From assembly GCA_002049455.2 (NCBI GenBank), contig KV918990.1:1-64000 (forward strand): 64,000 bases of DNA. Reading direction: 5' to 3'. Source of the DNA: Porphyra umbilicalis (lineage: Eukaryota > Rhodophyta > Bangiophyceae > Bangiales > Bangiaceae). Shown here in pieces: positions 1 through 64,000 of this stretch; the stretch's first letter is position 1, and each line of letters starts with the position of its first letter. Below the pieces are notes generated by a model. That model searched no databases, was not told the origin of the DNA, and saw nothing but the letters and a program-made list of their open reading frames with translations. The position numbers and the translations under genes were made by a program.

Positions 1-1308
1 GCCCGAGCGCAAGCCCCGAGCGGAGCGCCAACCACACACCAACCGACGTCTTTGCCATCGCCGACGGCAGTTGCCACCGGCGCCGCCACTGTCTCGATTG
101 TGGCGGCGGTCCCCGGCGTAGTGGCCACCCCGTGGGCCCCCCCGACGCCCACCCCCGTCTACGCGATCAACTGCGGCGGCTCGGCGGTGGATGGCTGGAC
201 GGCAGACGCACACTACTCGATCAACAGCCAAAGCTGGGGCCGCGCGCCGGGGTCCAACCCGCTGCTTAACCGCCTTCGCTACGCCACCACCGGGCCGCTC
301 GTCTACTCGCTCCCGCTGCCGGCTGCCGGCGGGGCCTACCGCCTTACGCTCCTCTTTGCCGAGCTGTTTGTCGACACTCCTGGCGAGCGGTGGATGCACG
401 TGAGCGTGACCGCCGACGGCCGCCCGCCCGTCGTTGTCGACCCCGCGCTGGACGTCCTCCGCCGTGCGGGCGCCCCAGACCGGCTCATGTCCCTGGTTTA
501 CCCGGCGCCGGACTCTCCACCGCTGCGCGCCGACGCGCTGGTGCGGGTGTCTCTGGTCGGCCTGAGCGGCGGCAGCCGTGCCGCAGGCACCCACGCCTTC
601 CTGTCGGGGTTGCGCTTGGACGCCACGGCCGGCCCGTGGCGCGCCGCGATCAACTGTGGGGGACCCGCCTTCGGCGCCAGCACCAGTGGTGACGGCGCCG
701 CCTATGCCGCCGACGGGGGCTATTCGGCGGGCAGCCGCCCGTGGGCGGGCCGCCTTGACGAGGGCCTGTCTCCGGTGCTGCGGACGGCACGGTTTGCGCC
801 CCACGAGTTACGCGGTGGCCTCGTTTACACGGTCCCGGTGCCAGCGGCGAGGCTGTACCGCCTGCGGCTGACGTGGGTGGAGTTGGAGCATCCGGGCGCC
901 GGCCGGCGGCGCATGGACGTGTACTCTGGCGCCGACGAGCCGGCGGTGGCGGCCGCCGCTGCCGTCGCTGCTGCTGCCAACACCACGGTCGGCGGCGGGG
1001 ATCCCAACAGCCTCATCTTGCCGCGCGTGGCCGTTGACGTGGACGTCTTTGGCCGTGCCGGACACGGGATGGACCGGGCGGTGAGCTCTGAATTTGTCGT
1101 TGCGGCCTCCACGTCGGTGACGGTGCAGCTGGTCGGGACGGTCGGCAGCCCAATGCTGACGACCCTGGTGGTGACGACGGAGCCGACACCGGTGGCCACC
1201 GAGGCGGGCGCGGGCGCAGAGATGGGCGTGGTGATGCGTGCAGGGCGGGGCGCCCGGGACGCGCGGCCGCCGCGGCCGGGCGTGCGTCAGCAGCTTGAGG
1301 GCGTGTGA
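1..1308 (+). CDS. Tandem malectin-domain protein, 5'-truncated by window edge
   Basis: The reading frame is open from base 1, so the start and any signal peptide lie outside the window; 435 residues are visible. Two malectin-like carbohydrate-binding modules follow each other at about residues 53-212 and 214-402. Each opens with an AINCGG motif, and both keep the beta-sandwich pattern with a YRLTL/YRLRL strand followed by a conserved WVELE or FAELF segment. Known malectin and malectin-like domains bind di- or oligosaccharides in the secretory pathway or at the cell surface, so a role in glycan or cell-wall recognition is likely but inferred. The C-terminal 30 residues are Arg/Gly/Ala-rich and look disordered. 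No kinase domain or membrane segment follows. The second module carries an alanine-rich insertion at about residues 315-330. The domain call is good; the exact ligand is unknown. Confidence 0.75.
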   Translation, partial: ARAQAPSGAPTTHQPTSLPSPTAVATGAATVSIVAAVPGVVATPWAPPTPTPVYAINCGGSAVDGWTADAHYSINSQSWGRAPGSNPLLNRLRYATTGPLVYSLPLPAAGGAYRLTLLFAELFVDTPGERWMHVSVTADGRPPVVVDPALDVLRRAGAPDRLMSLVYPAPDSPPLRADALVRVSLVGLSGGSRAAGTHAFLSGLRLDATAGPWRAAINCGGPAFGASTSGDGAAYAADGGYSAGSRPWAGRLDEGLSPVLRTARFAPHELRGGLVYTVPVPAARLYRLRLTWVELEHPGAGRRRMDVYSGADEPAVAAAAAVAAAANTTVGGGDPNSLILPRVAVDVDVFGRAGHGMDRAVSSEFVVAASTSVTVQLVGTVGSPMLTTLVVTTEPTPVATEAGAGAEMGVVMRAGRGARDARPPRPGVRQQLEGV

Positions 1309-2409
1309 GGGTGGGCAAGGCGTCAGAGGAGCGGCATCCGTCGCTGCAAGTAGACTGGGCACCGAGCTGCGTTGCCCCATTTTGGAGAAACATGATCATG
1401 TTTTTCGCCCAAAAATTGGTCTGGCACGCGACGCTTGCCCCTGCCTGTCACCCCCACAGCACTGCAGCAGTCGTATCGGCTCTGGAGCGGACGGCCGTGG
1501 AGCATGGCCATGCCGCTGTCCACACCACCCACCGGGCGATGAAGGCGAAGCCGGCCGTCATGATCACGGCCATCGAAGGCCCTCCACCCTTGCCGCCCGC
1601 CCGGCGAATTGGCACCAGACGTTCCCGTGCAACGGCCGGGGCCAGCCCTCTTCCGACAGCCGTCACGCAGAACCACAAGGCATCAAAGCACGCAGCTGCC
1701 ACAGGGACCAGACGGAGCACCTTGCCACACACGGCGAGGCTACTGGTCCAGACGTGCTTGCACGCACCCGTATGGCCCAGCGACCCTCGTGCCTCCCGCC
1801 ACGCCGCCAACGCTGTGGATCGTCGGCTTGGACAATAATGCCCATCCAAACCCCGATTTCGAGGGGGGCGGATGGCCCCATCCTCGGGGGGGTAAGACGG
1901 ACATTATTCGGCGTTCTCGATGGGGATGTGCGGATGGGAAAAGGATCCATCTGCCGATGGGGTTCCGGTCTCCTGACAATCGCGTGACCGAACAGAGCCG
2001 TGCATCGTGAGGGCGGTGGGACGGACGATCGTGCGGAGTTAATTCCGGCGCGCATGCTCTTGCGGCCGGAGGGAATGATGCTACTGCGGATGCAACTGGT
2101 TGCGCCGGCCAGCGGCATGCGCTGCGACTGCCATTATGATCATTTCTTTTTCTCTCTCCGAGGCGCTAGCGACTCGGCAGCTCTTAAGGATGCTCGGGTG
2201 TCCAGCCCAAGGCACATGAGCGCACGTCGAGAGACGATGGGAAACAGGCGCGAGCAAACAATCAATGAACCACGAAGAGGAGCGCGTACGCAGCACAAGA
2301 ACCAAGCGCGCCCGCGGCGCACAATCATCAGACCAACCCACACACTACAACAGAAATAGAAACCACGGCCATGGAAAACCACAGCGCCCTCCCCCGCGCA
2401 CCCGACTTC
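1309..2409. other. Gene-free stretch with CCATC/GATGGG cluster
   Basis: I see no convincing gene between the malectin gene and the next coding region. About 1838-1980 holds a cluster of CCATCC, GATGGG and CGATGGGG words. CAATAATGCCC near 1832 and GGACATTATT near 1898 form an imperfect inverted pair around the first part. The cluster resembles those at 12590-13262 and 23540-23660 and may mark the outer side of the transposon pair that starts at 2410. The rest is unremarkable. Confidence 0.4.
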
Positions 2410-4671
2410 CTACACCTCGTTCCCCGCTGTGAACTGCAAGTCAATGCCACCGCCGTCCTCCTCATCATCCTCGTCGTCCGAATCGGGAGCAAGGAGCTCT
2501 GCGTCGTTGCCGTCGTCCGGAGCCTGGGCGCCAAGCTCAAGCCCGGTCGACGACGCAGCCAGAAAACCGGCTCCATCCACGGCATCGGCATCGCCGCCGT
2601 TGTGCGCCTGAGAGTCCCCGTCGTCACTGAAGCCATCGTCCGTCCCGTCCTCTGCATTGGGCGCTGCATCAGCGTCGTCGCCATTGCTGGGGCCGCCGTC
2701 CTGCTGCATCGCCCCCCCCGCTGCAACCGGCACGTGAGCGGACACAACCTCCTCCGAAAAGGTGTGGGTGCGCCGGACGTCGGCGCCGTCAATCAGCAGG
2801 ATGCCATTCGCCGCGCGGTTGTGCAATGGGAAGGAGAGGTCGATGGCGTTCGTCTCATCACGCCACAGAGCGTGAAAAGTCTGCGAGTTGCCGTGGTGCC
2901 CGCTAGCGCGCTTGCCGGTACGCACCTCCAGGTGCCAGCGCACCGCCGCGCACACCAGGCTGACCTGACCAAGGACACAAGCAAGGTGCCCGTCCTCGCC
3001 GACGCTGTTGGCTGCCACGATACGACCTGTATGGCCCGTGCTCTTAAAAAACGCCTTCAACGCCACCTTGATGGCGCACTTGCCTTGCGTCGAGGTGCGG
3101 TACACGTTGCGGAGCAGCCACGCGCCAGCGTCGGCGGCGCCGAGGGTGCGCCAGTCCCGCTTCAAGGACGTAAAGTAGGCCTTAAGAACGACCTTGCGGT
3201 ACTTGTCCATCTTGTGCGGCACGCTGTTGGTGAACCAGGAGGACACCGTGCAGCTCTTAACGCTCGTTCCGGCGGAGGCGGGGAAGATCCGCGTGCTCAG
3301 CAGGTAGCTCTCGGCATCCTTGGCCCCCAGCTTCAACACGCTCTCGGCAGCCGAGCACATGAGCTCCCATGCCGCCAGCGTGTCGACGTACGCTTGGCGG
3401 GAAACAGTAGCCCCGCCGGAGTTGTCGTTGACTGCAGCCTCAAACGCAGAGCGCACGGCCTCCATGTCCCGCTTGTTGGACAAGGCAAGGTCCATCTTGG
3501 CCTTGGCGGACAGCTCTGCCGTCGTGCTGTTCTTGTTCTCCGCAAGTTGCGTCGTGGACGACGCAGCCAGCGTCGTGACCGATTTCATGGCTTTCTCAAT
3601 ACCGTTGTTGATCGCCGACTCAAACTTTGCCATCGACTGGGCCGCCACCTCGTCCCCTTCGCTTCGTCGGTCGACCCTGTCGTAGAGGTCGTCAAGGGTG
3701 CCGGTGATCGCAGCCACCTTCTTCTCCACGCGGTCCAGCCCCATCTGGAATGGCGAGATGCCGACCTTCACCGCCTCCATCACCTCCTTCTGCAGAGCGG
3801 TCTGGGGCTTCTTGCCAGACGGGCTCTTGCGCGTGGCAGTAGCCTTGCCTGCCGACTTGGAAGCCGCAGGCTGCGCTCGCTTGCCAAGGGCGGACGTGGC
3901 CGGGGTCTTGCGCTGCGCCGCGGTAGAGCGCGCGGCGGCACCGTTGACCTGCCTGCGGGGCGGCAGCTGCACCGTGTGGAAGAGCGAGCGCGACGGCGGG
4001 GATGCGAGTCTGGCACCAGGATTCGAAGAAAACGCAGGCGGCGCGGAGGCAGAGTAAGGGCTACTCATCGACTGTAAGGCAGTGCTGCCGACAGCACCAG
4101 CCCTCACCCCCGCGGGTGGCGGCACTTGAAGCGTGGCGGCACCGGCCGAAACGCGGAGACCGCGAGTCGTGTGGGACGGCGGGGGAGGCGTTGCCATCAC
4201 GCGTCGCGAGCCACTTGTGGCAAGCCCAGGAGCGTTGCAATGCTGGGAGGTCGCACCGATTGCGGGGCCCGTCGGACGCGCTGCCCCCACACGCGCGACC
4301 GGGCCACGCCCAGCTGCCGTGTTGGCGGGCAAAGGGGAGGGAGTTGTAGAGCCGGCCGTCGACGCTGCAGCCGCGGCGCCCACACGGCAAAGCGGGTGAA
4401 GGGCCTCGGCGTCGCCTTGAGTCGTCGGCAATGATACCAAAAGCTGCGGAGCAGCCGCTGGGGCAGCCCGCTCGGCACCATCCATCACAGCCGCGGCAGC
4501 GGCGAGCGCGCCAAGACCAGCGCCCGTGCTCTGGTCGGGAACAATTGCATCCAAAAGAAAACGGCGTGGCGGCGGCGGGGACCACAGAGCGCCGTAGTTG
4601 CCGTCATCAAGGCTGCCAGGAGGCGAGCCACGCGAACCCGGGTAGTTGGAATTCATGGCAGGGGGCAACAT
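2410..4671 (-). CDS. Unrecognised coiled-coil protein, accessory family member 1
   Basis: This is a single-exon gene of 753 aa. The order is: a Pro/Ala/Ser-rich low-complexity N-terminus, a Lys/Arg-rich segment (about residues 256-291, probable nuclear localisation), a predicted coiled coil (about 294-406), a conserved domain (about 406-631) and a long Asp/Glu-rich tail (about 661-746). The conserved domain aligns by eye with the proteins at 20734-23249 and 62555-64000. Shared features are a YF-x2-L segment, an alternating hydrophobic ALKAFF/ALAALF helix ending in RI, a GH motif, and a closing NG-[IL]-x-[LV]-x-DG motif. I know no named family with this signature. The ATG at 4803 is rejected because a TATA box lies almost on top of it; 4671 is the first ATG after the expected transcription start, and 4656 is a second choice. 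The gene lies head to head with the transposase at 6610-10705, suggesting an accessory role in that transposon. Confidence 0.65.
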   Translation of the reverse strand: MLPPAMNSNYPGSRGSPPGSLDDGNYGALWSPPPPRRFLLDAIVPDQSTGAGLGALAAAAAVMDGAERAAPAAAPQLLVSLPTTQGDAEALHPLCRVGAAAAASTAGSTTPSPLPANTAAGRGPVARVGAARPTGPAIGATSQHCNAPGLATSGSRRVMATPPPPSHTTRGLRVSAGAATLQVPPPAGVRAGAVGSTALQSMSSPYSASAPPAFSSNPGARLASPPSRSLFHTVQLPPRRQVNGAAARSTAAQRKTPATSALGKRAQPAASKSAGKATATRKSPSGKKPQTALQKEVMEAVKVGISPFQMGLDRVEKKVAAITGTLDDLYDRVDRRSEGDEVAAQSMAKFESAINNGIEKAMKSVTTLAASSTTQLAENKNSTTAELSAKAKMDLALSNKRDMEAVRSAFEAAVNDNSGGATVSRQAYVDTLAAWELMCSAAESVLKLGAKDAESYLLSTRIFPASAGTSVKSCTVSSWFTNSVPHKMDKYRKVVLKAYFTSLKRDWRTLGAADAGAWLLRNVYRTSTQGKCAIKVALKAFFKSTGHTGRIVAANSVGEDGHLACVLGQVSLVCAAVRWHLEVRTGKRASGHHGNSQTFHALWRDETNAIDLSFPLHNRAANGILLIDGADVRRTHTFSEEVVSAHVPVAAGGAMQQDGGPSNGDDADAAPNAEDGTDDGFSDDGDSQAHNGGDADAVDGAGFLAASSTGLELGAQAPDDGNDAELLAPDSDDEDDEEDGGGIDLQFTAGNEV

Positions 4672-4805
4672 GGGCGGGAAACAGGGAAGAGGGGCGGGGT
4701 GACGCTCTAGCACTGAGCGACGCTGTGCGAATGGCACGCGAGGGAGGCACGCGTTAGTGGGGATGATCCGGGCAGGGTCGCCGCTGTAGCCTCTACATTG
4801 CATCC

Positions 4806-4813
4806 CTTATATA
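4806..4813 (-). promoter_or_regulatory. TATA box of the 2410-4671 gene
   Basis: TATATAAG is read on the minus strand, followed by GGATGCAATG. With the usual spacing of about 30 bases, transcription would start near 4775-4785. That excludes the ATG at 4803 and supports the start at 4671 or 4656. Confidence 0.5.
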
Positions 4814-6609
4814 CGCGAAGCCGGCTGCCGTAGGGGTGGCCCTCCCCCAGTCCACTGCTCGCATGAGCGCGGGGGTGGGAGCAGGTGCCGTGGCCACGAG
4901 CCAGGAAAGCGCGCCAAGAGGTGGGGGAGCAAGAAAAAAGTGCCGTAACGGCGACCAAGAGAAAGGCGCCAAGCTCAACCGGCCGCAGAATACGCGCAAC
5001 CGCCGAAACGGTCAGGGAGCCGCCTGTCTGCACAGAGATCGCTGCCCGAGGTCAACACCACAGCAGTCCTATCGTGAGAGGGCCCAAGCAAATGTCCAAG
5101 CGGAGTGCTGCCGCAGGCGGTGTCTTGCCGATCCCCCTCTCCCCGCCCCACGCGGCTCTCCAGAACAGCACGCCATGCCTCGTTCGGACGCCAGTGACTT
5201 GGATCCCACAGGCTTCCGTTGTCAGGACGAGGCTCCCTCCTCTCTGGCGTCAGGAGACGTCTACGTGATGGCTCTCGGCACCGTGGGCGTCTGGTTTGGA
5301 CGCGCGGGGGACGGGGTCGTGGAAACTCGTCAAGGGTGCGACGAAGGCAACAGCCGTTGTGGGATCACCTCACGAGCCCTTCTGGCAGGGTGGCGCCACC
5401 GCGTGAATCAAGGGCTGACAATTGAGAAGTCCTCTCAGGGCCAGAAGCTTATGGGGTACATATCTGGATCTTACACAGAAGCGGCCAATGAAAACTCTCC
5501 ATCTTCGTTCTGACCCACTCACTGTCTGTCCTGACGGACGCCAAGCCAATAGATGACGATCTAAAGCCAGTCGATCTCTTCAGTTCCGAAGCTGGTACCG
5601 GCGCTTGCAACTGCTGATTGATCTGTTAAATCAGTGCACAGGTGGACAGCCGACCGGCTGCCAACCTTGGTGGGCCAGACTTGCAACGCTCCGAGTCGTC
5701 ATCGACCGTCTTCGGCCCCGCGCTCGCGGCAGCTGGTGGCGTCCGTGTCGCCTTTCTTCGCGGGACCGCCCCGCACCACACACGTGGACGATGTACAACT
5801 CTCTGGGCGTCACGTCGGTGTCCCCTATCGCAGGACGGGGCTCGACGGGTCGTGCCGTTGTGCCGCCCACGCACTGCCTCCTTTTGCTCAACCGAGAGAC
5901 CCCTTTGAGCGAAACGGTCGACTGGTGCGCTGTCCCTATCTCGGAGCTTGTTAGCGGGGGGCACTTGCAGGGTGCGCGGCACGCCATATGGCCGTTTGTC
6001 AGCGCCGACAGTTTCACACTGTGACTGTCGTCTCGGCATGAGGACTGCGAGGTGAGTGCTGTGGGCGTGGCTTCACCCGAGGCTGCACATTGACGTTTGG
6101 GTTGAGCCGCAGCACGGTGGCCCCCGCGCTCTCGACTACTGACTGTAACCGTTATCTTGACGTCTGGCAGGCTCGCTTCACGGACGCGTCGTTTTTACGA
6201 AACGCCCCGCGCGCACAACCACCAGCACCTCGAGGAGGCCACCCTAAGCGTCCGCACGCGCTCCCCCGAGCATCTCCCGCCAACACGGGACCGTGCTGCT
6301 GGTGCTTCCACGTAACTGACCCAGGCGAGCGCGACGAGGTGAGTGTGTGTTGTGGCTGACACTTGTGAGTTGCCAGCTTGCACTGAACATTTTCTGGTGC
6401 TTGGGCTGTCATCCCTTGACAACTCCTGTCTGGGAGCGGGTGTGGCGAGCGGGCTGAGGGGACCATGCGCTGGGTGGTATCATTCATAAGAGGGTGATGC
6501 ATGCTTTCCATCTGTCTGAAGACCCGTCAACCCGCCGCGGCGATTGCTAACACCTCCACGCATTGGTGTGGGTTTCTTCGCTGCCGCAGCGCACCCTACT
6601 ACGCCGGCC
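4814..6609. other. Divergent intergenic region between accessory gene and transposase A
   Basis: About 1.8 kb separates the two head-to-head genes. The longer open frames here have no recognisable domains and are not conserved in the equivalent 18.1-20.7 kb region. It presumably carries both promoters, with the transposase leader in its last part. Confidence 0.4.
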
Positions 6610-9600
6610 ATGGATCCCTCCACTCCCCCTTCTGGTCCTCCGCCTCCCCCCATCCCACCGCATCCACCACCACCGCCGCCACCTCATCAACCTTCGTCGC
6701 TACCCCTCGTGCAACAGTGCCGGCTGTGTGACTTTAGCACGACAGCGATAGGTGGGTTGAAGTGGCACATGATGCGCGGCCACAAGACGGTGAGGCACGA
6801 TGACGGCACGCGAAGGGAGGCGTACGATCGCTCTAGCAAGCGCTGGTGCCCAACTGGTGAACAGCGGCGAGGGGCCCACTCACATGGGGGCGGGACAAGC
6901 GAGGGCGATAGAGTACGCGGTGCTGATGGGACTGGAGGTGACGGGGCACATGATGCGCCAGGTCAGCGAGTAGCGGACCAGCGTGCTTTGTCATCCAGAC
7001 CCACGCACCAACCTGCGCCACGCCGCACTGAGCGCGGGCACTCTACGGGAGGCGGCAACGGACCCGTCACGCCATCCGACGATTACAACCGCCGCCTAGA
7101 AGCCGATTTAGTTGCTTTGCTGGAGTACTCGCGGCGCTCGCTGGGCGCCCCAGTAGAGCGGCAGGGCGGTACCATTGAGGCGCCCGGCGAGGTACACGAG
7201 GAGCAAGAGTACACGTACAAGACAGTGAGCACGACGATTCGCGCGCATTATGAGCGACTGCAGGACAACCAGCGGGCAACCCCGATGACCTTGCCCTCCA
7301 GGCGCAGGCGCAACATGCACACGAAGCGCGGCCAGTTCAATTCGTCCCGGCTGCGGGCGCTCGAGAATTACCTACTCACTGCCAACGGCCCTGGAATGTC
7401 GGAGGCCGGCATGGACAACTTTTTCAAGTTCATGAAGAAGTGGGAGAAGCCGCGCAAGGGTGGACGACGCCGCAAGAGAGTGGACGAGATTTTCAAGACG
7501 ACAAATGCACTCAAGACGGCGGTCAACGCCGATCTCGACGCGGCCATCAGCGATGAGGGGTGGCAGCAGTGCGAGTTTGAGGAGGGCGGCGTCCACTACG
7601 AGGCGTACTTTTTGCCCGTGCTCGACGTGATGCTTAAGCTGGTTCGGGAGGCCGAGGACGTCAAGTTTTGGAGCGGCACGGACGGGCCGGCCGGGTCGAC
7701 GGAGATGCGGGAGACCGCCATGGACGGCGACGTCTTCCGGCTCTTTGAGAAGGATGTCTGCAGCAATGGAGCGGACAAGTTTGTGCTCGGGTTTTATGTG
7801 TACAGCGACAGCCACGTGCTTTCTGGCTCGGGGGGTACGCGCTGCTTGCTGTTGTTTTTTCCACGGGGGAGATCATGAGCAGCTCAGTGCGATGAGGTGG
7901 GAGCGCGAGCGGTGGGGCGGCGACATGAAGATATCGACGCGGCGATGACAAGCGCTGACCAGTCCCGATCGTATCGCTGTACTGTTTACTGCTGTCCTCG
8001 CTACTTGTTGTTGTTATCTGCTCTTCCTTGTTGGCTCTGTTGTTGCACGGCCTCGCTCATTGACTGCTCCTCTCTTGCTCAGCTCACAAGCTTTATCCCG
8101 TTCGGATTCAAGTGATCAACGTCATCACCGACGAGCCGCAATGGGTCACCGTCGCATACGTGCCGGTCGTCAAGAAGATGACCGAGTCGGCAGCAGATGA
8201 GCGCGCCAAGCTTCGGCGCTGCGCCGTCCTGCAGCGCGTCCTGTACATGGCCTTCCGCTCGGTTGTGAACGCCAGTCACTCTGGTGTTACAATGTACGAC
8301 AAAGACAGCAAGCCGTTGACGGCCTTTCCGAGGCTGCTGCTGTACATCTCCGACCAGCCGGAGGAGAGAGCGGAATTTGCCTTCAAGCAGGGAATGTGCA
8401 GGCACCCATGTTCTCACTGCGACGTCGAGCTGGCGGACTGTGGGACGCCGCGGGCGGTCAACGCCAAAGACCGCAACGTGCTGCGGACGCTGCGGGACCA
8501 GGCCGAGGCCAATGGGCACCGTCGCTACTCGCGCCGGGCCGCGCGCCGCTTGGTACTCGAGGAGACGCACAGTATTACCGGGTTTTTGCCCGCAATTGCG
8601 TCGATGGCCGGCCTGAGCACGACCCCCCACCTGCTCTTCAGGACTATCGGATTTGACATTTTGCATGTACGTTTCTGTGGGTCGGTTCGTCCTTGTTTTG
8701 GTGTCGATTTTGGTATCAGATTCGACCGTCTCGTGCTGTGCTGCACCAGTTGGGGCTCTCACTGACACCTTTGGGTCTTCCATGTCGACGGGTTTCCCCT
8801 GCGTCCTTTCTCCTTGCCGCAGGTCCTGGACCTCGGTGTCACACGAGCGCTTGTGCGCCGTTTGGTGCAGGTCTTTCCGCATGTCTGCGCCGACTGCAGC
8901 CCCCTTCTTCGCGCACCCTCAGCCGTGTACCGGGTCGTCAACTCCCGGACTCGGGACCTCAACAGACGCAGTAAGGCGTCGCGTGCAGCTCCAGGGTACG
9001 TCGTTGCTTCCATCCGCGTGAGAGTGCCCCTCTTGGCGTATTTTGGGGGATGGTCACTGAAGAACGATGCTCATGCACCTGCACAGGTTTCTCACCAACG
9101 ATCTTTCTTGATGATGCCGATGGCTCCCCTCGCTATGTTTTCTTGCTCGTGTCGTGCTCGTTCTCCCCCACACACAGTTACATGGTCGGCCCCAAAGAGA
9201 AGCAACCTACATTTACCGGCAGGGAGCAGCGACGAGGAGTATACATCCTTCCGCTCGTTGTGCCCGGCGTTTTCAAGCTGCGCTGGCAGCCCCCCGCCCA
9301 GGGTCCCGACGTCGACCCGTCCGTTGTGGCTGGTGCTTTCCAGCGGGGGGCTGAGCAGGGCGCCGCGGTGGAGGAGCCCGCCGACGTGAGCGGCTACGAG
9401 GCCGACGACGACGAGACGGCGGCCGCGGTACAAAATGATTTCAACTTTGATTGGGCGGCCTATCACCGCGCGTTTGGCGACACGCCGTTTGACGAGGCCG
9501 TGACGGCCATGTTCGTCGCGTACGCCGCGCTGTACAAGCGTATGGCCGGATACGCTGGTGCCGTCTTCCCCAAAAAGATGACTCTGGCGGAGGCCGCGGC

Positions 9601-10705
9601 CATCCAGGAGCAGGCAACCTCTTTTGTCAACAACATGGTCACCCCGCTGCTGGGCCCCATCAACAGCACAAAAATTCACAGGCTTCTATGTCATGTGTTT
9701 GAGGCCATCCGCGACCACGGTAGCCTGCGAAACAGCAACACGGCTGTCAACGAGTGCAAACACAAGGAGGACAAGGCACACTACGTGCGCACCAACAAGG
9801 ATCCAAAGACATTCACGAGGCAGGTGGTCCGTCACGCGCAAGGCTCGCGCATTGTCAAGACGAGACTAGACCGCCACGACGAGGCGACTAAGGCGGCCAG
9901 GCGAGTTGCTCGCGCCGCCGCCGCTCCCGCTGCTGCCGCCTCTGACAGCGGCGGCAGATTCTTTTCTAGCGGAAGTGACACAAGCACCACCGATGAGAGC
10001 GGCTGTGACGGCGTGTCGACGGGCTCGAGCACGGACAGTGGTGACTCGTCCGATGGCGCTGCCAACAGGCTTCTGGGCGTCAGCGGCACGGCCGCTTCTG
10101 GCTCCCACCCGGCGCCACCGAAGCGGTTGTATCACCTTGACCGCACCACTGTGTCCGCCATCACTGCGAGGCCAGGCTTGGCGGGCGCCGCCACGCTGCT
10201 CCACATGGATCCTGACGCTGTGGTCAGGGTGACCAAGTCGATGACCATCGACGCGCGGTTTGACTGCGGCACCGTGTGCAAGCAGATTGTGCGTGGCACC
10301 CCGGACTACCGTGGAGCGCCTTGGTTCGATGCGGTATTATTCCATGCAGGCAAGAAGACCAGCCGCGTGCGCGCTGGAGAGGTGCGGGCACTAGTAAGAA
10401 AGCCAGAGGGAGACGTGGCGTTGGTTGTTGAGATGGTGCCGGCGGATGCAACGCAAGGCTGCCCGCTCGAGCGCCATGGCTGCTTATGGCTACGGTGGAA
10501 CGTTCCTGATGGGGCGGCGGAGTGTGTGGCACGACAAGTGCCTCTCCACCGCATCCGACGGCTAATTCATGTGGTCCCTGACTTCAAAGACCTCGCCGAG
10601 CGGCGGGGCTACGAGGCAAAGCCCGCGTCGCCGGAGTCACCACCACAAGACCGACGGGAGATGCGCTACTATTTGAATGCTTTGTATCCGTGGGACGCTT
10701 CTTGA
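6610..10705 (+). CDS. Plavaka/KDZ-like (CACTA-related) transposase, copy A, four exons
   Basis: Exons are 6610-7834, 8083-8666, 8823-8995 and 9178-10705, giving 1,169 aa. Donors are GTACGC, GTACGT and GTACGT and each acceptor ends in AG; the joins keep the frame. The start sits in GCCATGG. The protein begins with a proline run and a C2H2 finger (C-x2-C-x12-H-x4-H). The exon 1/2 join gives a YSDS...YPVRIQVINV block, then AYVPV, an FPRLLLY-SDQPEE block and a C-x4-C-x2-C-like CRHPCSHC. A DILH motif follows at the exon 2/3 join, then a STKIHRLL-H...NE-KH block like the downstream part of CACTA transposases. This order matches Plavaka-type transposases (established family knowledge), but the distance is large. 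Acidic and Ser-rich inserts fill exon 4. The frame is intact and the copy could be active. It faces the accessory gene at 2410-4671. Confidence 0.65.
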
Positions 10706-10897
10706 TTTGGTCTATTCGATGCTTTCTGTTTATTGTTCTAGTTGCACTTGTTCTCCGTCTTCCAGTTCATTCCTGCTTCGCGGTTCTTTCAGCGCAGTGC
10801 CATGTCCCATGTCTTGGCCTCAGAAAGATGTTTGACCGATTGAGCGCGCTGCATGCAGCTTCGTGCACAACCATCGATGCTCGTCAGGGCGGCCATT

Positions 10898-11649
10898 GTG
10901 TTTGACGACACCATACGCCTGCTGTCGGTCGTTCGTCGGCCATCGGGGGTGCGTCACGAGCCTCTCCGTCGTTCTTCTGGCCGGCGCCGGTGGGGGCATC
11001 GGCCCTGGCGACAAAGGTGGCGGCGGCGCTTTTGACACCTTTGCCTCGGCGTCACTCGACTACACGGTGCAGTTGTGGGATGGGTCGTCCACGTCCCCGC
11101 GGGCCCTCGTGCGGGACGTGCGCGGGCGCTCGTTCGTAACGTACGACCCGTCGGAGGCGATCCTCGCCACCGCCCACCCCGACATGCATCCAAGATGGGG
11201 GGACCCCCTCACCGTCGTGCGGCTGTTCGATGAGCGCAAGGCAGACGCGGGGCCTTTTTTCACGTTGACGGTGCGGGAGTAGGGCGGTGGAGCCGCCGCC
11301 GCGGCTGCCACCCAACAGCCCGTGGCAGCGGGGACGACCGTCTCGCTCGGCACCGCCGTGCCGTTGCAAGGGGCGGAGGGCGCCCCCACACGCCGGCCCC
11401 CGCGGAACCGCGACGAGCTCGACGCGCCAGGCGTGCGGGCGATGGCGTTTTTGCCCGACGGACGGTCGCTGCTCCTTGGCACCCTGACGGGGGTGGTGCC
11501 CCTCGACGCGTTTTCGGGAGTCGTCTTGCAGACGCTCAGCGGCACCACCGAAGGCACCGCCGAGCGGTTTACGACGGATGCGTGGCGAGTGCTGCTCAGC
11601 TCGGCGTCGGGGGACGTGCGCGTGTCGTCGGTGGGGCGCCGACGTATTG
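10898..11649 (+). pseudogene. WDR82/Swd2-like WD40 gene fragment, frameshifted and with an internal stop
   Basis: The fragment starts with DDTIRLLSV in one frame and continues in another with a FVGHRG-VTSL blade, LDYTVQLWD, then VVRLFDERKADAGPF. After a TAG at 11280-11282 the same frame continues with an alanine-rich insert, VRAMAFLPDGRSLLLGT and PLDAFSGVVLQTLSG. The order and spacing match the middle blades of WDR82/Swd2, a Set1/COMPASS and transcription-termination subunit (known family). The N-terminal blades and the last blade are missing. The fragment ends at a GTACGT that may be an old splice donor. The frameshift near 10930, the stop and the missing ends argue for a non-functional copy. 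It lies just downstream of transposase A and may be a captured host-gene fragment. Confidence 0.55.
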
Positions 11650-14027
11650 GTACGTGGGGGGGGAGGGGGAGAGCGGGGCGCGGCGGCCCTGGGAAGAATC
11701 GGTGGGGGGCGGGGGGAACCGCTGAAGCTGGCGGATGTTTAGATGGCAGGAGCTATCGCCATGGGAGGGTGGGCGGTCACGGAGGGGTGCCACGAAGCAG
11801 CTGTGGCGGGACGTGTGTCCGCCGCGGCGGGACGCCCCGTTGCCGTGTGGGTGCGGGGGGTCGACGACTTACCATGTGCCTTTCTTTTGCTCGCTGGCCG
11901 GCGGACCTAATCATGCGGGCCGCCACGGCTGCGTGGATGGCGGTAGGCGGCACAGTGGAACCCCAAGTTTGCCATGATGGCGTCGACGTGCCAAGATGTG
12001 GTGTTTTGTGCCGTCAAGCCCGAGGACGTGCGGTGACCAGCCGGCGACTCAATAGACGTGTGTGGCTGAGCCTTTGGAAAAGGCGCAAGGCTCACCGGCT
12101 TCCGCGCGGGTGGCTACCCGAGAGACGTATCCGCTGTGCCCCATGCTCATGCCTCCTGGGCCAGTGCGGCGCGCTTACGACACAGTCGTAGGAGCCGCCG
12201 AACGCGCCCGAAGACCTTGCAGAGGGTCCGACTCTCCGCCGTACGCCCGAGTCGCACTGGGAGCGACCATGATGCCCACAGAGCGGCCTCGAGCACACTT
12301 TTTCTTGAGCCCAGCGTGGGGTCACGACGAACTGCGCGAAACAGAGATGATGGCATTGGCACACTCGTCAGACATTGCTCCACCACTTCGCACTTTCCAA
12401 GGACTTCGCTCCAGCGAAGCGCCCAATTGCGACGCGGACAGTTGACGGTCTGCCTTTCCACAGCGCCGTCCCGAAGACATCCAATCAACACCGGCATCGT
12501 CAGATACCACACGATACCACCCGCGGCTCACAGCCGTTTCTGAGCTCGAGACCACTTCTAAGCCCGCGCAGCGTGGTGACTTTTCCCCCATCCGACGACG
12601 GCTCAGATGGGATGTTCGATGGTCTGGAATCGCCCATCGGTGTGCCATCCAAACGGCGTTTGGATGGGGGATGGGCCTCGATGGGTATTGGATCGCGATT
12701 TTGTCCTTGCCGACGATCAGGCGCGCAGATGCGGCGGCAGACCGCCGCCCAAGCGGTCCCCCGCCACGACGCAACGGCGCCGCCGCGGGCGCCCGCCCAC
12801 GGGGCACCCACCGCCGCGCAGGGGGCCGCACCCCCACCCGGTCCGCCGCGGCCACCACCGCGCGGCCGCCACGGCGGTCGGCGCGCGGATCCCCCTCACC
12901 ACCCCCTTGCCCCCCCCCCCCCCCCCCCCCCCACCGCGCCGCCGCGTGGCGCCGCGCCGCTGCCACCGCGCGCGGGCGGATCGGCAACGGGGTCCCGCTG
13001 CCCCGACGCGACTCGCACCGCAGGCGCGACGGCGCGCCGGCGCGCCGGCCGGCATGCCACGGCGGCAGAGGCCGGCCGGCATGCCACGGCGGCATCGTCT
13101 GCCTTTGTGCACACCCCATCGGTTTTCCATCGAATCTGGCTGATGCGCATCAGGCCCATCAAACACAACTTTCGATGGGCCCTGCGATGCGCATCCTGGC
13201 CCGCATCGCACCCATCGAACCGATGGAAGACTGAATTAACCCGCTCGATGGGGTTATTCGAGGAAAGGGGGCTACTGCCCAAGAGCCACCGACAGGGGCG
13301 CTCCCAGAGAGGGCAGAGGCGTCTTGCGCCTCGCGTGACTCGTGGCACGTTCCGTTGACGACTCAGGGACGTCTCGCCCGTGCAACGTCACCCAATCAGC
13401 GGCCGGGGTTGTCTCGGGAGTGCACGAAGCCCGGAAGGCGAGGCGGGTGGGGGGCGCCCTCGCTGTGCAGCCCAGCGCGGGTGCCTCCGCCCCCGCGAGC
13501 AACTGCCGCCACCACTACCACCACTGACGGCGGCCACCACCGCGACCTCCGTCGACGTCCGCCACCGCCACTCCCGCCGACTTCGGCCGCCACCGCCATT
13601 TCCGCCGACGACGGCCACCACCGCCGCCCCCGTCGAGGGCGGCCACCCCCCACCGCCACCAGTGCGGGAGGCAATCGCCGCCACCACCCGGGCACACCGC
13701 CGCCACTACAATGGCTGCAGTCGACGACAGCCAGTGCGGCGACCCCCACCGACGACCGACACCACCGTCACGACGGCGGCCGCGACGCAGCCTCGTAGGC
13801 TCCACGGCGCACTCTCGCGGCTGCCGCCTCCCCCACCCCCAGCTCTGCTGCCGCTCACGTGCGGCCCCTCGGTGGATTCCACACGAGGCCGCCGTCACCC
13901 GCTTCTGTGCCCACTGCTTCTCCTCGTGCCATCTGCAGTCGCCCTGTGACAGCTGGAGTCGTTACCTGTCCGTGCGGCCGCAGGATGTAGGCTGCAGAGT
14001 GTGGACGGAAAATAAAGAAAGAACAGT
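11650..14027. other. Gene-free GC-rich spacer between the two transposases
   Basis: No gene is supported here. The open frames on both strands arise from proline/arginine-coding GC-rich simple sequence, notably at 12720-13080 and 13500-13880. The stretch includes the CCATCG-flanked repeat annotated at 12590-13262 and a 23-base C run near 12909-12931. Confidence 0.4.
12590..13262. repeat. Dispersed repeat with CCATCG/CGATGGG clusters at both ends
   Basis: Both ends (about 12590-12700 and 13110-13262) are packed with CCATCG, GATGGG and GATGCGCATC words around a GC-rich core. Part of the core and the right end recur in inverted orientation at about 23540-23760: CGGCATCGTCTGC at 13090-13105 against GCAGACGATGCCG at 23672, and GGCAGAGGCCGGCC in both. 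The layout is that of a miniature or non-autonomous element, or of subterminal repeats of the neighbouring two-gene elements. Confidence 0.5.
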
Positions 14028-17000
14028 TTATGGCCAAGGATAAAAAGCATTGACAAAGAAGCGCTGGGCGCGCCTGTGGATGGGAGTGTCGGGCACAGTC
14101 TTAGGCGTCGCGGCAATACCATGGTCCCGAGTAATCTGGTCCTGGTCGGGCACCACGTGCTCAATGCGCAAGACCGATGACAACGGGATAGCGTGCAGGG
14201 CCGGCCACTCGTCGCCCACCTCCATTGACCAGCACAGCCGCTTTCAACCGCCCTCAACCAGAGGGCAGCCCGGCATGGACTCGCAAACGTCCATGGCCGC
14301 AATAATCAAGACGTCAACGTCGTCGTCTGCGGCCTTTCGGACGATGGCACGGGCCTCTCCGTACCGCAAAGCGCCAGGGCCGTCGCCTGGCAGGGTGTAT
14401 GCGAGGCAGTCAAACCAGGGAAAGCCGCGGTACACCGGGGTGGCGCGGAGGTGCTGCTGTGGGTGGCCACCTGCACAGCAGGGGAACCGTGGGGAAAACG
14501 TGAAAGAGTTTGGGAGCTGCAGGATGGTGGTCTCCAGGGGTAGCGCCAAGGCGGCGCCGACAGCACCGAGCCCCGGCCGGGCCGACAGCTCCGCCACGGT
14601 CACCGAAGGAGACCGACGCCTTGGGCGTCGCCCGACCGGCCCTGTGACAGGAACGTCCGTCGTGCGCGCGAGCACCCCCACCGCCGAGGCCACGTCCGAG
14701 TCGCCATCGGCGTCAAACCAGTCGTCAAACTCATCGGCCTCGCGCTCGAACCGCGCCCGGATCTCGAGCGACCCCTGCCCGATGTGGAGCAGCTGCCCGC
14801 GGAAGGTGTCCTCCTCACCGTTGGTGCGCCCGTACCGACGCTTCTCGTGCCCATGGAGGGACTCGTTGCATCCCGTGTCGCCGTTCTTGATGGCGCCGTG
14901 CAACATGATGGCCTCGAGCACGTGAGCGAGCAGCTTGTGCACTTTCGTGCTGAAGAACCTGCCAAGAATGGGGGTCAGAAAGTCGAGGACGAACGATCGC
15001 GCCAAGGCGGCCACCTCTTCCGCCTCCGTCACTGACATGGGCTGTTGGCAGTGATAGGTGCCGGTGAGGCGGTGTACCAGCTGCGCGTAGCGCACGAACA
15101 ATTGAGTGACGGCCACATCGTAGGGAGTGTTCCCAAACTTGGCCAGGTACGCGCCCCAGTCGAAGTTCAGGTTCTTGGAGACGCACTTGAAGTCATCGCT
15201 CGTCGACGCCGTGCCGGCTGGCGCGTCGTCCTCCCCGCCGACCGACCCGTCGGCTTGGGTGGATTGGTCGAGCTCCACCTCTGTCCCGGGGTCACTGCCA
15301 CTATCGCCATCGGTGCTCACCTCGCTGTCCCGGCCGCCGCCACAACCGTCCAGGTCCTGGCCGTCCAAATCCAGCAAGGACGCCACGATGTTGTTGACTT
15401 CGTCCATGGGGTCTTTGGCCGGCAGCTCGCCCGTAGTCGTAGCGTCCGCTCCAGGAAGGGTCGAGCCTCCTGTCGAAGGTGGGGGCGAGGGGATGGCGGA
15501 GGGTGTTGAAGGGGGAGCGGCAGAGCGCCGGCTGCGGCGAGCGGCAGACGGTCGTGTGGGCCTGAAAGGAGCAGAGTCCTGCTTGGCCTTCTTCTTGGGT
15601 GGCGGCCGCCGCCTAGTGCTTGGCCGAAACAGCCCAGCTACGAGGAACATAAGAATCCAAACGCCCGCCCTCTGTTGATCACCAGTGAAGGTTGCCTGTT
15701 TCTCCTTTGGGCCAACGAGGTACCTGCAGGGGAAGGGGCAAAGATGGCGCGCGGTGATCATGAGAAAGAAGGGTAGCAGACAACATCAGAGAGGTGCGCT
15801 GCTACTGAACTGTGAGTATTGAGTGACTAACGGCTCCAACCAAGAGAAGAAAGCCAGAATCAAAGACAAGAGCGGTGAACAGACGTACCCAGGAGAGATA
15901 AAAGGCGCCAGGCTACGTCGACCGAGGAACTCTGTGCGCACATTGCCGGCACGGGCAGTGGCACTCTCGTCCTTGTACTCGGGATAAAAAGCTTTGCAAA
16001 CGTGTGGGAAAATAAGTATCAGTCGGTGACACATCATTCGGGTGATCCCCAAGTCGAGCACCTGCACCAAGCAACCAGCGACTGAAGAAAGGCGAATGAG
16101 CAAGTCAGTACCAGAAAAACGGCAATGAGGGGAAGCAGCGCGCACCGGGTACACCAGCATAGCCCACACACTGCAGGGAACAAGACCATATTCTCACTGC
16201 CAAACATAACGTACGTGCAAAGGGTCAATGGCAATCATCTTGTACAGGTGGTGAGGCACGGTGCCGAGTCCACCAAGCGACGCGAGTGCAGGAACAAAGG
16301 CGTTGATTGTGCTCTCCATCTCTAGCATGACACGGCGCTTCCGTGCCCTTGTTGTGCGGCCGAGCTTGGCCGCCTCCAGGTGCCGCGTGAGTGTCTGCAC
16401 CACATCACGCGGGGCCGCGGTCACACCCTTCTCCGAGCAGGCATCCTCGGCCTGCACCTCGCACGTCGAGCAGCACTTTCCAAAGTTGCCTGCCTTCATG
16501 CACAATATCGCCCGCTCCTCGGGCCGGTCGCACGCGTACAGGAGCACCCGCAAAAACGCCAGCTTGTAACCGCCGATGCTCTCGTCCAGGACGTGGCCGC
16601 TGTGGCTAGCGGCGATGGCCTCTATGAAGGCGAGGTAGAGGGTGCGCTGTAGGACGCCCCAGCGCCGCCCCGTTGCTTTCGCCCTGCTGCCGGGCTCCTT
16701 AAGCGTGCGCACAATGGGCACGTACGCAATGGTCAACAAGCAGACAACCCCCGAGACGTCATTGAAGACTCGGATGCGAATAGGGTACAGGTAGTGCGCT
16801 TGAAAGAGGTAACACAGGGAAAGAGAGAAGGCGAATAGTCGGGGGGATGCGGTTAGAAGGAGACCAAGCACATGAATGTTGCGCGACGCGCGTGCATGGG
16901 GACGCACGGAAGCGAGTAAACATGCCAAGCGAATGCAAGCAGGGCAGAGGAGTGTGCACGTACCACCTGACCAGGAGATCAGGCTTGCATCGCTGTACAC

Positions 17001-18098
17001 GTACAGGCCGAGCACAAAGGCCTTCTGAAAAGTCGTGGCATCAATGGCGTCTTGGTGCGCCTTGAATGCCTCGCCATCCATGGGCGCTTGGCGCCGGCGG
17101 CCGACCTCGCTGTTGTCGCGGCGCAACTGCACCTCCTTGGCGTTTCGCAACGCATCCAGCGCGGTCTTGAGCACCGAGCGGAAGTATGTCACGTACGACA
17201 CCCCCCCCTGCACCAGCGTGCACCTCTTCCAGCCCGCCGACAATATGGCGTCGTCCAGGTCGTCGTGGACGGCGTTGCGAAACGCCGTCGCTGAGGAGAA
17301 GACGTCCCCAATGCGGTTGGTGCCGCTGGCGACCGACTTGCCTCCGCCGTCCGACCCGTCCCACTTGGCCAGCACGTCATACAAACGCGTTTGGAAGGCC
17401 GTCGACAATCCGCTGCCGTTGCACTCGTTCACGAACACCTGCAACATCTTGAGCGCCGGCGTGTTGAACTGGCCCGGGTTGCAATTAGGGCGCGAGTTCA
17501 CGGCCGGCTCGCACCGCTGGGCGTCGCCAATGCGTTCATACTCCGCTTGCGCCTCCGCGGCCACCGATGAGAAGTTGCGCGATAGGACGGCGGCTCCTAC
17601 CGTCGCCCGCCCACTCAGCGGCGGCTTGCCCCCATCGCCAAGCTCCTCCTGGGACGCGCGAACCTCGGCGGCCTTGGAAAGCTGCAGCAGCAGCGCCGCG
17701 TCGTCCGGGTCGCACTTCTCCGAGTCGCCAAAGACAACGTCGTCGGGATCCACAGCTACCCCAGGGGCAACCGGCGAGGTATCCACTCCCAGCTCCGCGT
17801 GCAGCACGCCTTGGAGGACAAGTGGCGCAAGCGGCGGCAAGATCGCGTCAGTGACCGGCTGGGGCGAAGACCCGGGTGATGTTCCAGGTGGTGCGTGTGC
17901 AGTCCCGCTGGTCGACGTCGCGCCAGCCGCAACAGCACCACCACGGGCGGGGTCGAGCCCTATCTGCCGGGGCACTCGACGGTTGGCGTTTCGGCCGAGT
18001 CTTGGACGAGCGGAGAGCGTGTGCCTCCGCATCGCCGCCGTGTTGCCCTTGTTCACGCCGCACACGTGGCATTTCGACGGCCCGTACGTCGGTCGCAT
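14028..18098 (-). pseudogene. Plavaka/KDZ-like (CACTA-related) transposase, copy B, in-frame TGA in last exon
   Basis: Exons on the minus strand are 18098-16964, 16798-16215, 16061-15889 and 15723-14028, with GTACGT donors. Exons 2 and 3 are exactly as long as in copy A (584 and 173 bases), and all three intron positions and phases match. The start is the ATG before RPTYGPSKCHVCG. The finger-like N-terminus keeps C-x2-C and one His but lacks a clear second His. Matching blocks include LYVYSDAS, YLYPIRIRVFND, AYVPIV, the DRPEERA block, DPLHV, VLDLGITR, VGPKEKQATFTG and TKVHKLLAH...NESLHGHEK. A TGA at 14244-14246 stops the frame about 70 residues early, yet the homologous tail continues in the same frame to FVNAFYPWP at 14031. 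This suggests a recent single nonsense change. The shortened protein might still function; I call it a probable pseudogene. It faces the gene at 20734-23249. Confidence 0.6.
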
Positions 18099-20733
18099 CG
18101 TCAGGATGGTGGTTGTGGGGAGGAAGCAGCGGACGGCGGGCAGGCATGGGGGCGCCCGCCGTTGCTCCGCCCGCAGGGTGCCGCACCTCCGCCTTGGCCG
18201 CCAGTAGCGCGTGGCGTAACGACGCCCCGCCAAAAAGGTTCTCGTCCACGACGCTGTCCTGCAGGAGTTGAGAAGGAAAAAGTGACCGGGGACAGACGGC
18301 CGCACCGTGCAGCTCAAGGGTGGAACTCGACGATATGGGGAGCAAGTGAGAGGCACGAGGGGTCAGTAGCAGCTCACTTGGGCGTAAGAGAACGAAGAGA
18401 GCGGCACCGGTCATGCGATGGCCATAAGATGGCGTCCGTCCGTCTATCGCGGCTCATCAAAGCGTAGGTGACAGGAGCACAGCATATGAAAAGACACGGA
18501 GACGGACAGAATGGTGCTTACCGTCGCTGGCAACGAGGCGCCGCGCTTGACGCTGGCGCTCACACCTCACGTCTCCCGTCGGCAGTCGGCGGCCACAAGT
18601 CCGAGTGGTGGGAGCCACAGCTAAGGGGCGGGTCAGGTGACGGGTCCAGTTGCCCACGTACGCCCGCAGAGGGTGAGCCAATGCACGCGCCCGGGTACGC
18701 CTGGCGGGGGGGCAGGCGGCACGGACCCGTCTGGCGCGTGCGGTGGGTAGGCGGGGGGAAGGGGACTCGGTCGCACGGGCCTCTGTCGTGTGAAAGACGA
18801 AGGCCGCCAGACGGACAGCCGAAGAACGGCAGTCGGCCAGCCACCGAACAGCCCTGGGGCGCTCACCACACTGCGACTCGCGACGGCACGCCGGTCTGGT
18901 TGTCCCTCTGAAGGCTTCAGAGTGGACCAGAGATCGAAGTCGGTGGCTGTGCGGCTCAATGACGCTGGTCCCAAAAATGCTCGGATTGTGAGGCCAGCTT
19001 TGGCAGGCAACTCCTGCCACACAATCAGATCACAGTCCAAGCCTTGTGATCTCCGCGAAATACTTCATTCTTTCATTCCAAATACATTACAGCGTTTGCA
19101 AGAAACCAATAGAAACGCGCAGGAGCGCGCTGAAAGCCTGACTTGTGTGTCAATTGCAGGCCCCACCAAGGGTATCAGTTTTGGCGACGAGTACGGTACT
19201 CGGCTCTGATCCAACCACTGAGTATTGGCTGACAGTCCGAATGACTTTCAGCCGTTCGAGTAGGAGTATCTCCCAAACCTGACAGAGCGGGTATTGAGGG
19301 TATATACCCGCCACATTTTGGGCTGTCGGTATCCAATTTTGTTATCAGCGCGGGTATGCGTATACCTTTCGCTGGAACTAAATTCCAGATCCTGCAGTTA
19401 GCAATTGATTTTGGGACGTATTTATTTGGTTTCGTGACTTACTTTTTTGGCAGGCGGCTCACGTGGTCACGGCGCCGCACTGCAGGACGCTGTCAAGGGT
19501 ATCGGCTTCTGCAGAATTGAGAATACGAGTAGTTCTCTCGGATACCCTTGGTGATTTGATGTTGCGAGTATCTGACCACGTCCCATTCGCGAGTATGAGT
19601 ATGGGCGACGCGTCGAAATATCTCACGAGTACGAGTATATACCCGAAAAAAATACTCGGGTGATACCCTTGACGAAATACTCTTGGTGAGGTCTGGTCAA
19701 TTGTATAGTGGATCCCGTATTGTTACATCCCCGACTGGGGACAATGAAAGCTCTGGACCTGTGGCCTAGAATTGGTGCGGGCATTGAGCAAAAGATCCGC
19801 GGGCTCGAGCCTCGCGATCTACAGGCTTGGCCGTTGTCACCGTCGCAAGCTGCGAGCTCGGCGGTCTTCGCCGTTTCCCACCGCTCCTGCGCTTGCTGCG
19901 CTTGCTGCGGTCCGTCTCGGGTCTTGCCGTCCTCCTCCACTTTTGTGAGGTGAAGCGGGCAGCGTGTTGTTTTCCCACGAGCCTGAGGCACCGCCACAAT
20001 GCGGTGGCGCACGCACCGGGGCCGTTCCTCAGCCATCGGCGGGGCATCGAGATCCATCAGGCGTGACCTCCCCCCTGGCCCCCGGCGCTGCGATACTGGT
20101 ACGTCTGGCTGCTCTTCTCTCTCTCTCAGGCACAATTGAGCCCCGCACCGGCCGGAGCACGTAGGCCCTTGTTTTGGGCTCATCCGGGTAACCTTGTTTC
20201 TTCGTGTGTTTCTGACCCCACCTCCGTTTCGCCTCCGAAGCATCCTGCAGTACGACCTGCGTGGTGCCTGCCCCCCCCCCCTGTCCCCTCGGCAGACTGT
20301 AAGTCATTGGGCATCGGGCCCATCATTTCCTTGCAGCCCTTTGGGTGGTGGCCGCTGGCTCCTCATGTTGCCATTGAGGGACCCGCGGGTGGTCGGCCAC
20401 GCGCGCGGCGACCGGTGGCGCTCGTTCTTGTGGGTAAGCTCCATCTTCGATTGCGTCTGAGGCTGAAGTCTTGTTTTTTTTCTCCACCGTGTGGGTGTTG
20501 GGCGGGGATGTGCGGTCGACACTGTCGTACCTGCGGGCCAGCACAACTGCGACCACTGTCTGCGCGTTCGCTGTATTTCTACAAGAGCGCACGGTCAACG
20601 CCGTTCACACCCGGTCGCTTTTTCTCACCGCAATACGCTTTTCGCCTGCGCTCCCTCCTTCCCGTGACCCCCCGACCTCCTGGTACTCCTCCTTTTCTGC
20701 CCCCCCCGGTGTTGACAACTTCCCTTCGCCGCA
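18099..20733. other. Divergent intergenic region between transposase B and its partner gene
   Basis: This is the counterpart of 4814-6609 but longer, partly because of the AT-rich insertion at 19167-19671. No open frame here has a recognisable domain. The part just before 20734 is pyrimidine-rich and may be promoter and leader of the accessory gene. Confidence 0.4.
19167..19671. mobile_element. AT-rich miniature inverted-repeat element
   Basis: The left end reads CAAGGGTATCA (19167-19177) and the right end TGATACCCTTG (19661-19671), a perfect 11-bp terminal inverted repeat. The dinucleotide AC directly precedes the left end and follows the right end, possibly a short target duplication. Inside, a second CAAGGGTATC...GATACCCTTG pair lies at about 19493-19553, and GAGTA/TACTC and GGGTATATACCC words recur throughout. 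Base composition is far more AT-rich than the surroundings. No coding capacity is seen. The superfamily is not identifiable from the ends alone. Confidence 0.55.
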
Positions 20734-23249
20734 ATGGCGCCGTCCGCCGCCGACCGCGCCCGCAAGATGGAGATGCGGCAGGAGGCCGCTGCTGTGGCGG
20801 CCGCCACGTCGGCAGCCATCGCCGCGGCCACTGCCCTCGTCGCTTCGTCGACGGACAGAAGCCAAGAAAATAACGACACGGCAACGCGAGACGCGGCGAG
20901 CACTATGCTGGATCTTTCTACGAGCGACGCGCCCGCGAAGGTCGGGTCCGGGAACGCGGCGGCGCCGGCCGCCTCCCAGGTGACGCCACGGACACGCGGC
21001 AAGGGCAAGGGCAAGGGGCGAGCCAGTCACTTGGGCCCATCTTTTGCCATTGCCAAGACGAGCCGGTCGGCCACCCCGTCACCTGTCGGGGTGATGTCGG
21101 CCGGTTTGGAGGCAACACCAAGCTCTAATGCGACGCCAATGGCGTCGCGGCCGCCCGCGTACCTCTTGGCCACGGCTCCTCAATTTGTTGGCCAGGCCAC
21201 GACCCCGTACGCGCATCGTCCGCGCGTGACGCCGCTGTACTCGAGCACGGCCACGCCGCAGGCAGTTCCGAACTCGACGACGCCTACTGACAACATGGCG
21301 GAGGCAGCCGCCGCGACGGCGGCTGAAGGCCCGCTGGGCGCGCGGAGAGCCACGGAGGCCGGCTTTGTCGTCCGCACGTCGCCAAACGTGGGGGCGGTCG
21401 CCGCTAGCCATGTGGCGCGCACCAAGGGCGCGATTTCGGGGGCCTCTCCGGTGGTCGCGGGCGTCCGCCACCGGACGCACCGCATCCCGGCGGCGCGCCT
21501 TGCGCGCCAGCTGAAGGCAGCTGAAGCAACGGCCGCCGCCAACCGTCTCAACCTGGCGGGCGACACAGCCGACAGCAGCTTTAAGAGCTCGAGCGACTCC
21601 ACGGCGGTACCGGCCGCGGGTCTTGGGCTGAATTCGACTTCGCTGGCCGCAGCCGCCTCTGCCGCCCAAGTGTCGCGCGCGCCAGCCTCTGGCATGGCCA
21701 CGGGCGACAGGATGGAAGTTGACAAGGCCACCAACGTCATTGGTGATGCCGGTGCCGGAGGCGCCAACGAGTCTTTTTTGGGCGTCGCCGCCGGGGGGGG
21801 GGCGCCCGGTAGCGGTCCCTCGACAGCAGCAGACCCGCCGACGGCTTCGGCTGGCTGGGTTGACACTATGTCGGCGGCCGACGTGAGTGACGCTAGGTCG
21901 GCCCCCCCTTCGACTCCTGGGGCGCCCTCTGCCGGGGGCTCTACCGGTGGAGTCTCAACTCCTGGGCCGAGCGACATTGAGTCGGGCTCCCCGTCTCCGT
22001 CGCGCCCGCTGATGTGGCGGTCGACGCGCGCAATCCCCTCCCCGTCATACAGATCACGCTGTCGACGACGCCGCCTGCTCCTGCTGTTCCGAACGCCGAA
22101 CTGGGTCATTCGGCGACGCGGGCGACCCAGGTCGTTGAGACCGCCGTCCGTGCGTCCACCGCCAACTTGCGCGTCGATGTGGCCGCGCTGTGCGCACGCA
22201 CTAAGGACACGGCCGCTCGGCTCCAGTAGCTCGTGACCAAAGTCGAAGCGTCGGTCAACCTCTCGCAGCAGACGCTCGTTGCGGTCCGCAAGGTTGAGGC
22301 GGTCTTCAAGGCGGCCATCTCGGATGTCATCAAGAAGGGTAACTTTCCAGAGAAGGACGATGCCGACACTGCAGAGCAGCAGGCGGAGAATCTGCTGGAG
22401 GATGTCAAGGTGCGTTTGATACTGTGCACGCTCTACATTGGATACTTGGGTTTGTGCTTGAGTATGGTCGTGTTACTGACTGCCCCCGCCCTTGGTTTTG
22501 TGCTGTTCTATCCCCAATCCTTGCTCTTTTTCTGCATCTCGCAGAAGGCGTACCGTGGAATCCTTGTCAACGAGTTTGCGACGGCTGTCGAGACGGTGGC
22601 GGTGTTCTCGAACTGCGACGACACCTGGGACACGGTCATCGACGCTGCGGAGGCGTGCATGAAGTCGGGCAAGGTCAAGGCGGAGGCGTGGCTCAACCAG
22701 TTCATCCGCCGCGCCAGCTGGCGAAACGCCTCCATCTCCGTCAACGTACGTGTGTCGATGCTCGTCTTGCGCGTGAAGCCGCACTTGCACCAGGCCTGGA
22801 ACGATCTCATCGTCAACACTTACTTTGAGGCACTGGGGCTGCAGGTCAAGAACCTAAATGAGGCGACGGCCAAGCAGCTGATAGACGGCTCCGCCTACTA
22901 CGTGTCGGTGCGTGGGCGCGAGGCGTGCCTCGACGCGCTGGCCGCTCTCTTCCGCGCCGTAGGCGCTGCCAACCGTATCTCCGAGCCGGCAAGCCCCACC
23001 GACGGGCGTGTCACACGCGCCACCCTTGGGCACTTTGCATTCGTCACCACCAAGATCCGCAACGTCGTGGAGCTCGCCGCCGGTACGCGCGCGTCGTCCC
23101 GTGACGGCGCCGTCGGCGACGGCCACTTTCCCATGTGGGTCGCCGAGGTGCGCCGCATGGATGACAGCTTCCCTAAGAGCTGTGAGGCGCTCAACGGCCT
23201 CGAGCTGATTGACGGTGCTGTACTGGAGCGAAGCCTGCCGCAGTACTAG
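20734..23249 (+). pseudogene. Accessory family member 2, frame disrupted near 22 kb
   Basis: The start is GCAATGGCG at 20734. A long Ala/Ser/Thr/Pro-rich N-terminal region runs in one frame to about 22000. The downstream coiled-coil segment (DVAALCARTKDTAARLQ, then VTKVEASVNLSQQTL) is in another frame, and a TAG at 22227-22229 sits inside it. A 135-base GTGCGT...GCAG intron (22410-22544) follows, then the conserved domain to 23249: WNDLIVNTYFEAL, a REACLDALAALFRAVGAANRI helix, a GHFPMWVAE block and NGLELIDG. These match the proteins at 2410-4671 and 62555-64000. The frameshift and stop could also be an unrecognised intron near 22000-22230, so the gene may be less damaged than it looks. It stands head to head with transposase B. 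Confidence 0.55.
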
Positions 23250-23524
23250 CAAGCGTGTAGTGACGGTGTGTGTGTGTTTGTGTCAGTACCGCCAGTATCA
23301 AAACCCGCATGTTTTCCCAGCCCCATACAAACGCGGTCGTGCTGTGCCGCCGCACAGAACCGCCCCTGTACAGCCCCCGTAGCGACCCGGGGCCGCCCGA
23401 CCGGGCGGCCAAAAAACAGCCGGCCAGCTGACCATCGACCGCCAGCCGGCGCCCATCCCCGTGATCAAGATCTCGTGATAGTCTGGTCTCGTGATTGCCT
23501 CCGATAAGATTGGATCTCTTCGAA

Positions 23525-23880
23525 GTTCGCATTTGGGGGCCCATCAGAACCGCATCGAACCGATGCGCATCGCCGGCCCGCATTGAAACCGCAGCGGTAT
23601 CAGCTCTTGATGGGACCTGAAACCGGATCAAGGTCCGCATCGGATTTCGCGATTCGATGGGGGTGGCCCGGAAGCAGACGATGCCGCCGCGCGGCGGGCG
23701 TCTGCTGGCAGAGGCCGGCCGCCGTGCCACGGTGGCAGCGGCCGCGGCGCCCGCGCCCCCCACGCCCGCCAGCCGCCGCCCCCGCCGGTCGACGCGGGGC
23801 TGACAGTCGCGCGCCGACCAGGGGCGCGCGCGCCGCGGCGCGCCACCGGGGGCGGCGGCGGGGGGGAGCTGTCCAAGTAA
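23525..23880. repeat. Inverted partial copy of the CCATCG-cluster repeat
   Basis: About 23540-23660 is rich in CCATC, GATGCGCATC and GATGGG words and is followed by a GC-rich part starting GCAGACGATGCCGCCG. Read in reverse complement, this matches the right end and core of the repeat at 12590-13262. No second cluster is seen on its far side, so this copy looks truncated. It lies just outside the accessory gene that ends at 23249. Confidence 0.45.
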
Positions 23881-25185
23881 GTAAGTAACACTAGATGACA
23901 GGAAGGTTGCAGGGTCACAGCACCGTCATAGCACGATTTTTCCTGGATAATAAAACACGTTACTAGAGTCCGCCGGCGTACCGCCGGCGGACCGGGATTG
24001 GATGGTGGAAACGTCGATCGATCCGACAACGGACCCCCAGAATCCGCCGGCGTGCGGGGTAGAAAACCGGCGTTTCCGGGGCCGCCCGCAGGCCCCCTCC
24101 CCCCCCATGCCGATCGTGCGGTCGAGGGTGGTGTCACCGCCGATCGTCGCGGGCCGTGGCCCCGGTTGTGGCCCGAGCGTGACGGGTGGCACACCGGTCA
24201 ATGTCACACACCCACCGGTCAATGTCACGCGCGCGCTTGTCAGCGTGTCAACTTGACGCGTGGGTGTGGCCGGGTCAACGTCACTGAGGCGTGCGCGCGG
24301 GGGTGGTGGCGAGCGACCGCGCTTGCTTTGGGAGACACAAAATAAAAGAAGAAGCAGACATCCTCCTCTTGGAGACAGAGAGAGAACAAAAGACGTACGA
24401 GGGTGCGGCCGGGTCAATGTCACCGAGGCGTTTGCTTTGGGAGACATAAAAAAAAAATAAAAGAGCAGACATCCTCCTCTTGGAGATGGAGAGAGAGAAC
24501 AAAAGACTGACGAAAAAAAAGCCCCCCCACCGCCGCCGCCACCGCCCGCCTCACCACCCCCCGCAGCCCCCGGCTTGGCGCTCTCGGTCGGCGCGTTGCC
24601 GGCCGCGGCCGTCGCCCCGCCGCCGCCCACGCAGCCACCGGCGCCGCCCAGTCCCCGGCCGCCACTGCGCCGACACCCAGCGACACCCCGCCGTGGGGCG
24701 AGGCGGTGGCTGTCCTGGCCGCGGCGGGGGGGCCACCGAGGGGGGATCCCCCCCGCACGACAAGACGCCCCCCCCCCCGCCACCGCCCCGATGCGGCCCG
24801 CCAGCACCGCCCCCCCCCACGCCCACCAAAACGCCCACCACGGCCGGCACGGCGCCGGCTGCCCGCCCAGCCTCGCCGTGGCCTCCCGCCGGCACCTCCA
24901 CCGCCGCGCCGCCGCCGAGTACGTCCACCGTTGCCGCCGCGGAGCGCGCGGTCGGCGCCGCCGAAAGGACGTCCGCCGTCACGGTCCCCCACCCGCCAAT
25001 ATTCCCGATGTCACACGAGACGTTGCCCCCCCCTCCCCCCCCCTTCCGCCAGGCACGCGTTTCAAGTTGTCACACGCCACCGTTCCCATCCCCCCCCCCC
25101 TCCCCTCTCGCCACAGTTCCCGGTGTCACGGGAGCCCCAAACGGGTGCGCAATGTTCATAGCAAAGCATGCACGGCGTTTATGGC
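23881..25185. other. Gene-free stretch with short tandem duplications
   Basis: CCGGTCAATGTCAC-like words recur at about 24194, 24211, 24272 and 24408. A unit of roughly 115-135 bases is present twice (about 24264-24399 and 24400-24515), each containing TTTGGGAGACA, an AAATAAAAGA tract and TCCTCCTCTTGGAGA. The rest to 25150 is C/G simple sequence. This may be the 3' non-coding part of the Crypton-type element that follows on the minus strand. I see no gene. Confidence 0.45.
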
Positions 25186-28100
25186 CTATACCCCTCCACT
25201 CGGATAGTCCTTCTTTGCCCGAGCGAGGAACTCCTTGGTGTCGCACGCGTCCGCGTACCTGCACTTGATGGTCGCCAGGATGCCAACAATGCCGACGGTG
25301 CGGGCCCGCCGCAGGTACTCAACGTCGAATGCCCGATAAAGGGCGGCCCGCTCCGAGTACAGCTTGATGTATCTCCGCTTTGCCTCCCCCTCCTGCCGCA
25401 ACCGCCACCGGTTGCCGAAATGTTCTTGCAGCTCCCGGATGGCGACGCGGCCGTCGTACCCAACCGCATATTCGTCCAGAGCCTGCTCCCACGTCAGCCC
25501 CTGCCCCATGGGGAGGAGTGGTACCGCTTCGTCGCCCGCCTCCGTGACGGGCACCCCGGCCAGCTTCCCGCGTGCTTGTAGATCCAGCACGCGCTCGCGG
25601 CCGGCGGCCTTGCGGGCCGACGTGATGGGCTGCCGCGCGGGCGCGGACGGCGTCGGCAGCAGCGGCACTGTCGCACTTGGAAGCATCGCGGGGGCAGAAG
25701 GCAGCGCAGGGGGGGTTGCGGGGGCACGGGCAAGCTCCTCCCGGAGAGCGAAATCCGCGCGTGGGTCCCGAATCACGCCGTCCGCAAAAAAACGTGACAA
25801 AAGCGCCCACGGGCGCCGCTGGGCGGCCTCAAGGCGCTTGAATCGTGCGTCAATGTGGTTGCGCGTGCCCACCGCAGCGGCCTCGCCGGTCGCAATGACT
25901 CGTGCCACCCCCACGTCCAATTGCTGCCTGACGGCCGCCACGCCATCGTCGAGCCGCGCGGGGAGCCGCTTCTCCAGCTCGGCCTGCTCGGCGCTGGCCG
26001 CGGTTGCCACCGTCTGCACAGCGCGGCCAACCGAGTCGGCAAACTCGGGCAGGACCTCCGCCACAGTGCGGCTGGCCACGTCTCCGGCGGCCTTGAGGGC
26101 GGTCGCCATTGTTGCGCAGTAAGTCTTGAAGACGCGGTGGGACAACAACGGGTGTCGGTGGATGTCGGATGTATGGGGGACGCTCGCCGTTGCCAACCGG
26201 GCCGCCCATGTTTGAAAGTAGATCGGTGCGAGCCACCGCGCCAGCCGAAAAAAGTCTTTCAACGCGTCGTCGGCGGCGCGCGGGTCAGCCGCCTCGCGCG
26301 CTGCCAGCGCCTGCTCCTCACGCTCCACCCACGGGGCGAACAGGTCCAGCAGGACGTGGGGCACCGGGACGCCCAGGCGCGCAGTGGCCGGCGATGGGCA
26401 ATCCACCGGGCGCCCCTACAGAGCCCGCGTCATGCCGGGGTTGGGCAAAGTGTTGTCGTATCCGCTGCCGCCGACGCCGGGGGCCCAGATGCCCTGCTCC
26501 CGGATGTCCGCCTCGCTCGCGCCACGTTGCTTCCCCGCGTGGGCCGGCCCCTTCCGAAATATGTGTGTCTTTGAGGCCCAGTCCGGCACCCCCTGCGCCG
26601 CCAATAAAGGCCCCAAAGAATCGTTGTGATAGCTTTACGTCATCGCTTTCAGCAGACCGCCATTGGGGGCGGGCACGAAAAGCCATCGGTACCATTCGCG
26701 CCACCCCGACGCCGCCCCAGCCTCCCGAAAATGGGCTGGCCGGACGCCAGCCGCCATCAGCTCCTCATCGTTGGGCATAAAGACGGGGATGAAGGAACCC
26801 GGCGGGGCAGAGGTGACAGCGCCGGGGCGGAGACACATCGCGTAGAACGCGTCCGCCACGCCGCCTGCGACGCACGCCCACTCATCGACGTGTGGCAGGG
26901 CCCCGAAGCAGCGCACCACCCCCTCCGTTGTCTTGGTCGCCAAGACGTAGAAGCACAGCACGGGCTGATCCGTCCCGCCGGCGGTGATAATGCCGGGAAA
27001 GGTGTTGACGGCGATATCGCTCCACGCCATGTCGCGCGCGGTGGCCCCCCGCGCTGCCATCGCAAACAGCAAAAGATACAGCGCGTTCAACCGGGAGAGG
27101 CGCTGGAATTCCACGGCAGTAGTGGGTCGCAAGAGCAGCGCCTGGGCAACTCCGCGCCGCTGCTCGTCGGTGACCAACTACTTCCGCTTCCCCAGCGCCT
27201 TGGCCGCTCCGGCCGAGGTCTCCTGGAGCAGTCGGTCACGCTTGCGTCGCTCCACGATGGCCGTTGCCGCGTGAAACGACCCAGCCAACTGATACTCGGC
27301 GACCGACCACTTCCGGCAGCACGGGCACGTCGCCAAGCGCCAAAGCGGGTTGCACACGTTGGCCACCTCGGCCAGCGCGTTGAGGGCGCGCATGACAGTG
27401 TGGTGGCTGACGAGCCGCCCCGGCCCGCGTGCCGCGTCCGACACGGGGGTCAGCCGACCCCCCCCCGCCCGGGCTGTCGATTGGCCGGCCGCCGACGGGC
27501 CACCCGCCGGTGTCAGGAGGGGCGGTGCGCTGCCAGTGCCCCTCAACCCTGCGGACGATGCGGTCCCACTACGGCCGGAATCGCCCCGATCGGTCGTCCC
27601 CCAGGGAGTATTCGGGGAGGGCGGCGTCAAAACCACCGACCGAACCGGACTGGGAGCCGGCAGCTGCGCGCCCCCCCCGCCGGCGCGTCGAGGGCGCTTG
27701 GGGGGTCTTGAAATTCCACCCCCTTCGCCCGCCGCGGGGGCCTCCGTGTCGCTTGCCTCCGCCACCGAGAAATTGTCCCCATCGTCGTTTTCATCGTCGT
27801 CGTCCCCCCCAGCGGGCGCGTCCTCGCCCGGCGGCCGCCGGGAGGGGCGAGTGGCGCCGCGCCGCACCAGGCGCCGGCCCTCTTCCGCCTCCAAAAACAT
27901 CACGACGGAGTGGCGGCTGAGCGGGAGCAGGTTGGCGTCCGCGGCCAAGTTTTGCCCGCCCCACACGCAAAACCGCCGGATGTAGCCCGCGTACTTGGCC
28001 ATCGTCGTCTTTGTCCCCTTGCGGGTGGCGCTCACCGAGTGCTTCTCAAAATCGTTCCTCATCGCGCTTAGTACCGTTTCCACGAGGAGGTGGTTGCCGC

Positions 28101-29370
28101 GTTCTGCCACGTGCAGCGCCTGCACCACAACGGCGCGCGTGCAGGCGACGTCGAGGCGGAAGGCAGCACAGAAGTTGGCCGTGCGGACGATCGACTCGTA
28201 GGCGCGCCGGTCCGCCTTGGCCTGCAAGGGGCTGCGCGTGTCCCCCGGCGAAAAGCCGGTCCACACAACCGCGTCTCCGAGGAAACCCTCGCGGGCTGCG
28301 TCCGAATACAAGCAGCCCAATCGGACCAGCCGATGGCCAACGTCCGGCACGCCGGAAAACAACCGGTTGGCCAGGTTCCGCACCGTATAGGCGTTAAGGC
28401 CGTCGACCCACTTGATGTGCCCGGCGAAGAGCTCCCCTGTCACCTGTCCACTGGGCCCCCCGCGCAGATGCACAGCAGGGGAGGCCACAAATTCCCTGCC
28501 GTTGCCTGGGGCTCTGGCAGGGGCCAAAATGGCGAGGGCGGGGGCTGGGGCGAGGGCAGCGGCGGGGGCGGGGCCGGCAGTCGCACGGGCGGGGGCGACA
28601 GCGGCGCAGTCGACGGCGGGGGAGGCCGGGGCGGGGGCGGCGGCTGCAGGGGCGGGGGCGCGAGCGACAGGGGCGGGAGCGGGGGCGGCCGCCCCGGCGG
28701 GAGCGCCGGCCTTGGCGAGCGCGGACGTGCCAATGGCCTGGGTGGTGCGACCAGCGGCATAGCTGCCGGCCGTCGTGGTCGGGGGGGCCACTAAAGTGGG
28801 GGTGGTGGCGACCGCGCCGGCAGGGGGTGCGGCCGCAGCGGCGGGGGCGGCCGGGCGGCGGGCGCGAGCGACCGGGGCGCGCGCGGGGGCGGCCGCCCCC
28901 GAGGCAGCGCCGGCCGAGGCGAGGGCGGTCGTGCCGACGGCAGGGGTGGTGAGACCAGCGGCATAGTTGCCGGACGTCGCGGTGGGGGCGGCCACTAAAG
29001 CGGGGGTGGCGGCGACCGCGCCGGCAGGGGGTGCGGCCGTAGCAGCGAGGGCGGCCGGGCGGCGGGGGCGGGCGACTGGGGCGCGCGCGGGGGCGGCCGC
29101 CCCCGAAGCAGCGCCGGCCGCGGCGAGGGCGGTCGTGCCGACGGCAGGGGTGGTGTGGCTAGCGGCGCGCGCGGCGGCCGCCAAAGTGGGGGGGGGCACG
29201 AAAGCGGGGGTGGCGGCGACGGTACGAGCAGGGGGGGCGGCCGTCTTGGCGGGGGTGGGGGCACCCGTTCTCGGGGAGGCTGCGGCAGGCATTGCGGCGA
29301 CAACCGGCGTAGCGCGCGCGCGGGTGGCCGCCGTAGGGGAGGTGCGAGGTCCACCAATGGTAGCCCCCAT
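25186..29370 (-). pseudogene. Crypton-type tyrosine recombinase (Ndc10-like plus GCR1_C-like), three in-frame stops
   Basis: One reading frame of 1,395 codons runs from the ATG at 29370 to a TAG at 25186-25188, broken only by TAG at 27178-27180, TAA at 26635-26637 and TAG at 26416-26418. The N-terminus has three alanine/proline-rich repeats. An amino-terminal core-binding-like segment follows (TMAKYAGYIRRFCVWGG...SVVMFLEAEEGRR), then a block like the NDC10_II fold: LNALYLLLFAMAARGATARD, CFYVLATKTTEG, a WYRWLF segment, KTHIFRKG, ASEADIREQGIW and SGYDNTLP, providing candidate R, HxxR and Tyr residues. A coiled coil comes next, then a GCR1_C-like DNA-binding end (TWEQALDEYAVGYDG...IRELQEHFGNRWR). 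This order is known from fungal CryptonF elements. The stops at 26635 and 26416 fall inside the recombinase fold, so this copy should be dead. Terminal boundaries were not found. Confidence 0.6.
28560..29170 (-). repeat. Three imperfect 204-bp tandem repeats in the Crypton N-terminus
   Basis: The words GCGGACGTGCC (28719), GCGGTCGTGCC (28924) and GCGGTCGTGCC (29128) and their surroundings recur at about 204-base spacing. Each unit codes for about 68 residues including an ALA-x-AGA-x-x-GAAAPA-x-APVARPRRPA-type stretch. The period is a multiple of three, so the frame is kept. Confidence 0.65.
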
Positions 29371-30702
29371 GGAGATGGGGTGAGGCGTGTGCAATAGATT
29401 GCGCGCCTGGGCTGGAGCAGGCCTGGCAGTGAAGCGCCCGGCCCGCTTGCGGGCTGCGCCTCCTGTAGGGGGCGACGGTCGGGCTCGCCCTTGGGGTGTG
29501 GTGCGGGGTTGGGGCGTGTGACGGCCAGCCGGCCAGCGCGCTCCAGAAGCTATTCAACAATCGGCTCCGCGGTGCCGCATAGTGCGGACCGTCCCCCACC
29601 GCCGTCCCCCCGTCGGGGCAGAGTACTTGATGGACAGACCCTGTCACGGGAGTCAAAGTAGAACTTGGCAGGGGTGGGCTGCCTCCCGCGCTGTTGGGTA
29701 CGCGCCACAGGTACGCCGTCGCGCCGCCCTCAATCTACAGCCGCGTGGGGGTCAGCAAAGGCGTTCCAGGGTAAAGGGGGAGCAATCACACCCCAACATG
29801 GGCCCATACAAGCAGCGTCAGACGAGCGGAAAACGTCAGATCGGACGCCCACTCCGGGCAACGGTTGGTAAGGACAGGACGACGGCACAGCGAAGGATAC
29901 CACGGAAAAAGAACGCGCGTAGACACCCTCCACCCCCCTGGCCAAGACAGCCGCGTGGCTTCCCGTTGGAGGCGCGCCGCTAGGTCGCGGGCTCGGTGCA
30001 CCGCAGCAGTCCGCGGCGGCGTGGGCCGAGGGGCCTTCGCACACTGCGCAAAAGGCCCCGCGACGGGCACGCCCAGCCCAAGGCAGGGCCGAGGGACGGT
30101 GTCGGTACACCGGGGGCCATGTCAGCGGGGTGCCCCCCGGGCAGCTGCCCGCTTGGCCCGAGCAAGGCATGGCCGGCGGGAAGAACCGTGGAATGCGGTT
30201 GCACGGGGGTGGTGGTGGTCGCTCCCACAGGGGCTGCTGGTGCGCGCTCCGTCCCGCCACGGAGCCACCGTGGCGCGAACACGGCCACGAGGCGTTTCGC
30301 GACCAAGTGCGAGGGGTGGCGCGCGCGCGCCGATGGCGCCGCAGCGGCTCCCTCGCGCGTCCCACGGGCGCGCCCCCCCCCGCCGCTCTCCGCGGGCCCG
30401 AGCGCGCGCGCACGCGCGCGCTCTGGCGGTCGACCCGACCGCGACCGCTCTCGTACGGGGAGGTCCGCCGACGGGTCCGCCACGTAAACTGGGGTGCCCC
30501 TGCCGGGTCGTGCGGTAGGAAGGAATTATACGGGGGCCTCTGGGGTCTCGCTGAATCACATACCCCGACCACAGCGGATTGACCTCCTGACAGCCCAGGA
30601 TTTGGCGGGGGTGCACGCTGAGTGGGGGTGCCGCGACTGTAAGGAGTCCGACTGCCCGATTTGGCGGAGCGGAGGCTGTCCGATTGTCCTCCCCACGTGG
30701 GA
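29371..30702. other. Gene-free stretch between Crypton-type and DIRS elements
   Basis: No domain-bearing frame is seen on either strand. The longer open frames come from GC-rich sequence and have no matching pattern. It may contain the 5' non-coding part of the Crypton-type element on its left side. Confidence 0.35.
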
Positions 30703-30732
30703 TACCCCGTCGGGCCGGCGTCCTAGTGTTGC
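30703..30732 (-). repeat. DIRS terminal repeat B2
   Basis: This is 29/30 identical to B1 at 31211-31240 and marks the 3' end of the element on the minus strand. Confidence 0.7.
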
Positions 30733-30942
30733 CAATGAACTGTCAATCTAATTACTATGCTAAGCGGCAAGTCAAGTCGTGTCATGCAGGTCGTTGGTCT
30801 GCGAGAGCGGTCCCACCGCCCGGGCCCCTCTACTCTTTCGAGGCACCCAAAGAGGAACCAGACTAGGAAGGGGGCGGGCTGACGCCAACCCCGACGATCA
30901 GGCGGGGAGGAGGGGACCGAGGGACGCGTGGTGAGGAGGAAG

Positions 30943-31214
30943 GTCGGGTGAGACTGAGAAGTGCTTACCGGTCTCCCCTCGCGTCCCCTCGGCCGCCGGG
31001 CGGGGGAGATATACCCCCGGCCGTCGACCGGCGGCGGGGCGTCCGCAGGCGCAACGCGGGCAGCTGCCCGAGTGCGCTTCCCGGCGATGCGGGGGGGGGG
31101 GAGTAGCCCCCCCCCCTCCGACGTGAGGGAGTGTTGGCGCCCCGCGCTCGGCCGGTCGGTTGGGTGGGCCTTGCGGGGTACCCCGTGGCTCCGCAAGCTC
31201 AACTCGGCCATACC
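30943..31214 (-). repeat. DIRS internal repeat A2
   Basis: This is a direct copy of A1 (43830-44101), including the shared CTTACCGGTCTCCCCTCGCG, a long G run and GCAAGCTCAACTCGGCCATACC. It abuts B1 at 31211-31240. Confidence 0.75.
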
Positions 31215-31240
31215 CCGTCGGGCCGGCATCCTAGTGTTGC
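31211..31240 (-). repeat. DIRS internal repeat B1
   Basis: This is the 30-bp copy of B2, overlapping the edge of A2 by the shared GGTA. It lies just after the stop of the recombinase frame. Confidence 0.7.
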
Positions 31241-31261
31241 GACGAATGGAGAAGGCGCCGT

Positions 31262-32218
31262 TCAAAGTCGGGAGATGACGTAGCGGTCGTAGAGTTCCCG
31301 GCAGGCGTCGTCTGGCTCCGCCAGGGCGTCGACGTAATGTGCCGACACCGTGGTAGTGCTCTTGTTTCGCATACCCATCAGCGTCGCGATAGCGTCGAGC
31401 TGGCAGCCAATAGCGCGGGCGCTGGTCGCGGCGCCCGCGCGGAGGGAGTGCCCGGAGCAGAGGCATCCGGCTGGCGCTTGCACGTTGAGGAGGTAGAGCC
31501 CCTCCCGCATCCACGCCGTAGCCACCTCGGTGAGGAGCGGGGTCTTGTCGCCGAGCGGGGTACAAAGGTACTGGTCCGGCGCGGCGCCGGCCAGCGCCAT
31601 GGCGGCGACGTGGTCGCGCACCAGGTCGTACGCCCCGTCTCGCTTGCCCACCGCGCGCCGGGGCACGCGGATCACCAGGCGCTCGCGATTGGCGCGGGCG
31701 CCGTGCTTGCAGTTGGCCACTTGGATGAATAGCGATGACTGCAGGAGGGTCACATCTTGACGGCGGAGATTGGCCCCTGCGCCCGGGCGTGCGAACGTCA
31801 GGGCCGTTAGGGCCAGGCCAGCCATCCGTCGTCGCAGGGCGACGTCGGAGGTGGCCTGCCCCACCCCCACCAACCGCAGCAGGACGGCCGCGGGCAGGGC
31901 CACGCGCTTGTCTCGGAGCATGCCGTTGGGGTCGGCGTGCTGGTGCGCGAAGCCGTGCCGCACCGCCGTTAGCAGAGGCCCGACCGCCGGCTTGGGGAGC
32001 TGGAGGAGGGCGTGCACGGAATTGATGGGCGTGAGGTAATTCTGGACGGTCCCCGGGGCGACGGTGCCGCGCTCATAGAGCTCGCCGACGTAGCACGCGA
32101 CCACCTCGGTGGTTGTGGGCAACGAGGGGTAACCGCTGGCTTGACAAAAGTCGACAAACGCACACCACTTGGTCGCGTAGGCGTCGCGGGTGGACCAGGA
32201 AAGCTGGTTGGCCAGCAT
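31262..32218 (-). CDS. DIRS tyrosine recombinase
   Basis: This frame codes for the integrase of the DIRS element, a phage-type tyrosine recombinase that inserts the circular double-stranded DNA intermediate. An amino-terminal core-binding part (SWSTRDAYATKWCAFVDFCQ, then a YVGELYERG helix) precedes the catalytic part. That part shows the first Arg (TFARPGAG), the H-x-x-R box (GHSLRAGAATSARAIG) and the Tyr (AHYVDAL). From the ATG at 32218 it is 318 aa. The frame is open upstream to 32773 and overlaps the RNase H frame, so expression by an overlapping start or frameshift is possible. No internal stop is seen; it looks intact. Confidence 0.7.
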   Translation of the reverse strand: MLANQLSWSTRDAYATKWCAFVDFCQASGYPSLPTTTEVVACYVGELYERGTVAPGTVQNYLTPINSVHALLQLPKPAVGPLLTAVRHGFAHQHADPNGMLRDKRVALPAAVLLRLVGVGQATSDVALRRRMAGLALTALTFARPGAGANLRRQDVTLLQSSLFIQVANCKHGARANRERLVIRVPRRAVGKRDGAYDLVRDHVAAMALAGAAPDQYLCTPLGDKTPLLTEVATAWMREGLYLLNVQAPAGCLCSGHSLRAGAATSARAIGCQLDAIATLMGMRNKSTTTVSAHYVDALAEPDDACRELYDRYVISRL

Positions 32219-33776
32219 TCCCGCGGCAGTGGCCGCGCCGGGGCCGTGGCCAAAGGTGTGGTGACCAATCGCCGTCGCCGCCCTTGACCAGGCGGCGGCG
32301 GTGTGCCCCGCCCGCCGCGTATGAACCGGAGGGCACACACCCGCCAGTGGGGCCGGAGTCCCGGCGCTGCGGCCGCGCCGGAGAAGTGTAAACCCGCCCG
32401 CCGCGGCAGGTAGCACACCTCGTGCGCCTGCAGCAACGCCGGGCGCCACCACGCCTGGGCCCGCCACACCGGGACCACCACCGTCGCCGTAACCCGCTGC
32501 TGCTTGATCAGGTTCAGCACCAGCGGGATGGAGTAGAAGGGGGGGTTGACCCAGTTGTTGACGCGCGCCCACGTGGCGTGCTGGGGGAGCGGGGGGAGGT
32601 CCAAGACGGGCGATCCGTCGAAGGGCTGCAGCGCTGTCGGGAACCGCCCGACGGCGTGCGGCCCGTACAGGGAATCCAGCGCGCTGAAGAATGTCGGGTC
32701 CAAGGACCAGTCGGTCGATTCCTTCGTCCGACTCAACCGGTCCGCCCACACGTTGTCCGCCGTCGGGATCCATTCCGCGTCAAGGGTGACGCCCAGCCGC
32801 TGCACGACGGTTTACAGGCGCCGCACCTCGTCGCAGAGGGCGGTCGACCGGGAGATGAGCGAGTTGACGACGTAGAGAGCGACACGATAGTCGGTCACAA
32901 CCCGGATGACGTCGCCCGGGTCGAAAGTCCGGGCGAGCGCCGTCAGCGTGAAGCGAATGGCCGCCACCTCCTTGAGGTTGATGTGCCAGTCGCACTCGGC
33001 GCCGGCAAAAACACCCCGCACCGGGGTCGTGGCGTCGGCGATACCGCCCCACCCAAAGTCCGACGCGTCGGTATGGAGGGTATGGGCGGGGGCGCGCGGC
33101 CAAAGCGGGCGGCCGTGACCGGAGCGTCCAAAGTTAGCCCACCAGCGCAAGTCACGCACCGACTGGTGAGACAGCCGACAGTCCGCGTGCGGCCCCCTTG
33201 CAGCCCTTGACCGTGCCAGATCGTCGTAAATCGCCCTGGCGAATAATCTCGCCTCGGGAATTGCTAGGCTTGCCGCCACAATAAATCCAGCCACACTTTC
33301 TAAGGGCTTACGCTTGACCCACCGCCTGTTGGAGCTGCCCGACGCCAACACCGCCGCCGCCGTGCAGCGTAGCCGTGCGAGGCGCCCATCCGGCAACCGC
33401 ACCTGGTTGCGGGCCGTGTCGATGGTGAACCCCTGCAGCGTGAGCTGCTGGGTGCCGCCGCGCTCGCCCTTTGACAGGTGCAGCGTCAACCCAAGTCGGT
33501 CGTAGAGCTGGGTGACGAACCCAAAGCCCTTGACCGCGTCGGCCTTGCTCGTCGGCCGCGCCCCCGGCGGCGCCGCGCCGTGGTCGTCCACGTAGCCGAC
33601 GAGGGTGAAGCCCGACTGCCGCAGGTGCTCGAGGACCGGCCTCATGATCTTGGTCCAGGCCCAGGGGGCGACCGAAAGACCGAAGGGCATGGTGACGGGC
33701 TCAAATGTGCGACCATCAATCGTGAATGTCAGGTACGGGCGGTCGGCGGGGTGGATGTAGACGTGGTGGTACGCAT
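31969..33776 (-). pseudogene. DIRS reverse transcriptase/RNase H, 3' part, with in-frame TAA
   Basis: The sequence resumes at the RT palm motif DAYHHVYIHP, directly at the hAT target site. It then shows LTFTIDG, MPFGLSVAPWAW and the active-site box GYVDDHG. RNase H follows with HTDASDFGWGG, an LKEVAAI segment and VVTDYRVALYVVN, where family members usually have TDN. A TAA at 32812-32814 breaks the frame; beyond it the same frame continues with WIPTADNVWADRLSR, the DW-L segment and NNWVNPPF typical of DIRS RNase H/methylase-region polyproteins. The 5' part lies across the hAT at 42186-42720. The hAT insertion and the stop both inactivate it. Confidence 0.75.
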
Positions 33777-33796
33777 CAGGCCCTGTCATAGGTATC
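33769..33796. repeat. hAT left target duplication (33769-33776) and terminal inverted repeat (33777-33796)
   Basis: The 8-bp target copy GTACGCAT is followed by CAGGCCCTGTCATAGGTATC. The reverse complement of the right end matches at 17 of 20 positions. The CAG start and 8-bp duplication are hAT hallmarks. Confidence 0.85.
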
Positions 33797-34319
33797 ATTT
33801 CTGAGACCTAGTACATTCTTACCGTCTCAAATTGCATCAAGTACAGGTAATCGAAACATTCATTTACAGTATCGGTAATAGGCAATGAAAACGGACGCGA
33901 AGTATGGGTATTGGACATACTTCAAATTCGAGGGTATACCTTTGAATTTCGAATCTTTGATTGCGCCTGAGCTTTGTGTCAGGTTCTGCATATCTTTTGG
34001 GACGGCTTGGAAACGTGCAACGTGCACCAATCACATGTCCGCATACAGTCTGGAGACGCTGTCGGCGAGGACGTGCTCGCGGCCGTCCGTGTCAACGTTG
34101 GCAGTCTTGCATCAACTGTATGCCGAACCGCCCCGACTCTGCACTCTGGCCCCGCAACAGAGAGTGGCTGCTCGCCGCGACGATTGCGGCCGCGATTCCG
34201 CCATCTCCACCGCCGACGCCGCTGCCGTCGCTGCGGCCGCCGCCACCTAGCCACCGACCGCCGCGGTGCGCGTCGCCGCCGCCGACGAAGTGGCGGCGGG
34301 AGTCTGTGCGGTCGGCGGC

Positions 34320-34590
34320 GGCCGTCCCCGACGGCCGCATCGACAGCGGCTCGGCGGCCGAGCTGGACGATGAGCCGCTCGTGCGGCGCCGCGCCACGCT
34401 CGACGCCGTCGCTACCACGCTGGCGGTGGGCGGCGGTACCGACGGCCACCACCGACGGCGGCGTCCGCAGCGGCTCGAGGGCCGATTCTGACGATGTGCC
34501 CTTCGTGCGGTGGTGCGCGACGATCATCGACACCGCCACTGCGTTGGCGACAGTCACGCCCGTTCCCGCTTGCGGCCGCGCGTTCGTGGC
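34320..34590. repeat. Imperfect 126-bp tandem duplication within the hAT
   Basis: GACGATGAGCCGCTCGTGCGGC near 34367 and GACGATGTGCCCTTCGTGCGGT near 34492, with their flanks, are diverged direct copies about 126 bases apart. The period is divisible by three, but no supported gene covers it. Confidence 0.4.
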
Positions 34591-35899
34591 GCGTCGGCTG
34601 GTGGCGACCCTTCTCCGACCGGCGCGTGGGCCATCGCCCATTGACGGCCGACACGACCTCTGGGGAGGCGCAACCCGACCCGCCGCCCACCCCCTAGGCG
34701 CCGGAGGTGGAGAATTTCTCGCATTCGACCCTCCCCTTCTCGTCCATCACGTTGTTCGTGCGAGTGGGACCTACGGCGCCCGAGCACACATTTGCGTGCC
34801 GCAGAGAGGTCCATCTCGAGCGGCGCACGCTCCCTGCTCCCAACCCTGTGTCGGCCGTGACTGAAGCGCGGTCGCCGTCGCCAGCGCCGCCGCCGCCGCT
34901 TCTCCCGAACTCCCCACTGCGGCCGTGGCCGCCGCTGCCGCCGTGTCCCCGCCCGAAGGCGTGCGCCGCGCCGGCGGAGGGCGGGCGGCGGAGCTCGTCT
35001 CACCCGCCGCCACAGCGGCTTGCCGCGTCGCTTCGCGAGTTGACGCTCGCCGCCGCCGCGGCGGTGAGGGCCACTGTTGCGCCCGCCGCGGCGGGCAGCG
35101 GTCGCAGCGGCAGCAGTGTAGGCGGCCGTGGTGGAAAGGGGACGCGTGGGGGGGGGGGTGCGCCTGCACGTGTGGCGTCTTGTGCGCCGAAAGAGGGCGG
35201 TTGGCAAAAGCTGAGGGCGTGGCGACTGCGTCGTCTTGTCGCCGGCAGCAGGTTGGGGGTGGGTGGGAGGCCCGCGGTTGTATCCTGTCTTTCTTCACGT
35301 GCGGCTCACCGCCCATGTCCCGGCAGCTCGCGACACCAAAATGTCGGTGGGCGGTGTGTCAAGCGTCGCCAACGCCAAAGCCGAAGCAGATGCGCACGCG
35401 AGACGTGGCGCCGACTTGCAGCTGGTTGGTTGGAGGAAGAGGTGTGAGGCTGCCGTCCACGCGCCGCGGCTCGTCCCCAGCAACAGGTTGTACTTGAGCG
35501 AGATAGTGATATTGGGCCCATTCCTCCTGCCAGCCGAATGTGACCTGCATCTGTTTCAATTTCTCAGCGCATCCATGATCCGTATTGCGGTCGCTGCTGA
35601 CGACTTCACATGCGCTCTGTCGGGTGAAACGAGGATGGGAAATTTATCAATCGAAGAGGACGGCCCGGAAGGGGACGACTCGGCTTGAGCACGAAGACGG
35701 TGTCGTCGACGACGACGGCATGCTTCATTCCAACACCCGTCGTACTTATTCGAACAATTTGTGTGACTCGCACGTCATCACATTTAAATTCATGTCCTTT
35801 CTGTGCTTGACCAAGGCGCCAGTCAGGCTCATCTCGGCTTGGGTCCAGGCCTTGCCGCAGACAACCGACGCAGACATGTGGGAAAGGCGGAGAGGATAC

Positions 35900-37900
35900 T
35901 AGTTATCCAATTGCCTGTCTGGGGGGGGGGGCAGAAGCGTGTGCGCAGTTCTAATGGGGGGAGCTCGTGACCGTCGTGCCGGGCGACGTGTTTGTGCTCG
36001 CCGCTTACCACGCGATGACCTACTCTCGCGTGCTGACCGAGGTACGTTGGGGGGGGGGGCGTATGGAGAGCGAGGCACGGAAGGGCTATGTGCCCGAGCC
36101 AAATGCGCGGCTTGGGAGCGCTGTGACGTTGGCCACTGATGCTGGCCGTGACAGTGCGAACGCGCCCGTCAGAGCTACCTTCACGCCGCTGCGCGTTTGG
36201 CTGACGTGCCATCAAATGGTCCGTGCCCCTCCCCCCCGCGGCAGATGATTCCTCGCGTCTTGGGTTTTGATGTTTTCATTGGCGCCGTGTTCCCCTTCAG
36301 GCGCGGCGTTTATGGTGTGCTCGTCTGCAGCCTCGACATGTTCGGCAGGGGCGCGTGGGTGGGGGGCTGGCGTAATGCAGGCGTCGACGGCGAGGGCGAC
36401 GACGGTACGGGCGCTCGTTGGGCTGGCATCGGTGACGTTCTCTTCTGCTGCGTCTGCGCGTGTGGCGGGAGCGTGAGTGACGGAGGTGGCTGAGGCAGAA
36501 CGTCCCAGGCGGGGGCGTCTGTGGCGGGGGCTGTGGTTGAGGGTGCTCACGTGGTTGGACATCACGTGGCGGGGGTGCCTGGTACGAGAGAATCGGCGGC
36601 GTCTGCGTCGGTCGCCGCGGGCTCCGTAGCGTTCTCGTCGGTCACAGCATCGTGCGTCTAGGGGTCCTATGTTCTGGGTGCTGGTGTGCTAAAAACGTCC
36701 GCGGCTGCAGCGCCTGTCGTGCTGATCGCTGTGGTCTTGTCTTCGACAGGTCGTCCGTCGCTGGCGATGGCGTACGTAGCGGAGTGGGTGAGGCGGGGTG
36801 TCGGATGGAGCTGGTTCGGTGGCGCGAGCGTCTGTGGCGGGGACGGTCGTGGCAGGTGTCCTAGTGGCAGGGGCGCTTCGGGCGCGGGCATCCGTGCAGT
36901 GTGCGTCGGTCGTCCAGGCTTCCGTGACGCGTTTTTCGGCGGCATCTGAGTGCGTGACGGGGAAACCTGTTGCTGGATACGGTGTTCGAAATGCGTCGGC
37001 GGCGAGCTCGTCGACACTGCCGGCTCCAGTTTTGCGTTCGTCGGTACCTTACGCGCCTGGGGCGCGAGAATATGTAGTGGTGGCTTCTGCAGCAAGGACG
37101 TCGGCGGCGCAGGCGCTCGTAGATGTGATCTCTGTGACATTGTGTTCTTCTGCTTGTGCGTCTGTGGCGCATTCCTCATTTATCGGTACAGTTGAGGGAT
37201 GGTGTGCGTGGCGGCGGAGCTGAAGGCCTGGGAGGCGTCGATGAAGAAGCGTTTGCATCTGGGGGGCGCGTGGCGGCGACGCTTGTGGCCGGGCTATTGA
37301 CGCCATGTGCGCCGGTGCCCGCGGCGTTTGTAGCGTAAACTTTGTGGGCACCAACGTAAACCTCTGGAGATTGTGTGGCGGGAGGCGGCGTGGTGAAGGC
37401 GCCGCTGCGACGAGGTCTGCGCGTCTGTCGTCTGTGTAGTTGTTATCGGCAGCTTGTGCGTCCGTGGCGCGAGTCTGCGCGGCTGGGAGGTTGATTTGCG
37501 CTATTGGCTGCGGCGGCGTCGGCCGTGGGGGCGGCCTCAGCGGCGGGGCTTTGGTTGCAGAAGTGCTCTTGGCGAAAGCGTATGTGACGCAGTAATTGGC
37601 ATCGTGTGCTGGGGTGGCCTGGATGTCGATGGCGTGCTCTTTGCTGGCGTTGGTATGTGTGACGGTGGAGTGCTGACGGGCGCTGGTCTGGGAAGAGCGT
37701 CGGCGGCGAGGGCGGCGGTGGTTCGAAGGAACGTGGCGTTGTCGTCGGGGTTTCTGGCGTCTGTGCTTCGGACATGTGTGACGGCTGCTGACCTGGTCTT
37801 GCTGTCGGCAGAGGGTCGTCCGTGGTTCGGTCGTCCACGTCGTTTTTTTCTGCGGCTCGCGCGTCTGTGGCGCATGCGAGTGTGAGGGAAGCGTTTGAGG
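35900..37900. repeat. Degenerate interspersed repeat within the hAT
   Basis: The word GCGTCTGTGGCG or a close variant recurs at about 36516, 36824, 37157, 37472 and 37851, usually followed within 40 bases by a GTGACGG or GTGANNG word. Read on the minus strand, this yields recurring ATDA/ADA peptide pieces in changing frames. This points to a decayed minisatellite rather than a gene. The rest of 33797-38255 shows no recognised coding region. Confidence 0.4.
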
Positions 37901-38255
37901 CAAGGTGCGGGTGGCTGGCCGTTGACTGAGTGTGAAATGTAGGTCAGGGGCGTAGGGGGTCGCTTTGTGTCGTGATGATACTTGGGGTGGCAAAGAGCGG
38001 CAAGGCCGCTTGCTGCAGATTGGAGGCTCAGCGCGCCTTGACAGAGGGTTCCTGCGTCGGCCTTTGAAGTCGGTGTGCCGAAGGCTTTGTTGTGTTTCAC
38101 ACTGACAGCGAGTGAAGATACTGAGATTGAACGATACCGGCTGTTCTTCGCCCATGGTTCTTGACAGAAGCAATACAGGGCCATGGGTATAAGGCTCTCA
38201 CATAAATTAGAGACGCATGTATTGCTACCGACCAACAAGAAGCGACCAGAACGAC

Positions 38256-40907
38256 TCAATCATACGGCCCCCAACCCACCGCGAGCTGTTCGTCATCCTC
38301 GCTCTCCTCCTCGTCGGTGTCAACGTCGTAGAACCCAGATTCGGCTTCATCGGTAGATGGGACGTAACCGTTCATAGTCTCGCGGAAGGTGGCTGCTTCA
38401 GCGTGGGACAGGGACGGTACCGAGGCCGTGTTGGAAGGAAGGAGGTCGGCATTGGATGAAACAAGCGAGTGCATCTCCACGCTCCCAGTAGACAGCGACG
38501 AGCGGTCGCCCGCAACAAGCCGCCCGGCAATGGAAAACTCGCGCTCGCAAGAGGCAGATGATCCCACCGCACCGAAGACCGAGCCAGCAACGACAAATAG
38601 GGTAGGGAACTGCGCACGGTGTGCGCGCCAAAACTCCATCGCGTCCCCAGCCATGGCCGAGTCTGACAGGCGGCAAAACCGAGACAGCTCCTCGCGCGCC
38701 GCGCGGTCCACTCTGCTTGGATCCAGAGTACGCTCACGTTCAGGTGACACATCGGCTTGCCACAGGACCAACGAGAAGCGCGCCGTTACCCGCAGCTCGG
38801 AGATTCCCGCGGTAGAGCGCAAGTGCCCCGCCGAGCCGCACCCGCCGAACGCCTCTGCGGTCGGTTGCAGCTTCGCGGCCGTTTCGAGAACGGCTGTCTC
38901 GGCCTCGGCAGTCGGGTCACCCATCCCAACCCAATCTCCAACTTCCCGCAGCATCCGGCCACCACCCGGTGAAAGAAGCACGGCGCTCAAAACAGCTGGG
39001 TTTCTCAACCAGTTTTTTGCATTCTCCTTGGGGTTGAAAAAAAGGCGGTCGATCTCGTCGCGCATGATGCGCACTGCGACAGCCGCCTCTTCACATAACG
39101 ACTCAAAGCCATCCCTTGTCTCCATGTAGACGGCCTCGCTGGGGTAGAGGCGGTTGTCGAGCTCGATGACGTCGTCGTCTGGGTTCTCCTGGAGGAGCGA
39201 CTCGATAGAGTCGGAGCCAACGGCCAGTGGATGCTCGGGGAACTTGGGCGCGACGATGGTGTCGAGCAGCAGCGTCTTGCGGAGCGCGACGACAAGAGAA
39301 AAAATGTCCGCCAGCGTCGCCGACGTTCTCTGGCACTCCTTTGTCACCTCAAAGACGGGTGTCAGGATGGCGATAAGGTGTCGCATCTTGTCCCAATCAC
39401 GATGGGCGACACGGCGCTTGCGCTGGTCCGCCGTTAGCGCCGTCGAGCGGAACAAAATGGAAAGCCGCGGCCACATAGAGTACAAACGAGCCAGAGACAG
39501 GTAGGTCGACCCCCAACGCGTCGCGACTTCGGACACAAGGCCGCGAATCGCCGGGTCGCCTGCAACGATGATGGCACTCAACCTCTGCGCCTCCGCGTCC
39601 GAGTGCTTGAAGAACGTTGTTGTTGCGCGAAGCCGGGTCAGCAGCTCCCGGGCTGCAGGATTGGGGCAGGCCTTGAGCTGGCGTCGCGCAGCCCGCCCGC
39701 CGGCGGCAACACGAATCGCCCGCTGGTTGGCAGACTCACCCGACGCTCCCAGAGCCTTCCGAACCGCCACGTTCAACGCATGAGCCGCACAGGGAATCCA
39801 CGGAGCATCAAGATCCGCCTCGGCCTTGCGGACGTTCGACCCCGAATCAGTTGTGGTTGACGCAATGTCACCTTCCGAGATTCCGACTCGTCCAAGCACT
39901 TCTTGCTGCCACTTGACGATGGCCTTATGGTTGTGCTTCCCAGGACACGCCCAAACACCGAGGGACTTTTGCTTGATAGCAAACGTCCCCAAGTCCGTGA
40001 AACGCAGGATCAACGCGCCGTAGCTAGCTCGGGACCCAGGCGCCGTCCACATATCGATGCAAACATGGGCCCAGGGTACACCCATGTACTCGTTGGCAGC
40101 GGCCGTGAAGAGGTCGACAAGGATCAGGGAGATGAAGGACGCGAGCTCCGAGAGATGCAGCATGACCGTACCAAGTGCTGGTGGCGCGTAGTTGATCCGG
40201 AAACCTGCAAGGAAGGAACGGACATAAGCGCTTGTTACAAACGCGTGCGAAGAAGACGTCATGATCTGCATCAGCACAAATCGTACGTGGTGCTCACGTC
40301 GATCCGCCGGGCGCATGAATTGCGTAATCGCACCATCAGCCGCCGTCAGTCGCGTGCGAGGCCCACCCTTGAGGTTCTTGGCCAGGTACAGCGCCGCTAG
40401 AAGGTGGTCGCCACGACGTGCAGGGGAGCCCTTGCCCTTGCCGGTCGTTTCAAAGTGCTTGGTGCCATTTGACGTTTGACCACCCTGTAGGAACAAGTAC
40501 GTCTCGACACCGTCAAGAGCGCACACCTTGCACCGCACGTAGACGTCGTTGGACTCATTCAAGACGTACACGTCAACCAGCCCCCACAGTGGCGACCGTT
40601 GTGTCTTGGCACGCCCGCTCGGGTCATGCTTCCAAACGAGGTCCTTCACTGACCAGCTGCCCGGTGCCTCCGCCACGACGATGGGCCTCGTAATGCCAAC
40701 TTCGTCACGAAGGAAGGCGGGGAACGTCTGGTCGTCGGGGCCCGTGGGCGCGCTAAGGCTCAAAGGTCGCTTGCTCGATCGCGATGGCACGGGCGGCAGG
40801 ATTCGCTCCGTGACCACCGCCCCGCCCGTAGATGGGGACGGCAGTGGAGGAGCGGTGGAGGGGTGCACGACGTCGATATCGTCATCGGACGATGATGCTG
40901 TGGACAT
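38256..40907 (-). CDS. hAT family transposase
   Basis: This is a single intact frame of 883 aa with an ATG at 40907. A BED-like finger (VRCKVC at about residues 125-129, His pair downstream) sits in the N-terminal quarter, giving DNA binding. The RNase H-like core shows the TTDSGSN block with its catalytic Asp, then PCAAHALNVAV, the CxxH-type hAT signature. The C-terminal dimerisation region has FWRAHRAQFPTLF, SSASCEREFSIAGRLV and the SSLSTGSVEMHSLV segment shared by hAT enzymes. Its length is normal for the family. It cuts and pastes the element at 33777-42185, making 8-bp duplications. No stop or frameshift is present. An acidic C-terminal tail ends the protein. Confidence 0.85.
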   Translation of the reverse strand: MSTASSSDDDIDVVHPSTAPPLPSPSTGGAVVTERILPPVPSRSSKRPLSLSAPTGPDDQTFPAFLRDEVGITRPIVVAEAPGSWSVKDLVWKHDPSGRAKTQRSPLWGLVDVYVLNESNDVYVRCKVCALDGVETYLFLQGGQTSNGTKHFETTGKGKGSPARRGDHLLAALYLAKNLKGGPRTRLTAADGAITQFMRPADRREHHVRFVLMQIMTSSSHAFVTSAYVRSFLAGFRINYAPPALGTVMLHLSELASFISLILVDLFTAAANEYMGVPWAHVCIDMWTAPGSRASYGALILRFTDLGTFAIKQKSLGVWACPGKHNHKAIVKWQQEVLGRVGISEGDIASTTTDSGSNVRKAEADLDAPWIPCAAHALNVAVRKALGASGESANQRAIRVAAGGRAARRQLKACPNPAARELLTRLRATTTFFKHSDAEAQRLSAIIVAGDPAIRGLVSEVATRWGSTYLSLARLYSMWPRLSILFRSTALTADQRKRRVAHRDWDKMRHLIAILTPVFEVTKECQRTSATLADIFSLVVALRKTLLLDTIVAPKFPEHPLAVGSDSIESLLQENPDDDVIELDNRLYPSEAVYMETRDGFESLCEEAAVAVRIMRDEIDRLFFNPKENAKNWLRNPAVLSAVLLSPGGGRMLREVGDWVGMGDPTAEAETAVLETAAKLQPTAEAFGGCGSAGHLRSTAGISELRVTARFSLVLWQADVSPERERTLDPSRVDRAAREELSRFCRLSDSAMAGDAMEFWRAHRAQFPTLFVVAGSVFGAVGSSASCEREFSIAGRLVAGDRSSLSTGSVEMHSLVSSNADLLPSNTASVPSLSHAEAATFRETMNGYVPSTDEAESGFYDVDTDEEESEDDEQLAVGWGPYD

Positions 40908-42163
40908 GGTCGGAGGAAGGGGAAGGGCGCCAGTTCGTGCGGCTCCGTTGCATGAGCGTGCCGGACGGGAGGACCATCCAGCACGTGCGGCTCAGACCCG
41001 CATTGAGCGACTCCCGCTCGTCAGTACGCTGCGAGGAGCCCTTATCAGTGGGTGGTGACCCCTTTCGAGCTCCGGCGCTGTTGGGCAGGACGCATGTCCA
41101 TTCACGGCCCCGACTGGAGGTTGGCTCCCCCGAGAGAGGTCTTTCTAGAACGTGATTGGCTGTGACGACGCCAAAAACAATGCTACATCTTTCGAGGATG
41201 CACATATCTTGGTGAAAAATCTGTGATGTAGGCCGCGTGTGCAGCAGCGCAGCTGGCAGTACCGGGAACCCCCCGGGACAGACCCGACCTCAGCGAACGG
41301 GAGTCTTCTGCCACCGCCTCGGATCGTATGCCTTTGAAACACGTCTCTTCGCGAGACGCATCTCATGAGTGGCCCAGCTTGAACTTGCATGTCAGGTGGC
41401 AGCCTTGGGGATCTCCGTCAAACAATCTGTTCATGCGCTCTCGAGCTTTCCAAGCTTCTGCGGTCTGGAGAGGCCCAGTGCATTCGTCCATGCCATGGTA
41501 TGGTTTTGTAGCCGTATCCAGCGCTTCTGTCGTGCACTTGACCATCAGCTTTCAAATTCAAGGCGGTGAATCAGCCGCAGAAGGAGCTGAAACGTCAGTA
41601 GACGGTCAGGCCTGCCGGCTGTCAACGCATGTGGCGCATTCCGCTTCAAAGAATTGTCCGCCTGTCCGGTATAGGGCTGCCTCATCACCATCACACGGTT
41701 CAGAGGCGCTTCCAGGAGTCCTCAGCAGCACATCCCGGAATTGCGAGCGCGCATTCACCTGCCCACCGGGCGATCGTCCTCCAGCCGGTGCATACATGTG
41801 GATGCCGCACGCGCTGCAACTGCGTGATCGCCATCCATCAGCCCTATGGCGGGTGCAAGTCTCTGTTTCTCCGAAACATGCAGACAGATTCCTGCAGGCA
41901 CTTGCTTGCAGACAGTCTGCTGAGGAGTCCAGAGTCCTTCGCGGCCACCAATCTGCTACATCAGCTGACATGAGCGCCTAGCATTCTTCATCCCGATCCA
42001 AAATTTCAAACTTCAGGGAAGAATACCCACGAAATACGTACTGAGCGGCAAGGTCCGAGTACTGGTAGCAGTCTCTTTTCGGTGTAGATACCGTCTTACA
42101 CAAGAGAGTTTGGCCCTGAGTACGGGTGCACGGCCACTTACACCCGTAAAAATACCTACTGGC
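40908..42163. other. hAT 5' non-coding region
   Basis: This 1.26-kb stretch holds the promoter and leader of the transposase and the right subterminal region. Open frames here lack any recognisable domain. Composition is less GC-rich than most of the window. Confidence 0.4.
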
Positions 42164-42193
42164 GATATACTTATGGCAGGGCCTGGTACGCAT
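42164..42193. repeat. hAT right terminal inverted repeat (42164-42185) and target duplication (42186-42193)
   Basis: GATATACTTATGGCAGGGCCTG is followed directly by GTACGCAT, identical to the target copy at 33769-33776. Confidence 0.85.
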
Positions 42194-42720
42194 CCTTGAT
42201 GTCCCACGAAATCAGGTTGTCGTACGGCACCAGCGCCGCCATGAACTCCGAGAGCGCCTCGTATTTGAACTTGATGTCCGCCAGGTGGTCGCTGACCTGA
42301 CGAAGGTCCACGACCAGGCGCGGCTTATCCGGCCACACCCAGCTCACAAAGGCTGGGGACACACACGGCGCGGACCTCCGCTCGTCCTCATCGAGCGGGC
42401 GGATGAAACCTGCCTTCACCCACCGCTCCAGCTCCGCCGCCACGAAGGCACTGTCCTTCTTGGTGGTGGGGTAGGGGCGGCTCCGCCGTCGAGGGCGGCC
42501 CCGTGGTGTAAGCCACGGGAGCCGCAAGCCAAACTGTAGGGCGCGCCTGACCCAGCGGGATGCACCAATCTCCCGCCAGGCGTCGGTCGCATCCCTGGCT
42601 CGCTGCGCCGGTGGCCAACCGGACGCAGCGCCGCTCCTTGGGTTGCCCGTCGCGCCGTCTTGGGCAGCGGAGGGGGCGAGCGGCACCCCGAGGGCATCCT
42701 CCTTGTTACGCCTTTTGGGG
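42186..42720 (-). pseudogene. DIRS reverse transcriptase, 5' part, cut by the hAT
   Basis: The segment begins in the region overlapping the end of the Gag-like frame and reads toward the hAT. It carries WREIGASRWVRRALQFGL, a FVAAELERWVKAGFI helix, RLVVDLRQVSDHL (RT fingers) and LISWDIKDAY, the start of the palm. The frame is then lost at the hAT end. The rest of the enzyme is at 31969-33776. In this frame there is no separate ATG near the Gag stop, so the RT was probably made by a +1 shift or re-initiation. Confidence 0.75.
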
Positions 42721-43764
42721 GGCGTCGCCGTCCCCGCGCTTGCGCCCGCCCCCGCGCTTCCCCCGCCGGCGCCCCTCGACGTTGACCTCCTTGATCTGCG
42801 CGGCGACGATGGTTTTGTTGAGGCCGCGGTCGCGGAGGTGCAAGGTCTCCACGTCGAGGTTGCGGCGCGCCAGGGAGGCGTGGGTGTCCTTTGGGGCGAG
42901 CATGCGCTCCTGGAGCTGGGCGGCGATAACCGCATCCGGCTCCTTGAGGACGTCATAACGGGCGGCGCAGAGCTCGGCGAGCTGGCCGTGGTACACCCGA
43001 GAGCGGAGGAGGAGAGCTTGTAGCTCTGTTGGGTCGTTGTAGCCTGTCGACTTGGTGAAGGCAAGGATCTCATTGTGGATGCGACTGCTCCACGCGCCGA
43101 TGACGGTGAGGTGCCTGGCCTCGTTGGCCTCGGCGCAGGGCTCCGAGAGGGGGAAGTCGTCCCGGTAGCGGAGCGTCTCCATCCGGTAAGGGCAGGGGAA
43201 GCTCGTCCGCGCGCACGGGGGAAGCTGGAAGTATTCCAGCGGATCTCCTCGGTGGGCAGCGCGCCGCGCCCCGTGGTCGGTAAAGGTCGCCGCCGCGGAG
43301 GGGGATTCATCGTCGTCGTCGCTAGAGGATCCGCCTCGGCCGCGCCGGGCCGCCCGGATGGCACGCGCGATACCATCGACCAGGGCATTGGGAAGGCCGG
43401 CGTCGCCGCCGGCCAGGATAGGGGCCGGAGGAAGCCCCCAGTAGGCGGGGGCGCCGACGCCACCGACGCCGTCACCGGCACCGGCGCCAGCGACGCCTTC
43501 GCCCGCTCCGCCACCGCCACCGAGTCCGCCCAACGCAGCACCTTCCGCGTTGAGCTCGAGGGCGGCAAGGCGGTCGCCGATGGCCGCCACTCCAGCCACG
43601 AGCCCGTTAATGGCTGCAGCGAGTTGGGTGGGGTCGCCGGCCGCAGCTGCGGCCGCAAGGGCCCCGGCTCCTTCCGCGGCATTGGGTGCCGGCAGTTGCT
43701 GCTGCAGGAAGGCGGCGGCGTCGGCGTCGGCGGCGGCAGCGGCAGCCGCGGCCGCAGCCTCCAT
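42706..43764 (-). CDS. DIRS Gag-like protein (ORF1)
   Basis: This is an intact frame of 352 aa starting with an ATG shortly inside repeat A1. The N-terminal half is alanine/glycine-rich. The central part (about residues 165-300) has an amphipathic helical pattern with PYRMETLRYRDDFPL, VIGAWSSRIHNEILAF and ALLLRSRVYHGQLAEL. The C-terminus is very basic (GRRRGKRGGGRKRGDG), consistent with nucleic-acid binding. There is no zinc knuckle. Position and shape fit the first ORF of DIRS elements; sequence alone would not name it. It overlaps the RT frame by a few codons. Confidence 0.6.
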   Translation of the reverse strand: MEAAAAAAAAAADADAAAFLQQQLPAPNAAEGAGALAAAAAAGDPTQLAAAINGLVAGVAAIGDRLAALELNAEGAALGGLGGGGGAGEGVAGAGAGDGVGGVGAPAYWGLPPAPILAGGDAGLPNALVDGIARAIRAARRGRGGSSSDDDDESPSAAATFTDHGARRAAHRGDPLEYFQLPPCARTSFPCPYRMETLRYRDDFPLSEPCAEANEARHLTVIGAWSSRIHNEILAFTKSTGYNDPTELQALLLRSRVYHGQLAELCAARYDVLKEPDAVIAAQLQERMLAPKDTHASLARRNLDVETLHLRDRGLNKTIVAAQIKEVNVEGRRRGKRGGGRKRGDGDAPQKA

Positions 43765-43829
43765 GTTGACAGTTCAGCGAAACCACGGGGCAGGCCCCCG
43801 GGAACCAACCCAGGCTCACGTCGACGTAC

Positions 43830-44101
43830 GTCGGTGTGAGACTGGGAAGTGCTTACCGGTCTCCCCTCGCGTCCCCTCGGCCGCCGGGCGGGGGAGATAC
43901 ACCCCCGGCCGTCGACCGGCGGCGGGGCGTCCGCAGGCGCAGCGCGGGCAGCTGCCCGAGTGCGCTTCCCGGCGATGCGGGGGGGGGGGAGTAGCCCCCC
44001 CCCCCCGACGTGAGGGAGTGTTGGCGCCCCGCGCTCGGCCGGTCGGTTGGGCGGGCCTTGCGGAGTACCCCGTGGCTCCGCAAGCTCAACTCGGCCATAC
44101 C
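43830..44101 (-). repeat. DIRS terminal repeat A1
   Basis: This is the 5'-terminal direct copy of A2 (30943-31214). The similarity stops sharply at 44101, the outer boundary of the element. Confidence 0.75.
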
Positions 44102-44440
44102 TTTTACGTCCCCAACCCCAAGAGCCTAAATTCAGCCACGTGGAGCATTTGGGAGACACGTTTCTGACACGCATGCACATTCGGACTTGGGGAAGACGTT
44201 GTTAATGGTGCTCTCACAGCTGTATCGACGTCGTCATGGGTCGACTTGGTATGTAGACGTACAGTCTTTCTTCGGTTACATCCGTCTCGGTTATATCCAC
44301 AGTGGATGTAACAGGCCGAAGAACGCACCACGGGCGCCGAGAGAACGGGGAGTGTGGACTGCAAACACATTTATGGTCGACATGATGAACTTATTCTCAG
44401 GCAGGATCAACTTACACCAATCTGAGCTCATCCTGGAGGA

Positions 44441-44749
44441 ATGAAACGCAATGTTGCCCGCGTAGATTGCCCGCCGGTCTGCCTGACGGCGGACTGCCTG
44501 CCCAACAGGGCCAACACTGGGCTCAGACGCCAGCCTGATGACGTTCAGCCTGTTGCTGACAACGAAAAGTTGGACGTGTCTTCTCTAGTAGCCATGATGG
44601 TCAACACGACGCTGCAGCGCGTGCTCGCGAGCATAAGCGGTCAAGACCATGCGCAGGTGATGCGTCGCTGGGTGGTGGCTGAGACCGATATTGAGGCCGT
44701 CGATGAGACTGTTGACGTGGTTTTGGCTGGGGCGGACGATGAAGAGTGA
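44441..44749 (+). CDS. Small hypothetical protein, 102 aa
   Basis: The ATG at 44441 opens a 102-aa frame with mixed, non-repetitive composition and an acidic C-terminus (DETVDVVLAGADDEE). Codon composition is less GC-skewed than in the antisense shadows nearby. A short helix-like stretch (SLVAMMVNTTLQRVLASISG) is visible. There is no domain I recognise and no neighbour that suggests a role. It could be a chance frame. Confidence 0.25.
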   Translation: MKRNVARVDCPPVCLTADCLPNRANTGLRRQPDDVQPVADNEKLDVSSLVAMMVNTTLQRVLASISGQDHAQVMRRWVVAETDIEAVDETVDVVLAGADDEE

Positions 44750-46742
44750 TGGGGCACGGTGGGCTGGTACGAGGGACACTCTTGCGTGATCATATTCTGC
44801 GAAGGCAAGTAAAATCTACTCTCTTAAAGACGCTTGTAGGCTACTTTGTCCGTCCGCGACCACCCCCGATTGCTGATCGTTCAACAGTGTCAGTATTCAC
44901 AACCGATTCCAGCCAGTGGGCCAGTGTTCACAGGTATTAGAGTAATTCATGACACGGCATGCACATAAAGTGCGGGTCGGTCGGAAATTCACCCCCCATG
45001 ACAGAATTATTTCGTCCAAAAGTAGTCTCAGCGGTGGTCGTCGTTGGTGGGTGGGGTGGGGGCATGGGTCGGGTGGGGTGCCGTGATCGCGGCGGGGTCG
45101 GGTGGGTGCGGGTAGGGTGGGGGGGTGTGGAGTGGGAGGGGTGTGGGGTGGGAGGGGTGTGGGGTCGGGGGTGTGTGGGGTGGGGGGGGTGTGGGGTGGG
45201 GGGGTGGGTGGGGGGTGGGGTGGGGGGGGTGGGTGGTGTGGGGGGCGTAGGAGGCGGCGCGGGGTGGGTTGGGGTGGTGTGGGTGTGCGTAGGGCGGGGT
45301 CGGTAGGGTGTGCAGTGTGTAAGAGGCGAGGCGAGGCGGGTTCGGATGGCGTGGATGTGGGTAGGGTCCGGTGGTTGGAGTGTATGGGGTGGGGCATGTG
45401 CGGTTGTTGTAGTGGGGTGAGATGTGCTTGGACATACAGGTGGGCTGGGCTGGGATGAACCGGGAAGAGTACACCAGGGTGCTGTGTCGGTATTGGCATG
45501 ATGAAGGCGCAGTCCAGGAGTGTGATGAAGAGTGTTCGCATGAAAAGACACCCGCGCGTCCTGTCGTCATGGTGACACCTGTCATGTTACTGAATAGTGG
45601 CCGGTCTTACAATTCAAAGTGCCCTCCAGGCGCTAGCCGGCCACCGGGCACTAGTTGGTTTTCATCTCGTCCGAGTTCCCCGTTAATGCTGCCTTTCGTA
45701 CTTGTCTTTCTTCCCGGTAGTATTGAAATCACCTCACAGCAGCCGATCGAGCCAGAAGAACCTAAGTACTGTCAGCAACTGTAAACAAATGGCGATGGAT
45801 ATGACCGAATAATGACTGTACGCTGAACCGCACAACGACGGGGGGTGGAATCGCCTCTCAGCGCCTGGAGGAGCGGACTCGAGTGTGGTCGACATTTCTG
45901 AAGCTGGTCGACACTTGGCCGAGATAGGCTACCATCCAAAATCAGTCTAGTTTCGTTCCTGGGGTGCTACTGTTTACTGGGTGTGGTCGTGCGCAAAGAT
46001 CGGTGTGCCTCGGGACGGACCGCCAGCTCCTCCCCTCCCCGATTGGCCACACCCCCACCAAGAGGCCCGCCGCACGATCCGGAGCCCGCGTGGGCGCGGC
46101 CCTCCGCCAGCCACCCGTACGGTGGCGCCGCCGCCAAGCGGTCGATTTGAGCCAGCGACCGCGAAGAGAGTCCGCCTTCGAACCGTGCCCCACAACCCCC
46201 CCCCCCAACTCAAGGCGCGAAACTGACAACTGCGGGCGGCGCGGCGCGCGAGGGCACAGGGCGCGGCTCTGGGGAGCCCGACAGCTGCGGGTGCCCCCCC
46301 ACCGCGTGACGCGGCGCCCCGCTTTTTGAGTGACGGCCGGCGCCGTCAGCGGCACCGTCGCCGTCGCCACCGCCGCTGCTGGCCACGCCACCCGTGCGCG
46401 ACGCCACGTCCGCTGCCGCCGCGAGCCGCGCGCGGTGCGACCGCCCCGCCCCGCCCCTCTCCCCCTCCCACCCACCTACCGCGCCCCGCAGTGCCCGTCG
46501 CGCCGTCCGCACCTCACGGCCGCAGCGCTCCCGTGCACCGCCGCTGCTCACGCGACACACCGTTGGTGGTGGCGCGCACGCGCCTTGTGCGGGGAGCTGC
46601 GGAGCAGCGGTCCGTGGCTGTGGATGCTCCGTGGGCTGTGTCGCCGGCTCTCCTTGGCTCTGTCTTCCTCCCGCCCGCCGCGACCTCCTGGGCTCTCCAC
46701 CCTGCCATCTGGGTGGGGCGTGCTCCGCAGGTGCCCGTCACC
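44750..46742. other. Gene-free stretch with an extreme G/T-rich tract
   Basis: About 45040-45300 is almost entirely GGGTGG, GGGGTGTGG and GGTGGG words on the plus strand; the open frames there on either strand are simple-sequence artefacts. From 46000 to 46700 the DNA is pyrimidine- and C-rich and may hold the promoter and leader of the SR-protein gene. No other gene is seen. Confidence 0.5.
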
Positions 46743-48624
46743 ATGCGTCGCGGCGGCGGCGGCGGTGGCGGCGGCGGCGGCGGCGGCGGCATGCGTGACC
46801 GCCGTGGTGGCCCGACCATCAGCCTGCACGTGCGCGGGTACGACCAGGTGCGGACCACGGCCGAGGCGTTGCGTGCGAAGTTCATGCAGTTTGGCCAAAT
46901 CCTCGACGTGTACATGCCGCGGGACTACTACACGAAGAAGCCGCGCGGCTTTTGCTACATTGAGTTTGAGAATGACGCGGAGGCTGACAAGGCCAAGGAG
47001 GAGACGGATCGGACGGTACGTGAAGGGACTACTCGCTGGGGAGGCATTGTAAGAGAGGCTCCGAGGAGTGCTGTGGTCGAGCCGTGGCGGAAGAGCGACC
47101 GGCGTGACGCTTGGACATGGCGACGTTGGCTGCAGCGGCGTGCTGGTGGGCTCGCATTGGCACGCCGCCATGCATCGGCGGGGGTCTTCGCGCGCGTCCG
47201 AGGCGTCGCGGCCGAGGTGTCATAGCCGGTGGATCGCTTTGAGCTGACCCTGCGCCAATGCTCCTTCCTCTTGCTTCCTCTTTGTGCGGCCTTCGGGTCA
47301 CGCCTCCCGCCGCCCCCGCAACGCCCCCCCCCCCCCGCAGGACCTCTTTCGCGATGGGAACATGGTGAACGTTATGTGGGCGGCGGGGAGCCGCAAACGA
47401 CCCGAGCAGATGCGGGCACTAGAGCACCGCGACGCGTCCCGCTCCCGCTCCCGCTCTCCCGTCCGCGGGCGTGTCGGCCCTGGCGGAGCCAGCGGCGGCC
47501 GCGGGCGCTCCCGCTCCTGGTCTCGCGAACGTGTCGGTGGCGTCGGTGTCGGCAACGGCGGTGGCCGCATGCCGTTCCGCGACTACCCGCGCGCGCCGCC
47601 CATGCGCGACTACCCGCGCGCGCCACTGCCGGGTGGCCGCATGGGGCCACCCCCGTTTGGCCCCGGTGGCGGCCCGCCGATGGGCATGGGCGGTGGCGGC
47701 GGCTTCTACCCGATGGGAGGACCGCGCATGCGCTCCCCAATGCACCGCTCCCGCTCCCGCTCGCGGAGCATGCGGTCCCGCTCCCGCTCCCCGTACGGCC
47801 GTCGGTCGCGGCTGCCCCGCCGCCGCTCTCCACCGCGCATGTCCGGGGCGGGCAATGGCCGACGGTCGCGGTCGCCGCGTGCTCGTGCCCCCGTGTCCCG
47901 CTCGCGGTCTCCGCGCTCTCGCTCGCCCCGCTCCCGCTCCCCGCGCTCCCGTTCCCCGCTCTCTCGCTCCCCGCGGTCCCGCTCGCCACGGTCGCGGTCG
48001 CCGCGGTCCCGATCCCCGCTCTCGCGGTCGCCCCTATCGCGGTCGCCTCGGTCCCGCTCGCCCCGTTCTCGCTCGCCGCGGAGCCGGAGCCGGAGCCTCT
48101 CCCGCTCCCGCTCCCCCTACGGCCGGCGGGGCCCGCGCGGCGACGGGATTGAGCGCAAGCGCTCCCGCTCCCGCTCCCGCTCCCCTGTTGTGCGCTCCCC
48201 GCAGCGCCGCCGCTTGTACGGGCCGGGCGCAGCGGGGGATGGGCCCCCCCCTGGGCGGTCTGTCTCGGGTCGCCGGCGGTCGGGAGGGGGCCTGGGAAGC
48301 CCGCACGCTCGGTCCCGGTCCCGTTCGCCGCTGCCTCGGGGGCGGGTGGGAGGGCGCTCGCCGTCGCCGCTGCCCCGCCGTGCGCGGTCGCCGCCGGGCT
48401 CCCGCCGTGCCGGGCGCACCCCACCGCCGAATCGGGGCGGGGGGGGCGGACGCACGCCGCCGTCTGCCCGCCGCAACGGGGGAGGATTGCGGGCGCCTCC
48501 GAGCCCCCGTGTTCTTAACCCACGATCGCATAGCCCCCTTCGGCCGGGAGGGAGCCCGCGACGGTCCCTGGCGGGTCGGTGGTCCCGCAGCCCGCGGCGG
48601 TCCCGCTCCCCGCCCGTGCCTTGA
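46743..48624 (+). CDS. SR splicing factor, SRSF10/SCL-like, two exons
   Basis: Exons 46743-47015 and 47341-48624 join in frame to 518 aa, with a 325-base intron having GTACGT at the donor and a C-tract plus GCAG at the acceptor. The start lies in CACCATG. A poly-glycine run (about residues 4-16) precedes one RRM: ISLHVRGY (RNP2) and RGFCYIEF (RNP1), with DVYMPRDYYTKKPRG between, as in SRSF10 and plant SCL proteins. The intron falls inside the RRM before DLFRDGNMVNVMWA, which is followed by the RKRPEQMRALE segment typical of that group. The last 430 residues are an RS domain with long RSRSP/RSPRSRSP arrays and Gly-rich spacers. The protein should act in the nucleus on pre-mRNA splice-site choice and be regulated by phosphorylation of the RS domain. 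Family call is strong; orthology within SR proteins is less sure. Confidence 0.88.
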
Positions 48625-50273
48625 ACCATTCTTACCATATGCCTTGTGTGCGGGCTGTGGGAAGCCGCGCTTCGAGGGGGGGGCGTGCACAAACTCTTTT
48701 GGTCGGCCGATTGTGGAGCTTAGTCGGCTGGGTGTGCTCGGCTCTGGCACGCATGTGCTGAGGCGGTGCCGCGGGCGCCGTTTGGGAGGGCTTGCTGCTT
48801 GCCTTGTGTGCGTGTGGTCATGTGCTGGAGCTCGCGGCTTGCACGGTGCGTGATCCTTGACACGCGTCACACTGCACTGGAGGCCTCTGTATGTTTTGGC
48901 GATGCGTACGAGGGCGGATGAGCGGTAACGGGCGGCCAGTCCCGCTCGCGGTCGCGCTCGTGGCTGCGCATGATTGGTGCGTAACCTGGCTTGGCGTTGC
49001 GCTTGGTGTGCTTGTCTTGTGTCTCTTTGTGCATGTGGTGTCACGTCGTGCGCTGCATGTGTTTTTGTTCTTGCATGGTCGCTTGCTTGACATTGTTTGT
49101 CGCCGTGGTCAGCAGTGGCTGCTACGGGTTTCTGTTTCAAGACGCTTCGCAAGGTCCTGCGTCGCGGTGTTCTAAGTGTCTACGCGTCCGCTGGTCAAGT
49201 AGTTCGGGCTCGGGGTCGGGGGGGTGATCGGGCTGGTGGCGAGCCTCGACGTCGTAATCAGCGTTCGCACTGTCGACACGCCTGTGCGACGACGGCTGGT
49301 CGGTGTCTGTGATAGAGCAAGGGCGTGTGTCGACGTCGTGGTCTCGTGACCCGCTCGCGGCGCCCGCTACGACCGCTCCTCCCTCAGACCGTGGACACCG
49401 TCGCGGTGCACCTCGCTGGCCGTACCAGTCCCCCCGCCAAGCGCAGTCGGTTTGAGCCCCTCAAGCGTCGTTTCCCATCCAGGTCGTGGGGTACCAAGCG
49501 GCGGCACCCCAAGCGCACTCCTCTTCGCCCCCTCCCGTGCGGCCGATACGCGCAACCGCGCAAGGCCTGCCAAGAGCCCAAGCGCCCCAGTCCACTCCCT
49601 TGCAAGCCCCCAAGCGCAACCAGTCGTCCATCTACTAACGCAGCAGCTTCGTGGTGGGGCCGTCCATCGGTGGTGGTGGCCGGCTCGACCGTGGTAACGT
49701 CAGCGTGGCCACAGCCATCGTTGGGTTGTTCCTGGCGCTTAGTCTCCCTCTTGCGTCTTTTGCGGGCTGCTTGCTTTCTGTGGTGACTCTTCGTGGTGGT
49801 TGGCGGAATGACGACCACTAACCGCTGGTGTGTTCTTGCGCTGTCTCGCTCTGTTATTTGCCTTTCTACATGACTTGTCTCTTCTCCCTTGTTTCCCGTC
49901 CAATAAAACCCATTTCTTGCTCTGTTGACTCCTGTTGATGGGGCTTTTTCCGGCTAGAGCTGATAGCTGCGGCACTCGTGGACAGCACTTGATGCCACAC
50001 CTGCGGCGTGTGTCGCGTTGTGACCCACAGAGGCTCAGGCGACATTGTTCATGGGGTTGCACCGATATCAGAACACAGGATAGCCTCGTTTCAAGACCAT
50101 TACATCATGCAGTAGAGTCCTGGGCAAGGAAGAGCTGCTTCGCCGTGCTTGCGGAGCTGCTGCGCACCAGCCGAAATGACCGAAGTGCGAGGGAAAGTAG
50201 TAACAGAGCGCCGCCTCAGCTAGTTTATATACAGCACGGATGACACCTATACATACACAGCGCCACCTACGAC
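48625..50273. other. Long 3' flank of the SR gene; poly(A)-like signal
   Basis: No supported gene lies here. The plus strand from about 48640 to 49900 is G/T-rich and could be a long 3' UTR. AATAAA occurs at 49901-49906, followed by T-rich sequence. A minus-strand TATATAAA near 50223-50230 has no evident gene downstream. Confidence 0.35.
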
Positions 50274-50759
50274 TCAAACCAGGTTCTTGTCGCAAAACTT
50301 TTGGAGCCCCTCCATGGCCGGCTCGGCCATGTCGTCCATCTTGCCCTGCAACGTAAACGAAAACGGGGCCAGGAGGTAGCGCAGGCGCACGTCGGCCGTG
50401 TACGACACGTCCGTGCCGGGCACGCCGTTGGCGCCTGGAGCGTCGGTCATCTCGAGTGTGTCAATAGAGCGCACAAACGTTGCGTTGCCCGTAAAGCCGA
50501 GGATGCTCTTGGTACCCGCCTCGCCCGCATCATACGTGGTCGTTGTGTAATCGACCGACATGGGCTTGGAGTCGGGGGACGGTTGAAACTGGATGTTCCA
50601 CTTGGTGCCGACGCCAAACGCGTCTGTGGGCTGGCCGGGCACCTTGGTCGACTCGACAATGGCAGGGTCCCAGCTCGACGCGCGGGACCAATCACGGAGG
50701 AGCTCAAAGCACCGCGACCGCGACGCAGCGACGTGGAGCGTCTTGGAAAACTTGACCAT
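50274..50759 (-). CDS. SRPBCC/START-like (polyketide cyclase family) protein
   Basis: This is a single exon of 161 aa with a GCCATGG start. The whole protein is one SRPBCC fold: MVKFSKTLHVAASRSRCFELLRDWSRASSWDP matches the typical first strand and helices of polyketide cyclase/dehydrase proteins, followed by alternating beta strands (GVGTKWNIQF, VDYTTTTYD, VSYTADVRLRYLL) and a long C-terminal helix ending EPAMEGLQKFCDKNL. Such proteins bind lipids or other hydrophobic ligands in a deep pocket. There is no targeting peptide or membrane segment, so it is probably cytosolic. The substrate cannot be inferred and there is no operon-like context. The neighbouring MenH-MenC gene is divergent, about 1.1 kb away. 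Confidence 0.7.
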   Translation of the reverse strand: MVKFSKTLHVAASRSRCFELLRDWSRASSWDPAIVESTKVPGQPTDAFGVGTKWNIQFQPSPDSKPMSVDYTTTTYDAGEAGTKSILGFTGNATFVRSIDTLEMTDAPGANGVPGTDVSYTADVRLRYLLAPFSFTLQGKMDDMAEPAMEGLQKFCDKNLV

Positions 50760-51894
50760 GGCGGCGGTCGGTGGGGGCGAGGGGGAGCGTAGGCGAGACG
50801 CGCAACGGACGAGCGGCAGTCAGCAGGAGCGAGCAAAGAGGAGGCCGGAAAGGTGCGGGGGAGAGTAGCGCGGCGGGGGATGTACGCAACTGCATGCATG
50901 CGCGAGTGGCGCGGCGTCGCTGATGAGCGATGCAGTTGAAGCCTCATACGAGGTCGTGTTGCACATTGTGCGGCAAGCCATCGCGGCTTCCACTGCAGTG
51001 CTGTGCGTGCATGCAATGCATTCAACTGGCCGGTTCAGCCGCACGATGGTGCCCACCACACGTCGAGGCACGTACGGTACAGATAGCGGCCTCTTCTGTT
51101 CTCGCCAGCAACACACGTGGCTCCCTACATTAGAATCTTCATTCGAAGAGCGGTTTGAAATTTATGCATTCCAAAGTCATGTGCGTGACCGTCTCGACGG
51201 AGCAGAGGTGTTCTGCGGTTTTCCTGTGACTGACGGCATGAAACAGGGTTCTCTCCTTGATTGCGTCACGCACATACTGTACAGAGAGGTCCAAGGCCCC
51301 AGAGTTGGCCTGTGGAGCTCTTTGAGACTTGTGTAGCTCCCCCTCCTGGTGCTGGCGTGTCGAAAGTAGGGAAAACGTGCAAAGTATACCCATCCTAAAG
51401 TTTGTGGGTCGGAACTTGGGCCATGTCGACAAACTCAGTTGCGGTGGAGAGATCTCGATACGGCCGTCACGGTGGGGGGCTTTCCGAAATGTGCAGCCGG
51501 TCATACAGTGACGATTGCAGGGAGCCACACATGCGTTCCAGTTGACGTTGTATCCCATTCCACATCGATTCCTTCACAACTCTGGGTTCCATCGTAAAGT
51601 TACCGTGTCCCAAAGGCTCACACGCGACACCTGGGATGCATCGGGTTTGGCGGCCTCGTGGGGGCCCCCATCGCGACCGTCGCTCTGTGCCGTTGTCTCG
51701 TCTTGTCCTCCAGGACCGCGTCGGGCCGGCCGGAGCGGCGCGCGCCCACCTCGAGGCTCCCTGCAACGGCGCCTTGTCTGCCGCGTTCCCCGTCCGCGGC
51801 GGTGCGGGTCGTGCCCGTCCGTGACGCGCTGTCGGTGACCGTGGAGGACGCGTCCCCCCAGCCACCCCCCCCCCCCCTTCCCGCGAGTGGCGTC

Positions 51895-54164
51895 ATGGCG
51901 TCCCCCGCGCCCACGCCGCGCGTCTACGTCGGGGGGCCCACCTCGTCCGGCGGCCGCTGCCGCGCCACCGCGGCGATCGTCTTGCTCCATGGCCTCTTTG
52001 GCTCGGCCGCCGACACGGCGGGCTTGTGGCCCGCCCTCGCCCCACTGCAGATGCCGCTCCTCGCCGTCGACCTGCCTTTCCACGGGCGCTCGGCGAGCGT
52101 CGACGCTGCCTCCATCCCCGCCGCCGCCGCATCGGTCGTCGACGCGGTGCTGGCCGCGGCGCCGTCTTTGACCTCTGCCATCCTCGTCGGTTACTCCCTC
52201 GGCGGGCGGGTGGCGTTGGCGGTGGCGTCCGCCGCCGTCCCGCGACTTCACGTCGACGGCGTGCTGTTGGTGTCGGCCCACCTGGGGGGGCTCGACGCTG
52301 CGGAAGCCGCCACCCGATTGCGCCGCGACGAGGCGACGGCCGACGCGGTCACGTCGGCCGACGCGGCGACCTTTGAGGCGTGGCTCCGCGACGACTGGTA
52401 CGCGGCGCCCATGTGGGGCTCCCTTCGGAAGCACCCGGCGTTTGCTCCGCTCCTCGCCCGCCGCGTGCGGGGGTGTCGCCCCGCCCGCGTCGCCGCCGCC
52501 ATCCGTGCCTTTTCGCCGGCCGCGGCCGTCAACCCGTCGGCGTGGCCGTGGATCGCCAGTGGCCACGGCGGGGTACCCCTCGTATACGTCTATGGCGCGG
52601 CCGACGCGCGCTACGCCGGCGTCGGCAGCCGCCTCGCCGCGCTGCGGCAGCCGGGTGTGGCGGTCGTGCGCGTGCCGCGCGTCGGCCACAATGTGCTCGC
52701 CGAGGCACCCGATGCTGTCGCTACCGCCGCCAGTCGGTTGGCGTGGCGGTGCGGCCGCCCCGGCAGCGGCGGCATAGCGCTCGTCGGCGCGTGGGTGCGC
52801 CGCTTTTCCGTGCCTCTGACCGCGCCCATGGTCGTTGGCGGCGTGCGCGTCGGCCGTCGGGATGGGGCCCTCTTGTACCTGGTCGGCGTGCGCGCGCCCG
52901 ACGGCGCCGGCGGGGGTAGCCCAGACGCCCCGCCGCGGCGGGCGGTGGGGGTAGCCGAGGTGTCGCCCCTGCCGGGCCTCCACGCCGCGTCGGTGGACGA
53001 CGCGGTCGCCCAGCTGGCCGCCGTCTTTGCCGCCCCGCCTGCGGCGGCGCTTTTCCCCGCATCGCTTGCGTCGAACGCGGCGGCCGGCCCGCCAGCGGCG
53101 CGCCCCCTCTTTGCGCACCTGCCGGCGGGCGTCGCGGCGGGCCTCTCCCCCACCGTCACCCTCGCAGTCGAGTGTGCGGCGGTGCAGGTGGTCGCCGCCA
53201 ACCGCCTGCCGCTCGGTGACGCGGTCGCGGCGTTGGCGGGTGCCTATGGGCCCACCGCCGACACCGTTGCCGTCAATGCGGTCATTCCCCGCGCCGCGGC
53301 GGGGGCGGGCGCGCCGGCCGTGGAGGGCCTCCCCCGAGGCGCGGCGGTCGTCAAGGTCAAGGTCGGCGCCGCCTCGCCTGATCAAGACGCGGCGGCGGTG
53401 GCGGCGCTGCTCGCCACGCTCCCCCCGTCGGTTACGCTGCGGCTCGACGCCAACCGGTCGTGGACGGCCGTTGCGGCGCGGGCGTTTGTGTCGGCACTCG
53501 CTGCCGCCGCGGGGGCCCCGCCGTTGTTAGGGCGGATTGCTTATGTGGAGGAGCCGCTGACGGCGGTCGAGGTGGCCGCCGGCGGCCTCCCGGCGCTCGC
53601 GGCGGCCGTGTCGGGCCCGCTCGCTTCCATCCCGTACGCGTTGGATGAGAGCCTCGTCGGCGGGGGGCTCGGTCCGCCAGACGACGCTGCCGTGCCCCCG
53701 CCAGCGGCGGTGGTGCTCAAGCCCGCCGTCCTGGGCGGTCTTGCCGCGGCCGTGCGCGTCGCGCGCGCTTGGGCGCCCGCCGTCGCGGTGGCGAGCACGG
53801 TGTTTGACGGTGCCGTCGGGGTGGCGTGGGCGACGCTCCTCGCGTCGGCACTGGACGCCGCCGCGGCGGGGGGCGTGGGGGGGGGGGGGGCGGCCTTGGT
53901 GGCGGCCCTGCCCACGGACTGGGTACGTTCGCGTCGCTAGCGGCGGACGTGGCCGTGCCCCCGCTGATCGAATCGGCGTGGATACCTGCGGACGGCGCTC
54001 TCGACGTGGGCATGTGTGTGGAACTTTTGGCGGACGTGGCCGCGACGGCTCCCAATGGCGGGGACGGGGCGGGTGTTCGTGGTGGGCGGGCGGCGCGATT
54101 TGAATTGTCGACGGCGGTTGTGGGGGACCCGCAGCAGCTGTTTCCCGCCGCGTCGCTTGTGTGA
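51895..54164 (+). CDS. MenH-MenC fusion, phylloquinone/menaquinone pathway; apparent frameshift at a G run
   Basis: The N-terminal half (about 22-285) is a MenH-type alpha/beta hydrolase with LLHGLFGS (oxyanion loop), VGYSLGGR (Ser101), GAADARY (Asp) and PRVGHN (His265). The C-terminal half (from about 303) is o-succinylbenzoate synthase of the enolase superfamily, with KVKVG (KxK), LDANRSW, VEEPL, LDESL and LKPAVLGG supplying the catalytic lysines and metal ligands. Together they make SHCHC and then o-succinylbenzoate. The order is the reverse of the MenC-MenH end of plant PHYLLO, and no MenF or MenD part is attached. The frame from 51895 ends at 53940 (681 aa), but after the 14-base G run (53877-53890) a -1 frame gives HGLGTFASLAADV and a plausible MenC end up to 54164. 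This points to a homopolymer indel, with a GTACGT intron donor as the alternative. The frame is open upstream of 51895 with Arg/Ser/Ala-rich sequence, so a plastid transit peptide may start earlier. Confidence 0.8.
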
Positions 54165-54910
54165 GCACCGCACAAGTGATTTTCTGCGTCGCTTGCCGGA
54201 TGCGTCTCGTGTTGTGGAGGATGATGAACGAGAGCTCCGGCCGGGAAAGACGCTTCCTTCGCCATTGTCAGCGGTGCATCAAGGCGTCGGCTCTCCTGAG
54301 CGGCATCGACGACGGGCCGTCCACGCCTCCGTGCATCGACACTGATGCCGACGCTGCAGCTTGGGTGGGACGCGTGGCACGTTTAGAGGCGGCTCTTTGT
54401 CGACATTGTCCGCAGCAGCGGATCGCGACCCACGCGGTTATACATCATCGACGACGGCTGTGTACGGCAGTGGAGGTCATCAATCCCCACTCGTTTGCTC
54501 AACCATCCACCTCCCAATGGCGACTTCAAGACGGTCGCGGCACACGAGAAGGCAGGCAGATGCAACCGCTGCTCTGCGAGCCTCTACGCAGCGAGCACCG
54601 CATGATCAAGCGACCATCCACCCCCACCCAGCCTCCTGGCCTTGGTCATGCGCTCCCATCATTGGGTGGACGCCTCGCGATCTGCAACGCAGTCATGTGC
54701 GACAGGCACCCCTGCGTGGGGCGGGCTCTTGTACTGCGGCGGTGCATTGGCCGCGGCGTGTCATCACTTGCAACCTCGGGGGCGCAGCGACGCCATCGGC
54801 ACGATCGATACAGCATACGGCGGTCAGCGGCAGTGCCGTGGCGCCGAGTCGTCCGTCCATCACGGTGCCGGTCTGGGATTGGCGACGTGTCGCCATTTCC
54901 CAAAGAGAGC
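54165..54910. other. Gene-free stretch between convergent genes
   Basis: This lies between the end of the MenH-MenC gene and the end of the minus-strand gene at 54911. No domain-bearing frame is present; it should contain both 3' UTRs. Confidence 0.4.
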
Positions 54911-56149
54911 TCAACTGTGCGGCGGCGGGCTCGGTGGGCTCGGAGTCAGCTTGAGGAACTTGTCGGCCATTGAGACTTCCGCCTTCACCCTCTCCGCGCG
55001 GCCCGCCGATTCAACGCTCTCTTGCGACTCGAACAAGACCGGGGCGGCCTCGGCCTCGCTCTGCCGCAGGGTTGCCGCCAGAGCCGCGGTGGCGTTGGCG
55101 TCGTCAAAGGAGTCGTCGACGACCAAGTCGTCACTAGGGAGCTTGTCGTCGCTAGGGAGCACGTCGTCAATCTGCTCCGCCGAGTTGCTGCATGGCTTGA
55201 CGTCGTCACCGCCACCCAGCCGACAGTCTGGCCACCCGCTGGTGTTGGTCGTCCTCCCGATGCGGTCTTCGCGTCCCGGCGAGATCGGATTGGCCGCCTG
55301 CATCTCCTTCAAGAGCTGCTGGGCGTCCATGCGCGCCCGCGCCGTGGCCTGGGCTTCGGGCCACATGAGCGCCTTGACCGCCTTGTCGATCTTGGATCCG
55401 CTCGGGACCAAGGAGCCAACTTTCGCGCTCGAGCTCGAGGCGGTGCCGCCGCCCGGCGTCGACGCGGGGGTCGGCGCGTAGCGCGACGGACGCCCGAGGG
55501 CGTGCAGACGCCGCTTCTTAAACACTCGCTTGGCGTACGGCGAGCGCACGCCCTCACGGACGTTGGTGGCCTGCGGGTCTCCTTCGCACTGGCGGTCTGT
55601 GCTATCACGGTCGTGGCGCCCGTGGCCTAGTGGCACCATGACAGCGGGCGGCGGGGGGCGCTCGACCCCACCCAATAGCATGTCGTCCTCGGCCACGTAC
55701 GCAAACGGTTGCAGCCCGTGGGCCGTCTGCTCGTCCATGGGGTCGGGTTCAAAAAGCCGCCGCTGGACCAACTCGTTGGACGACAATGGCGCCAGCGCCG
55801 TGCGACCGGACCGGCCATCTCGCAGAGCTGCCCGGACCCCCGCCCCTGCCCCAGGGATGACGTCCGCGGGGGGCGGCGGTTCCACATCGGGCTTGACCGG
55901 GGGCGGCAGGGCCAAGTCGCCTCGTGTACGGGGGTTCCCGGCAGCCCCGCTGCCCCCACCGCCCCCGCCGCCCCCGCCGCTCCGGCCGCTGCCGCCACCG
56001 CCGGCGCTGCCATTGCCGCCGCCGCCCCTGCCGCCGCCCCTGCCGCCGCCACCACCGCCGCCGGACCGTGTTCGCTTGCGTCGTGACGCGGGTGCCTTGT
56101 ACCCGCCCGACGACAGCGACCGCGTCAGTAGAGCTGGTCGATTGCTCAT
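54911..56149 (-). CDS. Hypothetical protein, glycine-rich with acidic C-terminus
   Basis: The chosen ATG at 56149 gives 412 aa beginning MSNRPALLTRSLSSGGYKAP; the frame is open further upstream to 56704, but that part is Arg/Ala low complexity typical of leader DNA. A basic patch (ASRRKRTRSGG, about residues 20-30) is followed by a long Gly-rich run with Ser/Ala (about 30-75). The middle has non-repetitive segments (SSNELVQRRLFEPDPMDEQ; FAYVAEDDMLLGG; SPYAKRVFKKRRLHALGRPSRYAPTP). The C-terminal part has a helical stretch (DKAVKALMWPEAQATARARMDAQQLLKEM) and Asp/Glu-rich ends. No family is recognised. The basic motifs suggest a nuclear protein. Gene status rests on the long frame with varied composition. 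Confidence 0.5.
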   Translation of the reverse strand: MSNRPALLTRSLSSGGYKAPASRRKRTRSGGGGGGGRGGGRGGGGNGSAGGGGSGRSGGGGGGGGGSGAAGNPRTRGDLALPPPVKPDVEPPPPADVIPGAGAGVRAALRDGRSGRTALAPLSSNELVQRRLFEPDPMDEQTAHGLQPFAYVAEDDMLLGGVERPPPPAVMVPLGHGRHDRDSTDRQCEGDPQATNVREGVRSPYAKRVFKKRRLHALGRPSRYAPTPASTPGGGTASSSSAKVGSLVPSGSKIDKAVKALMWPEAQATARARMDAQQLLKEMQAANPISPGREDRIGRTTNTSGWPDCRLGGGDDVKPCSNSAEQIDDVLPSDDKLPSDDLVVDDSFDDANATAALAATLRQSEAEAAPVLFESQESVESAGRAERVKAEVSMADKFLKLTPSPPSPPPHS

Positions 56150-57256
56150 GTTGTCCGTACCCGCGCCCGCCGTGGTCCACAACGCGGCAGCCCCTGGACA
56201 ATCGGTGCGGCCACGCGCGCACGGCAACCGTGAACGGCTGCGGACGCGGCGGGGAGCGCCAACCTCGACGGCGGGCGCATTCGCAACGGACGGCACCGCA
56301 ACGATGCACGACCGCAACCGGGGGTGCGACGGGGAAGAGCCCGACGACGTCGTCGTCACCGTTGAGCGGACACGCAGGCCGGGGCACGCAACGACGGTCT
56401 CGCCCACCCCCTCGCGCACGCGGCAGGCACGCAACGGTCCGGCGCCACGCCGCGTCGCGGCGACGCGGCCGCCACCGTTGGCCGCTGGGCCGCCGCGTCG
56501 CCGCCTCTGCTGCCTGCCAAGAGGGGAGCGAGCCGCACCCCCCGCCCACAGGTCACGTGGGACTGGGACATCGTCCGTGGGTGTCCAGGCAGAGCTGCTC
56601 GGGGCGACGCCACACGTCAGGCCTGCCTCGGGTGGGCTCTGGGTGGCGTCTGCCCGTGTGCTGCAACAGCAAGCGCCGTTTGAATCGCTCCCCTCTCGTC
56701 GCACCGTGTGAAAACGCAGCAGAAGATCAATTTTCCTGGCAAGTACGAGGAAGGAGGTAGGACGACGATGTCAAGAACAGAACGTAATCCTATTGGCTGG
56801 CGACTACGTCATGCGTGCCCAGAGTGATCCTTTAAGTACTTTTTGATCTTCTCATTACTGTAAACAGTTGCCTCACTCACCTACGGGGGGCTCCCTTCAT
56901 GCAGCAGACGATGCAGTGAAGGCCGGAACCTCCGTGAGCTTACAGTTCAGACATTGGATCTCTCTCCCGCTGGATCTCAGTCAGCGGATACTTCAAGTAC
57001 TCGTATCCATAAGTGCGGATCAAGTGGATCGACATTACCACCACACACCGAGAGCGGAGTGGACGACATACGACATCTCACATACGAACTGGTGCCGCTC
57101 TCGATGGTGGTGTGTAGAATGGGCCAGGTCGACCAGAAGAGGTCATCTCAACCGCCTCTTTGCGAATACCGTGCGCACGGCATGTCTTACCCGTTGCGTA
57201 CGCTCCATACCTTCTCCCCACATACGCAGCGTCGTTCGTCCCTGCGCAGCACAATC
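56150..57256. other. Divergent intergenic region
   Basis: This separates the minus-strand gene at 54911-56149 from the plus-strand gene at 57257. GC content falls markedly after 56700. I see no gene and no clear TATA box. Confidence 0.35.
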
Positions 57257-57799
57257 ATGACGGTCCCTCTCCTGGCTGCTTTCGCGCTGTCTGCCGCCCC
57301 CGTTAGCGGCCTGCACGCCTCGGGCCGGCCCAGGCTCGGCCGCCGCCGCCCTACCACCGCCGCCCCCACCTCCGCCCGGCGGGCGGCGCGGATGACCACC
57401 CCTCCCACGGGTAACGAGGATTCCCCGCCCCCCTTCTCCACGGCCGGCAAAGCCGCCGTTGTCGCCGCCTTCCTCACCTTCCCGACCGTCGCGGTGAGCG
57501 AGTACGCGCTCTTGACCACCGGCTGCGGGCTGCCGCCGGGCCCTGGGGGCCTCATTGGCGCGGTGGAGGGCGTCGGCTACCTCGCCGTCGCAGCGATTGT
57601 GGTGTGGAGCGTCGTCACCAAGGTCCAGACGGGCAAGGGCCTCCCGTCGGGGCCGGGCGGCGTCCTCGGCGCCATTGAGGGGCTCGCGTGGCTGCTCGCG
57701 CTCAGCGGCCTTGGCGCGGGGGCGTTTGTGGTCTGGAAGTTTGGGGGGCTCCCAGAGGCCGTGCCGGGTGCTGGCAGCCGCTGCTTTCCCATGGAGTAA
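57257..57799 (+). CDS. Small plastid-type membrane protein with duplicated GLPxGPGG motif
   Basis: The 180-aa protein starts at 57257 (ATCATGACG); the open frame upstream is unlikely coding. Residues 1-45 form a hydrophobic then Arg/Ser/Thr/Ala-rich leader with no acidic residues, as expected of a transit or bipartite targeting peptide. Three membrane segments follow at about 66-88, 106-121 and 143-161. Two repeats are clear: GLPPGPGGLIGAVEGVGYLA (91-110) and GLPSGPGGVLGAIEGLAWLL (128-147), each directly before or entering a membrane helix. The C-terminus is short and ends near CFPME. I know the general pattern of small plastid or thylakoid membrane proteins but cannot name this family. No cofactor ligands are evident. 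Function is unknown. Confidence 0.65.
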   Translation: MTVPLLAAFALSAAPVSGLHASGRPRLGRRRPTTAAPTSARRAARMTTPPTGNEDSPPPFSTAGKAAVVAAFLTFPTVAVSEYALLTTGCGLPPGPGGLIGAVEGVGYLAVAAIVVWSVVTKVQTGKGLPSGPGGVLGAIEGLAWLLALSGLGAGAFVVWKFGGLPEAVPGAGSRCFPME

Positions 57800-58342
57800 C
57801 GTGGACGGTGGGTGGTATTGTGTGTGACAGCTGGGTGATGCGTAGGTGTGACGTCCATGTGTGTCTGTCCGCCCTCGCCATCTCTCGAGGTTCTTTTTTG
57901 TGAAATGGGTGATGATGCAGGGGGGCGGGCGTCCTCGGTGTGTAGGTTCTTGGCTGCGCTCAACCATCCAACACGCTTGTCCGTTGCGCAGCGTTGCACA
58001 TGTCGGCTGGTGCAAGCTCCGCACATGTCACCGCTCTGTCCAGCGAGGAGAGAACAAGTGGAGGACAGAGCTGCATGGGAGACGCCTTCTGAACATGGAA
58101 CAGCTTCAACACACCCAAGATGGAAAAAAGGGCGGCTAGGGCCCGCAACGTAATTACACTCACCAGGGAACGACCAAGAAGGACAAAATATGCAACAGAG
58201 GAAGAAACCATAACCAGCCCAAGGCGCCACCATGTACAAAAAAAAAAATCGGGGTCATCCACACAAGGACCGCAGCCAAAATACCGAAAAAAAGAAGAAG
58301 AAAAAACGGACAGGAAACACCAACACCACACCCCACATGACC
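57800..58342. other. Gene-free stretch between convergent genes
   Basis: This is the 3' flank of both neighbours, with an A-rich run at 58236-58245 and AAGAAGAAGAAA near 58290. No coding frame is supported. Confidence 0.4.
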
Positions 58343-60871
58343 TCACCACCCCCCAGACGCGGCGCCATAGGCCGTCGGTGCCCGCACCGCCGCGGGCGCG
58401 GGCGGCACAAACCGCCGCACGTCCGTCACGCGACAGATCACTTCAGCGAGGGCACCCGCCGGCTCGCCCCCCCCGTCAATGGGGGAGTCGAGCCCGAGGC
58501 CGGCCGCGGGCATAAGCAGCGACAATGTGCCGTCGTCAGCGTCCGCCACGCCGACGCGCAGCAGCTCGCCGAGGGAAGGGGGGGTGTCCCCGGGCCGTCC
58601 GCTCGCGTCGGGCGCACCCTGCCACCACGCGCTGCCGCCGCTGCCGCGGCCCGCGACCGCCGGCCGCCGCGGAGTCTCGGTCGGTGCACCGGACGACCAC
58701 CGCCCAACGCTGCCGCCGCCGCCGCCACCGACGCTGCCGCCGCCAACCAGCGGCACATGGGGCGGCGGAGCGTCTGACCCCACAACCACCGGTCGGGGCG
58801 GGAGGATGACCCGCTCCGGTCCCGACGCCCGCACGTCCCCGTCCACGGAGGAGCACGAGCCGCACACGTCGCCCCGCGCAAGTGCCGCCACGCAGCGACG
58901 GACGGCGCGGACGGCGGCGAGCGCGTCACGGCAGAGAACGTATGAGTAGGTCGGGGGGGGGGTGGCGACCGCCGAGCCGGGTACCGCGCGTGCGTCAGCG
59001 GCACGGACCGACGACACGGGGTCTGCCGACGCGGCCGGCGCCGTCGGTGTGTGAATGGCGACCGCGCGACGGGTGGGGGCGGGCGCGTCGGCACGCGCCG
59101 GCTCGTCGGCCTGCGGCGCAGTGACACGGGCGGCGATCGCCGGCGTCTCGGCCACGTTCATGGCCAGAGCCGCCGGCGTCGCCGTCGGCACGTCACCCAC
59201 CCGACGACCCGTCGCCGCTGCCTCCGCGTTCGACGGCGCCAACGCCCGCCACTCACCCGCCGGCCGAGACGCATCCGCGCGCAGCTGCGAGGAGGAAGCG
59301 TAGGGCAGGGCTAGCGGACCCGGCGGGGCGGCCTCCACTTTGGCAGCCGCCCCGCCAACGCCTGGCCGGCCGGCCGACGTCGGCGACAGCACCAGTCGCG
59401 TGTCGGCGGGCACTCGCCCCGCTGGCGCCAGCCGGTGCACGGCGGCAAGGACGACCAGGACGGCCACAAAGGTAAAGGAAAACATGCTTGCCTGCTTGCG
59501 CTTGGTCCCCGCCGCCGCCACCGACCGCGCACCCGCGCCTGGCGGGCACCACCCCGGCGGTGGCGAATAGGAAGCAGCCGCCGCGGCGGCCGACGACAAC
59601 TGCTGCTGCGCCGCCGACAGTGCCGACGTCAGCTGCGCGACGCGCGCGGTCGCCGCGTGGTGGTCTGCCGTTAACGCCGTGACCCGCCGCCGCAGCGTCC
59701 GGTTCTCCTCGTGCGCACACGCCAAGCGCTTGTCAAGCGTCGCTGACGACGAGCGGGCGGTGGCCAGCTCTGCGGTCAACGACGCGATGGTTTGCCTAGC
59801 GGTCGCGGGCACGCCGCAGGCGCGACAGTCGTCCGTGGGGTGAGAGGGGGATGGGGACCGCAGCTTTCGCTTTTTGGCCTGCGTGGCTGGCAAGTGGGAC
59901 GAGAAAGACTCCCCATCCGACGGCGGCGCGCTGTCGGTAGCCTCAGAAGTGACAGCGCTGATGTGAACGTGCCCCTCCGAGGAGAGAGACGACGAGCACT
60001 GCGAGGCAGGCACGGCGGCGGTACCGGGATCCTTAGACGGCCACGCAGGGCTGCCGCCCTCCGCCGAGGCCACGCCCGCACCGCTAACGTCACTGGCCGA
60101 GCTTGGCGTAGACGACACGGCCGCTGCGGCGGCAGCTGCCACCTCTGGTGGCACCGGCACCGCCGCCTCCGTCACCACGGCCGACGACGGGAGGACCCCA
60201 TCCATGGCCCCCTCTTCCTCAGCAGCCGCGCAGCGGGCCACAAACGCCGCCGCAGCCGCCGCCAGGGGCCCCTCCACGTCGGCACCCGCCGCAGCTGCCG
60301 GTCGCCGCGCCGTCGACCGGGCACCCCCGGGCTGCGGGGCTGCCATGAGACCGAGTGCCGCCTCCAGCGCCGCAAACTGCGGTGGCCGATCGACGCCCCG
60401 CGCCAGGGACATGAGCGGCGGCATGGGCGGCAACACCACCCCCGTGTCCTGGAGGGCGGGCGGCAAGTCCGCGTCCACCTCCCGTTCCGCGACACCCGCA
60501 CTTGCGCCCGCCGTTGCCGCTGCTGCAGCCGCGCGCTCGGCGTCTAGCGCTTCTAACTCCTCCCACGTCGGCAGCAGGTCCAGATGGACGTCGCCCCCGC
60601 CCCTTCTATTGTCGTCCTCACCACCCGTCGACGGCTTGGCCGAGGCGCCGTCACCTTCGGCGCCGCCATCACCATCCACTGCGCCGTCGTCAGGCGCAGG
60701 CGACGACGGCGTGGAGGGGGCAAAGCAGCGCTCCCACGAGGCAGCATGGTCCTCGAGCGCCGCCCACTCGCCGCTAGCGTCGAGCGGTGGTATCCGGTCA
60801 GTGGGGTCGCCAGAGGAGCTCAGGAACGGGCCGGGGGAGGCGTAGGCAAACGACGGCGCAAAAGGGTCCAT
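58343..60871 (-). CDS. Large single-pass membrane protein with coiled coil (bZIP28/ATF6-like layout)
   Basis: The ATG at 60871 (MDPFAPSFAY) gives 842 aa; the open frame continues to 61018, but this ATG is better placed. The N-terminal 320 residues are acidic and Ala/Pro/Ser-rich. A basic cluster AKKRKLRSPSP and a CRACG pair precede a predicted coiled coil with spaced leucines (TIASLTAELATARSSSATLDKRLACAHEENRTLRRRV...). One hydrophobic membrane helix follows (MFSFTFVAVLVVLAAVH), then about 380 residues rich in Ala/Pro/Gly. The order acidic domain, basic patch, zipper-like coil, membrane helix, lumenal tail resembles membrane-tethered bZIP factors such as bZIP28 or ATF6. The canonical N-x7-R basic signature is not visible, so DNA binding is uncertain. 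Alternatives are a golgin-like or other coiled-coil membrane protein. Confidence 0.55.
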   Translation of the reverse strand: MDPFAPSFAYASPGPFLSSSGDPTDRIPPLDASGEWAALEDHAASWERCFAPSTPSSPAPDDGAVDGDGGAEGDGASAKPSTGGEDDNRRGGGDVHLDLLPTWEELEALDAERAAAAAATAGASAGVAEREVDADLPPALQDTGVVLPPMPPLMSLARGVDRPPQFAALEAALGLMAAPQPGGARSTARRPAAAAGADVEGPLAAAAAAFVARCAAAEEEGAMDGVLPSSAVVTEAAVPVPPEVAAAAAAAVSSTPSSASDVSGAGVASAEGGSPAWPSKDPGTAAVPASQCSSSLSSEGHVHISAVTSEATDSAPPSDGESFSSHLPATQAKKRKLRSPSPSHPTDDCRACGVPATARQTIASLTAELATARSSSATLDKRLACAHEENRTLRRRVTALTADHHAATARVAQLTSALSAAQQQLSSAAAAAASYSPPPGWCPPGAGARSVAAAGTKRKQASMFSFTFVAVLVVLAAVHRLAPAGRVPADTRLVLSPTSAGRPGVGGAAAKVEAAPPGPLALPYASSSQLRADASRPAGEWRALAPSNAEAAATGRRVGDVPTATPAALAMNVAETPAIAARVTAPQADEPARADAPAPTRRAVAIHTPTAPAASADPVSSVRAADARAVPGSAVATPPPTYSYVLCRDALAAVRAVRRCVAALARGDVCGSCSSVDGDVRASGPERVILPPRPVVVGSDAPPPHVPLVGGGSVGGGGGGSVGRWSSGAPTETPRRPAVAGRGSGGSAWWQGAPDASGRPGDTPPSLGELLRVGVADADDGTLSLLMPAAGLGLDSPIDGGGEPAGALAEVICRVTDVRRFVPPAPAAVRAPTAYGAASGGW

Positions 60872-62554
60872 GCCGGCACCGGCCCCGCCGCCAAGCCACA
60901 CGCGACGGTGGCCGAGAAGCGAGGGAGGGAATCGGATGGGAGAGGGGCCGAGAGCAAAATGAAAAGCACAGTACAGAAGTGCGCACAGAGAGGGCACGGG
61001 GAGGCCGGCGTACCGCAAGACCCGGTGCGGCGATCAATGATGGTACATAGGGAGAAGGGGATAGAGGCGACAGGTGGTGGGGCGTCGGCACAAGACGTAG
61101 TGCGCCGACGGCGTCGCGTGCCCCTCTTGCGCCCCGCGTGGGATGTCACTTGAAAAGCTCACCGGTGTGCTTGCACCCGCCGCCACCCGACTGCGCTCCC
61201 CCACGTCACAGCGCTCTGCACTGGGCGTCGAGGACCCCCGCACGCGTACCCTGTCAGCCGACTTTCGACGCCAAATTGGGTCCCCGTGTCCAGTTACAGC
61301 CAATGAGCGGAAGGTGAGGACACACGGCAACGTGGCGTGGCCAACGCCGCCGGTCTGTTCCGGGCACCGGCACTGGGGCCCACAGCGTAGACCCCCTCGG
61401 TGCGCCTTGCTGTCCGACGAGGAGCGCCCTGCATGCTGCGCGCAGGCCACCTTTGTACACACACACGGCACCAGAAGAGCACTGGGAATCACCCCCTTTT
61501 TGCCAGACCCCCTGAAGGCGTCCCGTTCTGGCCACGGAAGGATCTGGAGTGGGGCCCACTCGCACGAGGCGCAATGCCTGTTGGGAAGCTGCGTGTCGCC
61601 TCTCAGCTTGGCGGACAGCCACCCGCTGGGCGGGTGGCCCGCCCGAGTGCAAGGCGCTTCGTGCAGAATGTGGGGTTTCCGTCGTCGCTGACGCAGCGTG
61701 TCCCGGGATTGGTGGGCGGGTGCCGCCCCCCGCGTGGCCGTTTCTGTCGAGGTGCGCCCCGCGTCGCCAGCAGCGCACCGAAAAAAGCACCGAGATTCCG
61801 TGACGACCAGAGAGAAGAGAATTCGGCCGAGCGCGCGCGTCCTGACAGCCGTGCCATTCAACGGCGCGTTGGCGTCGGTGACGCCCCCGCGTCTTTGATG
61901 GGGGGGGGGAAACCGTCGGCCCCGCCCGCCCAGTGCCGACGTCGCCGCGGGCGGCGCGACGCGGTTTGGCAGCTGACGTTGCCCGCCCGTGGGCGCGGCG
62001 GCCCCCCCCCACCCCGCCGCCGTCACCACCGCCCGTGACCGTCAGACAAATTGACCAGCCCGACGGGAGGTTTTCCCGTGCAGGCGCTCGTCGCTGGACA
62101 GGGCTGCAGACGGGAAACTCCCGTCATGGACATTGTTCGGGGGTGTCTCGAGTTTCCTTCGGTGCACAGGCCTGGTGGGCTTAATTGCGCTAATGAAAAA
62201 CGGCATAAGGACGTCCCAAGGACATGTTCAATACCCTCCTCAGTTCCCGGATTTACCGTTGCGGCGGGGCCTGCGCTTCGTACGGCACCCGTACGGTACG
62301 CTTTAATCGTGCTGATTACGCATCATATTATCTGTGCGTGGCGGCCCTCATGCTCGCCTATTGTTCCCTCGCATGCGTAGGAGGCAGGCAACCAGCGCAA
62401 ACAATGCAGACCCCGAACGAGCAAGCACAGAAGCTCGAACCTAAAAAATGAACAAAGCGAGACGCCCGAAACACCAGGGGAGGGCAGCTACGGGAGGCAC
62501 GACGAGCAAAAACCCAAGCGGACAAGAGGACACTACAGCTCCTTCTCTCCCACG
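60872..62554. other. Gene-free upstream region
   Basis: This spans the upstream side of the membrane-protein gene and the 3' side of the accessory gene at 62555. The long frames on either strand between 61030 and 62030 have no domain pattern and overlap one another. I see no gene or clear repeat. Confidence 0.35.
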
Positions 62555-64000
62555 TCAATCGGCGTTACCCATGAGCACGCGCGCCGCCCCGCGGCGCGCG
62601 GCCGCCTCGCGCATCTCCATGGGCGTGCGCTTGCGGCGAGTAGGCGCCTCCTCCGCATCCTGGTCCGAACACGTGACCATGTCGTCGCTTGAGTCGTCGG
62701 CGGCGCGTGCGGCCCACATGCCCTCGGGCACCCCGCCGTCGGCGGCACGTGCCGCCCAGTTGCCCTCGCGCGCCCGGCCGTCAGCGTCGCGTTGCGCCGA
62801 GTTGCGCTCGGGTGCCAAGCCTGCCCCCCTCTGGGCACGCGACGCGGCATCCACGTTGATGCCGTCACTGCCAAGCGACGACAGGGCAGCACAGGAGCGC
62901 TCTTCGGGAGCGGGAGCAGAGACTCGAGCGGCTTCACGCCCTGCCGTAGAGGACGCCGCTGGGGAAGGTTGAGGGCGAGTGGCGTCAGCGCGAAGTGGAT
63001 TGTCGCCGTCCGTCACGTGCAAACCGTTTCGCACCGATGCTCCCTGCGGGGCCAAGATCCTGCTGACAGTCTGCAGCTCAATGATCCACTCCGGGCGATG
63101 CCCACTGTTGAGGCAGCCCGCCCCGCCCACCGGGGAGGTGTCGACCTCTGCATCGTCGGCATCCTCTTCGCCATCCTTGTCAGCCGCTGCTTCGGTGCCA
63201 TCTGCCGCGGGCTCACCGGCCTTGGCCGAAGTGCGCATCTTCAGATGAGCACGGATCTTGGTGGCGGCCACTGCAAAGTACGCAAGGCGACAGGCGACAG
63301 CGCGCGGTCCCCCCTCCGTGGGGCCGCTCTCCGAGAAGCGGTGCAGAACTCGGAAGTGTGAGAACACCGCCGCAACAGCCCGCACGAGGCCTTCGCAACA
63401 GGAGTGGTCAATGAGGAAGCGGTCATCATCCAAGAGCCACTTGGCGTCCTCACGGGAAAAGAAGATCTCAAATTTGGACGTGGTTCCGCGCAAGCGGCGC
63501 AGAGTACCCTTTCCCAGGTCCTCATTCACGTGCGATGCGAAGGCCGAAACAATCTTGGCGCCTACCTTCTGATAGAAGTGGGAGATGACGCGGTGAAGGT
63601 ACTGGTAAGCAATGGTGCCAGGCATGGATGGAGCGTCGGTCGGTGGCGTGCTCTCGGCGCTGGGAGCTGCCCGACGTCGGGGGCGCCGCGGCAATCGCCA
63701 CGAGCTCTCCAACATGCGCACCGCCTCCTTGGCGCTGACCCGAAAACGATTCATAGTCCAGTCTCGGAGGAAGATGTTGACGTCCTTGGTCGACAGCCAA
63801 ACGTCTGCGGTGCATGTGCTGTTGAGGAACAAGCCACGAACCCACTCGCCAAGGTCGGTCTTCAACTGCAGCACCCACTTGGCGTCCCGGGTCTCCATCT
63901 CGTCCTGCGTGCGCGGGTCTGGCAGCGCCGCCGAGGCGCCGGCAGCAGTGGCGCTGTCCGGCGCCAACGCTGCCGAAGCGATGCCGCTTGTCGGTGCCCG
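62555..64000 (-). CDS. Accessory family member 3, 5' end beyond the window
   Basis: The minus-strand frame is open to the last base, so the start lies to the right; 481 residues are visible. A KWVLQLKTDLGEWVRGLFL segment leads into the conserved domain: EDAKWLLDDDRFLIDHSCCEG, a VRAVAAVFSHFRVLHRF helix, AYFAVAATKIRAHLKM, then after an acidic insert GHRPEWIIELQTVSRI and NGLHVTDGD. The same blocks occur at 20734-23249 (AKQLIDG..., ALAALFRAVGAANRI, FVTTKIRNVVEL, GHFPMWVAE, NGLELIDG) and, more diverged, at 2410-4671. The C-terminal 150 residues are Ala/Arg/Glu-rich, with EGNWAARAADGG and EGMWAARAADD short repeats. There is no stop within the visible part. By analogy, a transposase would be expected on the plus strand beyond the window. 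Confidence 0.6.
   Translation of the reverse strand, partial: RAPTSGIASAALAPDSATAAGASAALPDPRTQDEMETRDAKWVLQLKTDLGEWVRGLFLNSTCTADVWLSTKDVNIFLRDWTMNRFRVSAKEAVRMLESSWRLPRRPRRRAAPSAESTPPTDAPSMPGTIAYQYLHRVISHFYQKVGAKIVSAFASHVNEDLGKGTLRRLRGTTSKFEIFFSREDAKWLLDDDRFLIDHSCCEGLVRAVAAVFSHFRVLHRFSESGPTEGGPRAVACRLAYFAVAATKIRAHLKMRTSAKAGEPAADGTEAAADKDGEEDADDAEVDTSPVGGAGCLNSGHRPEWIIELQTVSRILAPQGASVRNGLHVTDGDNPLRADATRPQPSPAASSTAGREAARVSAPAPEERSCAALSSLGSDGINVDAASRAQRGAGLAPERNSAQRDADGRAREGNWAARAADGGVPEGMWAARAADDSSDDMVTCSDQDAEEAPTRRKRTPMEMREAAARRGAARVLMGNAD

Follow-up and report, generated by a model that had tools for sequence, protein, structure and literature searches.

The window analyzed here, a stretch of 64,000 nucleotides of Porphyra umbilicalis DNA, contains two transposase genes that each face a gene of a second protein family. 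This arrangement raises the question whether the two genes form one mobile unit and what the second protein, here called the accessory, may contribute to it. The search covered one genome (83.8 Mb, 665 contigs), in which the window is C230:1-64000. Twelve element loci were read, namely ten genomic loci and the elements A and B of the window, and all other gene pairs are known by position alone.

Both transposase genes consist of four exons:

6610..7834, plus strand: transposase A exon 1, with the first catalytic D in YVYSD
8083..8666, plus strand: transposase A exon 2, with the Plavaka domain and the SDQPEE and C(2)C motifs
8823..8995, plus strand: transposase A exon 3
9178..10705, plus strand: transposase A exon 4, with H(4)H and the final E
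16964..18098, minus strand (18098-16964): transposase B exon 1
16215..16798, minus strand: transposase B exon 2
15889..16061, minus strand: transposase B exon 3
14028..15723, minus strand: transposase B exon 4, with the only in-frame stop of this gene at about 14245, close to the C-terminus

The exons of transposase A splice into one intact open frame of 1169 aa. The middle exons measure 584 and 173 nt in both genes and the proteins share 40% identity across 496 aa (E 2e-111), in agreement with the first-pass annotation, which had called A and B homologous with middle exons of equal length. It had also labeled them Plavaka/KDZ-like, and of this label the first half stood: Pfam Plavaka (PF18759) matched exon 2 of A with 36.5 bits (cut-off 26.3) and B with 25.4 bits, just under the cut-off. 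The second half fell, since PF18758 (KDZ) matched neither A nor B at E values up to 10 and the window was absent from the 28 KDZ (Kyakuja, Dileera, Zisupton) matches in the genome, so that membership in KDZ was ruled out. Elsewhere in the genome KDZ transposases are present, with 19 of the 28 matches over the Pfam cut-off (e.g. C104:129742-129993). Near the N-terminus of transposase A, a C2H2 zinc-finger match remained below the cut-off. According to PMC12730594, Plavaka is grouped with EnSpm, Mirage, Chapaev and Transib, and its hallmarks are C(2)C and H(3-4)H motifs between the second D and E and a target duplication of 2-3 bp. In 9/9 elements compared, the transposase carries D, D, C(2)C and H(4)H, the second catalytic D being assigned by our own reading of the alignment, and the final E is present in 8/9, with the C235 transposase frameshifted at this position.

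The genes facing the transposases are the following:

2410..4671, minus strand: accessory gene A, a single intact ORF of 753 aa
20734..23249, plus strand: accessory gene B, with a broken frame and the conserved domain at about 22551-23246

The start codons of accessory and transposase are 1.9 kb apart in A and 2.6 kb in B, head-to-head in both. The accessories proved homologous in a two-sequence comparison (204 aa, 30% identity, E 5e-17), and thus the window indeed holds the same divergent pair twice in mirror orientation, as first proposed. The frame of accessory B changes, perhaps in part through introns, and is interrupted by an in-frame stop near 22230. Within the lineage, accessory frames comprise about 750-1100 codons. 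The N-terminus of accessory A is rich in Ala and Pro, and a K/R-rich stretch (20%) is present as well; in the conserved domain (about aa 400-640) basic residues outnumber acidic ones, and the acidic tail has neither K nor R. When the domain was aligned from eight copies, 18 columns were invariant, and six of the seven other copies are merely 21-29% identical to the window copy.

The initial impression of an unrecognized family was borne out by the searches made. Pfam scans gave no significant match for both window accessories and nothing below 0.02 for the eight domain members, including no match to Myb/SANT in the domain and none to TET/JBP in either set, and the best hit of a domain profile against PDB sequences was not significant (E 0.64). 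AlphaFold predicted long helices for accessory A from its single sequence, at low confidence (mean pLDDT 39), and these helices are the one feature in line with the coiled coil named in the first-pass annotation. With both window copies aligned as input, the mean pLDDT was 46, and a Foldseek search with this second model gave no match below E 3.4; both models are too poor to indicate a fold. Our literature search found no description of the accessory-transposase pair or of Plavaka two-gene elements of red algae.

If the two genes move together, a single pair of terminal inverted repeats (TIRs) should enclose both. Such TIRs were sought as ATCGTC...GACGAT pairs that lie 0.3-16 kb apart and are identical in at least 66% of 24 nt, a scan that yielded these limits in the window:

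1819..12717, plus strand: element A, a two-gene transposon of 10,899 bp including the flanking ATs (element proper 1821-12715), based on the TIR pair and an empty site
1819..1846, plus strand: TIR of element A on the accessory side, with subterminal CCATC repeats next to it
12690..12717, minus strand: TIR of element A on the transposase side
13094..23682, minus strand: element B, a decayed two-gene transposon of 10,589 bp including one AT on each side, based on the TIR pair
13094..13121, plus strand: TIR of element B on the transposase side
23655..23682, minus strand: TIR of element B on the accessory side

The terminal match is weaker in A (18/24 bases) and B (17/24) than in the other elements. 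None of 3000 shuffles of regions outside the genes reached it, a count for which the regions were picked with the termini already known and in which most shuffles simply lacked the hexamer. In a first inverted-repeat scan of the window, where the GC content is 58-77% per 2 kb, the B termini ranked fourth among GC-rich noise and the A termini were not listed. Across the loci read, one TIR pair encloses accessory and transposase in 9/12 (C393, C550, C93, C235, C537, C366, C3 and window A and B), so the termini include the accessory gene, a point on which the pairing idea could be checked. Of the other three, C575 starts at a contig end, C227 lacks the left part and the accessory, and a single terminus was found in C106. 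Gene order is constant, running from a terminus through the accessory (minus), the intergenic region and the transposase (plus) to the second terminus. Between the two genes, repeats were seen at C393:18964-19407 and C93:31120-31479, with self-like match offsets of about 145 and 102 bp, respectively.

Alternatively, the accessory gene might have termini of its own, the unit being a composite. This would fit the 25/96 accessory loci without a transposase within 10 kb among the matches listed. In the nine elements, the scan returned no ATCGTC pair around the accessory alone, and among the twelve loci read no accessory-only insertion with an empty site of its own was seen. The scan did return two weak pairs (0.67), one at 21215-28191 that starts inside accessory B and one in C537, both of which we take for chance. 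Moreover, a transposase query of higher sensitivity supplied divergent partners for 14 orphan accessories, raising the count from 55 to 69 of the 92 loci then known, so some remaining orphans may likewise have missed partners, and others lie at contig edges (C69:8, C277:966). We therefore regard a composite origin as very remote.

Whole-length copies and empty sites address mobility directly. The copies C393/C550 and C93/C235 are 99% identical over 10-11 kb including both genes and lie at different sites. A 99% match to the right flank of the C550 element was noticed at C7:315854-315956; the C7 and C550 copies may be a segmental duplicate or alleles and not two insertions, and the same may apply to C93/C575 and C227/C537. 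Shorter elements of 2.1-2.8 kb with the same ATCGTC ends (C93:22096-24898, C93:35915-38000 and C227:101406-103907) are perhaps non-autonomous relatives. When the joined flanks of the nine elements were searched in the genome, a match across the join was obtained for 2/9. At C42:231301-231854, a paralogous empty site of element A is continuous and contains a single AT (1030 columns, 73% identity), and for the C93 element a paralogous empty site with one AT lies on the same contig as the element (83%). The C42 sequence also matches the flanks of element B, which is absent there, at a junction that is not clean, as the alignment crosses low-complexity DNA. The nested 2.8 kb element C93:22096-24898, which has the same kind of ends, is absent from C235, where one AT is left.

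Flanks alone had given inconsistent duplications, and those of the other elements showed no consistent repeat beyond AT; it was the empty sites that revealed AT as part of the target. Since empty sites contain one AT and filled sites two, the duplication is the 2-bp AT, the element ends are 5'-CGTC..GACG, and the element moves as one unit. Elements A and B are accordingly two separate insertions, 376 bp apart. The alternative that unrelated repeats became neighbors by nesting or chance clustering could appeal to the nested insertion in C93, which documents such events in this genome. It is refuted by the empty sites, which lack both genes, along with the TIRs around both genes and the 99% identical whole-length copies, and retains practically no probability. 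Hence the original suggestion that the two genes move together can be upheld, and we consider it almost certain that transposase and accessory are co-mobile.

How regularly the two genes occur together was assessed by position across the genome. Searches with the C-terminal part of the accessories of window A, C393 and C3 gave 78, 93 and 95 matches, which merged into 96 loci, and three transposase searches, in which 123 of 169, 89 of 559 and 150 of 311 first-look candidates were scored, merged into at least 209 loci. Left out of the counts were 16/123 rows of one transposase search, which are exon-3 pieces of loci already listed, and 64/95 of the C3-query matches (overlaps judged by eye); rerunning the pairing counts with every dropped row put back left the result unchanged. 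Taking the nearest neighbor among the matches listed, 69/96 accessory loci have a head-to-head Plavaka transposase within 10 kb, two have one in tandem and 25 have none. That the accessory family should mostly sit beside a transposase is thus supported by 71/96 loci. The earlier set of 92 loci likewise contained 69 divergent pairs. The gap between the core matches of divergent pairs is 3.0-8.1 kb (median 4.8 kb). Under uniform placement, a null that ignores transposon clustering, a divergent neighbor within 10 kb is expected for 1.2% of loci, and together with the empty sites this excludes chance adjacency of the two genes. An orientation test of 69/71 divergent pairs against 1 in 4 expected gave 4e-39, a value computed over related copies that are not independent.

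Pairing is unevenly distributed among transposases. We split the matches of the third transposase search, 150 scored of 311 first-look candidates, at 127 bits, a threshold of our own choosing. Among the matches listed, at least 127 bits were reached by 82 clade transposases, of which 65 have a divergent accessory and 17 have none, and the third accessory query (C3) found a partner for 0/17 of the latter. Among the 68 lower-scoring Plavaka matches listed, two were divergent, both of them partial (42-51% identity), one was in tandem and 65 lacked an accessory. The 97 Pfam-Plavaka loci outside the second transposase set included two divergent and one tandem accessory, and none of the 28 KDZ matches had an accessory within 10 kb. 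Given 65/82 in the clade versus few among lower-scoring Plavaka and 0/28 for KDZ, the pair is a property of one Plavaka clade. The contig of the window carries further Plavaka transposases at C230:108335-109033 and C230:68120-69460 with no accessory within 10 kb.

Co-mobility by itself would also be expected if the accessory were a host gene captured early and kept by hitch-hiking as a passenger without a role. Capture seems to occur in these elements, since element A contains another gene fragment between transposase and terminus:

10920..11624, plus strand: WD40-like gene fragment inside element A, with one stop

Copies of this fragment are 72-75% identical at C332:347-1050 and 42% identical on C25, and it is probably a captured piece of a host gene and a passenger. 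We take it to resemble Swd2/WDR82. The 17/82 clade transposases without detectable accessory among the matches listed would be compatible with a dispensable passenger as well, and so would the near-identical element pairs, in which constraint on the accessory was not shown: with too few changes, accessory dN/dS was 0.60 (C93/C235), 0.69 (C3/C106) and 1.13 (C537/C366), the changes between C393 and C550 were exclusively non-synonymous, and C93/C575 had none. The most informative comparison, C537 vs C3 over 365 codons, argues against a passenger with dN/dS values of 0.345 for the accessory and 0.108 for the transposase. C366 vs C106 gave 0.329 and 0.122, respectively, for the same two families and hence not independently, and C393 vs C93 gave 0.61 and 0.19 at saturated dS. 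A single orientation in 69/71 pairs and the 18 invariant columns, retained over eight copies despite 21-29% identity of six, also speak against it, and we consider a roleless accessory improbable.

The two genes also diverged in parallel. Distances of transposase exon 2, which differs by up to 58% among the 11 elements compared, and of the accessory domain were correlated with a Mantel r of 0.987 (p 2e-4) over these 11 elements, some of which are near-identical, and of 0.91 (p 0.0014) over six representative elements.

A hint at the function of the accessory comes from the element ends. In the outer 500 bp, CATCGA occurs 11-13 times per kb vs 0.66-1.03 inside in C393, C550, C537, C366 and C3, and 7 vs 0.42 times per kb in element B. 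In C93 and C235, CATCCAAA takes this position (10 per kb at the ends vs 0 inside). Enrichment of 7-13 vs 0-1.03 per kb was thus found in 8/9 elements, with motifs chosen from the same data in which the densities were counted; element A shows it with CCCATC instead (12 vs 0.71), its CATCGA reaching merely 3 vs 1.2 per kb. We considered whether accessory and end motif covary and abandoned the idea, because the motif does not track the accessory tree: C393 has CATCGA and C93 has CATCCAAA, yet the accessories of these two are nearer to one another than either is to the C537 accessory.

Dense subterminal repeats recall En/Spm, where TNPA binds subterminal repeats and both TNPA and TNPD are required, and where TNPA-like proteins of different CACTA elements have little sequence in common (both according to PMC2613891). 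Shared features are a transposase of a related clade, two element-encoded proteins and dense subterminal repeats at both ends. In En/Spm, however, TnpD and TnpA arise by alternative splicing of one transcript, whereas the red-algal pair are separate divergent genes, and a 3-bp duplication and CACTA terminus there contrast with an AT duplication and no CACTA terminus here. The comparison with TnpA covers architecture and subterminal repeats. In the Nuwa group of Harbinger, a transposase and a Myb/SANT protein are encoded in one element (PMC12730594), similarly placing a second conserved protein beside the transposase, but that transposase family is unrelated and the accessory domain lacks a Myb/SANT match.

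By analogy, the transposase would recognize the terminal repeats and cut, and the accessory would bind the dense subterminal CATCGA or CATCCAAA repeats via its conserved domain, multimerize and bring the two element ends together. Bound at its own ends or in the shared intergenic region, it might also regulate expression, as TnpA does beside TnpD. From architecture, subterminal repeats, conservation and precedent, we find it reasonably likely that the accessory is an end-binding cofactor. The broader reading, a Plavaka cut-and-paste lineage of a red alga with two divergent genes in one TIR set, about 750-1100 codons in the accessory frame, a four-exon DDE transposase and the accessory as transposition partner, appears probable.

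A different role is suggested by Plavaka itself. Some fungal PlavakaB elements contain TET/JBP genes (PMC12730594), which are thought to counter silencing or DNA modification, and the accessory could, while co-mobile, similarly counteract host silencing or DNA modification outside the cut-and-paste reaction. The existence of Plavaka elements with such an extra gene and the faster evolution of the accessory (dN/dS 0.345 vs 0.108) are in line with this. Yet neither TET/JBP nor any other enzyme domain was found in the accessory with Pfam and PDB sequences. According to PMC12730594, fungal Plavaka families exist with and without TET/JBP, unlike this clade, where 65/82 members among the matches listed have the accessory and exon 2 is up to 58% divergent among 11 transposases. 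An anti-silencing role is consequently unlikely, although clearly more plausible than a passenger, and the transposition partner remains our preferred interpretation.

The elements share with Plavaka the transposase domain, D-D-E with C(2)C and H(4)H, the 2-bp duplication and, for some Plavaka, an additional gene. Plavaka termini are given as TGT..ACA (PlavakaA) or CATCA..TGATG (PlavakaB) in PMC12730594, and the red-algal CGTC..GACG (ATCGTC with the flanking AT) fits neither, so that the Plavaka assignment rests on the transposase. The second gene is of an unrecognized family instead of TET/JBP, and the host is a red alga instead of a fungus. On balance, we lean towards a distinct red-algal Plavaka lineage with CGTC..GACG termini and AT target that depends on an undescribed end-binding cofactor family, encoded by a separate divergent gene, co-evolving and independently evolved to be 'TnpA-like'. 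Why some CACTA-like transposases require an additional protein of low conservation is best understood in plants; about 70 natural divergent pairs with clear subterminal repeats in one genome provide a set for testing the co-evolution of cofactor and end motif, and the definition of the accessory family can be used for annotating red-algal genomes.

Several further features were noted. In the window, an ORF at 25186-26412 (minus) contains a GCR1_C domain over the cut-off, a domain known from Crypton elements, and an ORF at 38259-40991 (minus) contains a hAT C-terminal dimerization domain. An alpha/beta hydrolase domain and an enolase C-terminal-like domain are joined in one ORF at 51598-53937 (plus), possibly a fusion of the MenH-MenC type as in PHYLLO. 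Across the genome, in keeping with a red alga, the phycobilisome linker domain PF00427 had 12 matches, four of them on C665, a plastid-like contig, and eight on seven other contigs.
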